Source: Rugalucina vietnamica (taxonomy: Eukaryota; Mollusca; Bivalvia; Lucinida; Lucinidae). Taken from it: 64,000 nucleotides of DNA. Below the pieces are notes generated by a model. The model saw nothing but the letters and a program-made list of their open reading frames with translations. It was not told where the DNA came from and searched no databases. How positions within the stretch are numbered: position 1 is the stretch's first letter; each line of letters opens with the position of its first letter. The DNA is taken from positions 193,501-257,500 of the forward strand of contig OZ024884.1 of NCBI GenBank assembly GCA_964017185.1, written 5' to 3'. Shown here in pieces: positions 1 to 64,000 of the stretch. Made by a program: the position numbers and the translations under genes.

Positions 1-2640
1 AACGAACTTATAGTTCAACTTATGCAACTCATCCAACTCAGCATGCAACTTATCCAACTCATCGAACACATCGTATAACTTATCAAACTCATCGGACTCA
101 ACATACATCATATCCAACTCATCGAACTCAGCTTACAACTTTACGAACTCATCCAATTTACTGTTCAACTTATCCAACTCATCGAACTCAGTGTACAACC
201 TATCCAACTCATCCAACTTACTGTTCAACTTATCGAACTCATCGAACTTACTGTTCAACTTATCGAACTCATCCAACTTACTTTTCAACTTATGCAACTT
301 ACCCAACTCAGCTAACAACTTATCCAACTCATCCAACTTACTGTTCAACTTATCGAACTTAACGAGCTCATAGTTCAACTTATGCAACTCATCCAACTCA
401 GCATTGAACTTATCCAACTCATCGTATAACTTATCCAACTCATCCAACTCAACACGCAACTTATCCAACTCATCGAACTCAGCTTGCAACTTATCCAACT
501 CATCCAACTTACTGTTCAACTTATCCAACTCATCGAACTCAGCTTACAACTTATCCAACTCATCCAACTTACTGTTCAACTTATCAAACTCATCAAACTT
601 ACTGTTCAACTTATGCAACTCATCCAACTTAGCATGCAACTTATCCAACTCATTGAACTCAGCGTATAACTTATCCAACTCATCCAACTCAACATGCAAC
701 TTATCCAACTCATCCAACTCAACATGCAACTTATCCAACTCATCGAACTCAGCTTACAACTTATCCAACTAATCCAATTTACTGTTCAACTTATCCAACT
801 CATCGAACTCAGCTTACAACTTATCCAACTCATCCAACTTACTGTTCAACTTATCGAACTCATCGAACTTACTGTTCAACTTATCGAACTCATCCAACTT
901 ACTGTTCAACTTATGCAACTTACCCAACTCAGCTTACAACTTATCCAACTCATCCAACTTACTGTTCAACTTATCGAACTTAACGAGCTTATAGTTCAAC
1001 TTATGCAACTCATCCAACTCGGCATGCAGCTTATCCAGCTCATCGTATAACTTATCCAACTCATCCAACTCAACATGCAACTTATCCAACTCATCGAACT
1101 CAGCTTACAACTTATCCAACTCATCCAACTTACTGTTCAACTTATCCAACTCATCGAACTCAGCTTACAACTTATCCAACTTACTGTTCAACTTATCAAA
1201 CTCATCGAACTTACTGTTCAACTTATGCAACTTACCCAACTCAGCTTACAACTGATCGAACTCATCGAACTTACTGTTCAACTTATGCAACTTACCCAAC
1301 TCAGCTTACAACTTATCCAACTCATCCAACTTACTGTTCAACTTATCGAACTTAACGAACTTATAGTTCAACATATGCAACTCATCCAACTCAGCATGCA
1401 ACTTATCCAACTCATCGAACTCTTTGTATAACTTATCCAACTCATCCAACTCAACATGCAACTTATCCAACTCATCCAACTTACTGTTTAACTTATTGAA
1501 CTCATCGAACTTACTGTTCAACTAATTCAACTTACCCAACTCAGCTGACAACTTATCCAACTCATCCAACATACTGTTCAACTTATGCAACTTACCCAAC
1601 TCAGCTTACAACTTATCCAACTCATCCAACTTACTGTTCAACTTATCGAACTTAACGAGCTCATAGTTCAACTTATGCCACTTACCCAACTCAGTATACA
1701 ACTTATCCAACTCATCCAACTTATTGTTCAACTTATGCAACTTACTCAACTCAGCTTACAACTTATCCAACTCATCCAACTTACTGTTCAACTTATCGAA
1801 CTAAACGAACTTATAGTTCAACTTATGCAACTCATCATACTTAGCATGCAACTTATCCAACTCATCGAACTCAGCGTATAACTTATCCAACTCATCCAAC
1901 TAAACATGCAACTTATCCAACTCATCGAACTCAGCTTACAACTTATCCAACTCATCGGACTCAACATACAACTTATCCAACTCATCGAACTCAGCTTACA
2001 ACTTATCAAACTCATCGAACTTACTGTTCAACTTATCGAACTCATCGAATTTACTGTTCAACTTATGCAACTTACCCAACTCAGCTTACAACTTATCCAA
2101 CTCATCCAACTTACTGTTCAACTTATGCAACTTACCCAACTCAGCTTACAACTTATCCAACTCATCCAACTTACTGTTCAACTTATCGAACTTAACGAAC
2201 TTATAGTTCAACTTATGCATGCAACTTATACAACTCATCGAACATTTCGTATAACTTATCCAACTCATCCAGCTCATCGAACTTACTGTTCAACTTATGC
2301 AGCTTACCAAACTAAGTTTATAACTTATGCAAGTCATCGAACTCAGCATGCAACTTATCCAACTCATCAAACTCAGCGTATAACTTATCCAACTTATCTA
2401 ACTCAACATGCAGCTTATCAAACTCATGGAACTCAGCGTATAACTTATCCAACTCATCGAACTTACTGTTCAACTTATGCAACTTATCCAACTCATCGAA
2501 CTTACTGTTCAACTTATCCAACTCATCGAACTCATTCTTTAACTTATCCAACTCAGCGAACTCAGCATGCAACTTACCCTACTTATCGAACTTAACATTC
2601 AACTTAGGTTACTCAACTTACTGAACTCTTCGAACTTAAC
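1..2640. repeat. 30-bp minisatellite array
   Basis: About 88 head-to-tail copies of a 30-bp unit, itself built from three roughly 10-bp sub-units such as CAACTTATCC, AACTCATCCA and ACTTACTGTT. Because 30 is a multiple of three, every frame shows a 10-residue periodicity. The minus strand reads leucine-rich decapeptides such as LDELDKLNSK, the plus strand QLIQLIELSL. Units ending GCTTAC put a minus-strand stop into the periodic frame, so no long protein results. The array begins outside the window and decays after about 2200. I read it as satellite DNA, not a gene. Confidence 0.9.
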
Positions 2641-3130
2641 TTAAATATTAAGACATATTATAAAGTATGATATCCTATGTTCCCCAACCTATATGCTAAC
2701 TATTATAACTCATCCAACTCAACTTACATTGTTTAGTTCGTTCTACACATCAGCTTCTATTTGTTATATTAAATGAAACTATAACAACTTATCCTACTCA
2801 ACTTACATCTTTGATCATCCCGTATGGTATAAGTATCTTCAATATATAAGGAATATAACGGTCCACAGAATAAATACGGTAAGCTGTAAGCTGAGCTAGA
2901 TGAGTTAAGCTAAGCTGAGAATTCGTTGCGTTTTCGCCTCAAGAAAGACCCGAACTATCAGCCAAAATATGTGCATACTTTTTGTCCCTATGTGCTGAGC
3001 ATGATGAGCTGAGTAAGTTGAGCTGAGTTGAGATGTGACACTGTACCTTTCCATTGTGTAGATATTCGGGACCGGGAGTATGAAGTATAAGTCTCGAACG
3101 GCCTGTAGCCCTTCCTCTTATCACCGATTT
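2641..3130. other. decayed edge of the minisatellite
   Basis: Scattered relics of the 30-bp unit lie in array orientation at about 2706-2728 and 2787-2812, and in inverted orientation at about 2880-2925 and 2985-3035 (TAAGCTGAG and GATGAGCTGAG motifs). No coding signal. Confidence 0.5.
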
Positions 3131-3688
3131 CGTGGCAAAAACTTTTCGAAAAAGCGAAAAATTAATGATCTTGCATAGCCTGGATTTTGTTCAACCAACA
3201 GTGAGAAATTTTGATTAGATTTGTGAACTCATTACGGCAGGAACACTGTATGATAAAATAGCGCTGCTTCATCCGATGCGTCGACGTCGAGTTTCTTACC
3301 AACATTTTGATCGACACATACACTTCTTTTAGCTTTTGCAAAGTTGATAACCGTCGAAAGACCATTAGATTTTGACAACATATTAAACAAATAATGGCGT
3401 GATACCATGCAAATTGTTGCCGTATTTAAAAGCCATATGGCCAATTAGTGGGCAATTGTTTTCTTGTCTCCAGGTTTTAGAAAACACAAAATTCAAAGTG
3501 CTCCGAGAAGCGCCACATCGGTTGCCTTGGAGACCGATATCTCCAAGTGTATGTAGGTTTTGATTCCAATTTTCCCATATAATATTCAGGAAGGCCTTAT
3601 CTATAAACTCATATATCTTTATTTGTATAGCATAAAATATTTTTGAAGATATCGGCACAGTCCTAAAACTTTCCGGACAACCCTCGTA
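3131..3688 (-). mobile_element. unclassified relic with one mariner-like end
   Basis: The right edge reads as an inverted mariner/Tc1-type terminus (GGGTTGTCCGGAAAG on the minus strand) followed by TA at 3687-3688. A minus-strand reading frame of 91 codons (3383-3658) starts just inside it, and two shorter ones follow (3232-3444 and 3162-3365). I do not recognise their products, and no matching left terminus is visible. The segment may be a truncated DNA transposon, or unique sequence beside a solitary end. Confidence 0.3.
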
Positions 3689-3692
3689 TATT

Positions 3693-4203
3693 ACAGTTAC
3701 AAACGTATAGGATATAACATTAATGTTATGCGACGGTCTGCATGCTTTTTGTTAACCAAATTATGGTTGATAACTATGCTGCCTTTTTAATTGCACGCCA
3801 GCCAGTGGGTCGGGCGTCAGACTCTATGATCGTCTCGGCTGACCTATTCATTGTAGTGGGTTTGGACCAGAGATTTTTGTCTGCTGCTTGGTCCACCGGG
3901 GTACAACTGGTGTTTTTGTGTTTTGCTCCTGATTTTCAGTGATGTTTTTGGCGCACAGGGATCCCAATCGCCTAACAGTTTATTGTATCTGTGAGTCTTT
4001 GTTTTGATAAATTTTGGGCGTTATCATGATTTATTTATTTATCCTTGATGATTCATTGACTAGTTAGAGATTCGTCACGAGGACCAAAGAACTAAATGTT
4101 GTGAACCACTGCGGAAGCTGAGGGTGAGCAAAATGCCTGTAAAACTACTTTAAGCCCGCAAGTAATTTTATATTTCTGATCGTTCCAAGGAGTTATCCCA
4201 GTG
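3693..4203 (+). mobile_element. Penelope-like element, 3' fragment
   Basis: This 5'-truncated copy holds the last part of the reverse-transcriptase ORF plus its 3' untranslated region. The protein end includes RIGYN and, in the frame at 3742-3942, VGRASDSM, both typical of the tail of this RT family. The same block occurs inverted at 49330-49776. The non-coding tail (GCGGAAGCTGAGGGTGAG, then AAGCCCGC) ends at CTGATCGTTCCAAGG. That is exactly where the terminal module of the family starts elsewhere (for example 56326). The copy is decayed. Confidence 0.65.
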
Positions 4204-4540
4204 GTTGTTTTAAAAGGGTAGCCATGCTTCGTCGTGCCGCTGTGGTCCACAATTTCAATAAAAGGATAAATCGATTATAAAAGCTCGGTTGCCTATCATG
4301 TTTAGTGATAATTGGATCGGGGCATTGATGGGCCCGCTGTTGTTTTCAATCCCCACGTGCAATGAACATTAACATTTCGAGTTTGAATAATACACCAAGG
4401 CTCAATTTAAATATGCACACCATTAGACTGGCAAGCCTTGGTTTAGATAAAATGTTTCGGTTTATGTTAGATTTGTGATTCGTCATAAACTCTGGCTTCA
4501 ATATATCTCAAAACGTAGAGTGACAAAGTATCATTTTCTT
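4204..4540. other. no recognised feature
   Basis: AT-rich spacer with no ORF, tandem repeat or shared family that I can see. A weak resemblance to 17900-18090 hints that the dispersed repeat that follows may begin here. Confidence 0.3.
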
Positions 4541-4890
4541 GGACATGTTCCATGCAACAAAACAATAAAATTTGTGATCGTTTCGTGAGTTAAGAAATAT
4601 TTTGGATCTAAATATCGTATATTGTTCAAAATGATCAGCTTATAATGTCAAGTTTAAAATAAATTGTTCACATGTTGACCTTTTTGACACTGTATTTAAA
4701 GGTAGTTGTAATAGTTTTCGCACACACAAAACTCATTGTGATGAATTGTTTTGGAGATGGACTTTGACATAATCTCGTGGAAGAAATCTTATGTTTTGTT
4801 TTAAAAACAATACAACATGACTGCGTTAAATGCAGATTATAAGTGTTCTATTCGATATTTGTTAAATACTGTAACCTGTTATTAGCCCAG
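4541..4890 (+). repeat. dispersed repeat J, copy 1
   Basis: Aligns by eye with 18090-18475. Shared landmarks in order are TTTGTGATCGTTTCGTGA, a TTGTTCAAAA block, TATTGACCT, TTTAAAGG, AATAGTT followed by a CAAACAC-like block, and TTAAATACT before a TGTTAT. Divergence is substantial, so the family is old. Confidence 0.55.
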
Positions 4891-4977
4891 TAAAATGGTT
4901 GGAGGATCCCTAACAATTTGCAAAAGGAATCCTTTCTGGGTTGCCTTTTTTCTCCTGAATATATTTTATTATAAATT

Positions 4978-5393
4978 TTAACGAATCGTTAGCTAACGAC
5001 ATCATTAATTTTGAAATATGAGTCCCAACTGGCCAAGTAAGAGACAAGACGATTCGACCCTAAATGGCTTTAAATGTCATGAATGACATGCATAAAGAAG
5101 ACTAGAATTTCGTGAAATATTCTGGTATGACTTATCCAAGCATCACATACAGCTTACTTTATGGCCAAACTCTGCCAAGTAGCTCTCTTATCGGCATTTT
5201 TAAGAAACTTTCTGGTTTGATTCAGTAGTTGCCCGTGTAGCATGCTGGGTAAAGTTTAGTAATGAATTCTACCATAAACATGATCTACAACTTCGTGACT
5301 AAAATGTACTAAGTAATTCGAAACTAATATCAATAGTTTGGATGAAATTCTCAGGCTGAAACAATTATGTTTCAAGACGAACCAGTCTTCCTG
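4978..5393 (+). repeat. dispersed repeat M, copy 1, part 1
   Basis: Homologous to 21558-21924 (landmarks ACGAATCG, GCTAACGACATC, GATTCGACCCTAAATGGC). It stops at CCTG (5390-5393), resumes at CCTG (8794-8797) and resumes again after 14068. Copy 2 is continuous through both points. Confidence 0.8.
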
Positions 5394-5596
5394 TAGCTCG
5401 TTTCAGGAAGCTCTCTTAGGACATATCTTATCTTATGATCGAGACTTATCTTATGAGTGACTTGTGATCTATCTTAACGGTAAGACTAATCTTATGTTTG
5501 AGGTTGTGACTTGCTCATAAGATTTATCTCAATTCAGGGTCAAACACAACAAACAGTTAGTTTCAAGTATGTTAAATAATAAAATTTATTTAGTAT

Positions 5597-5677
5597 TGGT
5601 GATAGCTCAGTGGATTTATGCAAGTAATGGAATAAGTATTTTTGCCAAAATATGAACCAGGCGATCCGAGATCGAAT

Positions 5678-5710
<33 letters not shown>
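5597..5710 (+). repeat. tRNA-like SINE head with T-run
   Basis: A pol III A-box-like TAGCTCAGTGG (5603-5613) is followed 54 bases later by a B-box-like GAGATCGAATCC (5668-5679), then a run of about 30 T (5681-5710). It shares CCAGGCGATCCGA with the head at 6551, so both belong to one family. Confidence 0.55.
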
Positions 5711-6550
5711 CTATTTTAATATAAATACATGCACTTAGATCTACAAACTGTTTCATTGTAATGTGTTTGCCTTATACACTGTATGATAAACCTAATGCAT
5801 CGGGCAGCCGATCTGGGTAAATATAGTCAATTTGCCATATTGAACTTAGGTCTAGTTATACTCGCAATTATGTATACAGTTCCTGATGTTTGCAGTTAAA
5901 ATAAATATTGGTACAAAAATATGGCCCTGAGAAATAATAGATGGGCTGCTTGTACCGCTATACGCTACTGACTGGCCATCTGATTAGGCTACTGGTTAAC
6001 CGTGCAGGTCTGAGCCTGCCTAGAAATTGTGGTTATGTAAAACCTTCCATACACCTAAGCCTTACTTTGGAACTTTATACTGAGCCAAACACAACGCATC
6101 ACGATTATGGGATGTTTTCGCATCTAAATGAAATGTAAGACAGTCTACCATACATATGCTGGTCAGCAATCGCCTATGAATTAATAGGGTACAATTTGGC
6201 TTTCAGAGTATGGACCATTGAGCTCGAATGAGATTGGCCAAAGCGGTTATTTTGGTGGCATGCGCCTCCTGCGAGATTCTGGAAGTCAGTCTTCTTTTTG
6301 GATCGTGAAAAATGATTAATTTCTTGAGACGCATAATACAGAATGTTACAACCAGATGTTGTTAGATTCCAGTAGAAATAAAGTTTATTTGTTTAACATA
6401 AATAAATCATTGTTGCTAAGTATATTTGGAGGCAACGTCTCGGCTTGAACATTGCTGTTGAATGGGGCGTTAAGAATTAACTAAACAAACTAATTAAAAT
6501 AAAATGTTGGCCTTTATAAATACTGAACCAATGAATAAAAAATATGATTC

Positions 6551-6730
6551 GGTGGCTCAGTGGTAAGCTATGTTGTCTTCTGTCCAGGCGATCCGATTTC
6601 AAATCCGGTCTTGGTAATATTTTCTTGTGTTTTCCCTACACATAAACACGTCCGTCATTTTAGTTTACTATTAAATAAGTTCAGTCATAAGAATCAGTGA
6701 CAGTCTTGGGGGTCTGATGCCCCGTTTTCA
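6551..6730 (+). repeat. tRNA-like SINE, second copy
   Basis: A-box-like TGGCTCAGTGG (6553-6563) and B-box-like GATTTCAAATCC (6595-6606), with the shared CCAGGCGATCCGA just before the B box. The spacing fits a tRNA-derived head better than the 5597 copy does. The body and 3' end are not defined, so the end coordinate is approximate. Confidence 0.5.
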
Positions 6731-7379
6731 AAAGACCAGAACAATGTCTCAAAGGTCCTGGTTCTAGTATTGCATAATTAGGGCAATAGCCCAATGTATT
6801 CTGAGCCTATAACTATTAAAAGTTTTGATTATTTCCTCCATATAGTTTAAAAAAGGCGATTTTAGCGGGGGTGGGGTCAAAATTTCATATGTGAGAAAAA
6901 TTATTTTTTTTTGCTTTTCCTTGCTTGTAGTCCTTTAATTCCACTACTGTATCATATTTTGTGCATGCAACACTGTGTTAAGTGCGATAAACATGCATTA
7001 TGCCATTGAATAAAAATTGAAATATTACAACGTCAACATTTTGGGTACAAACCTTTAGCAGTTACCTGTATAATATTATTGTCCCAGTACTATCAAAAGA
7101 TTAAAGAAGACACTGTTACCTCATGAGAAAACCTGCTATTTTTATATGCAAAACCATATACCCAAATCTGCGATGACCAGCCAGCTACTCAGAATCCTGT
7201 CATTAATTAACATAACTTCAATCCATCTTCTATGTGTTGCACAGCTTGATTAGAGTTTGATCTTAACCAAAAACATTTTCTCCAGACACGGCCAATTGTG
7301 ACAAAACTTGGTCACACTGAGCAACCTTGCATGAATATTATTTACCTGTATAAACCTGTAACAACACGGCCTTTTGTGT

Positions 7380-7545
7380 ATTTATTTATTCTGATTCAGT
7401 TTAATGCCCATTTTAAGATTATTTCAGCTCGTATGAGATGGACCAATCAGTAGGTGGACGAAAACACGAGAACCCAGACAAACCGCCTGGCATACGCAAA
7501 AACAGAACTTGGCTTGTCTTACATGTGTCCCGTTTCAGTGTAATG
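7380..7545 (+). repeat. dispersed repeat L, copy 1
   Basis: Matches 58172-58375 (landmarks CCAATCAGTAGGTGG, AGAACTTGGCTTGTCT, ACATGTG). The partner copy ends with GGGCTCAAACCC, a possible B-box, so the family may be SINE-like. Confidence 0.5.
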
Positions 7546-8793
7546 GATGTGTCGTAGTAATTCTAATCGTAAACTTTATTTTTGGTTCAATTAGAATATG
7601 GCCGAACATCCTTTAATAGTAACAATTTTTCAGTCATTTTGGGATTCAGCCACGTATTACTTCTTGTACCCAGAACTCTGGGAAGTTAATGTGTTACAGG
7701 CACAGCACGGCTCCCAACGATTTGATCAAACACAGGGCCTCTATTTAGAGTCGATTGCATTAAAGAACCGAAAGACACATATTTTGACGCCTAACGTGGT
7801 ATAATATGCAAATAGTTTTATGAGAATGGATGGCAAACTGTGTAAACATCCTAAAAGTTGGAAGCTTCACGTCGCTGTATAGTACCAATGACAAAGACAT
7901 TTTTAGTTCCGTACTGGCTAATAGTGGCCATAGACAGTGGTGGCATCGTACCGACGTGACTGAAAAGTTGTTGATTTGGAAGTTAATTCATTTTTTAAAA
8001 AAAGTAAAACAATCCACCAATGCTACTGTTTGTGGTGCAAGAGGTTACTGGCCGTGTAAACAATTGGACAATATTAGTATAGAATGAATTCATAAGTTTA
8101 TTCCACAGAATGTACAGTATACGTATACCCTCATTTTCTGGGGAATGGAACATAAAAAAGTGGTTATAAATCATGCAGATTTGTGTAAATTTTGGAAACA
8201 AATGTAAATATCCATTTTTGTACTTTATACATGGCTTAAAATTTAACTTCTGTTTTGTTTTCTTTTTATTTTTAAGTTTTAAACAATTTCACATACTTGG
8301 GCTCTAGTACTGAGATAACATTTTGGGCTGTAGGGTAGTGTCCCCCCCACTCGAGTCCCAGAACGCCATTCACATATTTTATGTAAAATATGACAATGCA
8401 TTCACATGCAAAAGGATTTCTTGGGACTCGGGGGGAACAATGTCAAATAAATACTTTTCTATTTTTCTATATGTTTAATACAAACTATGCCCATTTAAAC
8501 CCAAAAATAAAGCAGTACATCTTTTGAAACAAAAACCTCAATCCAATATCAAGAACTATGGACTACAAGCAAGCATGTATTAAAAAACAAAAGCGTTTGA
8601 CCAAAATTTATTTTTTCTCAAAATCTGAGGCAGCTATACATTATAACCCCCATTACCACCGTCAGAGGTCCTTTGTGTCCTATTGTAAGGACTAAAGTTA
8701 TGACATCTTAAGGATGAAACATACCTTATACCCAAATTAGTCCTAAGTTCAAACTTAGGATAAAATATTCTTAAACGCTTTGTGAAACGAGCC

Positions 8794-9654
8794 CCTGGAT
8801 AACGAATCAATCGAAAATTTGTGGCAAGACTTTTCAGAATCCAACCAATATTGACACTTTAGTGAAAATATAAAACACATTCTTTGTTTAAAGTTCGATA
8901 AATATCTCGTTTTTCATTATCGTGCTTAGTGCAACAACTGCAACATTTCAACCGTTTCTAGATAATTGTTTTAGAAATGTGTTCATGTAAAAATGAAAGT
9001 TTGACTAAATTGTCTCTGTGTTTTCTTTTTGTGTCGACAAATGCGTCTGCACATACATGTATGTACCCCTAACGACCTTGTCTCTCCCATGGGAAACACA
9101 ATCGACGTTGACTTGCATTAAATTATGATATTGTGTTCAGCAACATTTGTTCCCATTCGTTTGCATACTCATGAGTACATCGTTGTGTCCCTTTGCATGC
9201 GTCCGTAGTCGTCAAGACAAGTCTTATTTGAGCCGCCTCATGGGAAAACCAACAATGTGGTTTCAGAACAGGTCCGACACAAACCGGCCTGTACAAGCAC
9301 AAAAAAAAGAGGTAGAAGCTTGAAACTTTGGATTTAAGTAGAAGAGGAATTGTACTATCCGAGTAGCGAAAACAAAGGCGCTGATCAGCTTCGCGGTTGC
9401 CGCGAAGCTGATCTGCGTCTTTGTTTTCGCCTATGCAGATTGTTGGTTTTCCCATGGGGCGGCTCATTTGTAAATGAATTCGAAATACGTGTGACGACGA
9501 AGACTTTTCGCATATGTGTGTAAGGGTTCGCAGCAAAACCTAATTATTATGTCAAGCGAAGGGTTGTGCTCCGAGCAATCTCTGTGATTGCTTGCAATCG
9601 TTTACGAACTATACTGAATATTGATTCATTGCAGCGGATATCGAATTCGACTTA
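8794..9654 (+). repeat. dispersed repeat M, copy 1, part 2
   Basis: Nearly identical to 21921-22780, including a MITE at the same position. It is interrupted at TA (9653-9654), where copy 2 runs on without a break. Confidence 0.85.
9230..9465 (+). mobile_element. MITE family C, copy 1
   Basis: A 236-bp element with terminal inverted repeats GAGCCGCC...GGGCGGCTC and AACCAACAAT/ATTGTTGGTT, flanked by ATTT on both sides (9226-9229, 9466-9469). Its core is a hairpin at 9366-9430 with 14-bp perfect inner arms GATCAGCTTCGCGG/CCGCGAAGCTGATC and a 3-nt loop, extending with mismatches to about 31-bp arms. The minus-strand frame across it (9123-9536) is element sequence, not a gene. Confidence 0.85.
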
Positions 9655-10179
9655 CACTCCCGGTAAATTAAAAACAACATATTTTGCGTTTCTCCGCAAC
9701 CATGGCAAACGCGAAATTTTCATTTCTCGGAGAAACACCGCGAAATAAGCCAGGTAGACAAAATCCCTCGGTGTTTCTCTATGAAATGTCTCGGTGTTTC
9801 TCCGAGAAAGGTAATTACCTTGATTTGTCGATCAAAGTCGGTTTCGCGGAGTTTCACGGAGGAATTTTGAAAATGAGTACATGTATAATAATTTTTGAAT
9901 AAATATAAAACATTTAAATCTAAGTTTTTACAAGTATGTAACTTACGGATATTACGTATTTCTATATAAGGCTTATAATCCATATTTAATGTTTTGTTTA
10001 CATTAAATTTTATAACGACCTTTATCACCTGTGTTTTGTTTCACACCATCTACGATTACCCGATCTTTGAACATAAGAATGGATGCATTTAATATTTAAG
10101 GGTGTCATTAGATATTCGTAGCTTGAGCATTGTCCTTTCGGACAAATAATCAAATAACCACACTTCCAGTGAACATATG

Positions 10180-10465
10180 GATAATCAGTAACCAGGAAAA
10201 CATGTGAACCCCTTACACCCCACTTTCATGTACAAAATCTGGGGTTTGCAGGGGTCACGTATACCTATTGTTCTTATTTTTGATCAGCACATTCTGTGTG
10301 TATTCTGCAGAACCGCCTCGGCGATACGGTGCTAAGGTGTACCCACAATCAATGTTTTGAGCAAATTATTAAGATGTCAAAAATTTTCCATGAAATTTTC
10401 AATTTTGCTTTCGAAAAAATTCTCTATACATGTATCATTGCATGGGCAAGTTTTCGTAATGAATA
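10180..10465 (-). repeat. dispersed repeat H, inverted copy
   Basis: Reads in reverse the family seen at 30145 and 50090: GGGGTTTGCAGGGG, ACCGCCTCGGCGA, GTACCCACAATC, and ending TGCATGGGCAAGTTTTCG. It lies inside the 4.4-kb element. Confidence 0.65.
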
Positions 10466-11253
10466 ACATTTGATCGAAGGTATTTAATTGTGTACAGTAG
10501 CAATGTTGTAATAGGCTGTTTGCTTTTAATGCATGCATGTCAGGAGAAGGACGGGCCATCAAAATGACAAGAATATACCGGCCGCAACCTTTTCTTTGCG
10601 AAGCAAACACACTATCTGTAAGACCACTGCGGCCAGTCTTATTAAATTTCAGTACCTTAGTCGTCCGCCAGCATTACTTGGTAAGCTGTCAACGTACTAA
10701 CCATTATCACATATTAAGATTATGGCTCAATATAAATCACAAATGATTTGGCCACTCGTAAATGTATACTGGTACGTATTATAACGAACCTACATGTAGT
10801 AGGAAGGAATTTTCGTAAAAAAAAATTATTCTCCATGAAAAACCACAAAGCCGTATAAATCATGAACTGATGGGATCGCCTAAATTGATACCCTTTCGCC
10901 CTAATCCATGCATGGTTTAAACAACAAAAATAGTCAACAAAACTTACAGAAATTATTGTTGACTTATGTGGCATACTTGTAGAGTGGGGGAGACAGAATC
11001 ACCAGGAGGTGTGTGTTCACCATGCATGTGTACTTGTTTCGTATTCTCTTATAAACACGAATATGACAATGCTCCTTCGCATGATCGGAAAACTGTCTGC
11101 CGTAAAGTGAAATATAAAATCAAGCAAATAAATAATGCCGACCGTGAAGCGAATACTGTCATATGACTTCATCCCAACTGACGCTTTGTACATCACCTAA
11201 ACATGAATGAACTTGTCCATGTATTTTTATTGACGAACATGCATCATTAAAAT
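10466..11253. other. interior of the 4.4-kb element, nothing recognised
   Basis: Several frames of 66-84 codons occur on both strands (10537, 10720, 10966), with no domain, codon or splice signature that I can support. Confidence 0.35.
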
Positions 11254-11491
11254 GAGCCGTCTCGTGAGAAAGAAAACCAACAATGTGGTTTCCGAACAGG
11301 TCCGACACAAACCAGGCTGTTCAAGCACAGAAGTTGGCAGGAGGCTGGAAGTTTTGGATTTAGAAAGTAGACGAATTGTACTTTCCGTATGGCGTAAACA
11401 AGGGCGCTGATCAACTTCGCATATACGGCGAAGCTGGTCAGCGCCTTTGGTTTCGCATATGCAGATTGTTTGTTTTCTCATGAGGCGGCTC
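11254..11491 (+). mobile_element. MITE family C, copy 2
   Basis: 238 bp with the same GAGCCG/CGGCTC ends and AACCAACAAT/ATTGTTTGTT subterminal pair, flanked by AAAT at 11250-11253 and 11492-11495. The central hairpin (CTGATCAACTTCGC...GCGAAGCTGGTCAG) is less perfect than in copy 1. Confidence 0.8.
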
Positions 11492-11604
11492 AAATCATTC
11501 TTGAGTAAAAAGTTTTTAGTTTCCATTCTTATTTTATTCCACGAATTTGAAAGTTATATGGCATAATTTCTTTATAACATCACAGACACTAATGGCAGAA
11601 GCGC

Positions 11605-11885
11605 TTTCGGAAGGAGAGGTTCTTTAGTGGTTCTTTTTGTTTTATGTCTTGGTGTTTAAAATTTTTTGTGCTGTTGGCGCCTTATGTATGTTTTCATATT
11701 TTTAGTTAAGTTAAGGTAACTGAGTGGCCACCTATTGGGAAAATAGCTGCTCATTCGGCTTACGATATGTTTCATGGTATAAGTACCTGATTGTTAGTTT
11801 GGTTTTTTCCCACCTCGGTTTTTGGAGTGGGAATCTTTTTCTGATTGCGCCTTTTCCTGATCTTTGCCTACTTGTACCTTTTCCC
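11605..11885 (+). mobile_element. Penelope-like terminal module A, solo copy
   Basis: Shares CTGTTGGCGCC, GAGTGGCCACCTATTGGG, CATTCGGCTTACGA, CACCTCGGTTTTTGGAGTGG and TGCCTACTTGTACC with the copies at 24895, 30775, 32965, 42635, 49000, 52433 and 56326. No adjacent RT sequence. Confidence 0.7.
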
Positions 11886-12554
11886 ATCCTCTTCTAAAGA
11901 TTTCTTAAGAATTCGATACTGTAAAGTTGCATATATGCATGCACATGTACTTTGAAACGAAAAGTGTTTTGGTCGTTCAGACAAGAGATTGATAATTAAT
12001 TTGACAGTTTGACCTTCAAAATACATTTACATGTATGTTATTTCTTGTGCAGGATTGCGGTTTGTGTGGAGCATTGTAAATGCACATGTATATTCACTCG
12101 AGAAAATTTTAATTATATTAAATTTTTATTTCGCTCCTTCTATAAATCTCAATAATATTATTAGACAAAAAATGCATTATGTGCAACAGACACATTCAGA
12201 TTAATCATATTTTATTGTGAATAAACAAAAGGATTGGACACAAGTTATTACAACATTAGTAAGTCCTCTCCCTAAACATGTACAACTAACGTTATGATTC
12301 AATGAGAAGACATAAATGTATTTTCATAAAACAGAATGCAAGAGTTACATAGCAAGTGGTAATGGCATAGACATTTTCATTTATTATTTGTATGTCAAAA
12401 AGTTGATCATTAAGAATGAGAAAATCTACAACTTGAAGACACATTTGTTTAGGACACCCTGTTTAAATAGTTCGCACAGTGCATCAGGTAAGAGGCTGAA
12501 ATATAATTACTATTATTTACATGTACATGAATTAGGAAAAATGTCGGTTCTTCT

Positions 12555-12555
<1 letters not shown>

Positions 12556-12600
<45 letters not shown>
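12556..12600. repeat. poly-T tract
   Basis: A run of about 42 T. Polyphenylalanine and polylysine frames across it are artefacts. Confidence 0.95.
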
Positions 12601-12601
<1 letters not shown>

Positions 12602-13309
12602 GTATTCGAACATCACTACGTATTTTGCCGCCATTTTTGTTACAATACGACATCGATATATAAATATAGATGTACCAAACAAACATACTCATGTATCTAC
12701 TGTTCATAGCGTGTCGGATGCTGTTTCGCTAGTTTTTGTTAGTGACGGGTTTGCTAATATATATATAAATACGAATATTGTGCAGCGAGGGGAGATTCAT
12801 ATTCTTCACTTTTCTGGGTGGTTGCTGTTGCACCGGTTCTGTATCAGCATTGCATATAGAACATTTTGAATGTCAGGACATCCCAAACTTGGATAGAATT
12901 CAAACACAGCAGTGTAAACTTACCGACGTAACCGTGGCTGTGGACTACGACGTTAGTAACAACAATAGTGCACAGTGATTTCTGTATTAATGCACATACA
13001 TAGTTCCCGGTATTTTTTAAAACCGACACCAAAATATAAGGCCATGCGATAGTTTTCGTGCAAAATGAGTGTACCCGTTCCTGCTTTCTACTTTAACATT
13101 AAGTTTAAGCGCTAATTAGCTTTTGTAATCGCAATATTATCGTTTTATGTTGGTTTCGTTTAGGATATGTAATCATGCAGTTTCTATATGGAGTCGGAAT
13201 TTCCAACGCTGATTGTTTCTTTGGTTCGTTGTAATCTAACATGATCGACTGGTTTTCTTATGATATGTTAGAAGCCCGCGATCCCAACATTCGATGTTCG
13301 GCGCTGTAG

Positions 13310-13560
13310 TATTACGAAAAATTGCCCATGCGATATACAGAGAGCGTCACCCTCGCTAAATATTGCATAAATAAATAAATAAATAAATAATAAACAAGAA
13401 AAGATTTTTTCAGCTGCAAAATTCGATAAATTCATAGAAGGAAATAAATGGCAGTTTTAATATTTATGCTTTAAACATTGATTGTCGGTACAGGTTGGAA
13501 CCCCCTCGGTGAGCCGGTTCTAACAAATACATGTACCCATAAATTATGTTGAGAGCAAAA
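13310..13560 (+). repeat. dispersed repeat H, diverged copy
   Basis: TACGAAAAATTGCCCATGCG and ATATACAGAGAG open the copy. A short AAATAAAT repeat at about 13366-13392 interrupts it, and CCTCGGTGAGCCGGTTCTAA continues it. Confidence 0.5.
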
Positions 13561-13609
13561 ATAAGAAAATATGTATAAGCCGGTTCATCACAGTTTTATT
13601 TTAATTACC

Positions 13610-13769
13610 TGAGCCACGGCGTCGGAAAAACGGTCTGCATAGTTCCCGACCTGTTCTGACACAAACCAGCCTGTACAGTCGCTGATGATGGATAGAACCT
13701 GAAATTTTAGCTTTAAGGAGAGGGGGAACAGCACTATCCGAGAAGCGGAAACAAAGGCGCTGATCAATC
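13610..13769 (+). mobile_element. MITE family C, truncated copy
   Basis: Left part only: GAGCCACGGCG, then CCTGTTCTGACACAAACCAG and GCGGAAACAAAGGCGCTGAT. It stops at the position of the central hairpin. Confidence 0.65.
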
Positions 13770-14068
13770 TTCCTATTTAATATATTTAAAAGGATTATAA
13801 AAAATAACTTAAAGGTAAATCGATTTTCATAATCGTGCACATTATTTCTCCGAGAAACTCCGCGAATAGGTATATCTGGACTTACCTGTTTTCTCCGGTA
13901 AATATCTGCGGTCGCGGTGAAATTTCGCGGTGTTTCTCGGAGAAATCGGAATACATGAAACGCGAAATATTTTAATGAAAAGAGAAATTTACCGTTCTTT
14001 CTCCGAGAAAAAAAGCTTAGTGTCCTCCGACAAACGAGAAATATGTTGTTAAAACTTTACCGGGACTG

Positions 14069-14228
14069 TATATAAGCGAAGTGTAGCGCTTATGTGAAAT
14101 TTAGTGAACCGAACGCGAAATTTAGTGAAACGAACGCATAATCAATCACGTGGGAAAGGAAATTTAGGCAAATTGTTGCATGTGAGTTAAATATTTGCGT
14201 ATATAGCTATTTCGAAAACTATGTACCA
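14069..14228 (+). repeat. dispersed repeat M, copy 1, part 3
   Basis: Matches 22779-22935 (TATAAGCGAAGTGTAGCGCT, then two GCGAAATTTAGTGAA-like blocks). The match stops at ATGTACC, where reverse-transcriptase sequence begins. Confidence 0.8.
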
Positions 14229-15215
14229 AGCTTGTCCACATATGATTTTTCTACTCTGTATACAACATTACCACATAATCTAATTAAAGAAAAACTTCTG
14301 GATTTGATAGAGTGGACCTTCAAAAGGGCATTAAAAAACTATGGTTCACTTTATTTGGCATGTAATGACAGAAAGGCTTTTTTCACTTCCTCTGACCAAA
14401 GTCGGTATACACTTTGGTCATGTCAGAATGTATGCGACGCCTTATCCTATCTCCTTGATAATATTTATATTAGATTTGGGACCAATTGTTGGAATTCCGA
14501 TGGGTACAAATTGCGCACCTCTCGTAGCTGATTTATTTTTATACTGCTACGAAAGAGATTTCATGGATTCTCTTAACCATGATAATCAAGCTGATGTTAT
14601 CGAGGCTTTTAATTCCACATCTAGGTACCTCGATGACCTATTGAACATTGACAACCCTTATTTTGAAGGTATGGTCAATCAAATTTATCCACCTGAACTT
14701 CAGTTGAACAAAGCCAATATCTCAGATACTGAAGCCCCCTTTTTAGATCTACATCTTTCTGTTGCAAATGGATTTGTTTCTTCTAAAATTTATGATAAGC
14801 GCGATGACTTTGATTTTGATATAGTAAATTTTCCTTTTTTGGATGGTGACGTTCCTCGTCGTGCTTCTTATGGTGTATACATTTCGCAACTTATTAGGTT
14901 TGCTAGAGTCTGCAATCATGTTACAGACTTCAACGCTCGAAATAAATGTTTAACGGCAAAACTTCTCCAACAGGGCTATCGGTATCATAAACTTCGAAAA
15001 ACATTTTCTAAATTTTATCGTAGACACTATGAATTGATTTCCAAATATAATGTTGGGTTAAAGACGCTTTTAAGTGAGGGCCTTTCGGAACCTGAATTTT
15101 ATGGTGACTTGGTTTACAAATTTAAGAAACTTAAAGGAATTAATGATTTTTCTTTTCAGTTCAGAAAAATCATAACACGTTACAAACGTATAGGTTATAA
15201 ATGTTTTGAAATGGT
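14229..15215 (+). pseudogene. Penelope-like reverse transcriptase, decayed
   Basis: Encodes most of an RT domain in pieces. Recognisable blocks in order are DFSTLYTTLPHNLIKEKL (finger region), YLACNDRKAFF, VGIPMGTNCAPLVADLFL (template-grip motif), TSRYLDDLLNIDN (catalytic YLDD box), then DTEAPFLDLHLSV, KIYDKRDDFDFDIVNFPF, GVYISQLIRFARVC and FYGDLVYKFKKLKGI. The GTNCAPL and YLDD wording fits the Penelope-like group, although I cannot place it in a clade. The copy is 5' truncated, has about one break in frame, and its C-terminus departs from the VGRASDSM tail seen at 3742. No endonuclease domain is present. It cannot make a working enzyme. Confidence 0.75.
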
Positions 15216-15430
15216 TTCTTTCTTCATTCTTCTGCATTTTTACCGTACTCCATTTTCAAGCGTTTTTTTAATGTTAATAAAAAAAAAAAACAATGACTCA
15301 CATATTGCAGATTAAGTGCTTTAATATTACCCGAGCAATCATTTGATACCATTTTAGGACCTTGGAGCTTTTGGTTGCAGGGATACAAGTCATTTAGTAG
15401 ATTTACCTGTTTATTTTGTTTCATATTTTC
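15216..15430. other. tail of RT fragment and spacer
   Basis: An A-run at about 15278-15291 follows an AATAAA-like stretch and could be a retrotransposition tail or chance. Nothing else is recognised. Confidence 0.3.
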
Positions 15431-16505
15431 CCTCTTATTTCTAACATTTTCATTAATATTCATGAGATTAAAGATCATATTATTCTTTTATCAGACTTCA
15501 GGGTGATTATAATCATTGTCTAAGCATATATTTGAAACCCCTTTCAGTATCCTAGATTTATTCACAGCACTGAGCAATTGATTTTGTATGTATACTCAAA
15601 ATCTTTTCCATGATTTTTGTCCGATTTGTTATTTTCTACATTAAGATTCATGAATAAGATTATTTGAACATTAGGTTTTTATGTATAATTGCTATGTCAA
15701 AGCATTTCAATCAGACCAATCAAAGTATCTTACATCATATTTTTGGTGGGATATGGGTTTGTTTTTAAGTTCATCCCACACTTTAGAATCACGTAATAGT
15801 GGGTTGGCATGGAAACTATGTGATTTCACATCATGCAAAATTGCTCATTGTTGAGAACAACAATATTCTATGGCATTTAGGTGGTGCCTCAGACCAAGTT
15901 TGCACCCATAAGAATTGTCATAAAGTCCAAGAAAGATCGTATATAACCTATCTAAAACCCTTAAATGGCAATAGTTTTTCTCTTGTTTTCCCCAGATGTT
16001 CAACATTTTAATCAATAGTCATGAATATGCAAATAAGATAATTATCATTTATGCCATTTACATCAATAAATTTGTCATACTGTATTACTGGTGCAATAAC
16101 AAAATGTGATTATGACAGTTTATGATAAAAATTAGTTTATTTATTGATATATAACCATTTTAAGCATATTTTAAAGTTTTCATTTAAATTCATGAATATG
16201 CAAATTAGATAATTTGTAGTACTTACCATACGATAAAAGGCCTACGCCTCAGCTTTTACCTAAGACCAGATTCAGTGGTCTAGGACTAGTAACAGCAGAT
16301 ATGTGATCAATTTTGTAGGTACACCATCATGCTCATGAATCATGTAAACAGTTGCCATGGAAATAATGTATTTTTCATAGTGCAATTGAGCTTATCGTGT
16401 ACGACAAAAATTCTTTGCATTTCAGGCATCCCAATGAACAATTTGGCACTCATGAAAAATTGTCCTGGGGGTGCAAGTTAGGTCAAATTAGCCCCAGGTC
16501 ATTTT
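15430..16505 (+). repeat. dispersed repeat D, copy 1
   Basis: Matches 50943-51990 in opposite orientation. Shared blocks include CAATCAGACCAAT, GGCATGGAAACTATG, TATGGCATTTAG, several ATGAATATGCAAAT blocks, and the closing GGGGGTGCAAGTTAGGTCAA. Frames inside it (15799-16011) are not genes. Confidence 0.7.
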
Positions 16506-17300
16506 AATTTGCAATAAATTTTCATATTTATATGAACGTTTTCATATACATATCAACAATACATACATGTATTGTTTTAAATCAAGTATTTGTAGCGTTC
16601 CTTATACGTCGGTGTGGCTACGTGTTGTTATTACTTGGATAGATAATATAGCATATTGTATTTAAATTTGTAAAGCAAACAGGACCTGAAGTAAATGACT
16701 ACAAAAACGTACTCCAAATATTGTGCAAGCTACTCTGTATTGATTTTGGCAAAAGCTGTACTTGTATCTATCCCATAATAGGCAGTACATCTCTCACATT
16801 GTTCTGTTTATTATTTCTATTACTGCATGTCTGGTTTTTATCATATTTAGCATAGTAAGACACTGATAAAAAATAATATTTATGACACATTAGAAAATAA
16901 AACAGTTTTTATAATGGAAATGCACCTAGTTGACCTTTGACCTCACCGTGACCTTAATTAAAATATTCAGACGCGGCATCCGCCCTGGGACACTTTGCCA
17001 TACCCCAAAGAACATTTCAAGCATTGATGCCGAGCATTAACAAAAATGCCATCAAAACGTTTTTCTAGAGGCCGTAGGAATTAAGCATGGCCGACTATAA
17101 TGGACGGAACCATTTTATATGAGGAAAACAAGACATGTTTTCCAAAGATTTAATTCTTTGAAATATAAAAATGCAAGAAGCATTTAGCAGAATATCATGT
17201 ATGAATACGAATCATTTACTTTCTTGTAGATTTAACGTAAAGAAACCTCCAATTATCATACTTATCAGATTTATGAGTTCAACCTGTTCACCTAGATGGC
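16506..17300. other. no recognised feature
   Basis: AT-rich spacer. TTGACCTTTGACCTC at about 16930 resembles a direct repeat of a nuclear-receptor half-site. No coding signal. Confidence 0.3.
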
Positions 17301-17323
17301 TAATGGTACAGCCCAAATATGGG

Positions 17324-17331
17324 TATAAAAG
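17324..17331 (+). promoter_or_regulatory. TATA box of unknown transcription unit
   Basis: TATAAAAG within GGGTATAAAAGCGAGCG, a strong consensus. No convincing ORF follows, and the frame 17171-17407 spans the box itself. See 17332-17800. Confidence 0.4.
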
Positions 17332-17800
17332 CGAGCGAAAATTGAGAATTGCCGTCTTGCTGTCCAGTTATTCAGACGGTGCAGATCGAAAAAGCAGTAG
17401 GCAGTAGTGATTGTCAACTGGTAAAAGCTTCGTGGCACGAACTGAAGGTAGTGTTAGGTTTCTAAGGGATCATTGCGATACCTGGAGACCAAAGCATTGC
17501 TTAAGTTCATCATAGTGCTGAGCACACCTGAGGCCTATACGGTTTAAAGGACCATTGCGGTACTTGAACCAGCTGGTCTCAGACAAACTCTTGGGAAGCT
17601 CCAGAGACATATTGGCTATAGAGAGATAGCCATATAGACGTTTAGGCTATAGGATAGCCTTGCAACTAGGAGTTGCAAACCGTAGAGTTGTGTTGGATAG
17701 TTTTTGAGCAGCAAGTGGTCTGGGAGGTTTCAGACCGTCTCAGTTGAGAACAGCTTGAACTCGTATATATGTTTTCTGGTGATTATTCTGTGATTCTTTT
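17332..17800 (+). other. possible non-coding transcript or solo LTR
   Basis: A segment of ordinary base composition downstream of the TATA box. It holds a duplicated block (AAGGGATCATTGCGATACC at about 17465 and AAGGACCATTGCGGTACTT at about 17545), a GGCTATA/ATAGCC-rich hairpin zone (17610-17665) and GTTGCAA/TTGCAAAC pairs. It might be a solitary long terminal repeat of an old LTR element, but no second repeat is present. A structured RNA is the alternative. Confidence 0.25.
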
Positions 17801-18089
17801 ATTGCTCAATGAAATCCTAATCAAGATTGTAGACAAAGTAGTCTAGTTTTTGTTGTACAGTAGTTATATGCATAACCAATCATTTGACAATCAGTCCTGT
17901 GGAAAATTTATATAGTGTTTTTAATTGTTGAATTTGTGGATAGGACCGCTCGGAGCATTACCAAAACTTTACACAAATAAGAAAATTACATGCCACAGAT
18001 CCTTAAGATATATCTTTTTATGGATGCCAAAATGTACTCAAAAATGCCAACACAAAAATATTTTGATGGCTTGGGAGGCCAATACCAAA

Positions 18090-18475
18090 TACTTGGACGT
18101 ATTCAAAGCTACAAAACAATTTTATTTGTGATCGTTTCGTGATTTTGTCGACATTTGTATCTATATATCGTCTTTCATTGTATCAAGACATTGTTCAAAA
18201 AGATCTCGTAAAGTAAAGATACAATTGTTTATATATTGACCTGTGCCATACTGCCTTTTAAAGGAGCCGTAATAGTTGCGCAAACACGAAACTAACTATA
18301 ATACAGTGTCTTGTGAATTGTATTTTGAAACTGGCTTTGTCATAATTCTATGGTATAAGTTTTATATGTTTTTGTATTTAGTAAAACAAAAATTGAATAT
18401 GACTGGTTAAAAGCAGATCGTTTAATGTTCTTATTGATAAATCTGTTAAATACTTTAAGCTGTTATATGATCCTG
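18090..18475 (+). repeat. dispersed repeat J, copy 2
   Basis: Partner of 4541-4890, colinear and of similar length. Adjacent sequences differ, which supports a dispersed repeat and not a large duplication. Confidence 0.55.
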
Positions 18476-18539
18476 CATGTTATTTCTCTGTTCTACAATA
18501 GTTATGATCGTCAAAAGATAAAATAATGACAAACGAATT

Positions 18540-18890
18540 TTCTTTTGCAATTTGGGTTATACCCGTGGCATACAGTAAGAAAGCCAAAGGGTATGGTTTA
18601 ATGGAAAAGGTGACAAAATAGACTATCTTGCTGCGAATTATGTGAATGTTTTCCCATGGCCAGCCTATAGCCCTGACTTATCCCCAATTTAACATCTAGC
18701 GGATATTCTCGTCAGAAAAGTGCGAGAGCGAGACCCTCCCCCAGTACGATCACAGGACTGAGATAGGCATTAACTGAAAAATGGGATAACATTCCACAAG
18801 CAACAGTTAATCGCCCAATAAACTCTATGCATGGACGGATACGGGCAGCAATTGCTGCTCGTGGAGGCCATACCAGGTATTGACTTTCAA
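18540..18890 (+). pseudogene. Tc1-type transposase, C-terminal relic
   Basis: The plus strand reads DKIDYLAANYVNVFPWPAYS followed by PDLSPI (from 18612), the segment that holds the third catalytic acid of Tc1 transposases. Then come pieces equivalent to VRKVRERDPPP, NIPQATVN and RIRAAIAARGGHTRY, the usual C-terminus. The family protein is about 340 aa, and only about the last 95 residues remain. A stop follows PDLSPI where the family has glutamate, and at least two frame changes separate the later blocks. N-terminal DNA-binding part and terminal repeats are absent. Confidence 0.8.
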
Positions 18891-19164
18891 AATATACACA
18901 GTGCCGTGCATTTGAACGTGCAGATCTTGGAATGTTGACGAGATTCCACATTGACATTTTGTGACAATGTTGTGGAATAATTTAGGCTTCTAATGAATTA
19001 GAAATGAAAATTTGATTTGAAATATTTTGCGAAATTCGGCCCTATAAAATGTTTGTTGCATTTGTTTTAATTCCTTAAGTATATGTAATCGTGCATAAGA
19101 GGTGCAAACAACATAAAAATTCAACATTCAACACCAAAACATAAATACTTACAAACCATACGAA
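18891..19164. other. no recognised feature
   Basis: Likely the old 3' flank of the Tc1 relic. The frame on the other strand (18712-18957) is its shadow. Confidence 0.3.
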
Positions 19165-19445
19165 ACTATCTTGGAACGGTCAGTAACTTAAGATAACTGG
19201 GGATTTAACAGAGTCCTCACCTTATCCTTTTCTTCGGAAGTGGACCACAAAATTTATTTAGTTGTTTAGTCCTCTTGATGGATAGCTTACTGGTCAATAA
19301 ATCATCACGGACAAACACATAAACTATTTGAACCACATGCTGAATCAAAACAAGATCTCACTGATGCAATATGCTGACAGTTGAATGAAGGTCCCTGGAA
19401 AGTACCATTGAAAAACTGGAGCAAACGAAAACACCTGGGCCCAGT
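19165..19445 (-). mobile_element. Penelope-like 3' UTR relic
   Basis: On the minus strand this resembles the non-coding tail at 49270-49560 (CTTGGAACG, TCAGTAAC, TCAATAAATCATCA, GGTCCCTGG, CTGGAGCAAA). Strongly diverged. Confidence 0.45.
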
Positions 19446-20580
19446 TGTTAAATACTTCGTTACCTTAACGCTGTCGTTAAGCCCTCAATTTGTCAACTAT
19501 ATATCGACTTCAAAAGCAAATACACTGTTATGTTTGTTGAAGAAATGTGAAAATCTAGCTATAACAAATGTTTTCTTTGTCTATTTTCAGGAATAAAAGA
19601 CGACACAGCTGTACAAAGCCAGCGAACACAAAGACAAAAGAAAAAATACAGTCACAGATCATCAAAACCAAACAGATAAAATTGCTGAATTAAAATATAT
19701 ATATAAATATATAAATAATAATAATAATGGAAAGACTAATTACACAGCAAACTTTTTTAGCTGTGCCACCTCATTTCATATGGAATCATTTTCTTCAGAC
19801 TTAAGAGTTGAGTACCCACTTCTGCCTTTTATAAGAATTCTGAGTTACCTATTTACTTACTGCTATACATAAACATAGAACCAGTTTTGTTTTTTGTTTT
19901 TTTGTTTGTTTTTTTTTTCTTCTGGAATCTTCATAAATGTACCAATTATGAATTAAATGTACAAAACAAACACATAAACAAACATATTGCTAGCTACCTT
20001 TCTCGTTTCAGATGTATGCGGGATGATCAAGAGGACTGACTTTGTCAAAGATCAACAAAATCAAATAATTTATCTGTTTTAATCCTTGACCTAACGACTT
20101 CTGACACGTTTAAACAATTTCTCGTGAAATTCCTGCATAGAAGGCAGTGACTGGTTGATAGAAAAACAAGCAAGGGACTGGTTCGCGGAAAATTATCGAT
20201 ATTGTCATTTCGTTCTACTAAATACTCTTTGTCATGTTAATCACTTAATTGTAAATTTTCTTGTTTTAAACTGTTAATAAAATACTTGTAATAAAATGAT
20301 AAGGTGAGGGAACAAATGTTGCTCTGCGGTTTTAGGATTGAGAATGCAGCTATCTCTTTCGGTCACGACGCGTGTAATGTCACCCCCCCTCACACACACC
20401 TGTCCTGCTCAAAAGTGGTAGTTGTGGTCACAATCAGAACACCGAGAACAACAGTATTTGTTCAAACACACCGTAACTTCTCCCTTTTTATCAACTGCAA
20501 TTTTCTTTTTTTTTTGGCAATGAAATTAATTTAAATGAAAATTTCCGTACCTACGGTATGTATGCATGACTATATATATC
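19446..20580. other. no recognised feature
   Basis: AT-rich spacer with short ATA and T runs (about 19695-19730, 19885-19920, 20505-20515). Frame 20304-20534 has no supporting signal. Confidence 0.3.
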
Positions 20581-20584
20581 TGTA

Positions 20585-20900
<316 letters not shown>

Positions 20901-21018
20901 TTAGAGGATTTCAGATAATTAACTAAGTATCATCGCCGGTCAAGTCAAGTCAAGTAAAATTCATATAACGTTGGTTTGGGACTAACATTTGTAACACAAG
21001 CTCATAGGATCTTTTTAC

Positions 21019-21075
21019 ACCGACTATGATAAAGAGTCACTGATGAGGGTTCGGTGCCCGAAATTGCGCGGTTTG
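21019..21075 (+). ncRNA. hammerhead-ribozyme-like core motif
   Basis: Contains CTGATGA (21040-21046), a GGG/CCC stem with a 7-nt loop, then CGAAA ending at 21063, the order and spacing of a hammerhead core. GACT and AGTC (about 21022-21025 and 21035-21038) could form stem I. I could not find a convincing stem III or an NUH cleavage site, so it may be decayed or coincidental. Confidence 0.25.
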
Positions 21076-21179
21076 GAACATACTACCTCCATTTGTACAG
21101 ATTGTATGTACATGTGTGATATTGGCAGATACATGAGCAGGTGTGCACGCTGCTTGTTTAAGCATCCCGTATGTGTGTA

Positions 21180-21425
21180 TATATGACTGTATGTATGTAT
21201 GTATTTATGTATATGTGTATATAATTGTCTAGAATGAGAGACAATTTTGATATATGAAACGCTTGAAGTATGTACGGAAAACAGAACCGAAATTTCAAAA
21301 TTTTCAGTTTAAATATGTATATATATATTCAGTTTGTTTAAATATGTTCATTCATGTTATATATAAAATTTATGGTGTGTATATGGGGTCGGGTAGGGGC
21401 GGAGGTGCCGACCAAAAAAAATTAT

Positions 21426-21427
<2 letters not shown>
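21180..21427. other. microsatellite-like spacer
   Basis: Short GTAT and TATATG runs, no coding signal. Confidence 0.35.
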
Positions 21428-21429
<2 letters not shown>

Positions 21430-21461
<32 letters not shown>

Positions 21462-21472
21462 AAAAAAGAAAT
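21430..21472. repeat. poly-A tract
   Basis: About 30 uninterrupted A, then interrupted A/G. Confidence 0.9.
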
Positions 21473-21557
21473 GTGAAAATCATTTGCAATGCAAAGGATT
21501 CTCAAATTTTGTCAACAAAAAATAACACTATTATATTTGTAAACCTGCCTTTTGAAA

Positions 21558-22935
21558 TTTTAACGAATCGTAAGCTAACGACATCGTTATTTTTAAACAA
21601 CTGGCACCAGATGAGCCCTAACTGGTCAAGCTAGCGACAAGGCGATTCGACCCTAAATGGCTTTAAATGTCATGAATGCCATGCATAAAGTTTACTTTAG
21701 GCCCAAACTCTAAGCTCTTGACTGCCAAGTAGCTCGCTTATCAACTTTCAGGTCTGATTCAGTAGTTGTCCGTGTAGCATGCTGTGCAAAGTTTAGTGAT
21801 AAATGTTACTGTAACATGATCTACAACTTCCTGACTAATAAAATGTATGAAGAATTTCGAAACTAATATCAGTAGTTTGGAAGAAATAATAAAACAATTG
21901 TTTCAAGACGAACCAGTCTTCCTGGACAACAAACCAATCGAAAATTTGTGGCAAGATCTTTCGGATTCCAACCAATATTGACACTTAAATGAAAATATAA
22001 AACACATTCTTTGTTTAAAGTTCGATAAATATCTCGTTTTTCATTATCGTGCTTAGTGTAACAACTGTAACATTTCAATCGTTCTAGAATTATTGTTTAA
22101 GAAATTTGTTCATGTAAAAATGAAAGTTTGAATACTAGTTAATTGTGGTTTCTTTTTGTGTCGACAAATGCGTCTGCACATACATGTATGTACCCCTAAC
22201 GACCTTGTCTCTCCCATGCGAAACACAATCGACGTTGACTTGCATTAAATTATGATATTGTGTTCAGCAACATTTGTTTCCATTCGTTTGCATACGCATG
22301 AGTACATCGGTGTGTCCCTTTGCATGCGTCCGTAGCCGTCAAGATAAGTCTTATTTGAGCCGCCTCATGGGAAAACCAACAATGTGGTTGTCGAACAGGT
22401 CCGACACAAACCGGCCTGTACAATCACAAAAAAAGAGGTAGAAGCTTGAAACTTTGGATTTAAGTAGAAGAGGAATTGTACTATCCGAGTAGCGAAAACA
22501 AAGGCGCTGATCAGCTTCGCGGTTGCCGCGAAGCTGATCTGCGTCTTTGTTTTCGCCTATGCAGATTGTTGGTTTTCCCATAGGGCGGCTCATTTGTAAA
22601 TGAATTCGAAATACGTGTGACGAAGACTTTTCGCATATGTGTGTAAGGGTTCGCAGCAAAACCTAATTATTTGCATGTCAAGCGAAGGGTTGTGCTCCGA
22701 GCAATCTCTGTGATTGCTTGCAATCGTTTACGAACTATACTGAATATTGATTCATTGCAGCGGATATCGAATTCGACTTATATAAGCGAAGTGTAGCGCT
22801 AATGTGAAATTTAGTGAACCGAACGCGAAATTTAGTGAAACGAACGCATAATCAGTCACGTGGGAAAGGAAATTTAGGCAAATTGTTGCATGCGAGTTTA
22901 ATATTTGCGTATATAGCAATTTCGAAAACAATGTA
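21558..22935 (+). repeat. dispersed repeat M, copy 2 (uninterrupted)
   Basis: Colinear with 4978-5393, 8794-9654 and 14069-14228. It preserves the empty sites for the two large insertions at 21921-21924 and 22779-22780. The shared MITE must predate the separation of the two copies. Confidence 0.85.
22357..22591 (+). mobile_element. MITE family C, copy 3
   Basis: Same site and flanking ATTT as copy 1, so it was inherited with repeat M and is not an independent insertion. Its central hairpin is intact. Confidence 0.85.
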
Positions 22936-23154
22936 CCTAGCTATTTTAATAAAACAAATAACAAGTAAACAAGCAGAAGGAAAGAAAGATAGACAGCTTA
23001 ACCTGTTCAAACTTCAGACTGCTGTAGTTCATATCATATAATATGGGGGCTCAGAAACGGAATTGAGGTTGTTGATCTAAACTTATTTTTGGACATCCTA
23101 AAACACGACGATGTTTTGATAACCATTATTCCATTTAAGGATTTCTAAAACCAT

Positions 23155-23177
23155 NNNNNNNNNNNNNNNNNNNNNNN
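23155..23177. other. assembly gap
   Basis: 23 N. Confidence 0.99.
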
Positions 23178-23509
23178 ACAGTAATTTTCATCGCTGATTA
23201 GTATTCACTAAAATGAAATAGGAAACAAAATTATATGTTTTACACGATGTCTATGTACAATGTAAATTAATTTCTCAAATTATGCTTTATTTTCAAGATA
23301 TTTTATCATTAACATAGTCTGTAAGCACGAGAGGTCAATAACTATTGTCAAAGGAATGACCAAATAAAGCTCCACCTTGCGAATATTATAAGATATCTGA
23401 GTTTGTTTCCAATTAATTATAAGATGTAGTATATAGAAACCTTCCAGACTAAGTTTCAGTGACCAAACATTATTCAATTTAACACGCAGCTGATGCCTAT
23501 CATTACTGT

Positions 23510-23715
23510 CTCTATTTGCATAGAGGAGCTCATCTAGCAAATCATTCTGCACCTTATGGGTTGGCTTGCAACCTTCTAAGGTTGAGTATATTGCCATCAA
23601 AACGATACCCGATATGAAAACCAGTGTCACTGTCCTGAAAAGCATCCATGAGCATGGCAGAAAATATCAGGCTGAACAGTGTTGGTGCCATAACACAACC
23701 CTGTTTGACCCCATA
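23510..23715 (-). pseudogene. LINE reverse-transcriptase fragment
   Basis: The minus strand reads QGCVMAPTLFSLIFSAMLMD, the block before the catalytic box in RTE-like non-LTR reverse transcriptases. It continues through NILNLRRLQA and, in another frame, KVQNDLLDELLYAN, where the family has LLYADD. About 70 codons remain, with at least one frame change, and the second catalytic aspartate pair is lost. The minus-strand frame 23280-23645 begins with a hydrophobic stretch that mimics a signal peptide. It is mostly this relic read out of frame. Confidence 0.7.
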
Positions 23716-23736
23716 TACTGTTTGACCTCAAATGTG

Positions 23737-23875
23737 AAAAGGGGTGTGCCATACCGCGGTTTCGGCTACTTAAGCCTCTACAGTGACCCTTTAGATTTGG
23801 CCAAATGGAGCCAAAGAGAAATGCTCTTATTTTACAACTTTCAGCAGGATAGTCGATACAAAGACTAGTATATGA
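23737..23875 (+). repeat. dispersed repeat F, copy 1
   Basis: CCATACCGCGGTTTCGGCTA, then CAGTGACCCTTTAGA, ATGGAGCCAAAGAG and GATAGTCGATACAA. Copies lie at 43300 and 54285. Confidence 0.7.
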
Positions 23876-24810
23876 AAAATGATCATTCATTATTGCAGTT
23901 ATTGTATGTGCAGTTCAAATATTCATGTTGATCAGGGAATGAATTATATAAAAATGGCATCGAAAACAGAACCGCGTACATCAACATATTCAAAGTATGC
24001 ATGTGTAACATACATCCGGGCCAAGCCACAGCTTAACGCCATCGGTGGAAAACCATGCTCATCCACCAAGTGTGATTTACTGTACTATACAGGTGCGTTC
24101 ATTTATCAATATACCCCTGCGATATTCAGAAATAAATGGACAACTTTTCTTGTTTTTGAACGATCGTCACTGGCAAGATTTGAACAATTGGATAAATTTG
24201 TTTATATAAAGTGTTAAGTATGAGTATAAATATTTACTCTGTATATAAAACTCCCATATCTTATTTATTAATCAGTAGTTGATAATAATTGAGATATTAT
24301 TTGTCGTGATTATATATGTTCAAAATCATTTTCTTTTGCAATTTTTGGTATTTAAATCACTCGGCAAAGCAGCCTATCGCAAAATGTTATGTCTGAACGT
24401 ATATATTGTCCAATGAATTGATTGTCTGATTCGGAACACGCTAGAAATGTTAATACTAGGAACCGATTAAACCAATGCCAAAGATCCGACCCAAACACCA
24501 AATAAAAAACATTACATCTTGGCTCTGTTCAAAGCGGTTGGATGTTAATCAGTGTTTTGTACAAAAAATGCTGCCGTTTGAATAACCATTTCGACATTCT
24601 TTGATCGCTGCTTAACATTAAGTCTGAGGTCTAATCCACAGTCGCGCTAAAAGTAAAGCAAAGGCTTCAACCGCGTCTGGGTTAAAACTGGACATACTGT
24701 CCAACGCATTTTTATATCAGAGTTCTTGTGGTTGTGCCGTGTGGCGGCCCTAAAAGTCTTTCCGTACATCCATTTAATGCTCTTATTGTTCCAATTCTTA
24801 GGGATTGCTT
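23876..24810. other. no recognised feature
   Basis: The frame at 23879-24217 has no domain I know, and no splice signals stand out. Confidence 0.3.
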
Positions 24811-24814
24811 GCAC

Positions 24815-25185
24815 TGTATATAAGAGCCACTGCAGAAGCTGGGGGTGAGGTTATGGCCATGTAAAATCGATTTAAGCCCGCCAGTAAATTTATATTACTA
24901 ATCGTTCCAAGGCGATACTTCTGTGACGGTTCTTTTTGTTTTATGACTTGGTCTTTAAACTTTTTGTGCTGTTGGCGCCTTATGTATGTTTTCATATTTT
25001 TAGTTAAGTTTAACTAACTGAGTGGCCACCTATTGGGAAAATAACTGCTCATTCGGCTTACGATATGTTTTCATGGTAATAAGTATCTGATTGTTAATTT
25101 AGTTTTTTTTTCCACCTCGGTTTTTGGAGTGGAAATCTTTTTCTGATTGCGCATTTTCTTGATCTTTGCCTAATTCTACCTTATT
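24815..25185 (+). mobile_element. Penelope-like 3' UTR plus module A
   Basis: GAGCCACTGCAGAAGCTGGG and AAGCCCGCCAG (tail of the RT unit) run directly through ATCGTTCCAAGGCGATA into module A. One of three places where the two parts are joined (also 42635 and 49000). Confidence 0.7.
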
Positions 25186-25500
25186 ACATTAATGATATAA
25201 CCGATTCTTTTGTATCGAATGAATAATCAGTTGTAGTATTATGGTTATAGTTTTTTTTGAAAAGCTTATGTTAAGAAAATCAATATACAAGTATTGACAA
25301 AGTTTAAATAAAATGAAATATGAATCTTTACACCCGAAAAAGACAAATTATAGACTACACGAAATAATGTTATGATTATAGACAGGAATTTACTTCAGCC
25401 ATTTCAGAAACATTTATTTTACCATATGTTGCATTGTTTGTTTCTCTTTGCAAAAAAACTCTGTCATTTTGATATTCGTTTTTCGAAAATGCTTATAATT
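25186..25500. other. no recognised feature
   Basis: AT-rich spacer. Confidence 0.3.
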
Positions 25501-26580
25501 CTTATACCTCCGACTTTTCGGGCCACTTAAAGCCAGATGTACTTAATTGACCTCACGGGAGAATTTTTTTTATTTTTTGCATGTGAGTGTATTTTGATGT
25601 CCTACATACTGTACGAAAATGAAAAGAAATCGATACCGTTCCGAGTTTGTTTTCGAGATATCGGCCTTCAATGTCGTCACAATTTAAGAGCGAAAATACA
25701 TTGACGTCAACGTAAAATGCGATTTTTAGACCCCCTTTTTGTTAATTTCCTTGATATATATATGAAAAAAATCCACGGTAGGATTTTTTTAAAAACTGAT
25801 ATGTATTAGAGAAATTCCTGAACAACATATAGATAACGAGAAAGTCCTTAGTTACCGGATTCGTTTTCCTGCTATGGGCTTGCGAAGAGAGGTAGTCGTT
25901 GCTGAATTCAGTACATTTTACGCGCGACGTCGATTTTGCGCCAAAATTTCCGACACTGTTTAGTATTCAATATTGCTAACTGTCGCAGAAATGTTGTTTT
26001 CTTCGGGATAATATGTCCACAATCTATATGTTGAGCAAAAATAAATAGAGGATATTTACTTTTTTGAGGTGAATGCCAAATATATTTCATCGAGTGAGTT
26101 GAAAATTTAGATGTTTTCAAATCACGCACTCGTGAAAATTTTGATGTTTTCAACTCACTCGATGAAATATATTTGGTTTTTACCGATAAAAAGTAAATTT
26201 TCTTTTTATTTGATACAATACACGGGCATTTTCCTATTCACAAAGCAGGCGGTGAAAATGCAAAAACCAAAAATTTTTGAAAACACAAAAAAATTTTGGT
26301 ACCACATTGTTCCTAACGTTCCAACTAAGAAAATGAATACCCACACTTGATGTTTTCGTTCGTAAATAACGGAGTTATAGGCATTTGAATTTCTGAAGTG
26401 AGGCACATTTAATGACGTCAAGTGAATGGAAACGTCAGAAGTAATCCAAACTCTACAGTGAAAATATCGGCTGATATCAATCACTGGTGAAAATATCAAT
26501 ATCAATTCTGCAGTGAAAATATCACTTTTATCCATTTTTGATATACATTAATTTCACTGCTAAGTATAAAATAATAAATA
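25500..26580. repeat. repeat K region with long hairpin
   Basis: Contains a hairpin at 26076-26178 (arms CATCGAGTGAGTTGAAAA / TTTTCAACTCACTCGATG, extending outward through CCAAATATATTT). Around 26440-26570 are GTGAAAATATCA blocks shared with 37380-37470 (CAATATCAATTCTGC, TTTTTGATATACATT, TTTCACTGCTAAGTAT). The frames here are not genes. Confidence 0.55.
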
Positions 26581-26885
26581 ATATCAAACTTTTTACCTTT
26601 CTGAAGTCCTCTGCATAATTGTATGGATATAGTTTCGTATTCCGAACGTAAACTGACGCTAGAAATGACGTTTCGAGCGAAAACTGACGTTACGAATGCG
26701 GCGTTTCGACCCTTAGATACACACGTTCCTTTGAGTGCCTTCAATTACGTACATCTGTCTTTAAGGAACAGAAGTTGTCGTATTTATTATTTTGGCAGCT
26801 AAAAGCTTTCTCTTTACTGATACATTGTATGAGGCGTGTTATAATCTTGGGCTATGACGTTTTATCATTTTCGTTGCTAACTCTG
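26581..26885. other. spacer before the TRIM-like gene
   Basis: Several GACGTTTCGA/ACTGACG blocks between 26640 and 26710, otherwise nothing. Confidence 0.3.
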
Positions 26886-27412
26886 GACCAAATATGCTTG
26901 GTTATCGTGTCCTGGCTTGGAAATGGCCTGACTGCTTTGTGTTTGGGACTAATGATACTAGCTTATGACTTAGCTTATCAAGTCCTGGGTAATCCTTGTC
27001 GCTTTGTGGTCTGCACTAATGATGCTAGGTTATCAAGTCCTTGGAAATACCTGAACTCTTTGCGGTCTCAACAAATAATGCTAGCTTATCAACCTGGAAC
27101 ATCCTAGCCACTAAGAGGTCTGGAATTACAATGCAGGCTTGTCAAGTCCTAAAACTCTTGGTTGCTTTGCGGTCTGGGCTGATGATGTTAGCACATAACG
27201 CCCAAGAAAATAATTCCCACTTTGCTGTCTGAACTAAGGGAGCGACCATCTAATTTATGTTGGGCCCTGGAAGATGTCTTCGGGAGGATGACACTCGCGA
27301 ATTCGCCTGCACTGGTGATGCAAGCATATTAATTCCTGGAAAATTCTGGTCGTTTTGGATGACTGCACTGAGGATGCTGGTTTCGTCAATAATCCTCAAA
27401 GTCCTGTCCATT
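26886..27412 (+). repeat. degenerate 55-bp tandem repeat
   Basis: About nine diverged units of a core like TCTGnACTAATGATGCTAG, TTATCAAGTCCTGG and CTTTGCGG, each 53-70 bp. The repeat makes frames 26775-27107 and 27041-27232 look open. It ends 43 bp before the TRIM-like start codon. Confidence 0.65.
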
Positions 27413-27455
27413 TTTATATTCGGCAAATAACCAGATTTAAAAGGTTCGCAAAGAA

Positions 27456-29273
27456 ATGTATCAGTATTCAATCACCGGACCGGAAGAAGAATTTTCTACT
27501 GCCAAACCGGATGACAGTCATTCGGAGCAACATCGGCTGTCAGGGTGTGACTTGTGCTACGAGGAGTCGGGTAACAAGCTCAAGGTTGAAGGCTTTTGTC
27601 AGGAGTGTAACTGTTTCTTATGCAGAACATGCGCCGACGCCCACAAGAAATCTCCCGCGTCCAAAACCCACGTGATGTTGAGAGGTGCCTGGATGCCAAA
27701 GTCCCAGGATGATAAACCTGTGAAGTACACAAGTTGTACAAAACATATCGGAAAGGTCAATGACCAATTTTGCTTGGATCATGCCGAGATGATATGTAGT
27801 CGTTGTAATGAAACCATCCATCCTCTATGCAACACAAAACCCATCGCAGATCTATGCAAAGAGCTTGAATCGAAAGATGTTGATAACTTTAAACACCACA
27901 TCGCTTATATGCATAAATCGGTTGCAACGACCAAATTAGATTTCGAAAACAACATTACTGATTTGGACATACATAGAAAGCAGGTCATTAAAGAGATACA
28001 TGGAATCCGTGATCAAATGAAAGCAAAGGTAGAGAAAATGTGTGCCGATATGGTGTCAGAAGTGGGTCAACTTTGCAAGAAGAAAACAACAAAAATATCC
28101 CAACAGCTGCTGCAGCTTTCTGATCTGAGTCAGTCCCTAAACGAAACAATATCTGACCTTGATAAAACAATACGCGGTCCAATGGGACCAAATCTTTTCG
28201 TGAGAATACAAGACATCGTAAAAAATGCAAAACATTTTGAGACCGAAATAGCAGAGCTTGATAGGGAATTAAATAAGACGGATGTGTCTTTCTTCGTAAA
28301 TCCAGAATTCTTGAATTTTGTTTCTTCGCCTAAGGCGTTGGGACAAGTTTTAGAGAAGTCGACACCCCTGGGTACGCTCAAGACGAGTCCGAAGCTCGGA
28401 TTCCCAGCTCTACCAAAACCGTCCACTCAGAGCGGCGGAAAGAAAGACAACGTGAAGATTTCGCAGTTGAACCCAAAGAAACTTGATACACTTTCCATTA
28501 AGACCGAAGATGACAGAAAGGGCTGTAAAGCGGAGGGACTGGATGTGACGAAAAATGGAATCCTCGTCGTTAGCGACATAAAGAACAGAAAGGTCAAGGT
28601 CTTTTCTCCTAAATATAGATTTCTGTCCAGCGTGTTGTTGCCAGGGCAACCGTATGACGTCACTGTTTTAAATGACAAAACCATCATAGCGACCGTGGAC
28701 CAAGAGAAATGCTTTATTATAGATATAAGCAACCCCGCCTCGATCTACGTCGAAAACTCGCTCGCATTTGGATACTTCGTTACAGGAATGACGACTTACG
28801 ATGGCAAATTGGTCGTGATACGATGGAATGAGCCACGATGTGTAAAGATGGTTACCCTCGATGGCAAAGAGCTATGGTCAACTATGCATGACAACACAGG
28901 ACAACTTCTCTTTAGATCACCGTACTCCGTTGCGACGACAGAGTTCAAAGGTCAGCCTGTTGTCCTTGTCACTGATTGGAGCAAAGAAACGTTGACCCTC
29001 CTACATGCAAGCGATGGTCGCTTTGTTGACAAATTGGAACTCAAGAGTCTCGGCCCACGCGGCCTTTCGCTTGATAGCCCTGGTAATATATACATATGCT
29101 GCAGCAAATCTGCGGAAATTCGGGTTTTGTCCCCAGATTTGAAGGGTGACAGGGTAATTTTGTCGAGAAGAGAGCTGCAGCCTGATCCGATGGATATTCT
29201 ATACAATGACACAACGGACGAGTTATTGGTTTCGTACAAAGCTGGTGATCAAGTGGACAGATTTCAACTGTAG
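27456..29273 (+). CDS. RING-less TRIM-like protein, B-box and propeller
   Basis: A 605-residue single-exon protein. Residues 31-72 form a B-box-1-like zinc site (C31, C34, C48, C51, C56, C59, H63, H72). Residues 94-125 form a B-box 2 (C94, H97, C106, H109, C114, C117, H122, C125). A helical, coiled-coil-prone stretch spans about 145-275, a Pro/Lys linker follows, and from about 335 repeated beta-strand blocks (GILVVSDIKNRKVKVFSP, NIYICCSKSAEIRVLSPD) look like an NHL-type propeller. No RING finger precedes the B-boxes, so ubiquitin-ligase activity is not supported. A scaffold, RNA-binding or innate-immune role is inference from TRIM relatives. The ATG sits in GAAATGT. A possible acceptor, AACCAG, lies about 25 bp upstream, so a 5' non-coding exon is conceivable. 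The frame is intact. Confidence 0.88.
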   Translation: MYQYSITGPEEEFSTAKPDDSHSEQHRLSGCDLCYEESGNKLKVEGFCQECNCFLCRTCADAHKKSPASKTHVMLRGAWMPKSQDDKPVKYTSCTKHIGKVNDQFCLDHAEMICSRCNETIHPLCNTKPIADLCKELESKDVDNFKHHIAYMHKSVATTKLDFENNITDLDIHRKQVIKEIHGIRDQMKAKVEKMCADMVSEVGQLCKKKTTKISQQLLQLSDLSQSLNETISDLDKTIRGPMGPNLFVRIQDIVKNAKHFETEIAELDRELNKTDVSFFVNPEFLNFVSSPKALGQVLEKSTPLGTLKTSPKLGFPALPKPSTQSGGKKDNVKISQLNPKKLDTLSIKTEDDRKGCKAEGLDVTKNGILVVSDIKNRKVKVFSPKYRFLSSVLLPGQPYDVTVLNDKTIIATVDQEKCFIIDISNPASIYVENSLAFGYFVTGMTTYDGKLVVIRWNEPRCVKMVTLDGKELWSTMHDNTGQLLFRSPYSVATTEFKGQPVVLVTDWSKETLTLLHASDGRFVDKLELKSLGPRGLSLDSPGNIYICCSKSAEIRVLSPDLKGDRVILSRRELQPDPMDILYNDTTDELLVSYKAGDQVDRFQL

Positions 29274-29359
29274 AACATTTACACCGTCATGAACAAAGAT
29301 TCTTGACTTAAATATAACCATGCTATTGTAAGTTAATTGGGATGCATTCGAAACAATGA

Positions 29360-29379
29360 AATAAATATAAAAAAAAAAA
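29360..29379 (+). terminator. poly(A) signal of the TRIM-like gene
   Basis: AATAAA at 29360-29365, 87 bp after the stop, followed within a few bases by an 11-A run. An A-run this close to the signal would also fit a retrocopied gene. Confidence 0.6.
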
Positions 29380-29380
29380 C

Positions 29381-30144
29381 ATGCATTTTAAGGCTATATG
29401 TTTGATGTACTTCCTACAAATTCCGGATATGAACATAATGCAGCCTCGTTTCAGGAAAATATCATTTGGTGCCAACGTCTATGTTTCGGACAGTTGGTTT
29501 TGTTTGTTTGATTTGTGGTTTGGCGCCCCAGTCAACATTAATGGACATGTCAGGATGTTGTCTCCATTTTATGGTACTTTTACCCAACATCAGGATCTCA
29601 ACATCAGGATGTCATGACATCCAAAATGAGATTTAATGAAAATATAATCATCCAACCAAACAGCTAAGTTTTATATGTATGTGCGGTTTGACTTGAAACC
29701 TCTTTTCCTTGGCATGCTCGGACCTTCAGAGCGATTAACCAGTAATCTAATGGTCAGTCAGTAGCTGTTAAGCTGTGCAGGTTGTGTGGCTTTGTTGGCC
29801 GTTTCTTACAAATAGCTCTGTAAATCCAGGAAATAAATTTATTTTTATTATATACACATTTTTTCTCTATCGTGTTTGTGTTGTTTTAGCAAAAACGGGC
29901 AACAAGACAGTGCTGGAATTGTCTGTTATCTTTGCCATTCTTTACCTTGATACATCATTAATGAGCTACTTACCAGTACACAGTGAGTATTCTTTCACAA
30001 ATAACGGAAAACTATGAAAATAATATGCATAATCCAGAAATCGTGTTCCCTAACTTAAGACTTGGACGAAAGACCATGCAAGCCTACAAGTTCAATAATC
30101 AAAAAGGATGTTTGGTGTTGATAGAGCAGGTAGCCATTGTAATT
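29381..30144. other. no recognised feature
   Basis: AT-rich spacer. Frames 29381-29617 and 29775-30017 have hydrophobic stretches but no other support. Confidence 0.3.
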
Positions 30145-30430
30145 TGCATTACGAAAACTTGCCCATGCAATAAACAGAGATTTTTTGAGCTTTAAAAATT
30201 GACAATTTTCAGTTGAAAAGTTTTCATATTTTCTTATTGTTGCTCAAAACATAGTTTGTGGGTACACGTTAGAACTGCCTCGGCGAGGCGGTTCTAAAGA
30301 GCACTCACAATCAACTTTTTGAGCAAAAATAAGAAAAATGGGTATACCCCTGCATACCCCAGTTTTGCTATATAAAAGTGGGATTTAAAGGCGTATACAT
30401 TTCAGGGACATGTCTTCCTGATGTATTTAT
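30145..30430 (+). repeat. dispersed repeat H
   Basis: CATTACGAAAACTTGCCCAT, CAAAACATAGTTTGTGGGTA, CCTCGGCGAGGCGGTTCTAA, CTATATAAAAGTGGGAT and GGACATGTCTTCCTGATG in order. The internal TATAAAAG recurs in most copies. Confidence 0.75.
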
Positions 30431-30774
30431 TGTAGCAAACTGGTCAAAATTTAAACAAAAATGTCTAATTATTGGAGCCCAATAGCAATCCGCCTCATCC
30501 ACCGCCCGTCTCAGTTACTATAGATCGGTAAATGTTTGTCCAAATGGCCACTACAACTGTTCTGCCTGATATGCTGTATTAGTACTTTTTACCAGAGTTT
30601 TTGATGGACCAAAATATGTTCTCGCCCGATTTTTCACAAACAGTACTGTAATTTTTAATTAGATGCTGTTTTATAGTAGTTAGGCACGAAGTTCACAATT
30701 TAGAAAGTTCTGTGGTAGTGTAAGAGCTAGAGTTAACAAATAAATCTAGCTTTGTAAGGTCTTTTTTGAAAAAG

Positions 30775-30950
30775 TGCAAGTAGGCAATGATCAGGAAATA
30801 GCTAAATCAGAAAGAAAATCCCACTCCAAAAACCGAGGTGGGAAAAACTCTGATTAGGACTAAGAAAACATATCATAAGCCGAGTGAGCAGCTATTTTCC
30901 AATAGGTGGCCACTCAGACACCCAAATCCAACTAAAAATACACAGTATGG
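30775..30950 (-). mobile_element. Penelope-like module A, partial
   Basis: CCCACTCCAAAAACCGAGGT, GCAGCTATTTTCC and AATAGGTGGCCACTCAG in reverse orientation. The GGCGCC end is missing. Confidence 0.65.
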
Positions 30951-32480
30951 TATTACATGTGCGTATTTTCGTAAAATAAAACTAAATATAAAAATGCGTG
31001 TCTTAAACGTAACAAAATCGGTAGGATATTTTCTTGGCAAAATAGCGTTCGCATTTACAGCATGAATTCCGAATAGGACCAGCACAGCAGCCGGCTTTCC
31101 AACAACCATCTTGTCGCTAGTAAAGCTTGGTGAAAAGGCTTAAACCGAGTATTCTTTGCTACATCACTTGAAAACTTCATTTCGAAACACACAAATTTGC
31201 TTGCAGGTCTTTTAACTGCAATTGAGAACGAAGTTGAGGCTAGATTTTCAAGTTTTCTTCTACTGACACTGATAGATAGGTGCAGTCAATGCAGAAATTG
31301 ACCATTCATTGAAAGAAAGTAACATAAGAAATCCCAGTTATTTCGTTTTCCAACACAATAACATTAAACAATGGTCAGAAACTGTTGCAATATGATCCAA
31401 CGCCCATGTGGTTGAGTACCTTATACGTAGTTTTGCTTCTGTTTTCAAGATAAAAGATGCCTATGAAAGTTAAAACTGAAAACCTAATTCTTGTTTTTCG
31501 GAAAAAAGCAGCCTCTGCCCTCCATTTGATTCTAGGGCGTTCGAATCCCTCCTAATCGGCTGGTGTTGTAAATTAATATTCGGTAAAATTTCAGAGTAAC
31601 TTTGAGCGATTATGTCAAAACATTGCATTTTTCCATGAAAACAAACAGTAAAGATAAATGATGCAAGTTTCGTTTGACAATGTTTGATTATGTAACTCCC
31701 TTGTTCGTCTTCAAAGCGCATGTGAATCAAACGACACCAAGGACACGATTTTAAGGAAACTTCTACGGCAGCTTTAAGTGTTTTTTTTTATTAAAACAAA
31801 GACCTTGATCTTTAAATTGGTTAAATTACTGTAACTTGATTCAAGGTGAAGCGCACAAGGAAAATTGAAATTCTCTAGCCTTCAATGTTGCATCAGATTT
31901 TTTCGCTTTTGTATGTTCATTTCAAAATCAGGAAGATGCAGCCAAAATTTAGACAAGGAAAATTCTGTTCAACAAAAGTCTTCAAAATGCTGCAATTAAC
32001 CAATCAAAACCAAGGCTTAGTCCCAACGAGGAACATCTGAACAGTTACTGCATAGGTATACGAAAGTGGAGTGGACCGTCCTGATATCCTTGAAACTTTC
32101 TTCCCTGATTTACTGGTCGGCTTCAGTGGAGGCCCAAAATTATCCTTGAAACTTACCAAGGTTTCTTCAGTTTACTGTAGCCGACACATGGGAAAATGCT
32201 GATTCATACATATGATTCGATTAGCAATTCAGATCAGCTGCCCGTAGCGGGGCCACTGATCAGCAATTTTGTATTTCTTCACAGACAGTGACATGTGTCA
32301 AAGCTTTCCGGTTTGTGTTTCATCTGCAAAGAATGCTGACACAGAGCTAATGTTCATGTAAGAGCACGAGAGCATGACCTTAAATTATGACTAACCGATG
32401 AGGATGATTCTTAGCTACCATACACTGCCAATTTTCTACTGAGCATGCGCATAATATCTTGATTTGAAGTGGCGCCGCGA
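30951..32480. other. upstream region of the cysteine-rich gene
   Basis: No ORF or repeat I can define. Short CTTGAAACTT direct repeats lie at about 32088 and 32144. The last 40 bp are relatively GC-rich. Confidence 0.3.
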
Positions 32481-32490
32481 GGACAGTCAA

Positions 32491-32497
32491 TATAAAT
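32491..32497 (+). promoter_or_regulatory. TATA box of the cysteine-rich peptide gene
   Basis: TATAAAT in GTCAATATAAATGCTG, 84 bp before the ATG at 32575. A start site about 30 bp downstream would leave a 5' UTR of about 50 nt, a compact inducible-gene layout. Confidence 0.6.
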
Positions 32498-32574
32498 GCT
32501 GAAGTTTTACACTGTGTGGCATAAAACTTTGGCGCAGTCATCAGAGAAAGGCGAAAAAGGCACCAATCGTCGAT

Positions 32575-32623
32575 ATGAAAGCATTAGTATTCTTTGGTTT
32601 GGTTATGATTGCCGTGACATTGT
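32575..32623 (+). CDS. exon 1, signal peptide
   Basis: Encodes MKALVFFGLVMIAVTL plus one base. The donor GTAAGT at 32624-32629 is a perfect consensus. Read through unspliced, the frame stops within about 13 codons. Confidence 0.7.
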
Positions 32624-35600
32624 GTAAGTGTTTCATATTTTATATTTGCTTGTCTTTGCTTTGACCAGGGTTTTCCGAATACATTTCAGTAACTGTAAAA
32701 TGCGCACTTTGAAAAAACATTCTATTCCTAGAACCATGATTTGATGATTTGATTTTAACTTAGTGTCTATACATTGTGCGCTGCTCTTCAGCGGCTCAAT
32801 ACAAAACATCATATTTTAATATTGCTCTGTTTTAACGTCATTTTCAACAATTACTTTCATGTCTGACCGGTGTTTCCATGTTCACATAAGGCTTAAAATA
32901 TACATGGAACATATGACATAAAAACAAAGCTTTTGAAGTGGTGGAACAAGACTTCATATTACTGATCGTTCCAAGGCGATATTTCTGTGGTGGTTCTTAT
33001 TGTTTTATGTCTTGGTGTTTAAATTTTGTTGTGCTGTTGGCGCCACATTTTAAGTTAAGTTTAGGTAACTGAGTGGCCACCTATTGGGAATATAGCTACT
33101 CATTCGGCTTACGATAAAATTCCTTAATTAAAAATCTTTAAAAAGAAGGTTTTGAAGATGTGATTGACAGATTATAACATGTGCATTTTGGCAATAGCCC
33201 TAAGTACCATTTCTAGACCATTATCAGTCCTCCAGCTAGTGTAAACATATTTTATTGCAAAGTCCTCCAGGTGATACTCTTGGGATTGATAATGGCTTCC
33301 GGGTTGAGAATACGGGCGATAAACAAAATGCCCATGTGATAATCTCTAAGTATCAACCACTAGTGAACATATCATAGTGGAGCTGCTTAATGTGAAAATA
33401 CTTCAGTTGATGATACAAGCATGAAAATTTCACCATATGTTCTTTACATGACACACATTAAATTCTGATCTCTGGCCACTTGAAATTCTGCCATTTTCAA
33501 GATGGCCGCCAAAAACAAAATGGCCGACAGTTGTGAAAGTAGTATATGTAGTAATTGCTCATATCTTAAGTTCTTTTCATCATAGAACAATAATATTGAT
33601 ACCAAAATGCAGCTAAATAATTGTTCTTTGAAATAAAGTTCTAATATGAAAATTACCTTATTTGCATATTTATGAATATTAATGAGATCTTACTCTTCTG
33701 GCAAAAAATTGAGAAAAAAAACACATCTTATATTCTGAACAATGTAAAATATTAAATGAAATGGATAACTATGGCTTTGATATTGCTAGAACATAAATTA
33801 TCATTAATTAACAAAGGCTAATTAGCATGTTGATGAATATTCATTTTAAACCATTTTAAGACTTTGTATGCCCTTATCTATCAGTTATGTTTAAAAAGTT
33901 CATACAGTTAATTGCTTATAGCTTAGGTTCTGTTCATCATACGTAGGTTGTTCGGAAAGTTCGTGTAATTGTGTCATATCTCTCATAATTTTCATCCATT
34001 GTACTGGAAATTTGGTGTGCGTAAACTTCCACTTCTTCTAAATTGTTGATAGGAAAAAGAAAGAAAAGTGATCATAGAAACCAAAAGTACAGGTTGCCGT
34101 GGCAACGTCATCATCGGTACCCGGAGCAGTCCGAAAAAATATCACTTTTTTAAATGAAGCCTTACAGAAATAAACATTATTTCTGACTGTTTGTCCATCG
34201 CCAGAAAAGCATGGAATCGTCTTGTAATATTTCAACATCATGACATTGCTTCCTGAAAATTTCAAATCAATGGGATGTTTCATAAATTAGTTATGGTCCT
34301 TTATTGAGAGGTTTGTATTTGTACTTTACCATGACGTCAAACTGTGTCCTTGCGTTGCAAAAGATTATAAACTACTGTATTGTCGTCATAAAACACGGAC
34401 AGAAACACTTAAGATAGTAAAATAAACTGGAAAACTATGAAACATAGTTCAGCATTTATGTACAAATAATTCGCATGTTTTAAATGTGGAATAAAAGCAA
34501 CTGGTGGCGATTTTAGAAGTAGCCAACCGGTAGTAGTATTGTTGTCCGTTAAGAATTGCAAAAATTGGAAGATTCAGCGAAGAATATTAGCCAAAAAGAC
34601 TCAGGGAGATGTATCACCACATACTGATACTGGTTACGAAAACTAATAACAAAAGAATTGACAGACACATTAAATTCGTAGATTTTGTTGGTGTTTATGC
34701 TGACGAGGGTGATCGTCGCCAACGGGATTAAAATAAAATTTGACGTATTCGAAACGTCATTTTGACTTTGGCGTGCTCCGGGTACCAATACCTCACTGTT
34801 TTGTAATGAACATATTTTTGTTATGTCTTTGTGCATCATCTTCGTTTTCACAGCATTTAAAGAGGACATGTTGAAGCTAAATCAGGTATGTTTTTTTTTT
34901 GTTTTACTATGAATATTAGTTGAATGATCAATTAATAATTTGAACTTTCCGAACGCCCCTTGTAGAACATCAGTATTGATAGCAAAATGAAGCATAATGA
35001 TTGTTCTTTCCAATGAAGTTCAAATATGCAAATTACTTCATTTGCATATTTATGAATATTAAAAGGTCTTATTTTGTTGCCAAAAAACTTGAAAAAAAAA
35101 TCACATCCCATTCTCTAAAAGATGTAAAATGATAAATGAGATTGATAACTGTGGCTTTGATATTTCTACACCATAAAGAATCATAAATTAATAACAGCCA
35201 ATTAGCATATTCATGAATATTCTTAAATACTTCAAGACTGTATTAGTCTAGTTAAGAAAGTTCCTTCTAAATTGTCTATAATATAACTTTCATTGTAAAA
35301 TAAATGTCATTAATACAAGATATATGTCATTGTACTTTCTTTCTTATCTCGCACGTGTTCACTGGTTAACCGAATATCAAAATGTATTAATCATGTAAAA
35401 ACGCATGTTTGATCCCTATAGTGCATACCTATGCATATATTTAAACAAGGCACAGCTGAAATCGGGATCACGGCGCAAGGAACCTTTGATTCCACTGCAT
35501 TTCTTGTAGATCCAGGTCAAGCATCCACCACAGAAGACAGCATTTCTTCCTACACCTGTCTGACAGACGCTACAGGGATTATTTCCAGATTTTGTTCAGA

Positions 35601-38600
35601 AGGTTTAGATTGAGGCCAGAGACCATGATCTTTGTCTTCCCCATGTTCACTCAAAGAACTTTCCTCTCCATCTCTGCTTTCCAAGTCATCAACTTAACAG
35701 GTAGTTCATCCATGGACTCGACAGTGTCATATCAGAAGTCATCTGCATACAGCAGAACCAAAGGGCAGCCTTTGCGGAACTCCCTAGATAAAGCCTATAG
35801 CACAAAGATGAAGAGTAGCAGGCTAAGGACAGAGCCCTGATGGACACCTACTTTGACAACAAACTCCTCACTGTATCCACTTCCCACTTTAACCCTGCTT
35901 CTCATGATCTTATACATAGACTGGACCAGACGCACTAGTCATTCGTCAATTCTTAGTTTCGCATTGCCCACCAGATTACATCCCTCAGGACTTGATCAGT
36001 TGTTTTCTTCAGATCAACGACGGCGATGTAGAGCAGCTTGTTAGTGCCCAAGTGCTTCTCTTGTATTTGATAAACACATCAATCAGTTAAATAAAAATTC
36101 ATAATTTATAATTGCCAGTACGGCTCATTTAATGGGCGACAACATACTTGCAAGTTCTTAGCTAATAGCTTTCTCCAAATACACATGGTAACAGTAGTCT
36201 AACCCGGAACATTAGAAACTTTTGAAGTTTAGGCCAAGGAGGCGATCGTACCTTATATTGAGTCATATGCCGGAAAACATTCCAGTGTTTTTTTTTTTTT
36301 TTTTTTTTTTGTTGTTTTTATTTATCACCAAGATAGTCTCAACGATGAGACCAGGCAGAAAATAGTAACTGGTGTATACCGAAAGGTAATTGGTAACTGC
36401 AGACCTCCAAAATCATGGAACAACTTCATCAGATGTGATGAAAACAAAACGGAAATATTTGGGTTTCTTGTAGGTAAATTTATTCTTGCACAGAATTATG
36501 CACAGGTCATAGTGACAAAAAGAATGATGTTGTTTGCAATGTAGAAATTAAGTTTTTCAAGACTTAGCTCCCACCTTTTGAAGGAAAGCACAATTGCATA
36601 GATCTTATATTAATGACATTTATTTTACAATGAAGGTAATATTTATAGACAATCTACACCATGAACATTTTACATCGTTCAGTGAATAAGATGTGATTTT
36701 TTTCAAGTTTTTAGCAAAACAAAAACCTCATTTATATTCATATATATGCAAATGAGGTAATTTGCATATTTGTACTCTGTTTGAAATAACAATCATTTAG
36801 CTTCATTTTGGTATCAATATTGTTGTTCTATTATGAACAGGACCAAAGATATGAGCAATTTATTATATGAACTGATAGGTAAGGACATACAAAGTCTTTA
36901 AATATTCTAAAATGAATATTCATGAACATGCTAATTAGCTTTTGTCAATTTATGATAATTTATGGTCTAGCAATATCAAAGCCACAGTTATCCATTTCAT
37001 TTAACATTTTACATCGTTCAGAAAATAAAATATTTTTTTTCCTCAATTTTTAGCCCAAAAAGTAAGATCTCATTAATATTCATTAATATGCAAATAAGGT
37101 AATTCGCATATTGGCACTTTATTTGAAAGAGCAATTATTTAGCTTCATTTTGGTATCAATAACATTTTTTCTGTGATGAAAAGAACCTAAGATATGAGCA
37201 ATTTACTACATGTATACCTTTCACAACTGTCGGCCATCTTGTTTTTGGGCGGCCATCTTGAAAATGGTGGAATTTCAAGTGGCCAGGGATCAGAATTTAA
37301 TGTGTGTTATGTAAAGAACATATGGTGTAAATTTCATGCTTGTATCATCAACTGAAGTATTTCCTCAAAATCACATACTAAGCCGCTCCACTATCAATAT
37401 CAATTCTGCTATGAAAATATCACCTACATTCATTTTTGATATACATTGATTTCACTGCTAAGTATATAATGAATATGTGAAAATTATAATCATATCATTG
37501 ATTGCAAATTTCGTATACGTCAGCGTCTTCAGTGGAGGCAAAAGGAAATAGAAGACATAGTACAAAAGGTTCAGATAATTCTTAGTCATTATATTACTAC
37601 AAGTGTTCTCGAATTTTATTTCCATTTATGATTATTTTGGTTATTCATGCGTCTCAACACTCGATGCAAAGAAAGTGTATATGTACTGAATTACTTTCCT
37701 GTAATAGGTAGTAACTGTCATTGTAATTTAATTGAACAAATATCAACGTAAATGTAATTCAAGTAATTGTTTTTTCAAAGTAATTGACCCCAAGGCTGAT
37801 GTAGTCAAAATGTACATTCTTTCGAATAATAAACATGAATTCTGAAATGACCCTTTATCCTTGTAACAATAAGTGCACCTGATGAACTTTGATCTTAAAT
37901 GCGGCCTTATTTTAAATTCCCCATTCGAGCCACAGGGCAAAATCAGTCCAGGGATGTTTGCTGATGATTATAAGCCTAGTGGCACGTTATGCTGCCTAAG
38001 TACCCACACTTATAAACAAACGTCTCTAAAACCACATATCTTGGTGCTTGTCGTAGAAATAAAGATTGCGTTAATTTATTGTTTATATGCATAATTCCTC
38101 CTGTCTCGTTTCAGTTATTTCAAGCACGACAGCGCATTGCGAATATAGCTGGAACTGTGGACAGGGATGCTCCTGTATCTTTGGCCAGTGCTGGTGTTGG
38201 GGTCTTCCAAGGCCACGGAGTCAAGCCATTGCCACCGGTACATGTATGATATTGATCGCTTGTTTCAAAATCTATTTTAAAATCTTGCGCTTTCGAAAAA
38301 AAGCTGTACGTATACCTTGCTTTATTGATATTTAGGAATATTTAATTTGGCAGCACTAAAACAGAATATGGCTCAGTTTATCAGTACTTAAATAGCAGTC
38401 ACATATTAGCGTTAACTCGTCGCGGGCGTGTTGAAAATAAATGCAAAATTCCACATGCGCCAGATGCGCGTCAGTGACACGTTCAAAACGCGTTATGCAC
38501 CAGTCATTTGTATCCACGGCCCGGTATAGCGGGGACTCAGCGTGGCTAAAGTGCCAGGTTTTGACCTCTGATGAGTCCTGGCAGTGCCGGGGATATGCCG

Positions 38601-39766
38601 GGGTTATTTAAAATTAGATATTAATTGTATTTTTAACATTTCATTACTTTTATGGTCCTTAATTAATTTGCAAATGTTCCTGTAATTTTACACGCATACG
38701 TTCAAGCCCCTCTCTCATATTTCAGTTTCATGAGAACAACTCCAAGCTGTTGTTCCACGTTATGGTCTGCCTCCAGGGAGCCGGGGCTTTTAGCAGTGAT
38801 TTTACAACAAATCTGGCCCCGCAGAGCCGGGCTTTTAGCGGGGCTTTAAAAATTGAAAAGTTAAAAGCCCCGCTATTCTCCGGCCCTAGGGGAGCCGAGG
38901 ATACAAATGATTGGTGCACTACGTGTGCATTGGATACGCTTGGTGTGTGTTTCGTGCGAGTTTGGGCTCAAACATTTTTTAAACATGCTTAAATATTTTC
39001 TAGTAGCTCGGCGTGTCTCGTGCGTGTGTATTATACGTTTCGATTAAGTTCCATGCGCGTCGAATACGCTTTAAGTGTGTTTGGCGCATGTTGTAGGCAC
39101 GCCAATGTAAGCTACATGTGCAGTCTGATATTACGAGACATTGCTGCAGTAAGGAGCCCAAAGCGTGTAAGGGACGCCCGTTTAACGTTGATGCGCGCCT
39201 GTAGCGCGGTTCTAGGACGTAATACAAACGTAATCCAAATTTCGACGTTTTGAGATTTTTTATTCGTCCTGCATACGCATCAATCACACGCTAATGTGTG
39301 ACTGCTAAAACGAGTTAAAGAAACAAATTTATTTTTATACGTTTAGAATTTTCAGCGTGTTGAGATTTTTATACTCCCTGCGCGCGTTTGGGTTATACGA
39401 TAAGGTGCAACTGATCTTTTAAGTTTATACAAGACTCAAGGGAGCATGTAACTAAACCTCATCCTTGTCAATGAGTTGGGATAAGCAACGACGAAGAACA
39501 CACCGGCAATAAATGCTCACATCTTAATTTATCGAGACTTGTAGCTTCGTTTTGTCAATTTCAAATGAGTTTTCAAAGTAGTCTGATTCTGAACATTTAA
39601 GAATACTAATATAGAATATTTTGCTTTAGATACTGAATCAAGCAGGAGAAAACGGGGCACAGAAACATGGCCAGAATGCTGTTACTACGGTTCCTGCATT
39701 TGTGATGACTGGCTCAGCCAACTAATGAAACACCGGCAGTATGTAGATTCATCGAACAACAACTAA
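32575..39766 (+). CDS. secreted cysteine-rich peptide precursor, three exons
   Basis: Exons 32575-32623, 38115-38237 and 39630-39766 (49+123+137 bp) give 102 codons plus a stop. Both introns are GT-AG and phase 1. The product opens with a signal peptide (MKALVFFGLVMIAVTL, continuing FISSTTA, cleavage likely before HC). Next is a six-cysteine stretch, C-x5-C-x3-C-x-C-x4-C-x-C (HCEYSWNCGQGCSC, then IFGQCWCWG). A polar linker ends in SSRRKRG, a perfect furin-type site. The C-terminal part has four cysteines as CC-x4-C-x-C (WPECCYYGSCICDDW) and an Asn-rich end. The layout recalls bivalve antimicrobial or cysteine-rich peptide precursors, but the spacing matches no family I can name. Host defence or signalling is inference. 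It looks whole. Confidence 0.72.
32965..33115 (+). mobile_element. Penelope-like module A, truncated, in intron 1
   Basis: Starts TTACTGATCGTTCCAAGG and runs through CTGTTGGCGCC, GAGTGGCCACCTATTGGG and CATTCGGCTTACGA, then stops. Confidence 0.65.
33380..35245 (+). repeat. dispersed repeat E, copy 1, split by a mariner element
   Basis: CAGTTGATGATACAAGCATG, CAAGATGGCCGCC and AAATGGCCGACAG open it. Internal units of about 300-370 bp then repeat ATTGATACCAAAATG and ATTTGCATATTTATGAATAT. The element at 33942-34962 interrupts the second unit. Confidence 0.7.
33942..34962. mobile_element. 1.0-kb mariner-like element, non-autonomous
   Basis: Flanked by TA (33940-33941, 34963-34964). Joining the flanks restores the repeat E unit (CATCATAGAACA). 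The ends share GTTCGGAAAGTTC in inverted orientation. Inside, GGTACCCGGAGCA (about 34119) and TGCTCCGGGTACC (about 34775) form another inverted pair about 650 bp apart. No transposase motif is visible in frames 34038-34283 or 34549-34869. Confidence 0.7.
35425..36075 (-). pseudogene. LINE reverse transcriptase, C-terminal relic
   Basis: The minus strand gives, in order, KLLYIAVVDLKK (finger region), VGVHQGSVLSLLLFIFVL (template-grip block), LVLLYADDF (catalytic box) and, past the RT, CSVCQTGVGRNAVFCGGC and IYKKCSGIKGSLRRDPDFSC, a zinc-binding tail common in non-LTR elements. Only the last third of ORF2 remains, with several stops and frame changes. The clade is not assigned. It lies antisense in intron 1 of the cysteine-rich gene. 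Plus-strand frames here are shadows. Confidence 0.8.
36076..36639. other. intron 1 spacer with poly-T
   Basis: T-run at about 36289-36311. Nothing else recognised. Confidence 0.4.
36640..37390 (-). repeat. dispersed repeat E, copy 2
   Basis: Inverted relative to copy 1, with two internal units (AATATGCAAAT, TTGGTATCAATA) and GGCCATCTTGAAAATGG near the end. Confidence 0.7.
37380..37470 (+). repeat. repeat K fragment
   Basis: CAATATCAATTCTGC through TTTCACTGCTAAGTATATAA, as at 26490-26580. Confidence 0.55.
37525..37798 (+). mobile_element. hAT-family element, right-end fragment
   Basis: Matches the right part of the element at 56773-58522 (TTTATTTCCATTTATGA, CATGCGTCTCAACACTC, AATTGACCCCAAGGCTG). 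It lacks the repeat L block found there, so it marks that block as a later insertion. Confidence 0.65.
37799..38114. other. end of intron 1
   Basis: No repeat recognised. Closes with the polypyrimidine tract and acceptor of exon 2. Confidence 0.5.
38115..38237 (+). CDS. exon 2, six-cysteine module
   Basis: The acceptor is TCTCGTTTCAG (to 38114) behind a pyrimidine tract. It encodes the end of the signal peptide and all six cysteines of the first module. The donor G/GTACAT at 38238 is weaker but keeps phase 1. Confidence 0.7.
38238..39629 (+). other. intron 2, with hairpin and CpG-rich repeats
   Basis: A fold-back block at about 38775-38890 carries AGCCGGGCTTTTAGC motifs and an inverted pair AGCGGGGCTTT / TTAAAAGCCCCGCT. 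At 38920-39400 the sequence is rich in GCGT/ACGC motifs, unlike its neighbours. It includes two copies, about 113 bp apart, of a TTGAGATTTTT block followed by TCC and TGC (39250 and 39360). Confidence 0.5.
39630..39766 (+). CDS. exon 3, RRKR site and four-cysteine module
   Basis: The acceptor is TTTTGCTTTAG (to 39629). The frame opens DTESSRRKRG and ends at TAA (39764-39766). Phase 1 entry joins exon 2 without a stop. Confidence 0.7.
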
Positions 39767-39770
39767 ATAG

Positions 39771-39790
39771 AATAAACATTTATTAATAAA
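39771..39790 (+). terminator. poly(A) signals of the cysteine-rich gene
   Basis: Two AATAAA hexamers at 39771-39776 and 39785-39790, starting 4 bp after the stop codon. Confidence 0.6.
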
Positions 39791-39852
39791 GAGAAAATAT
39801 CCATGAAATATAGAAATTTGTACAGCTGTAGAATTGGAAAAGTTTCATTTGA

Positions 39853-40762
39853 TTTACTTGCCATTTATATTCATTATAATTACTATCATTGTATATTTTC
39901 ATTATCATTACTATCATTGTTTACTTTCATTATCATTACTATCATTGTTTACTTTCATTATCATTACTATCATTGTTTATTTTCATTATCATTTCTATCA
40001 TTGTTTATTCTCATTATCATCACTATTATTATTTATTTTCATTATCATTGCTATCATTGTTTATTTTCATTATCATTACTATCATTGTTTATTTTCATTA
40101 TCATTACTATCATTTTCATTATCATTATTATCATTGTTTATTTTCATTATCATTATTATCATTTTCATTATCATTATTATCATTGTTTATTTTCATTATC
40201 ATTACTATCATTTTCATTATCATTATTATCATTGTTTATTTTCATTATCATTACTATCATTTTCATTATCATTATTATCATTGTTTATTTTCATTATCAT
40301 TATTATCATTGTTTATTTTCATTATCATCATTATCATTGTTTATTTTCATTATCATTACTATCATTGTTTATTTTCATTATCATTATTATCATTGTTTAT
40401 TTTCATTTTCAGTACTATCATTGTTTATTTTCATTATCATTATTATCATTGTATATTTTCATTATCATTACTATCATTGTTTATTTTCATTATCATTACT
40501 ATCATTGTTTATTTTCATTATCATTACTATCATTGTATATTTTCATTATCATTACTATCATTGTTTATTTTCATTATCATTACTATCATTGTTTATTTTC
40601 ATTATCATTACTATCATTGTTTATTTTCATTATCATTATTTTATCATTGTTTATTTTCATTATCATTACTATCATTGTTTATTTTCATTATCATTACTAT
40701 CATTGTTTATTTTCATTATCATTATTATCATTGTTTATTTTCATTATCAGTACTATCATTGT
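39853..40762. repeat. 28-bp minisatellite
   Basis: About 32 units of TTTATTTTCATTATCATT plus ACTATCATTG, with shortened variants. The unit has no stop in any forward frame, and 28 is not a multiple of three. All three frames therefore stay open for over 300 codons and cycle through the same 28-residue pattern. These are not genes. The array starts 87 bp after the stop of the cysteine-rich gene. Confidence 0.93.
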
Positions 40763-41350
40763 TAAAATTCTTATGGTCAAATCACATAATGAGTATATTC
40801 GGGGATACATGTTAGAACAAAAATCTGAAGATTAACGCTTACTGCCGTACACCCATGTATATCATCAATCGAGTCAAGAAATATACACCGAGGAAAAGGT
40901 TTAGTCAGTATACTCTGGCAAGCCCCGCAACTAGTCTATTTTATCCTGCTTTCATTTATTGCATTTTCGAATAGCGATTGTGGCCAGTGACAAAAAAGAT
41001 CGAAAAATCGTAAAAGCAAATTCAGACTCAGTCTCGAGAAATAATAAGTCAAAACCATATTCGATATCCAATCGTTTTTCTATGAAATGTTAGGTTCCAT
41101 TTAGTTTTATTACTGGCAATTTCATGCCTGAACTATCAAGGGGTTTTGAAGCTTCAGTAATTTAAACGATCTCGATGGGATTTCACATGTAAGTTAGGGA
41201 ACACTTCAAATAATTTAACTTTATTCTTCTTGGAGAAATTATATTATATATATTTTTTATTTTGATGGCCGTTATTTAATAAAAGCCATGATAAGGTAAA
41301 ATTATGACTGGCTACGTACTAAACACAGCATAGACATAGTCTAGTTTTGG
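40763..41350. other. no recognised feature
   Basis: AT-rich spacer. Confidence 0.3.
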
Positions 41351-41353
41351 GTA

Positions 41354-41360
41354 TATATAA
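41354..41360 (+). promoter_or_regulatory. TATA-like box
   Basis: TATATAA, 67 bp before the small frame at 41427. Weak evidence in AT-rich DNA. Confidence 0.2.
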
Positions 41361-41426
41361 GATTCTTAAAAGTTGTGATCAATACTCACCAAGTTAATCA
41401 TTTTGCGCTAATTGTATCGCCCTACA

Positions 41427-41531
41427 ATGGTTCTACCTCCAGAAATCATAAAGCTAACCTACATTTGCACCAGTATTTTTTGGATTCTTCTGCTTATACT
41501 TCTAAAGCAATCGTATTTTACTAAAATTTAG
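41427..41531 (+). CDS. possible small membrane peptide, 34 aa
   Basis: Frame beginning MVLPPEIIKLTY and continuing CTSIFWILLLILLK before KQSYFTKI and a stop. The hydrophobic core could be a membrane span or an uncleaved signal. A TATA-like box lies 67 bp upstream. A possible acceptor (ATTTCAG) lies at about 41949, but no joined reading is compelling. Chance is a real alternative. Confidence 0.15.
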   Translation: MVLPPEIIKLTYICTSIFWILLLILLKQSYFTKI

Positions 41532-41842
41532 TATTCGAATGAAATTAACTAAGCAATTAATTACAGTCAGTTTAGCATCTCTGTTTTGCATCCGTCGATA
41601 TTTTCACGAAGGTGAAATAATTTCTATTCCATTTCGAAACATCTATTCCAAATGTAAACCAAAGCTTTGAAAATGAAATGTCCCCTATTTTTCCATGTGT
41701 ATATTTACTTGCCTCTGAGCAAATATACTTATATTATGCACCTTCTAAGGCACACACTTTGGGGCCGCGCAATGACAATTTAAATGGGAAAACAGCTTAT
41801 GTCTCTGTAAAGGGAAGACAATCTGTTACTTTTCCTTCGTGT

Positions 41843-41880
41843 TTTTTCTTTTTTTTTTCTTTTTTTTTTTTTTTTTTTTG
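41843..41880. repeat. poly-T tract
   Basis: Interrupted T-run, producing a polyphenylalanine frame that is not a gene. Confidence 0.9.
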
Positions 41881-42634
41881 CTTATTAATGATGCATTTAA
41901 TAAGGCCTAGGATCAAACTATATACTGAAATCTTTTATATCATTTCAGGAGGAAATGATCAAGATCGTTCCTGCAAGTTAAAGACAAAGCCGCTAGAAAG
42001 CCGTTCTAATGTTGCTTCTATTTACATCATTTTCATTTCCGTTTTAGGTATTTGGGTATAACACGCTGTGTGAGATAGGGTCGGTAGTTTTTGCCTGGGC
42101 ATATTTGTCCGTTAATTTTGACGTACTATCAAAACTTAATTTTCTTCTTCAACGATTTGTGATTGCAATCAGATAGAAATCCGAAATTATATGAACATTA
42201 TGAACAAACAAGGCAAGTAAGGTTTATGTGTATGTATCGGAGTTGCTTCCGGAAAGCAATTGTAAATACAAAAATGTTCTGTGTGTATTTTGAATGTGAT
42301 TTTGAACTTTCCTAAAACGGGTAGAATAAGTTACAAAATAAAAGAACATTTAGTTTGGTTAAATTTCTTCGGAATTTAATTGTTTGAGAGGGGTGATCGC
42401 ATATAGTGTTCAGTGCGTTGAATGTGGTAATTCTAGCTCTCTTATTTAAAAGCTTTTCAATAAACACTCACTAAAACGTATATTTGTTTTCACTAAATTC
42501 CAACAGGAGCCAATTTTCTTGATTGTAGCTTCGACACACCTAACACAAGAAAACCCCTGAAACATGGTTACTTCTACATTTTACTTGACATATGGTAAAT
42601 ACTATTTGCATAATGCATAAATACAAGTTTGAAG
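41881..42634. other. no recognised feature
   Basis: Spacer without ORF or repeat. Confidence 0.3.
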
Positions 42635-42990
42635 AAAAAGGCACAAGTAGGCAAAGATCAGGAAAAGGCGCAATCAGAAAAAGATTACCTTTCCAAAAAA
42701 CCGAGGTGGAAAAGTTCTAAATTTACAATCAGGTAATTATACCATGAAAACTTATCGTAAGCCGATTGAGCAGCTATTTTCCCAATAGGTGGCCACTCAA
42801 TTACCTAAACTTAACTAAAATATGAAAACATAATTACATAAGGCGCCAACAGCACAAAAATTTTTAACGCCAAGACTAAAACAAAAAGAACCACCATAGA
42901 AGTATCGCCTTGGAACGATCAGTAATATAAAATTACTTGCGGGCTTAAAACGATTTTACATGGCCATAACATAACCGATTTTACCGAATG
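42635..42990 (-). mobile_element. Penelope-like module A plus 3' UTR
   Basis: Module A in reverse, then CGCCTTGGAACGATCAG and TTACTTGCGGGCTTAA, the RT-unit tail. Joined in the same order as at 49000. Confidence 0.7.
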
Positions 42991-43299
42991 CGAATATTGA
43001 TATTATATACAACAAGAGGACCAATAGTCCTGAAGGTGCTCTCTTGAGCTTTTGTCTTTGAAAAATGATATTTGGCTTAGGTCATTTTGGCCAAGTGCAA
43101 AATAACATTGGCCTTGAAAACTCGCTTGACTCATTCCTTTTTCTCATTAATATGCTCACTGCTTTTACAGGATCTCAATTTTATTTTCATTATCATTACA
43201 TTGTGGTATGGACACATTTTCGAATTGAATTCTGCGTTATCTTAAAAAATGTTACAACTCATAAATCAAAATTTTAGAGGGTTACACATCCAAATAAAA
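42991..43299. other. repeat B terminus and spacer
   Basis: AGAGGACCAATAGTCCTGAA at about 43017 is the palindromic terminus of repeat B. The rest is not recognised. Confidence 0.4.
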
Positions 43300-43560
43300 T
43301 AAAACTGAGATCCTTTAAAAGCAATAAGCATATTCACGAAAAAAGGGATGGGTCATACCGCGGTTTCGGCTACTTAAGCCTCTTCAGTGACCCTCTGAAT
43401 TTGGTAAAATGGAGCCAAAGAGGAATACTGTAATTGTTGCATCTTGCAACAGGATAGTCGATACAATGGCTAGTATTATCCAAATAGAGTCAAATATATA
43501 AACGTAGGTTAGAAAATGTATCTTAACCGATTATTAATTTCTAATTTCTCAGAAAACCTA
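43300..43560 (+). repeat. dispersed repeat F, copy 2
   Basis: CATACCGCGGTTTCGGCTAC through ATGGAGCCAAAGAG and a TTAACCGAT/TTTCTCAGAAAA tail shared with 54285-54550. Confidence 0.7.
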
Positions 43561-43744
43561 TATCAGTGGATTGAGCATTGTTCTGATACAAAGCAACATT
43601 AACAGTTTAGATCAGTCATAAGTGAACATGAAATTATAAGGCTCTGAACCTCTATTATGACGTTCAATTATGACGTTAAATTTATCAACTCATAAACTGG
43701 CGTAGTGCTATGTTTACAGCTCACGTAACTAGAATGTGTTTTCT

Positions 43745-44470
43745 ATGTGAAAACTGATGTCTCCCCCTGTCAAAGTGCATGTCCAAAATATGCAAGAAAG
43801 AGTTATAGTTTTTGTGCATCACATATCCTGCCATTCTGTTTTATGAGTGTATCAGGTTTCATTGAAATATCTCTTACCGGTTTTAGTTATAGAGTAGCCA
43901 CGAAATTGTATGGAAAATAATCAAATAGAAATAACTCCAAAAACACAAGCAAGAAATATAATTCCTGTACATGACACATCGTTCTATTGTGTTTTATAAG
44001 TGTATCATGTTTCATTGAAATATCTCTTATTGTTTTTGAGTTATAGAGCGGACACGAAATTGTAATGAAAATGGAAAATAACTCCAAAGATATGCAAACA
44101 AGAGTTATGGTATTTGTGCATGACACATAATCTCACCGTGCTTTATAAGTGTACCAAGTTATATTGAATTATCTCTTACGGTTTTTGAGGTGTAGAGCCG
44201 ACACAAAATTGTATGGAAAATAATCAAAGGGAAATAACTCAAAAGCTATGACAGCAAGAGTTATGATTCTTGTGCATGACGCAATGTCTCATCATGCTTT
44301 ATTAGTGTATTAAGTTTCATTGAAATATCTTTGACGGTTTTCGAGTTATAGAGCGAACACGATTTGTGACGGACAGACAGACAGACAGACGGACGGACGG
44401 ACGGACAGACGGACGGACGGACGGTCGGACGCACGGGGAAAAACAATATGTCTCCCGACCCTTCGTGGGG
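43745..44470 (+). repeat. tandem repeat I with GGAC microsatellite
   Basis: Four units of roughly 140-160 bp, each with a GAGTTATG-like block, TGTGCATGAC, TTTATAAGTGTA and TTGAAATATCTCTTA. They are followed by a GAC(G/A) tract (44368-44430) and the palindrome GTCTCCC...GGGGAGAC. Frames here are artefacts. Confidence 0.75.
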
Positions 44471-44763
44471 AGACATAATAATTGCAATTTCTGATTTAAA
44501 AAAATAAATTTTCACTCAGTGCATGTTTGTAAGGTAACCAAGATTCTGCAAGTATAAAATCATTCTTTTTGTCGTTTTAATATATCTGTGCAAGTATTTT
44601 AATGTTTGACTACATGTGTCTGTGTACATAATGTATACAGTTCTTAGAAAAGTCATTGAAAGATATAAGACTTCGTCATTAAGTTGTCACAATAATGCCA
44701 ATACTTGTCAACCATCAAATTTACTTTGATTTCGCGTCTTTTTTTGACCTGATACGAAGTTGT
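44471..44763. other. no recognised feature
   Basis: Spacer before the gap. Confidence 0.3.
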
Positions 44764-44786
44764 NNNNNNNNNNNNNNNNNNNNNNN
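44764..44786. other. assembly gap
   Basis: 23 N, 49 bp before the left inverted repeat. Confidence 0.99.
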
Positions 44787-44835
44787 AATTGCACAATCAA
44801 AACTATGGGAATGAGACGAATTGGCCATGTTCAAA

Positions 44836-45131
44836 GTCTCATATACACATGCATAGAGATATGTTATATTTTAACAAAGTCCCAGATGTAGATAGATTCA
44901 TGTAATGAATATAACACATAGTTCTGCAAAAAGCAATGTCAGGAGGTGCAAACGACCTTGACTAAGTACACTGTTACAAGTCAGTAGAACAATTGGTATT
45001 TCATCGATATCATAAGTAATCTCTCAATCCAATGTCTAGATGGATTGACAAGTGCACTTGCTAAGGATAAAGCACGTTTGAGGCATTTGATTGAAGTGTC
45101 TGTCTGAAGCAGCAAAACAAACATAGACAGT
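44836..45131 (+). repeat. left 296-bp inverted arm
   Basis: Begins GTCTCATATACACATGC and ends AACATAGACAGT. Tandem array B starts at the next base. Confidence 0.9.
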
Positions 45132-48100
45132 GGAGCATCCATGGGTAGGGGAGACGAAAGTTTGATCGCGAAATCCAGGTCACATGACCAAGATGGCCGC
45201 CACGCCCATATATGGTAAAAACCACTCAAAAATCTTCTTCTCCAGAACCGGTGGGCCGATTTTCACGAAACTTGGTATGTAGCATCAAGGACCTCAGCCC
45301 ATCATAGTTTGATAAAATGATGACCCTTGGATGACCTTGATCTATTTTACGGCAAGGTCAAATTTGGAAACGTAGGCTTTTACATAGGAAAAAGTGAAAA
45401 CTATGGAATTTTTTGAAATCTGTTGCAGTCTTAGGCCTGAAAAGTGGTAGATGCAAACAACTAATGGAGTAGATGAAGGTATGTGATTAATATAGGTCAA
45501 GGTCATCTCTTGACCTTGGCCAGTCTGTTGTCCATACACACTTTTCAAAGATCTTCTTCTCTGAAACTGCGCGACCAATCAAAGTGAAATTTTATGTGGA
45601 GCATCCATGGGTAGGGGAGACGAAAGTTTGATCGCGAAATCCAGGTCACATGACCAAGATGGCCGCCACGCCCATATATGGTAAAAACCACTCAAAAATC
45701 TTCTTCTCCAGAACTGGCTGGCCGATTTCCACGAAACTTGGTATGTAGCATTGAGGACCTCAGCCCATCATAGTTTGATAAAATGATGACCCTTGGATGA
45801 CCTTGACCTATTTTACGGCAAGGTCAAATTTGGAAACGTAGGCTTTTACATAGGAAAAAGTGAAAACTATGGAATTTTTTGAAATCTGTTGCAGTCTTAG
45901 GCCTGAAAAGTGGTAGATGCAAACAACTAATGGAGTAGATGAAGGTATGTGATTAATATAGGTCAAGGTCATCTCTTGACCTTGGCCAGTCTGTTGTCCA
46001 TACACACTTTTCAAAGATCTTCTTCTCTGAAACTGCGGGACCAATCAAAGTGAAATTTTATGTGGTGCATCCATGGGTAGGGGAGACGAAAGTTTGATCG
46101 CGAAATCCAGGTCACATGACCAAGATGGCCGCCACGCCCATATATGGTAAAAACCACTCAAAAATCTTCTTCTCCAGAACTGGCTGGCCGATTTCCACGA
46201 AACTTGGTATGTAGCATTGAGGACCTCAGCCCATCATAGTTTGATAAAATGATGACCCTTGGATGACCTTGACCTATTTTACGGCAAGGTCAAATTTGGA
46301 AACATAGGCTTTTACATGGGAAAAAGTGAAAACTATGGATTTTTGAAAACTATTGCAGCCTGAGGCCTGAAAAGTGGTAGATGCAAGCAACTAATGGAGT
46401 AGATGAAGGTATGTGATTAATATAGGTCAAGGTCATCTCTTGACCTTGGCCAGTCTGTTGTCCATACACACTTTTCAAAGATCTTCTTCTCTGAAACTGC
46501 TTGGCCAATCAAAGTGAAATTTTATGTGGAGCATCCATGGGTAGGGGAAACGAAAGTTTGATACCGAAATCCAGGTCACATGACCAAGATGGCCGCCACG
46601 CCCATATATGGTAAAAACCACTCAAAAATCTTCTTCTCCAGAACCGGTGGGCCGATTTTCACGAAACTTGGTATGTAGCATCAAGGACCTCAGCCCATCA
46701 TAGTTTGATAAAATGATGACCCTTGGATGACCTTGACCTATTTTACGGCAAGGTCAAATTTGGAAACGTAGGCTTTTACATAGGAAAAAGTGAAAACTAT
46801 GGAATTTTTTGAAATCTGTTGCAGTCTTAGGCCTGAAAAGTGGTAGATGCAAACAACTAATGGAGTAGATGAAGGTATGTGATTAATATAGGTCAAGGTC
46901 ATCTCTTGACCTTGGCCAGTCTGTTGTCCATACACACTTTTCAAAGATCTTCTTCTCTGAAACTGCGCGACCAATCAAAGTGAAATTTTATGTGGAGCAT
47001 CCATGGGTAGGGGAGACGAAAGTTTGATCGCGAAATCCAGGTCACATGACCAAGATGGCCGCCACGCCCATATATGGTAAAAACCACTCAAAAATCTTCT
47101 TCTCCAGAACTGGCTGGCCGATTTCCACGAAACTTGGTATGTAGCATTGAGGACCTCAGCCCATCATAGTTTGATAAAATGATGACCCTTGGATGACCTT
47201 GACCTATTTTACGGCAAGGTCAAATTTGGAAACATAGGCTTTTACATAGGAAAAAGTGAAAACTATGGATTTTTTGAAAACTATTGCAGCCTGAGGCCTG
47301 AAAAGTGGTAGATGCAAACAACTAATGGAGTAGATGAAGGTATTTGATTAATATAAGTCAAGGTCATCTCTTGACCTTGGCCAGTCTGTTTTCCATACAC
47401 AGTTTTCAAAGATCTTCTCTGAAACTGCGCGGCCAATCAAAGTGAAATTTTATGTGGAGCCTCCATGGGTAGGGGAGACGAAAGTTTGATCGCGAAATCC
47501 AGGTCACATGACCAAGATGGCCGCCACGCCCATATATGGTTAAAACCACTCAAAAATCTTCTTCTCCAGAACCGATGGGCCGATTTCCACGAAACTTTGT
47601 ATGTAGCATTGGGGACCTCAGCCCATCATAGTTTGATAAAATGATGACCCTTGGATGACCATGACCTATTTTACGGCAAGGTCAAATTTGGAAACATAGG
47701 CTTTTACATAGGAAGAAGTGAAAACTATGGATTTTTTGTAAACTATTGCAGCCTGAGGCCTGAAAAGTGGTAGATGCAAACAACTAATGGAGTAGATGAA
47801 GGTATGTGATTAATATAGGTCAAGGTCATCTCTTGACCTTGGCCAGTCTGTTGTCCATACACACTTTTCAAAGATCTTCTCTGAAACTGCTTGGCAAATC
47901 AAAGTGAAATTTTATGTGGAGCATCCATGGGTAGGGGAGACGAAAGTTTGATCGCGAAATCCAGGTCACATGACCAAGATGGCCGCCACGCCCATATATG
48001 GTAAAAACCTTTCAAAAATCTTCTTCTCCAGAACCGGCAGGTCGATTTTCATGAAACTTGATATGTAGCATTTGGGACTCCAGCCCATCATAGTTTGTTG

Positions 48101-48500
48101 AAATGATGACCCTATGATGACCTTGACCTATTTTACGGCAAGGTCAATTTTGGAAACATAGGCTTTCACATGGGAAAAGGCGAAAACAAACTATTGCAGC
48201 CTGAGACCTGAATTTTGCTAGATGCAGACAACTTATGGAGTCAATGAAGGTAAGTAATTATTTAAGGCCAAGGTCATGTCTTGACCTTGGCCCAAGGTCA
48301 TTTAAATATCAAAATTAGAATGATGGTTTTCTCAGAAATCACTGGGTTTGGAAACTATTGCAGCCTGAGACCTGAAACTTTGCAGATGCAGACAACTTAT
48401 GAAGTCAATAAAGGTGTGTGAGTATTCAAGGTCAAGGTCATTTCATTATGACTTAATACTCCAAGATCAGGCTTCAGGTGAGCGTTTTCAGGACCAATGG
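45132..48500 (+). repeat. 465-bp tandem array of repeat B
   Basis: Seven unit starts (GCATCCATGGG or a variant) at 45135, 45601, 46067, 46531, 46997, 47459 and 47921, giving periods of 462-466 bp. The last unit is diverged and ends with CAGGACCAATGGTCCTCTGG. Each unit carries CAAGATGGCCGCC, a perfect CArg box CCATATATGG in most (first at 45206-45215), and several TCAAGGTCA/TGACCTTGA elements. The repeated 78-codon minus-strand frame is a by-product. Confidence 0.92.
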
Positions 48501-48999
48501 TCCTCTGGTAATTGACATTGTCGTAAAGGGCTTTATTCGTTGAATAACAAAGCAGAATTTTGTTCGAAAACAGTAAACGCGCTTGCAACTGATTAACGGA
48601 TATATGGCGTATTTTAGCGGGGTCTGTTATATTTGATTATTTTTTAGAAGTTTCTGACTCTGATTATCAGCAGAGACGGTTAATGATTTAATTTGTATTG
48701 CAAATAAAGAAGCTGATCGGCTGAGAAAATTTTACTGTTAAAACGCATTGAGTACAGGTAAATACTCAGAACTCAGGTAGTAGTGGCTCCGATCCCGCAT
48801 GACTGACTTCTTTTTTGACTTCGACTTAAGTCCTCAGAACAAACAAACAAACATAAAAAATAATATGTCGTACACTGATAGGATGCCGGCAGAAGGGTTA
48901 GCTCAAGTGGGTGAATAATGGTTATGGTCTGTCAGACGTTATCAGACAAACAACATGTTTTGTTGTCATGTCGACAATTTTCTAGCGTCTCAGGAACAA
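48501..48999. other. spacer inside the 5.2-kb unit
   Basis: No recognised feature. Confidence 0.3.
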
Positions 49000-49776
49000 A
49001 AAGGTACAAGTAGGCAAAGATCAGGAAAAGGCGCAATCAGAAAAAGATTCCCACTCCAAAAACCGAGGTGGGAAAAAACCAAACTAACAATCAGGTACTC
49101 ATACCATGAAACAATCGTAAGCCGAATGGGCAGCTATTTTCCCAATAGGTGGCCACTCAGTTACCTTAACTTAACTAAAAATATGAAAACATACATAAGG
49201 CGCCAACAGCACAAAAATTTTTTAAACACCAAGACATAAAACAAAAAGAACCACCACAGAAGTATCGACTTGGAACGATCAGTAACACAAAGTTACTGGC
49301 GGGCTTAAACCGGTTTTACATGGCCATAACCTCACCCTCAGCTTCCGCAGTGGTTCATAACATTTAGTTAGTTATTCGGTCCTCGTGGTGAATCTCTAAC
49401 TAGTCAATGAATCATCAAGAACAAACAAATAAATCATGATAAACATCCTGATGAATCAAAAACCAGGACTCACAGACTGAGTAAGCTGCCCGACGATGGA
49501 GATCCCTGGGTGCCGAATAACCTACTAACTCCGGAGCAAAAGAAAAACACCAGTAGGACCCCGGTGGGCCAAGCAACAGACAAGAAGCTCCGGCCCCAAC
49601 CAACTAAAATGAATAGCTTTATGTCGGGGCCATCATAGAGTCTGACGCCCGACCCACCGGCGTGCAATTAAAGAAGGCAGCATAGTTATCAACCATGATT
49701 GGGTTAAAAACTAAGCATGCAGACTGTCGCATAACATTCAAGTTATAACCTATACGTTTGTAACGTGTTATAAAAT
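49000..49776 (-). mobile_element. Penelope-like 3' end: RT tail, UTR and module A
   Basis: Reading the minus strand from 49776: RT tail (YKRIGY, then the GRASDSM region), 3' UTR (to about 49290) and module A (to about 49000). It is the longest joined copy here and sets the order of the parts. Its truncated 5' edge abuts the right inverted arm. Confidence 0.75.
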
Positions 49777-50072
49777 ACTGTCTATGTTTGTTTTGCTGCT
49801 TCAGACAGACACTTCAATCAAATGCCTCAAACGTGCTTTATCCTTAGCAAGTGCACTTGTCAATCCATCTAGACATTGGATTGAGAGATTACTTATGATA
49901 TCGATGAAATACCAATTGTTCTACTGACTTGTAACAGTGTACTTAGTCAAGGTCGTTTGCACCTCCTGACATTGCTTTTTGCAGAACTATGTGTTATATT
50001 CATTACATGAATCTATCTACATCTGGGACTTTGTTAAAATATAACATATCTCTATGCATGTGTATATGAGAC
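49777..50072 (-). repeat. right 296-bp inverted arm
   Basis: Reverse complement of 44836-45131. Ends TATATGAGAC. Confidence 0.9.
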
Positions 50073-50084
50073 ATTTAGCTCATT

Positions 50085-50365
50085 ACGAAAACACGCCCAT
50101 GTAATATACATATTTTCCCTAAATTGTAAAAAATGAAATATTTTAGTAGAAAAATTTTGATATTTTAGGCTCAAAACATAGATTCTGGGTACACGTTTAA
50201 ACCGCCTTGCCGAGGCTGCCTCAGCGGTTCTAACGAGTACCCACAATCTTTGCTTTGGATCAAAATATGAAAAATAGGTATACCCCAGTAAACCCTAGTT
50301 TTACTATATAAAAGTGGGATATCAGAGGGTATACATTTCACGGACATGTTTTCCTGATGTCAAAT
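50085..50365 (+). repeat. dispersed repeat H
   Basis: CATTACGAAAACACGCCCAT, GGGTACACGTTTAAACCGCC, GAGTACCCACAATC, CTATATAAAAGTGGGAT. Confidence 0.75.
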
Positions 50366-50699
50366 GAGCCGAAAGATCATTGTTTGAGCTAACCAGATAG
50401 ACAGGTTCTCGACGTCCCTCCGTCCGGCCGTCGATCGTGCACAAAAATATTAATGAAGCTAGGCTGGCGATTTCCTCAAATTTTATTTGAACCATCATTG
50501 TGTAGAAGGATTGACTGCATTAGGTGTTTGGAGCAAAGTGCATCAAAAATGTGGTTTTCATGGTAACAGCTAACTCCCATAGCTTTTATGTTTTGTGTGT
50601 AGCAATGTATTGTTATCCTCCTTATACGGGGAATGATCCAAAATAAAGCAAATCGTCTGACTGTAAACCGTCGACATGCGGTCAGCGCATTACACAATT
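50366..50699. other. no recognised feature
   Basis: Spacer. Confidence 0.3.
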
Positions 50700-50906
50700 G
50701 AGCCGTCTCATTGGAAAACCAACAATCTGCATGTGCGAAAACAAAGGCGCAGATCAGCGCCATTGTTTTCGTTACTCGGATAGTACAGTTCATCTTCTAC
50801 TAAAATCCAAAATTTCACGCTTCTAGCTCTTTTCTGTGCTTGTACAGGTCGGTTTGCGTCAGACCTGTTCGGAAACCACATTGTTGGTTTTCCCACGAGG
50901 CGGCTC
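50700..50906 (-). mobile_element. MITE family C, copy 4
   Basis: 207 bp in reverse orientation, GAGCCGTCTC...GAGGCGGCTC, with AACCAACAAT at both ends and ATTT after the right end. The central hairpin is shortened. Confidence 0.75.
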
Positions 50907-50942
50907 ATTTATGTCATCAGTACCACACGTTAACAGTGTTTT

Positions 50943-51990
50943 ACCCCGGGAGCTAATTTGACCTACCTTGCACCCCCGTGGACAATTTTTCATGGGAGCC
51001 AAATAGTTTATTGGGACCCCAGGAATGCAAAGAGTTTTGTCCTAAAAAAACAAACAAAAAACAAAACTTGTTTGCACTATGAGAAAATACATGGTTTCCA
51101 TGGCAACCGTTAACGCGATTCTTGAGCATGGAGGTGTACATGCAGAATTGGTTATATCTCCACTATAACTTACCCTAGACCACTAACCTTGGTCTCATAT
51201 GAAAGCTTAGACATTGCCCTTTTAGTATATGGAAGGTAAGACAGATATATAATTTGCATATTCATGAATTTTGAAGAAAACTTTAAAAATGACAGAAAAA
51301 TCGTTAAAAATCCATAAATTAATTAGTTTAAGGCCTAAACTGTCATTGTGCTACTTTATTATTGAACCAGTAATTGCATATGACAAATGTGTTGATGTCA
51401 TGAGCCTAAATGCAAATTATCTCTTTTGCATATTCATGAATATTTATAAAAAATGTCGAAAATCGGGGAAAACGAGGGATAAACTATAGCCATTGCAATG
51501 TTTTGGATGGTTAATGAGATCTATCTTGTATTCCTGAAACCAATTTTCATGGCTGCCAGTGTGGTCAGACCATCTAAATGCCATAAAATATTGTCCTCAA
51601 CAATGAACACATGATGTAAAATAACATAGTTTCCACACCCACCCCTAGTGTGATTCTAAAGAATAGGGTGTACTCATAAAAATATTCATACACAAACAAT
51701 AGCATGCTCTAGAATACTATAATTGGTCTGATAGTGATGCATGGACTTAGCAATTTAACCTTAATACCTGTTATTCAAATCATTAATGTTGCTTATTCAT
51801 GAAAATTAATAAAACACACAAGAAATCGGAGAAAAATCTTGGATGAAATAGGGGTTATATATGCAAAATAAATTGTACCAGAGCTGTTTATAAACCGAGG
51901 ATGCTACAAGAAGTATCAAATGAATGATATGGCTATGTTCTATGACCCTTAAGTTTCATACAAGAACAATCTTATTTCCAATTTCACGAA
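50943..51990 (-). repeat. dispersed repeat D, copy 2
   Basis: Inverted partner of 15430-16505. ACCTTGCACCCCCG, GGTTTCCATGGCAACCG, several TTTGCATATTCATGAAT blocks, ACTATAATTGGTCTGAT. Confidence 0.7.
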
Positions 51991-52009
51991 TTTAAATGAA
52001 AACTTAACC

Positions 52010-53145
52010 AGAGGACCAACGGTCCTGTAAACGCTCACCTGAGACCTAGTTATCACTTTTTCGATGTGAACGCCTATATTTCCAAAATTAACCTTGCAGT
52101 AAAATAGATCAAGGTCATCCTAGGATCATCATATGTACAAGCTATGATGGGCTGAAGTCCTAAAGGCTACATACTGAGTTTCGTGAAAATTGTCCAGCCG
52201 GTTCTGGAGAAGAAGATTTTTGAGTGTTTTTTACCAGATATGGGCATGGCCATCTTGGTCAGGTGACCCGGATTTCACGCTCAAACTTTCATTCCCCTAC
52301 CCATGGATGCTCCACATAAAATTTCACTTTGATTGGCCAAGGGGTTTCAGAGATGAAAATGTTTGAAAAGTGTGTATGGACGACAGACCATGGCCATGGT
52401 TAAGAGATGACCTTGATCTAAATTAATCATAAAAAGGTACAAGTAGGCAAAGATCAGGAAAAGGCGCAATCAGAAAAAGATTCCCACTCCAAAAACCGAG
52501 GTGGGAAAAAACCAAACTAACAATCAGGTACTTATACCATGAAACATATCGTAAGCCGAATGAGCAGCTATTTTCCCAATAGGTGGCCACTCAGTTACCT
52601 TAACTTAACTAAAAATATGAAAACATACATAAGGCGCCAACAGCACAAAAAAAATTTTACATCAAGACAATAAACCTTCATCTACTCCATCAGTTGTTTG
52701 CATCTACCACTTTTCAGGTCTCAGGCTGCAATAGTTTTCAAATATTCCATAAAATCCATGTAAAAGCCTATGTTTCCAAAATTGACCTTGCTGTAAAATA
52801 GGTCAAGGTCATCCCAGGATCATCATTTTATCAAACTATGATGGGCTGGAGTCACCGATGCCACATACAAAGTTTCGTGGAAATCGGCCCACCGGTTATG
52901 GACAAGAAAATTTTTGAGTGGTTTTACCATATATGGGCGTGGTGGGGATCTTGGTCATATGACCTGGATTTCGCGATCAAACTTGAAATGCCACTACCCA
53001 AGGAGGCTCCACATTGGCCAAGCGGTTTCAAAGAAGAAAATGGTGGACGATGGACGTACGGACGACGGACGACGACGACGGACGGACGCCGGGTGCCTGC
53101 TTATCCTATAAGCTCACCGGTGAACCTTCGGCTCAGGTGAGATAA
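52010..53145 (-). repeat. repeat B, single dispersed copy
   Basis: Opens with CCAGAGGACCAACGGTCC and ACGCTCACCTGAG. It contains about two diverged 465-bp units in reverse (GGGCATGGCCATCTTGG at about 52242, CCATATATGGGCGTGG at about 52927), a GGAC-rich tract (53040-53095), and closes with the hairpin GCTCACCGGTGAAC / GGCTCAGGTGAG. Module A interrupts it. Confidence 0.75.
52433..52673 (-). mobile_element. Penelope-like module A nested in repeat B
   Basis: Inserted between AATTAATCA and CCTTCATCTACTCC, which are adjacent in the array at 45132-48500. Begins AAAAAGGTACAAGTAGGC and ends near CATCAAGACAATAA, which locates both ends of the inserted module. Confidence 0.7.
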
Positions 53146-54284
53146 ATTGTACCCATGGCCAACTGCTCTATGCTTATTACAGGTTATGCCACACAAAGTG
53201 ATTCATTACATATAGTGGACCCGTCTTTGTTGTCTAGACAGTTCACCGCAAACAATCTTTTTTCTATTGTTGATACTTCCCGTCAAAGTGCAGTGAATAA
53301 CTAAATAACAGTCTCGATCGTGCATTCTTTTTATCATAGCGCATTTAGGCTTTGATCGTAGATACCCTGACGAGGAGTACATGGGCTATAGGTACTTTTA
53401 TTTTTTATTTATAAGAAATGGCTTTCAAGTCTATCACATTGGACCCCTGCGTCTGTATCCGACAGCGGGGAGGGGCTGAGGTCAAACTTCAGAGCTATGT
53501 TAACAAATTGACCCATAGTGTGTACATTCTCTTAACTCCAAAAATCCACTTTGGTCATTAGACACCCATGGTGCAAAAGGCAGTAAAACAAATTAGCACG
53601 GGTAATTTCAGTTCAGCATCCTCTGATAAGAAATTCCAGGTAAGGAACATCTGCTCTGATCAGCATGTACAAATGACTATACAAAATCTGTAATACGGAA
53701 CTGATTTAGACCATTGAAAATGTAATGTCACTTAAGTTTTTATGATTATTTCAATTATTTTGATTAAATTGTACTTTGATGAAAAATGAACAAACATTTA
53801 TTTTTGGGTTTAATTTGTACTGTAAAATACCTGGAATTCTAGGTATCAGATTACAGTATATCTGACCATTCCTTGCAAAATTAACCAGGAGAGGCAGCTC
53901 AACACTGATAAGCTGTATATAATCACAGCAGGTATTACAGCATAAGTGGACACCGCACTTTACCCCCAAAAAGTAGGAAAATGGGGGTAAAGTGCGGTTA
54001 TTGAGATAAGAGGATGTACACAGTATGGTACTGCAAAATGGTTTTCAACATATCGACATATTGATTATCATCGTGTTCTCTTTCGAAACTGGCTTTGGTT
54101 CCGTAACACCAGAAGTCTCGGTCCATGCCTTGAGTGACACTAAGGTTTCACAGATACACACACTGGTCTGTCTTTCATAAAAGGAAGATAAATTCACGTA
54201 CAGGAAACGAAACTTAAACGTATGAGAACTGAAATAAATTACAAATCAGGGAAACAGCAACACTGGAAATCTACATTGAATGAA
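53146..54284 (+). repeat. local duplication N, copy a
   Basis: Shares GTACCCATGGCCAACTGCTC, TATCATAGCGCATTTA and TGGCTTTGGTTCCGTAACA with 54690-55320. It contains a perfect hairpin at 53953-53997 (arms CCGCACTTTACCCCCA / TGGGGGTAAAGTGCGG) in a roughly 530-bp block that copy b lacks. Confidence 0.6.
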
Positions 54285-54550
54285 ACTAAAATTAAAACTG
54301 AGATCCTTTAAGAGCAGTGAACATATTAATAAGAAAGGGGATGGGCCATACCGCGGTTTCGACTATTAAAGTCTCGTCAGTGACCCTTTAGAATTTGGCA
54401 ACATGGAGCCAAAGAGAATAACTGAAATTTTGCAACCTTCAACAGGGTAGTCGATACAAAGACTAGTATTATCTAAATGGGACCAAATATATTAAACATT
54501 GGTTAAAATGAACTTAACCGATCATAAATTTCTGATTTCTCAGAATATCC
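54285..54550 (+). repeat. dispersed repeat F, copy 3
   Basis: AACTGAGATCCTTTAAGAGC, CCATACCGCGGTTTCGACTA, ATGGAGCCAAAGAG, TTAACCGATCATAAATTTC. It lies between the N copies. Confidence 0.7.
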
Positions 54551-54689
54551 TCGCTGATCTCAAAGGACCAAAAGGAAAAATATAACCTGCACTATGGATG
54601 ATGTACGGGGAAAGCCTTACTGTAAGCTCTTATAACAAACTGCTGCTGACCTTTTCATTTGTTTTATTTTAAAGAAAGTGTGTTTAATT

Positions 54690-55320
54690 TGAATATGGAG
54701 AAACGTGTACCCATGACCGACTGCTCTATGCTTATTGCGCTTTTTGCCAACTAAAGCGTTTAATATGTCTATGCTGACTAGTTAATTCACCATCAGCAAT
54801 TTTCTATATCCTTTGTTGACACTTCTCGACAAACTGCGGTATATGACTATTGCCATGTAGCAGTCTCGAGCGTGACGACTTCTTATCATAGAACATTTAA
54901 GCTCGGGCCATAACGCGGGGTACGGGGACTATAGGTTATTTATAGGGCAATTAGTCCATCGCATCGAATTTTTGGGTCTGTGCTCGAGAATGGGGATGCA
55001 TGCCAAAATTCAGAACTCTTTCACATATTCACCGTTCTGCAAATTGGTTTTCTACAAATCGACAAATTGATTAATATAATGTTCACTTTAGAACTGGCTT
55101 TGATTCCGTAACATCAAAACTCCTGTTTAATGCCTTTAGGGACACTAATATTTCAAGGATACACACACTATTTTGTCTTTTATAACAAAATGAAATTTAC
55201 ATATTTCATTTTGTTATAGAAGATATATATGACAAATCAGGGAAATAACAACACTGAAAATCTAGCACAACAAAAGCTCTCATCACAAACTTCTGCTGAC
55301 CCTTTCATTCGTTTCTATTT
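54690..55320 (+). repeat. local duplication N, copy b
   Basis: Shorter, diverged partner of copy a. The shared CTGCTGACC block lies at 54640 (copy a) and 55287 (copy b), so the two are tandem. Confidence 0.55.
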
Positions 55321-55489
55321 TTTTACAAAGTTTTTTTCTTATACTCATTTAAGGATTGAAGTTCATATTTTAACTTTCACTGGATGATTAGAAACATTAT
55401 GCTGTTTTAATGTCTGAATATAGCAATACCGTTTTACATTTGATATTATCAATCAAGTATCAGATTTTTAATTGCACATATCATTGCTC

Positions 55490-55670
55490 ATTTTCGTGTC
55501 ATTTGACATTAAATCCGACGTTGACATGTAACGTAATTTTGGAACAGCCAAAACGTCAAATTTTTGCGCTTATCGTCCTGACGAAACGCGACCGACGTCA
55601 CGCCAACAACAGTAAACAAACAACGTCACTGGCTGGTTATGACGTCGCCCCGCCCATTTTTATTGGGAAA
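55490..55670. promoter_or_regulatory. CRE-like and GC-box cluster
   Basis: Several ACGTCA/TGACGT-type motifs (CGACGTTGACATG, ACCGACGTCACGCC, AACGTCACTGG, ATGACGTCGCC) and a CCCCGCCC GC box in under 200 bp, CpG-rich against its surroundings. It fits a promoter for the frame that follows, or a mobile-element regulatory region. Confidence 0.35.
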
Positions 55671-55717
55671 TGAGGAACATCAAGAAAAATACTTTGATCT
55701 AGGGCGATTGCAATAAA

Positions 55718-55888
55718 ATGTTAATATTGTCGATTGAATGTGTCAATATTTACGTCAACCCTCCCGTTATTACAACTGTCACCATAGCAACAGACGTCGA
55801 TGAAGAAAACGTAGCCACTGAGTCTGAAAATATAGTTGCAATAGAATCGTCATACAAAACAATATACGTCATGCAAACATACCCATGA
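55718..55888 (+). CDS. possible 56-aa reading frame
   Basis: Starts MLILSIECVNIYVNPPVITT and continues through an acidic, Ser/Thr-rich stretch (DVDEENVATESENIVAIES). Third positions and composition look coding-like, and a CRE/GC-box cluster lies just upstream. The last residues and the stop come from an inserted repeat H copy, so it may be the stump of a longer exon. No homology recognised. Confidence 0.2.
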   Translation: MLILSIECVNIYVNPPVITTVTIATDVDEENVATESENIVAIESSYKTIYVMQTYP

Positions 55889-55916
55889 AATATACAGAGA
55901 ACTGTAATGTCTAAAA

Positions 55917-55955
<39 letters not shown>

Positions 55956-56080
55956 AAAATAATAAATAAATGCACGTGTCAGTTGAAAATGTTCGATGTA
56001 TTTCTTGCATTCGATCAAAACATAGCTTGTGGGTACTCGCTGAGGTGGTTCTAGAGTGCATCCACAATCTATGTTTTGTT
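55865..56080 (+). repeat. dispersed repeat H with AAAT microsatellite
   Basis: ACCCATGAAATATACAGAGA, an (AAAT) run at about 55914-55970, then CAAAACATAGCTTGTGGGTA. Confidence 0.65.
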
Positions 56081-56304
56081 TATGTGCTGGATTTAAGCAT
56101 ATTTTACTTTTATAATTTGTAGTCAGAATAACAATACAAAATAGCTTTACTTTGATCAATGAGATCTAAAGCAAACTAAATGAATAATTAGATAAATAAA
56201 CACATGAACACACTAACAAATAAAAAATACATTCTCTAAAACTTTCAGATTATGCGTGATCAAACGTGAAATTAAATGTGTTTCGATAACGACATTTGGT
56301 TATA
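56081..56304. other. no recognised feature
   Basis: AT-rich spacer. Confidence 0.3.
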
Positions 56305-56325
56305 CATTACGAAAACATGCTTATG

Positions 56326-56612
56326 TTACTGATCGTTCCAAGTCGATACTTCTGTAGTGGTTCTTTTTGTTTTATGTCTTGGTGTTTAAAATTTTTTGTG
56401 CTGTTGGCGCCTTATGTATGTTTTCATATTTTTAGTTAAGTTAAGGTAACTGAGTGGCCACCTATTGGGAAAATAGCTGCTCATTCGGCTTACGATATGT
56501 TTCATGGTATAAGTACCTGATTGTTAGTTTGGTTTTTTCCCACCTCGGTTTTTGGAGTGGGAATCTTTTTCTGATTGCGCCTTTTCCTGATCTTTGCCTA
56601 CTTGTACCTTTT
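56326..56612 (+). mobile_element. Penelope-like module A, solo, inside repeat H
   Basis: Full-looking copy: TACTGATCGTTCCAAG at the left, CTACTTGTACCTTTTT at the right. The forward frame at 56454-56636 (HLGFWSGNLFLIAPFPDLCL) is a translation of the module that recurs in all copies. Confidence 0.75.
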
Positions 56613-56772
56613 TATAAAATAAAGAGTGTTTTTTAACCTTAATAATGAAACTTTTAGTTGAAAGTTTTCGATAGATTTCATATAATTTCTCTAAATATTA
56701 GAGCAAACAATCAGAAAAATATGCTTGTCCATGTACACCCCGGCTTTACTGTATAAAACAAGGTATAAGGGG

Positions 56773-58522
56773 CAGGGTTGGGGTAATTAAAATTGTAATT
56801 GTAATTAATTGCAATTTAATTACATTTTTCAAAGTAATTGAAAATAATTGTAATTCAGCCTTTACTTTAATTACAATAATTGAAATGTAATGAATTACAG
56901 TGTCAAAAAGGGGTGTAATTAACAATTACTTTTAATTACTTTGAATTACTTTAAACAAAAAATCTCTTACATATACATACATATTTAGAGATTATTATTG
57001 TAAAAGTGTACTGCAGATTATCATGTTGAATCTTGTTTCCTTGCATGTACATGTATCATTGAAGTATATGGTCAATTATACAACTTAATCAAGTAAAATG
57101 TTTTTCCATTGAGATAAGTTATGTTACAACAGTAGTCAAAGTTTGTCTCTTCATCTATTAAATGTGTTTCTTCATCTACTGATAAAATTTTTAAGATGTT
57201 TAATCCTTCCCTAAAACTGATGACCTTAGAGCTATTTATTATCTTATGCACACAATGTGACATTAAGCAATGACTGATCAAAAGAAGTGTGAAAACTCAA
57301 ACAATCATAAATCTTTTCTTTTTTCTTTCAAAAGAAGTGTGAAAACTCAAACAATCATTATCTTTTCTTTTTTTTGTCCTTGATTGGTGTATTGCCTACA
57401 GGATTCCTTGTTGTTAGTTTTTCACACCTCACTGACAGTTTCATAATTTAACTGGTCTTACAATTAAACTGCTTCTTTTTTTTCTGATTTATGAAAAACA
57501 TGTATTATGTTTTCAAAATAGGAAACTGATGGAAGTTTTTAGTCAAAAATTCTTTATCATGTTACTATGATTGTAAGATACATGCACAGTCAGACAGTAT
57601 AGCCCTTGTTAGCACTTGTTTAATTTATCGCTCAACTGACATTTTGCAGTTGGAGCCATGTAGACATTTGACCCTTAAATTTAGACATGACATGTTTTTG
57701 TGGGTTTTTTCTTGATTTGCCATTCATAAGAAACCAGCTCTGATCATTCCACCCATCTTTTATCAATAAGCCGGTGTCACAGTCAGCAAACTTATCTTGG
57801 TAGAATTTATAAAAACATTTATAATGGCTTTAGCGTAAGAGTCAACAACTTTTCAGTCATGTGAGAACAGAGATACAGCTTCCTAGTTATATTAACTGAT
57901 GATTTGAGGAGTTATTATATTTGCAAATAATCTTTTGACATTTGGTGGGATACATATGTTAAACTTATACCCATATCTTTTGATGGTTAATTCTGTATAC
58001 ACCAGTGGATTCAAACATCCTTGTTCAGTGGGGGTGGGGTGGGGCGGGGGGCAAAAAGAAAAAGGAGACATGCAGTACAAAAGGTCCTTGTCAGACAATT
58101 CTCAGTCATCATCAAGTGTTTTATTTCCATTTATGAATATTTTTTCATGCGTCTCAACACTCAATGCAAAGTACTTTTTTATTCAGTTTTACGTCCATTT
58201 CAAGATTATCTGAGCTCATATGAGACAGGCCAATCAGTAGGTGGGGCAAAAACAGGAGAACCCCCGAGAAAAACCACCTGACACACCTGCAAGCAGAACT
58301 TGGCTTGTCTCACATGTGGCCAGTGCGGGGCTCAAACCCACACCAGACACAGCGGTGAGACCAAAGTAATTGTATGTAATGAATTACATTAGGCTAAGTA
58401 ATTGTATGTAATGAATTACTTTCCTAAAATGCCTACTAATTGTAATTGTAATTTAATTGAACAAATGTCAATGTAATTGTAATTCAATTAATTACTTTTC
58501 AAAATAATTGACCCCAAGCCTG
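56773..58522. mobile_element. hAT-like element with 8-bp target duplication
   Basis: Perfect direct repeat ATAAGGGG at 56765-56772 and 58523-58530. The ends are inverted: CAGGGTTGGGGTAATT at left, CAGGCTTGGGGTCAATT as the complement at right. The subterminal AATTGTAATTG-type repeats are characteristic of this family. 8-bp duplications and CAGGG-like ends are hAT hallmarks. No transposase is visible in 1750 bp. Internal features are a 50-bp tandem duplication (57279-57375) and a repeat L copy. Confidence 0.82.
58172..58375 (+). repeat. dispersed repeat L, copy 2, inside the hAT element
   Basis: Absent from the related hAT fragment at 37525-37798, which runs from CTCAACACTCGATGCAAAG almost directly to GAATTACTTTCC. 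It is therefore an insertion here. Confidence 0.6.
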
Positions 58523-58531
58523 ATAAGGGGT

Positions 58532-58554
58532 NNNNNNNNNNNNNNNNNNNNNNN
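58532..58554. other. assembly gap
   Basis: 23 N, one base after the hAT target duplication. Confidence 0.99.
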
Positions 58555-58906
58555 TACTATATAAAAGTGGGGTTCAAGGCGGTATACTTTTCACGGACAT
58601 GTTTTCCTGATGGTGAAATCTACTTGTTAGACGTGACCGTTGGACGTGTTGCTGTTTTTCAAAATTGTCAATTTTGATATATCCCCGTTTCATATACATA
58701 TATTGCAAAAGTTTAATTCGAAAATCTATTTTTATCTGTCCTTGACAAATTGGTTACGCGAGTGATTATTTTTTTTTATTTTGCATTGAATAATCAAACT
58801 GACATTAGTTTTTCCATAGCAATAAATTTGCTTTTTACGAGAAAGCGCTCATGTAAGAGGGTCATTCAGTTATTTCTGACAATGGTCTAATATACCCGAA
58901 ACAGTG

Positions 58907-59072
58907 TATAAATAGTAAATAACTACCCCGTGACCAAAAATAAACCGATTTATCATGTGAGGATTAGTAAGCAGATGAAAGGGCGAGCTTTCAGCGAGCC
59001 CTTTCATCTGCTTACGGTCCGAGCATGATAAATCGGTTTATTTTTGGTCACGGGGTAGTTATTCACTTTATA
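58907..59072. repeat. long hairpin, about 75-bp arms
   Basis: Arms 58907-58983 and 58999-59072 with a 15-nt loop. The outer block (CTACCCCGTGACC, then AAATAAACCGATTTATCATG) and the inner block (GTAAGCAGATGAAAGGG) are perfect and separated by a short mismatched stretch. It could be a snap-back MITE. Confidence 0.8.
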
Positions 59073-59900
59073 ATGCAACGAAAACAGACAAATTTCGCGA
59101 AAAAACTCACCCGATGTGAGGAGATTTGCTTTCCGCCATTTTGTTTATTTAGTCAACAGCTCAGCAATCACTCCGCAGAACGAATCCTCAAAATTCGCCA
59201 CCATAGCAGTGCATTTTGTTGATAAATTATTTTTTCTTGTCAATTGTTTCATCTACGTAACGTTGCATAACAATGGCGGAGACTGACGTCACAAAACATG
59301 GCTAAATTTGACGTCACTGGCGCGCTCCTTTTTGTTGCGTTAAACAAAATTGCAACGCGGTCTTTATTTGGTCAGTAGAGATGGCCTTTATTCGGTCAGT
59401 AGCTAAATAAAGCTTCTATTTATGAACCCACCTTTATTAGGCCGATATGTAGGGTTGTTGCGTTATAAAGTCAAAATAAAGAGGGCATTTATGTTGCGTA
59501 ACGGTGTGTGAAAAATGAAGACGTTATCACAATCAAGTCTAATACTCTTACATTTTTATCATATGACGTCGCTGTTTTCCAGCGGATAACGTCATGTAAT
59601 AAAAATTATAATTTTTATTATTGTTATGACCACACGCGTTTTAACACTTTAGCGGGAATATGTAACGTCATTTACAACGTCCTTTACAACAATGTAAATT
59701 TGCATGGCAAATTTGCCCACTTTGAAGGTGATAAAATCCTATTTTGAAAGGCATAAGATAAGACGAATCGCAGACTCGTGGTCATTTCATATGAAATTTA
59801 TTTAACTCGCCAAAGGCTAGTTGAAATGACCACTCGTGTAAGACGGTGGAACGGTTACAACACCGGTAAAACGTTACTGTAACACCAGTGTAAGGTAGTT
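59073..59900. other. CRE-like motifs and short palindromes
   Basis: Canonical TGACGTCA occurs at about 59283 and 59309, GACGTCGC at about 59565, and AACGTCAT/AACGTCATTT at 59590 and 59661. A GTGGTCATTTCA/TGAAATGACCAC pair lies at about 59778-59832. This looks like repetitive or regulatory DNA with no gene. Confidence 0.4.
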
Positions 59901-60797
59901 TCGCTACAAGAACACGATCGGTAATAATTTCTTTTTTTCTGTCTTCGCTGTTTTATAAATGTTGGCAGTGAAGTAAAAAGCGCGTCCGACGGAGAATCAA
60001 CTTGACTTTTCATTTCTGCATGAATAAAAAAGCTGTTTTTGTATAATTTCTCCAAACATTCGATCCGAAGTCGGACCAAGACTATTCGTTCGATTTCTAC
60101 AGAAACGGTTCTTTGTACTTTCGAACAGAGATATATACTATACAGAGATTTGAAACTGCTATTGAACATCGATATTTGCCCCCGCTATGACTGTCGCTCA
60201 GGTAGACAGGTAAATCGAGGGAAAAAATCAATATTTTTATCGGCCGCTGAATCTGTTCTGAAAGTTTGTATATTAGCAAAAATATATTGTTAATATTTTC
60301 TTCGTTTGGTTCGCTATTATCTAGATAATAGTAGAAATATTTATTTTTGTTAAATAGGCCTTCGAATTTCCAACAAATAGATACTAAACACGCCCGGTAT
60401 CTTTGTTAAAAAGAGTTATTTATTTACGGTTGATAATTTATATAATTATTTATATCCTTTGTCCTACGATTTGTAAAAGCCGTTGTTGTTGTTTTTTTCT
60501 CCCACAAATTAATACGTTTTTAATTATGCTTATTATCTACGCGACTGGACACATTTGAAACAATTATTTACGGATTATCTTTAAAGAAATCGCCGATTGA
60601 TTAATCTCGCCGTAATACTAATCATATTTAACGCCGAAAAAAGAAACGATAATTAGTGAACAAGGCGCTAATTAAAATAAAATGCAGGCCCTAAAATGCA
60701 TATTTAAGCTTTAACTCCGACAGTTCAAGGCATTTCAAATTCGCAATTTACGTTAAACGCGCGTGAGAATTTACGGAAAAGACGATTTTATACATTA
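59901..60797. other. no recognised feature
   Basis: Overlapping frames on both strands (59855-60293) lack any domain signature. Confidence 0.3.
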
Positions 60798-61000
60798 GGA
60801 TGATGATATTGATCTTGATTCTTTGCTAGGTGATTATACGTGTAGTGAAATCGACAAAAAAAACAGAAAGCAAAAAAAAGTGAAAAGTGACAATAGTGAA
60901 AATAGGTGCTAAGGCTAAAACGTACAATTGTTCCGAGTGTACTAATTCGTATGCGTCGATATCTGGGTTGCGCGGTCATCTACGAAAAAAAAACAACAAA
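60798..61000 (+). pseudogene. acidic and zinc-finger-like fragment
   Basis: One frame reads DDDIDLDSLLGDYTCSEID and ends SDNSENRC. Another, overlapping its end, reads YNCSECTNSYASISGLRGHL, which fits a C2H2 finger (C-x2-C-x12-H) but lacks the last histidine. No start codon links them, so this is probably a decayed exon or element ORF. Confidence 0.25.
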
Positions 61001-61537
61001 ACATGGAATTAGAACGAGAACGAGGCTTGGAAGAGAGAGGGCGGAAATTCGCAAGGAGAAGAAAATTTTGTTTTATTTCTGTGTTTTTAGTTATCACCAC
61101 CACCGATAGAATAGAGAATTATCATCGAGATCATCACTAGTTCACCAGTTATCGTTTTATTGTGTCCAACGTCCTGTATATATCCACGTTTTTATACTCT
61201 TCTTGCGGATCCCGGAGTGAAGTAAAGAAACGGGAAAAAAAAAATGGCGGTCATGTTTTGAAAAGAAAATAAAACTGAATCAACTGAAGGTGGAGCCTCA
61301 CAAAACAAAACCTGAATAGTTCTCAACCCAGTATTATCTGAGAATCCCAGAAAAGATATTTTATAACTTTTAGTGCCTCTTAAAAAAACTGAAAGACTTC
61401 GATGTTTTAACAAAGAAATTTTATCCCTGAAATTTTAAATATGACTGATCTTAGTTTACACTCTGATTTTAAATAATTCAATACAAACTTTTATGAAGAT
61501 TCTTAAATATTGAGATATTAAGACGTATACAGACAAG
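61001..61537 (+). other. probable 5' UTR of the LINE
   Basis: No ORF. An AAAATGGCGGTCAT motif at about 61240 resembles a YY1 site, as found in some LINE 5' UTRs. The 5' boundary of the element is not visible. Confidence 0.3.
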
Positions 61538-63085
61538 ATGGGAAGTAATGAACAGACAATTTCAAAAAGATTAACAAGGAAATCATCCTCCTCAAACATG
61601 TCAAACCTTGTGCAGAGTAACCCAGACCAGACTATATCAAATACCACCACACTTAAAGACTTCACCCTAAATAAAACCAAATCTCTACAGAAAAAAGGGG
61701 ATGGGTGCCTGAAAGAACATATGAAATACGAATTAAAGCAGGGAAATAACCTAGTAATTGAACTTAGTACTGCAGCCTATGAACTAGCTAAACAGTGTAT
61801 TAAAGAAGTGGTAAAACATGAAAAATTTGAATTTGCATATGAAATGCGGGATAGCATAGACCAAAATGGGGCAAACGTAGACACTTGCATCAGAATTTTC
61901 AACAAAAAAGCTGATGGTACCTGTGGAAGGTTACTTAAGTTTGCTATAAATTGTTACCATACAACGTCACAGATTCTGGTAAATGGGAATAAAGTCGACC
62001 TATTTATTACCATAATTCTTGATAAACTGTGTATACAAATGAAAGAAAAGTGTGAACAACTTGATATCTTCAATGTGAACATTGCCTCCGTTCTAAATAG
62101 TGAACACCAGCAGACCCCACCAATAAAAGACAAACCACATAAGTTAAGTGACTCTCCTGGCACATCATATTCCGAGAATAACCCTGAGGACGATCAGTCA
62201 GAAAATGAAGTTCTTGAATTATGCCCAATTTGTGGTAGTCAGGCTTATGGAAAGGTCGTACAATGCGGAGAATGCAGTGACTGGTATCACTTTGAATGTA
62301 TTAACATCAATGACAATACAATTGATACACTGGGGGAAGACGAATTTGTGTGTCGCTCGTGCACTGAGAATCTTCTTTATTCAGGATCAGCGATTAATCA
62401 GACCGAAATTATAGACTTATCAACGCAAATAAATCCAAAGCAGATGGTCTCTGAAAGACCCCGCTCTAATGGAAATACTTCAAAGACTCAAAATAATGTG
62501 GAAAATAAACAGCTGGCCCCTGAAATGCATCCTCCAAATACATACAATACAGCGAATCAGCCTGACATTACAGACTTGGTACAAACTGAAAATATACCTG
62601 AAACTGAATTAAACGATGAAAATACTCAAGAGCTTAACCCTATAGATAATGACACTGGCAAAGGACAGTTGAATATTAATTCTGGAAAAGCCAAACCAAA
62701 GAAACCAATTAAAAATCAAGGTAAAGTCAGAAAAGAGGAAGTTATAGATAAAACATACATTTTAGATCTTGAAAGTCAGATAAATGTACTCAAATCAACT
62801 CTGGACTTGTATAAGAAATCGGTAAACAGCGATATCAAAGGAGGTCATTGCCCCCAACCTATACATACAAATCCAAGTGATACTAAGGAGTGTGAAGCGG
62901 GTTGTAGACACCGTTGCTGTGAAGAGCTGAGAGATAAGATACTGGAAAATAGATTGAGGATGCTAGAGATTCAGACAATGCAAAACATGCATATAAACAA
63001 TGCAATGCATATACAGTTAATCTCACAGATGAGGCCAGTGGGACCTGTGTATCCGACAGGAGCGCCGTTCGTACAGCCAGAATAG
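61538..63085 (+). CDS. LINE ORF1, PHD-finger protein
   Basis: 515 residues. About 55-160 form a conserved globular block with ELAKQCIKEVVKHEKFEFAY and YHTTSQILVNGNKVDLFI, familiar from ORF1 proteins of invertebrate non-LTR elements. Residues 229-275 are a PHD finger (C229, C232, C243, C246, H251, C254, C272, C275). A basic segment and short coiled coil lie near 395-440, then a Cys-rich patch (CEAGCRHRCCEEL). PHD-bearing ORF1s are known in CR1-related LINEs, so this is probably an RNP protein of such an element. It stops at PFVQPE. A frame shifted by one base reads straight into the next ORF, so a frameshift, or sequencing error, near 63080 is likely. Confidence 0.75.
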   Translation: MGSNEQTISKRLTRKSSSSNMSNLVQSNPDQTISNTTTLKDFTLNKTKSLQKKGDGCLKEHMKYELKQGNNLVIELSTAAYELAKQCIKEVVKHEKFEFAYEMRDSIDQNGANVDTCIRIFNKKADGTCGRLLKFAINCYHTTSQILVNGNKVDLFITIILDKLCIQMKEKCEQLDIFNVNIASVLNSEHQQTPPIKDKPHKLSDSPGTSYSENNPEDDQSENEVLELCPICGSQAYGKVVQCGECSDWYHFECININDNTIDTLGEDEFVCRSCTENLLYSGSAINQTEIIDLSTQINPKQMVSERPRSNGNTSKTQNNVENKQLAPEMHPPNTYNTANQPDITDLVQTENIPETELNDENTQELNPIDNDTGKGQLNINSGKAKPKKPIKNQGKVRKEEVIDKTYILDLESQINVLKSTLDLYKKSVNSDIKGGHCPQPIHTNPSDTKECEAGCRHRCCEELRDKILENRLRMLEIQTMQNMHINNAMHIQLISQMRPVGPVYPTGAPFVQPE

Positions 63086-63113
63086 CTTATTTGGAATCCC
63101 TCCTACCAACCAA

Positions 63114-63953
63114 ATGCATGTACCCAATTATGCCCAGACACCTTTGCTTGGGAACCAATTCACGCATGCTCCCTATCCGGGTGGAATTCGAGTACAAGCT
63201 CCCAGTATTCCTGTGGGTCATTACTTCCCTATGGGTCAGCATCTGTCAGTACACCAACAGCAGGGACAACAGATACATGCACCTGTTTATCCTAATCAGT
63301 TCCAGCCCCATCTGTCGACTTTTCCGGCACAACAACCTTCATTAGTGCGCCCAGTGCCCATGGCAGGCAATTCACAGATTAATGTACCCAGTCAATCAAA
63401 TCAACAGCAGGACCCACAGAAACTAAGGTATTACCATGAACAATCAGCAATGACCCACAATCAAAACAATACGAACCCACAGAAAAAGGACACTGAACCC
63501 CCAATTGTACAACATAAACCAATTCATGTGAAAGACTTAGAACAGAAGCTGTTGAATACGCCCTTACATATAAATAAAGACAATACACAAAGGTTAACAT
63601 CACGAGTGAATAGTTCTAGAAAACGGCAAAACGCGAATTTTAGAACGGATGACCTCACTATTGAAGGGAAAAAGTGGTGTGTAAAGCCAGCACCACCTGA
63701 ACTGAAAAACCAATGTGTAAATAAAATCAGAACTCAAACTGTGTCAGTTGAAAGGGAGCCTGGTGATAGTTCGCTTGCCAACTCCAACATACAGGACTCG
63801 GAGGCTTCGAATGAGCCCATATATATCAATGAAAGCCCACAAAAATTGGAAAATGAAAATAAAGACACTGATCTTTTTTTAGAAATACCACCAGTGAAAT
63901 ACAATCCCCCAGAATTGATCCACGACATATCCCCACAGGAGCAGAGAGATTAA
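63114..63953 (+). CDS. LINE ORF1, C-terminal part
   Basis: 279 residues starting MHVPNYAQTP. The reading is open upstream through NSLFGIPPTNQ, so it is the continuation of ORF1 in another frame. It is rich in Gln, Pro and Asn at first, then basic (TSRVNSSRKRQNANFR) and acidic at the end (NENKDTDLFLE), and ends 2 bp before the ORF2 start. No catalytic domain. Confidence 0.65.
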   Translation: MHVPNYAQTPLLGNQFTHAPYPGGIRVQAPSIPVGHYFPMGQHLSVHQQQGQQIHAPVYPNQFQPHLSTFPAQQPSLVRPVPMAGNSQINVPSQSNQQQDPQKLRYYHEQSAMTHNQNNTNPQKKDTEPPIVQHKPIHVKDLEQKLLNTPLHINKDNTQRLTSRVNSSRKRQNANFRTDDLTIEGKKWCVKPAPPELKNQCVNKIRTQTVSVEREPGDSSLANSNIQDSEASNEPIYINESPQKLENENKDTDLFLEIPPVKYNPPELIHDISPQEQRD

Positions 63954-63955
63954 GT

Positions 63956-64000
63956 ATGACTTCATGTAATATTGAAGGTGTAAAATCCAACACTGCTTAC
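63956..64000 (+). CDS. LINE ORF2 start, endonuclease (partial)
   Basis: ATG at 63956, two bases after the ORF1 stop. The 15 visible residues, MTSCNIEGVKSNTAY, match the opening of the apurinic-type endonuclease domain (NxxGxxSN). The frame leaves the window open. Confidence 0.65.
   Translation, partial: MTSCNIEGVKSNTAY

What the first reader, a model, noticed from the sequence alone, without database searches (positions are those of the whole stretch)
32575..39766. Unlisted three-exon gene for a two-module cysteine-rich secreted precursor
Three short exons, each below usual ORF cut-offs, join in phase into a signal peptide, a six-cysteine module, an RRKR cleavage site and a second module with CC-x4-C-x-C. 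TATA box, consensus first donor, both acceptors and adjacent poly(A) signals all agree. Neither cysteine spacing matches a family I can name, so one gene may yield two mature peptides of a new bivalve class.
Basis: partly seen in the sequence, partly recalled or inferred. Interest (0 to 1): 0.82.

Follow-up and report, generated by a model that had tools for sequence, protein, structure and literature searches.

The report
Cysteine-rich secreted peptide gene family
This looks like a real, easily missed gene for a small secreted cysteine-rich precursor, one of a little family with other copies elsewhere in the same genome; what the peptides do is still unknown.

Summary
Exons 1 and 2 are now supported by homology: the same genome holds three more genes, on C10, with four copies of the six-cysteine exon. 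All five module exons are phase 1-1, divisible by three, and keep six of six cysteines. The leader exon, found in three of the four genes, is always 49 bp, phase 1, followed by GTAAGT, with TATAAA 84-98 bases before ATG. Exon 3 (RRKR, CC-x4-C-x-C) has no copy elsewhere; the other three genes end in a short cysteine-free exon. It is likely but unproven, and its cysteine part weakly resembles half of the same module, so "two modules" may be one and a half. Pfam, NCBIfam, PDB and paper searches did not name the family. Weak matches are mostly knottins, none significant. The peptides are not cationic. Host taxon, expression and function are untested.

The parts
32491..32496 (+). TATAAA box, 84 bases before the ATG; the two paralogous genes with a found exon 1 have TATAAA at 98 and 85 bases
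32575..32623 (+). exon 1 (coding part), hydrophobic leader MKALVFFGLVMIAVTL, phase 1, donor TGT|GTAAGT
   Evidence: same length and phase in two paralogous genes (L020:5111-5159, L016:78-126)
32624..38114 (+). intron 1, 5491 bases (4838 and 265 bases in the two paralogs with a found exon 1)
38115..38237 (+). exon 2, end of signal peptide (cleavage expected after STTA) and six-cysteine module C-x5-C-x3-C-x-C-x4-C-x-C
   Evidence: four paralogous module exons
38238..39629 (+). intron 2, 1392 bases
39630..39766 (+). exon 3, RRKR site, then CC-x4-C-x-C peptide and stop; unique in the genome, not shared by paralogs
39771..39790 (+). two AATAAA poly(A) signals starting 5 and 19 bases after the stop codon

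Best explanation
A protein-coding gene of a small family of secreted, disulfide-rich, knottin-like peptides. Exon 1 carries the signal peptide, one phase 1-1 exon carries the six-cysteine module, and a last exon carries the tail. SHOWN by sequence and paralogs: exons 1 and 2, their splice phases, six conserved cysteines and a coding pattern of conservation. INFERRED: the signal peptide is removed near A23|H24; a furin/prohormone convertase cuts after RRKR; exon 3 is the true tail here and releases a second, four-cysteine peptide that is probably a cut-down copy of the module's second half; the products act outside the cell as compact binding peptides, most likely defence or inhibitor-type effectors (about 40%), next hormones or neuropeptides (about 25-30%).
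For: Module exon found at three other loci, four copies: E 0.0045 and 0.275 from the window module; L011 finds the window back, E 0.0039; L012 finds L016b, E 2.4e-4; L016b finds L012, 9.2e-5, and L016a, 0.00132; L016a finds L016b, 0.00237. Lengths 123, 126, 129, 138, 147, phase 1-1 in 5 of 5. Identity at codon positions 1/2/3 is .576/.589/.442 over 394 codon pairs of exon 2.500/.515/.389 without shared Cys, and .69/.79/.33 over 48 pairs of exon 1. Exon 1 is 49 bp in 3 of 3 genes where it was found; no such site in 3.2 Mb of simulated DNA. L016 has two tandem module exons in one gene. Exon 3: phase fits; chance rate 0.0125 per 8 kb; two poly(A) signals. Of 17 in-phase terminal candidates in 38238-45000, it is the only one with RRKR, and of 15 relaxed candidates with two or more prolines in 38238-48000 none looked to me like the paralogs' tails. 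Weak PDB and Foldseek matches include many knottins.
Against: No transcript evidence. Exon 3 has no relative, a weak acceptor and a poor preceding donor; the three paralogous genes end in a cysteine-free exon, and their first poly(A)-type signal lies 135 to 440 bases after the stop rather than 5. Profile matches to solved structures are not significant (best E 0.057); Foldseek has none at E <= 0.001; models are low confidence (mean pLDDT 64.4 and 64.8). No convincing first exon of the L011 gene was found in about 20 kb upstream. L012 and L016 searches did not return the window exon; the link runs through L011 and through the window's own search.
Confidence: 0.72

Rival explanations
1. Exons 1 and 2 are real, but the gene ends in a different terminal exon; 39630-39766 is chance or an alternative tail, so only one six-cysteine peptide is made.
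For: The three paralogous genes end in a short cysteine-free exon containing prolines; exon 3 is unique; in-phase terminal candidates are common (17 in 38238-45000; 13 loose cysteine candidates on the window's + strand), and one other (38890) also has four cysteines.
Against: An in-phase exon with four basic residues in a row and four cysteines is expected 0.0125 times per 8 kb; poly(A) signals follow at once; none of 15 proline candidates looked like the paralogs' tails.
Confidence: 0.22
2. A neuropeptide or hormone precursor, for example of the oyster GSWN type or an orexin-like CC-x4-C-x-C peptide, cut at RRKR and released from neurons.
For: RRKR site; oyster GSWN precursors also hold two cysteine-rich peptides (PMC8398477 passages); the CC-x4-C-x-C order is like orexin-A (recalled); module 1 contains YSWN.
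Against: No C-terminal glycine for amidation, which starfish orexin-type peptides have (PMC4772807 section 26); no GSWN in the 102 residues; likeness of exon 3 to this family's own module may explain the spacing. GSWN sequences were not in the text I could read, so no direct comparison was made.
Confidence: 0.25
3. A cationic membrane-active antimicrobial peptide like mussel or oyster defensins.
For: Small secreted cysteine-rich peptides of molluscs are often antimicrobial (general knowledge).
Against: Computed pI 5.44 and 4.43 for the two window peptides (taken without RRKR), 6.17, 5.51 and 4.45 for the paralogs; no Pfam family at its cut-off.
Confidence: 0.1
4. Chance alignment of splice-like signals; no gene.
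For: Exons 2 and 3 alone, loosely defined, are within chance.
Against: Paralogous exons with conserved phase, cysteines, leader length and TATA position.
Confidence: 0.02

Closest known systems
Squash trypsin inhibitor / cyclotide-type knottins (EETI-II, MCoTI) and engineered versions
   Different: By recall, the first knottin cysteine is missing here and an extra C-x-C cysteine follows; no match is significant; the squash inhibitors are plant proteins, so convergence is likely.
P-superfamily (framework IX) cone-snail peptides Gm9.1 and tx9a
   Same: Five cysteines of the window module fall on cysteines of Gm9.1 in the profile alignment (E 0.19; tx9a E 1.0).
   Different: Not significant; same loss and gain of one cysteine (recall); no evidence of venom use.
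Mussel CRP-I peptides
   Same: Small secreted cysteine-rich precursors, dibasic cleavage, some with several arrays (PMC10138031 passages).
   Different: CRP-I has C-C-CC-C-C, always in the fourth and last exon even when repeated; here six single cysteines in an internal exon, which is itself present twice in one paralog.
Oyster GSWN neuropeptide precursor
   Same: Two cysteine-rich peptides in one precursor (PMC8398477 passages).

Membership tests
This genome's own six-cysteine family (window, L011, L012, L016 genes) | six cysteines in one phase 1-1 exon divisible by three | tested here: met
   5 of 5 module exons
This genome's own six-cysteine family | 49-bp leader exon, phase 1, GTAAGT donor | tested here: met
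   window gene and 2 of 3 paralogs; no convincing one for L011 in about 20 kb upstream
This genome's own six-cysteine family | short cysteine-free last exon | tested here: not met
   met by the other 3 genes, not by the window gene as modelled. Not treated as defining: the window gene is filed by exons 1 and 2
Inhibitor cystine knot / knottin | a loop of several residues between Cys5 and Cys6 (recalled) | tested here: not met
   one residue between the last two cysteines in 5 of 5 modules
Inhibitor cystine knot / knottin | knotted fold and disulfide pairing 1-4, 2-5, 3-6 (recalled) | tested here: inconclusive
   low-confidence models; weak matches only; pairing not measured
Mussel CRP-I | C-C-CC-C-C array in the last exon | tested here: not met
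Orexin-type peptides | C-terminal glycine for amidation after the cysteine peptide | tested here: not met
   precursor ends SSNNN-stop; feature from PMC4772807 section 26
Oyster GSWN precursor | conserved GSWN sequence and potentially amidated cysteine-rich peptide | tested here: not met
   neither present in the 102 residues; feature from PMC8398477 passages
Oyster GSWN precursor | conserved cysteine positions | not testable with these tools
   the text gives no sequences; figures are not held and supplements were not available
Cationic antimicrobial peptides | net positive charge | tested here: not met
   pI 5.44 and 4.43 without RRKR

The most novel reading that the evidence does not exclude
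A new animal family of exon-modular, knottin-like secreted peptides with a shifted cysteine frame (one knottin cysteine lost at the front, one gained at the back), in which one gene turned its tail exon into a second, separately cleaved half-module, so that one precursor releases two different disulfide peptides.
Probability: 0.4. Interest if true: 0.55.

Novelty: new variant of a known kind. Interest (0 to 1): 0.4.

Why it matters
Genes made of tiny exons far apart are missed by ORF scans; here paralogs turned a guess into a supported gene family. If the products prove to be folded knottin-like peptides, their cysteine frame, and the step from one to two peptides per precursor, would be worth studying. 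Without expression, taxon and activity it remains one more uncharacterised cysteine-rich peptide family.

Tried and rejected
Orexin: the CC-x4-C-x-C spacing suggested it; dropped because there is no amidation site and because the module family offers a nearer possible source for the spacing.

Chance-only reading: the loose simulations gave no excess for exon 2 or exon 3 alone; rejected for exons 1 and 2 after paralogs were found.

Weak genome hits L017, L018 and L040 were set aside as chance: L017 has two stops; the L018 match has only two cysteines; L040 lies in a 452-residue open frame and its letters were not read one by one. None of the three passed the inclusion threshold of the module profile.

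Terminal exons: 17 in-phase candidates in 38238-45000 and 15 relaxed ones with two or more prolines in 38238-48000, about ten of them inside the 466-bp tandem repeat; only 39630 has RRKR.

First exon of L011: two candidates of other lengths and one low-complexity candidate in about 20 kb, not accepted.

Pfam matches to CART (E 0.057, 1 of 3 members; E 0.056, 1 of 5) and BIV_Env (E 0.042, 1 of 5) were taken as chance. NCBIfam: 0 of 5 members. PDB with the exon-3 peptide alone: one match, complement C5a, E 1. Papers were searched for the peptide letters (20), for GSWN (33), for the spacing formula (94), and for mollusc neuropeptides and bivalve cysteine-rich peptides (14, 26, 74, 96): nothing that names this family was seen in the listings or passages; sequences shown only in figures or supplements cannot be found that way. 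A paper search on two-domain arginine kinase (104) did not help.

Host taxon: one arginine kinase (L045) matched PDB entry 4rf6 best, which by recall is a sea anemone enzyme; this neither supports nor excludes a bivalve. Two further family searches meant to settle it did not complete.
Full report
THE OBSERVATION. The three exons lie at the stated places: 32575-32623, 38115-38237 and 39630-39766. They join to 309 bases, a 102-residue protein and a stop: a signal-type leader MKALVFFGLVMIAVTLFISSTTA, a six-cysteine stretch C-x5-C-x3-C-x-C-x4-C-x-C, RRKR, and a stretch with CC-x4-C-x-C. The first donor is consensus and the first acceptor strong; the second donor (CCG|GTACAT) and second acceptor (11 of 18 pyrimidines) are weak. 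TATAAA begins 84 bases before ATG and two AATAAA begin 5 and 19 bases after the stop. No signal-peptide program was available; the leader was judged by hydrophobicity.

CHANCE. Loose tests do not separate exon 2 or exon 3 from chance: one acceptor giving a six-cysteine internal exon on the window's + strand against 0-3 in 20 simulations, and 13 terminal candidates with four cysteines and a dibasic site against 1-22. Tighter tests, set after seeing the gene, do: a 49-bp hydrophobic leader exon with GTAAGT occurred 0 times in 400 simulated 8-kb stretches, and a phase-1 terminal exon with four basic residues in a row and four cysteines 0.0125 times per 8 kb, against one of each in the window stretch tested.

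PARALOGS. A protein search of the whole 1.09-Gb genome (window = C16:193501-257500) with exon 2 found two further exons on C10 (L011, E 0.0045; L012, E 0.275). Searching with L011 returned the window exon (E 0.0039). Searching with L012 found the second module of L016 (C10:22.665 Mb, E 2.4e-4), about 28 kb from L012. The second module of L016 found L012 (9.2e-5) and the first module of L016 (0.00132); the first module found only the second (0.00237). Searches from L012 and L016 did not list the window exon. Read in full, L016 is a gene with a leader exon, two tandem module exons and a tail exon; L012 has leader, module and tail; L011 has module and tail, with no convincing leader in about 20 kb upstream. 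A profile scan of the window and 32 fetched loci, which overlap one another, showed no further module above the inclusion threshold (the profile was built from these five, which match it by construction).

WHY EXONS 1 AND 2 ARE REAL. All five module exons are phase 1-1 and of length 123, 126, 129, 138 and 147. Seven columns are invariant, six of them the cysteines; the gaps between cysteines 2-3 and 4-5 vary a little among paralogs. The three leaders found are exactly 49 bp, phase 1, followed by GTAAGT, and read MKALVFFGLVMIAVTL, MRAFVFLCLTLLVATL and MKAFGFLCFAVLIAAL. Under the criteria the window's 30001-38115 holds only this leader candidate. TATAAA lies 84, 98 and 85 bases before the three ATGs. 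Pairwise identity by codon position is .576/.589/.442 for exon 2 (394 codon pairs).500/.515/.389 without shared cysteines, and .69/.79/.33 for exon 1 (48 codon pairs), as expected for coding sequence.

EXON 3. It is unique: a protein search found only itself and a DNA search only itself plus a 70-base match on C12 that lies wholly beyond the stop codon. The other three genes end in a short exon without cysteines (GEAAPMDPPVNRQ, GLPEPRGQQLENQQ, GPDPRAPENPPGDDDDK), and their first poly(A)-type signals lie 135, 401 and 440 bases after the stop. In the window, 17 in-phase terminal candidates lie in 38238-45000, of which only 39630 has RRKR, while one other (38890) also has four cysteines; of 15 relaxed candidates with two or more prolines up to 48000 none looked to me like the paralogs' tails. 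The exon-3 peptide scores 9.1 bits against the module profile; 8 of 3000 free shuffles and 112 of 3000 shuffles with cysteines fixed reach that (the test was run after the likeness was noticed, and the profile includes the window's own module). In the six-frame scan the same stretch ranked among noise (E 1.7). I read it as a probable half-module in a changed tail exon; a missed other terminal exon is the main rival.

MECHANISM. Most likely: secretion, removal of the leader near STTA|H, convertase cleavage after RRKR, release of one six-cysteine and one four-cysteine peptide, which bind targets outside the cell. Defence or inhibitor-type effectors are my first choice, hormones second. None of these steps was tested.

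LITERATURE. Mussel CRP-I (passages of PMC10138031) has another cysteine array, always in the last exon. The oyster GSWN precursor (passages of PMC8398477) also has two cysteine-rich peptides, but GSWN and an amidation site are absent here, and its sequences could not be read. Starfish and crinoid orexin-type peptides (section 26 of PMC4772807; passages of PMC9793003) have a C-terminal glycine for amidation; this peptide has none. Passages of PMC5996578 on cysteines described nothing with this arrangement.

LIMITS. No relative outside this genome was or could be compared.

Noticed in passing
L025:3941-6524 (C10:22663940-22666523), also L016: A paralogous gene with two tandem six-cysteine module exons and an acidic tail ending GDDDDK; with L012 it forms a small cluster on C10.
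   Followed up: yes
39864-40763: A 28-bp tandem repeat array (33 copies) starts about 100 bases after the stop codon, just beyond the poly(A) signals.
   Followed up: no
45130-48292: A 466-bp tandem repeat, 6.8 copies, 94% matches.
   Followed up: no
27441-29273: A 610-aa open frame with a B-box match below the curated cut-off and an NHL repeat match above it, TRIM-like.
   Followed up: partly
61514-63085: A 523-aa open frame with a PHD finger, E 7.6e-9; possibly part of a mobile element (guess).
   Followed up: partly
L045:1084-2169 (C13:45.86 Mb): An arginine kinase open frame of 361 aa whose best solved relative is 4rf6, a 718-residue chain (sea anemone by recall), ahead of single-domain arginine kinases.
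   Followed up: partly
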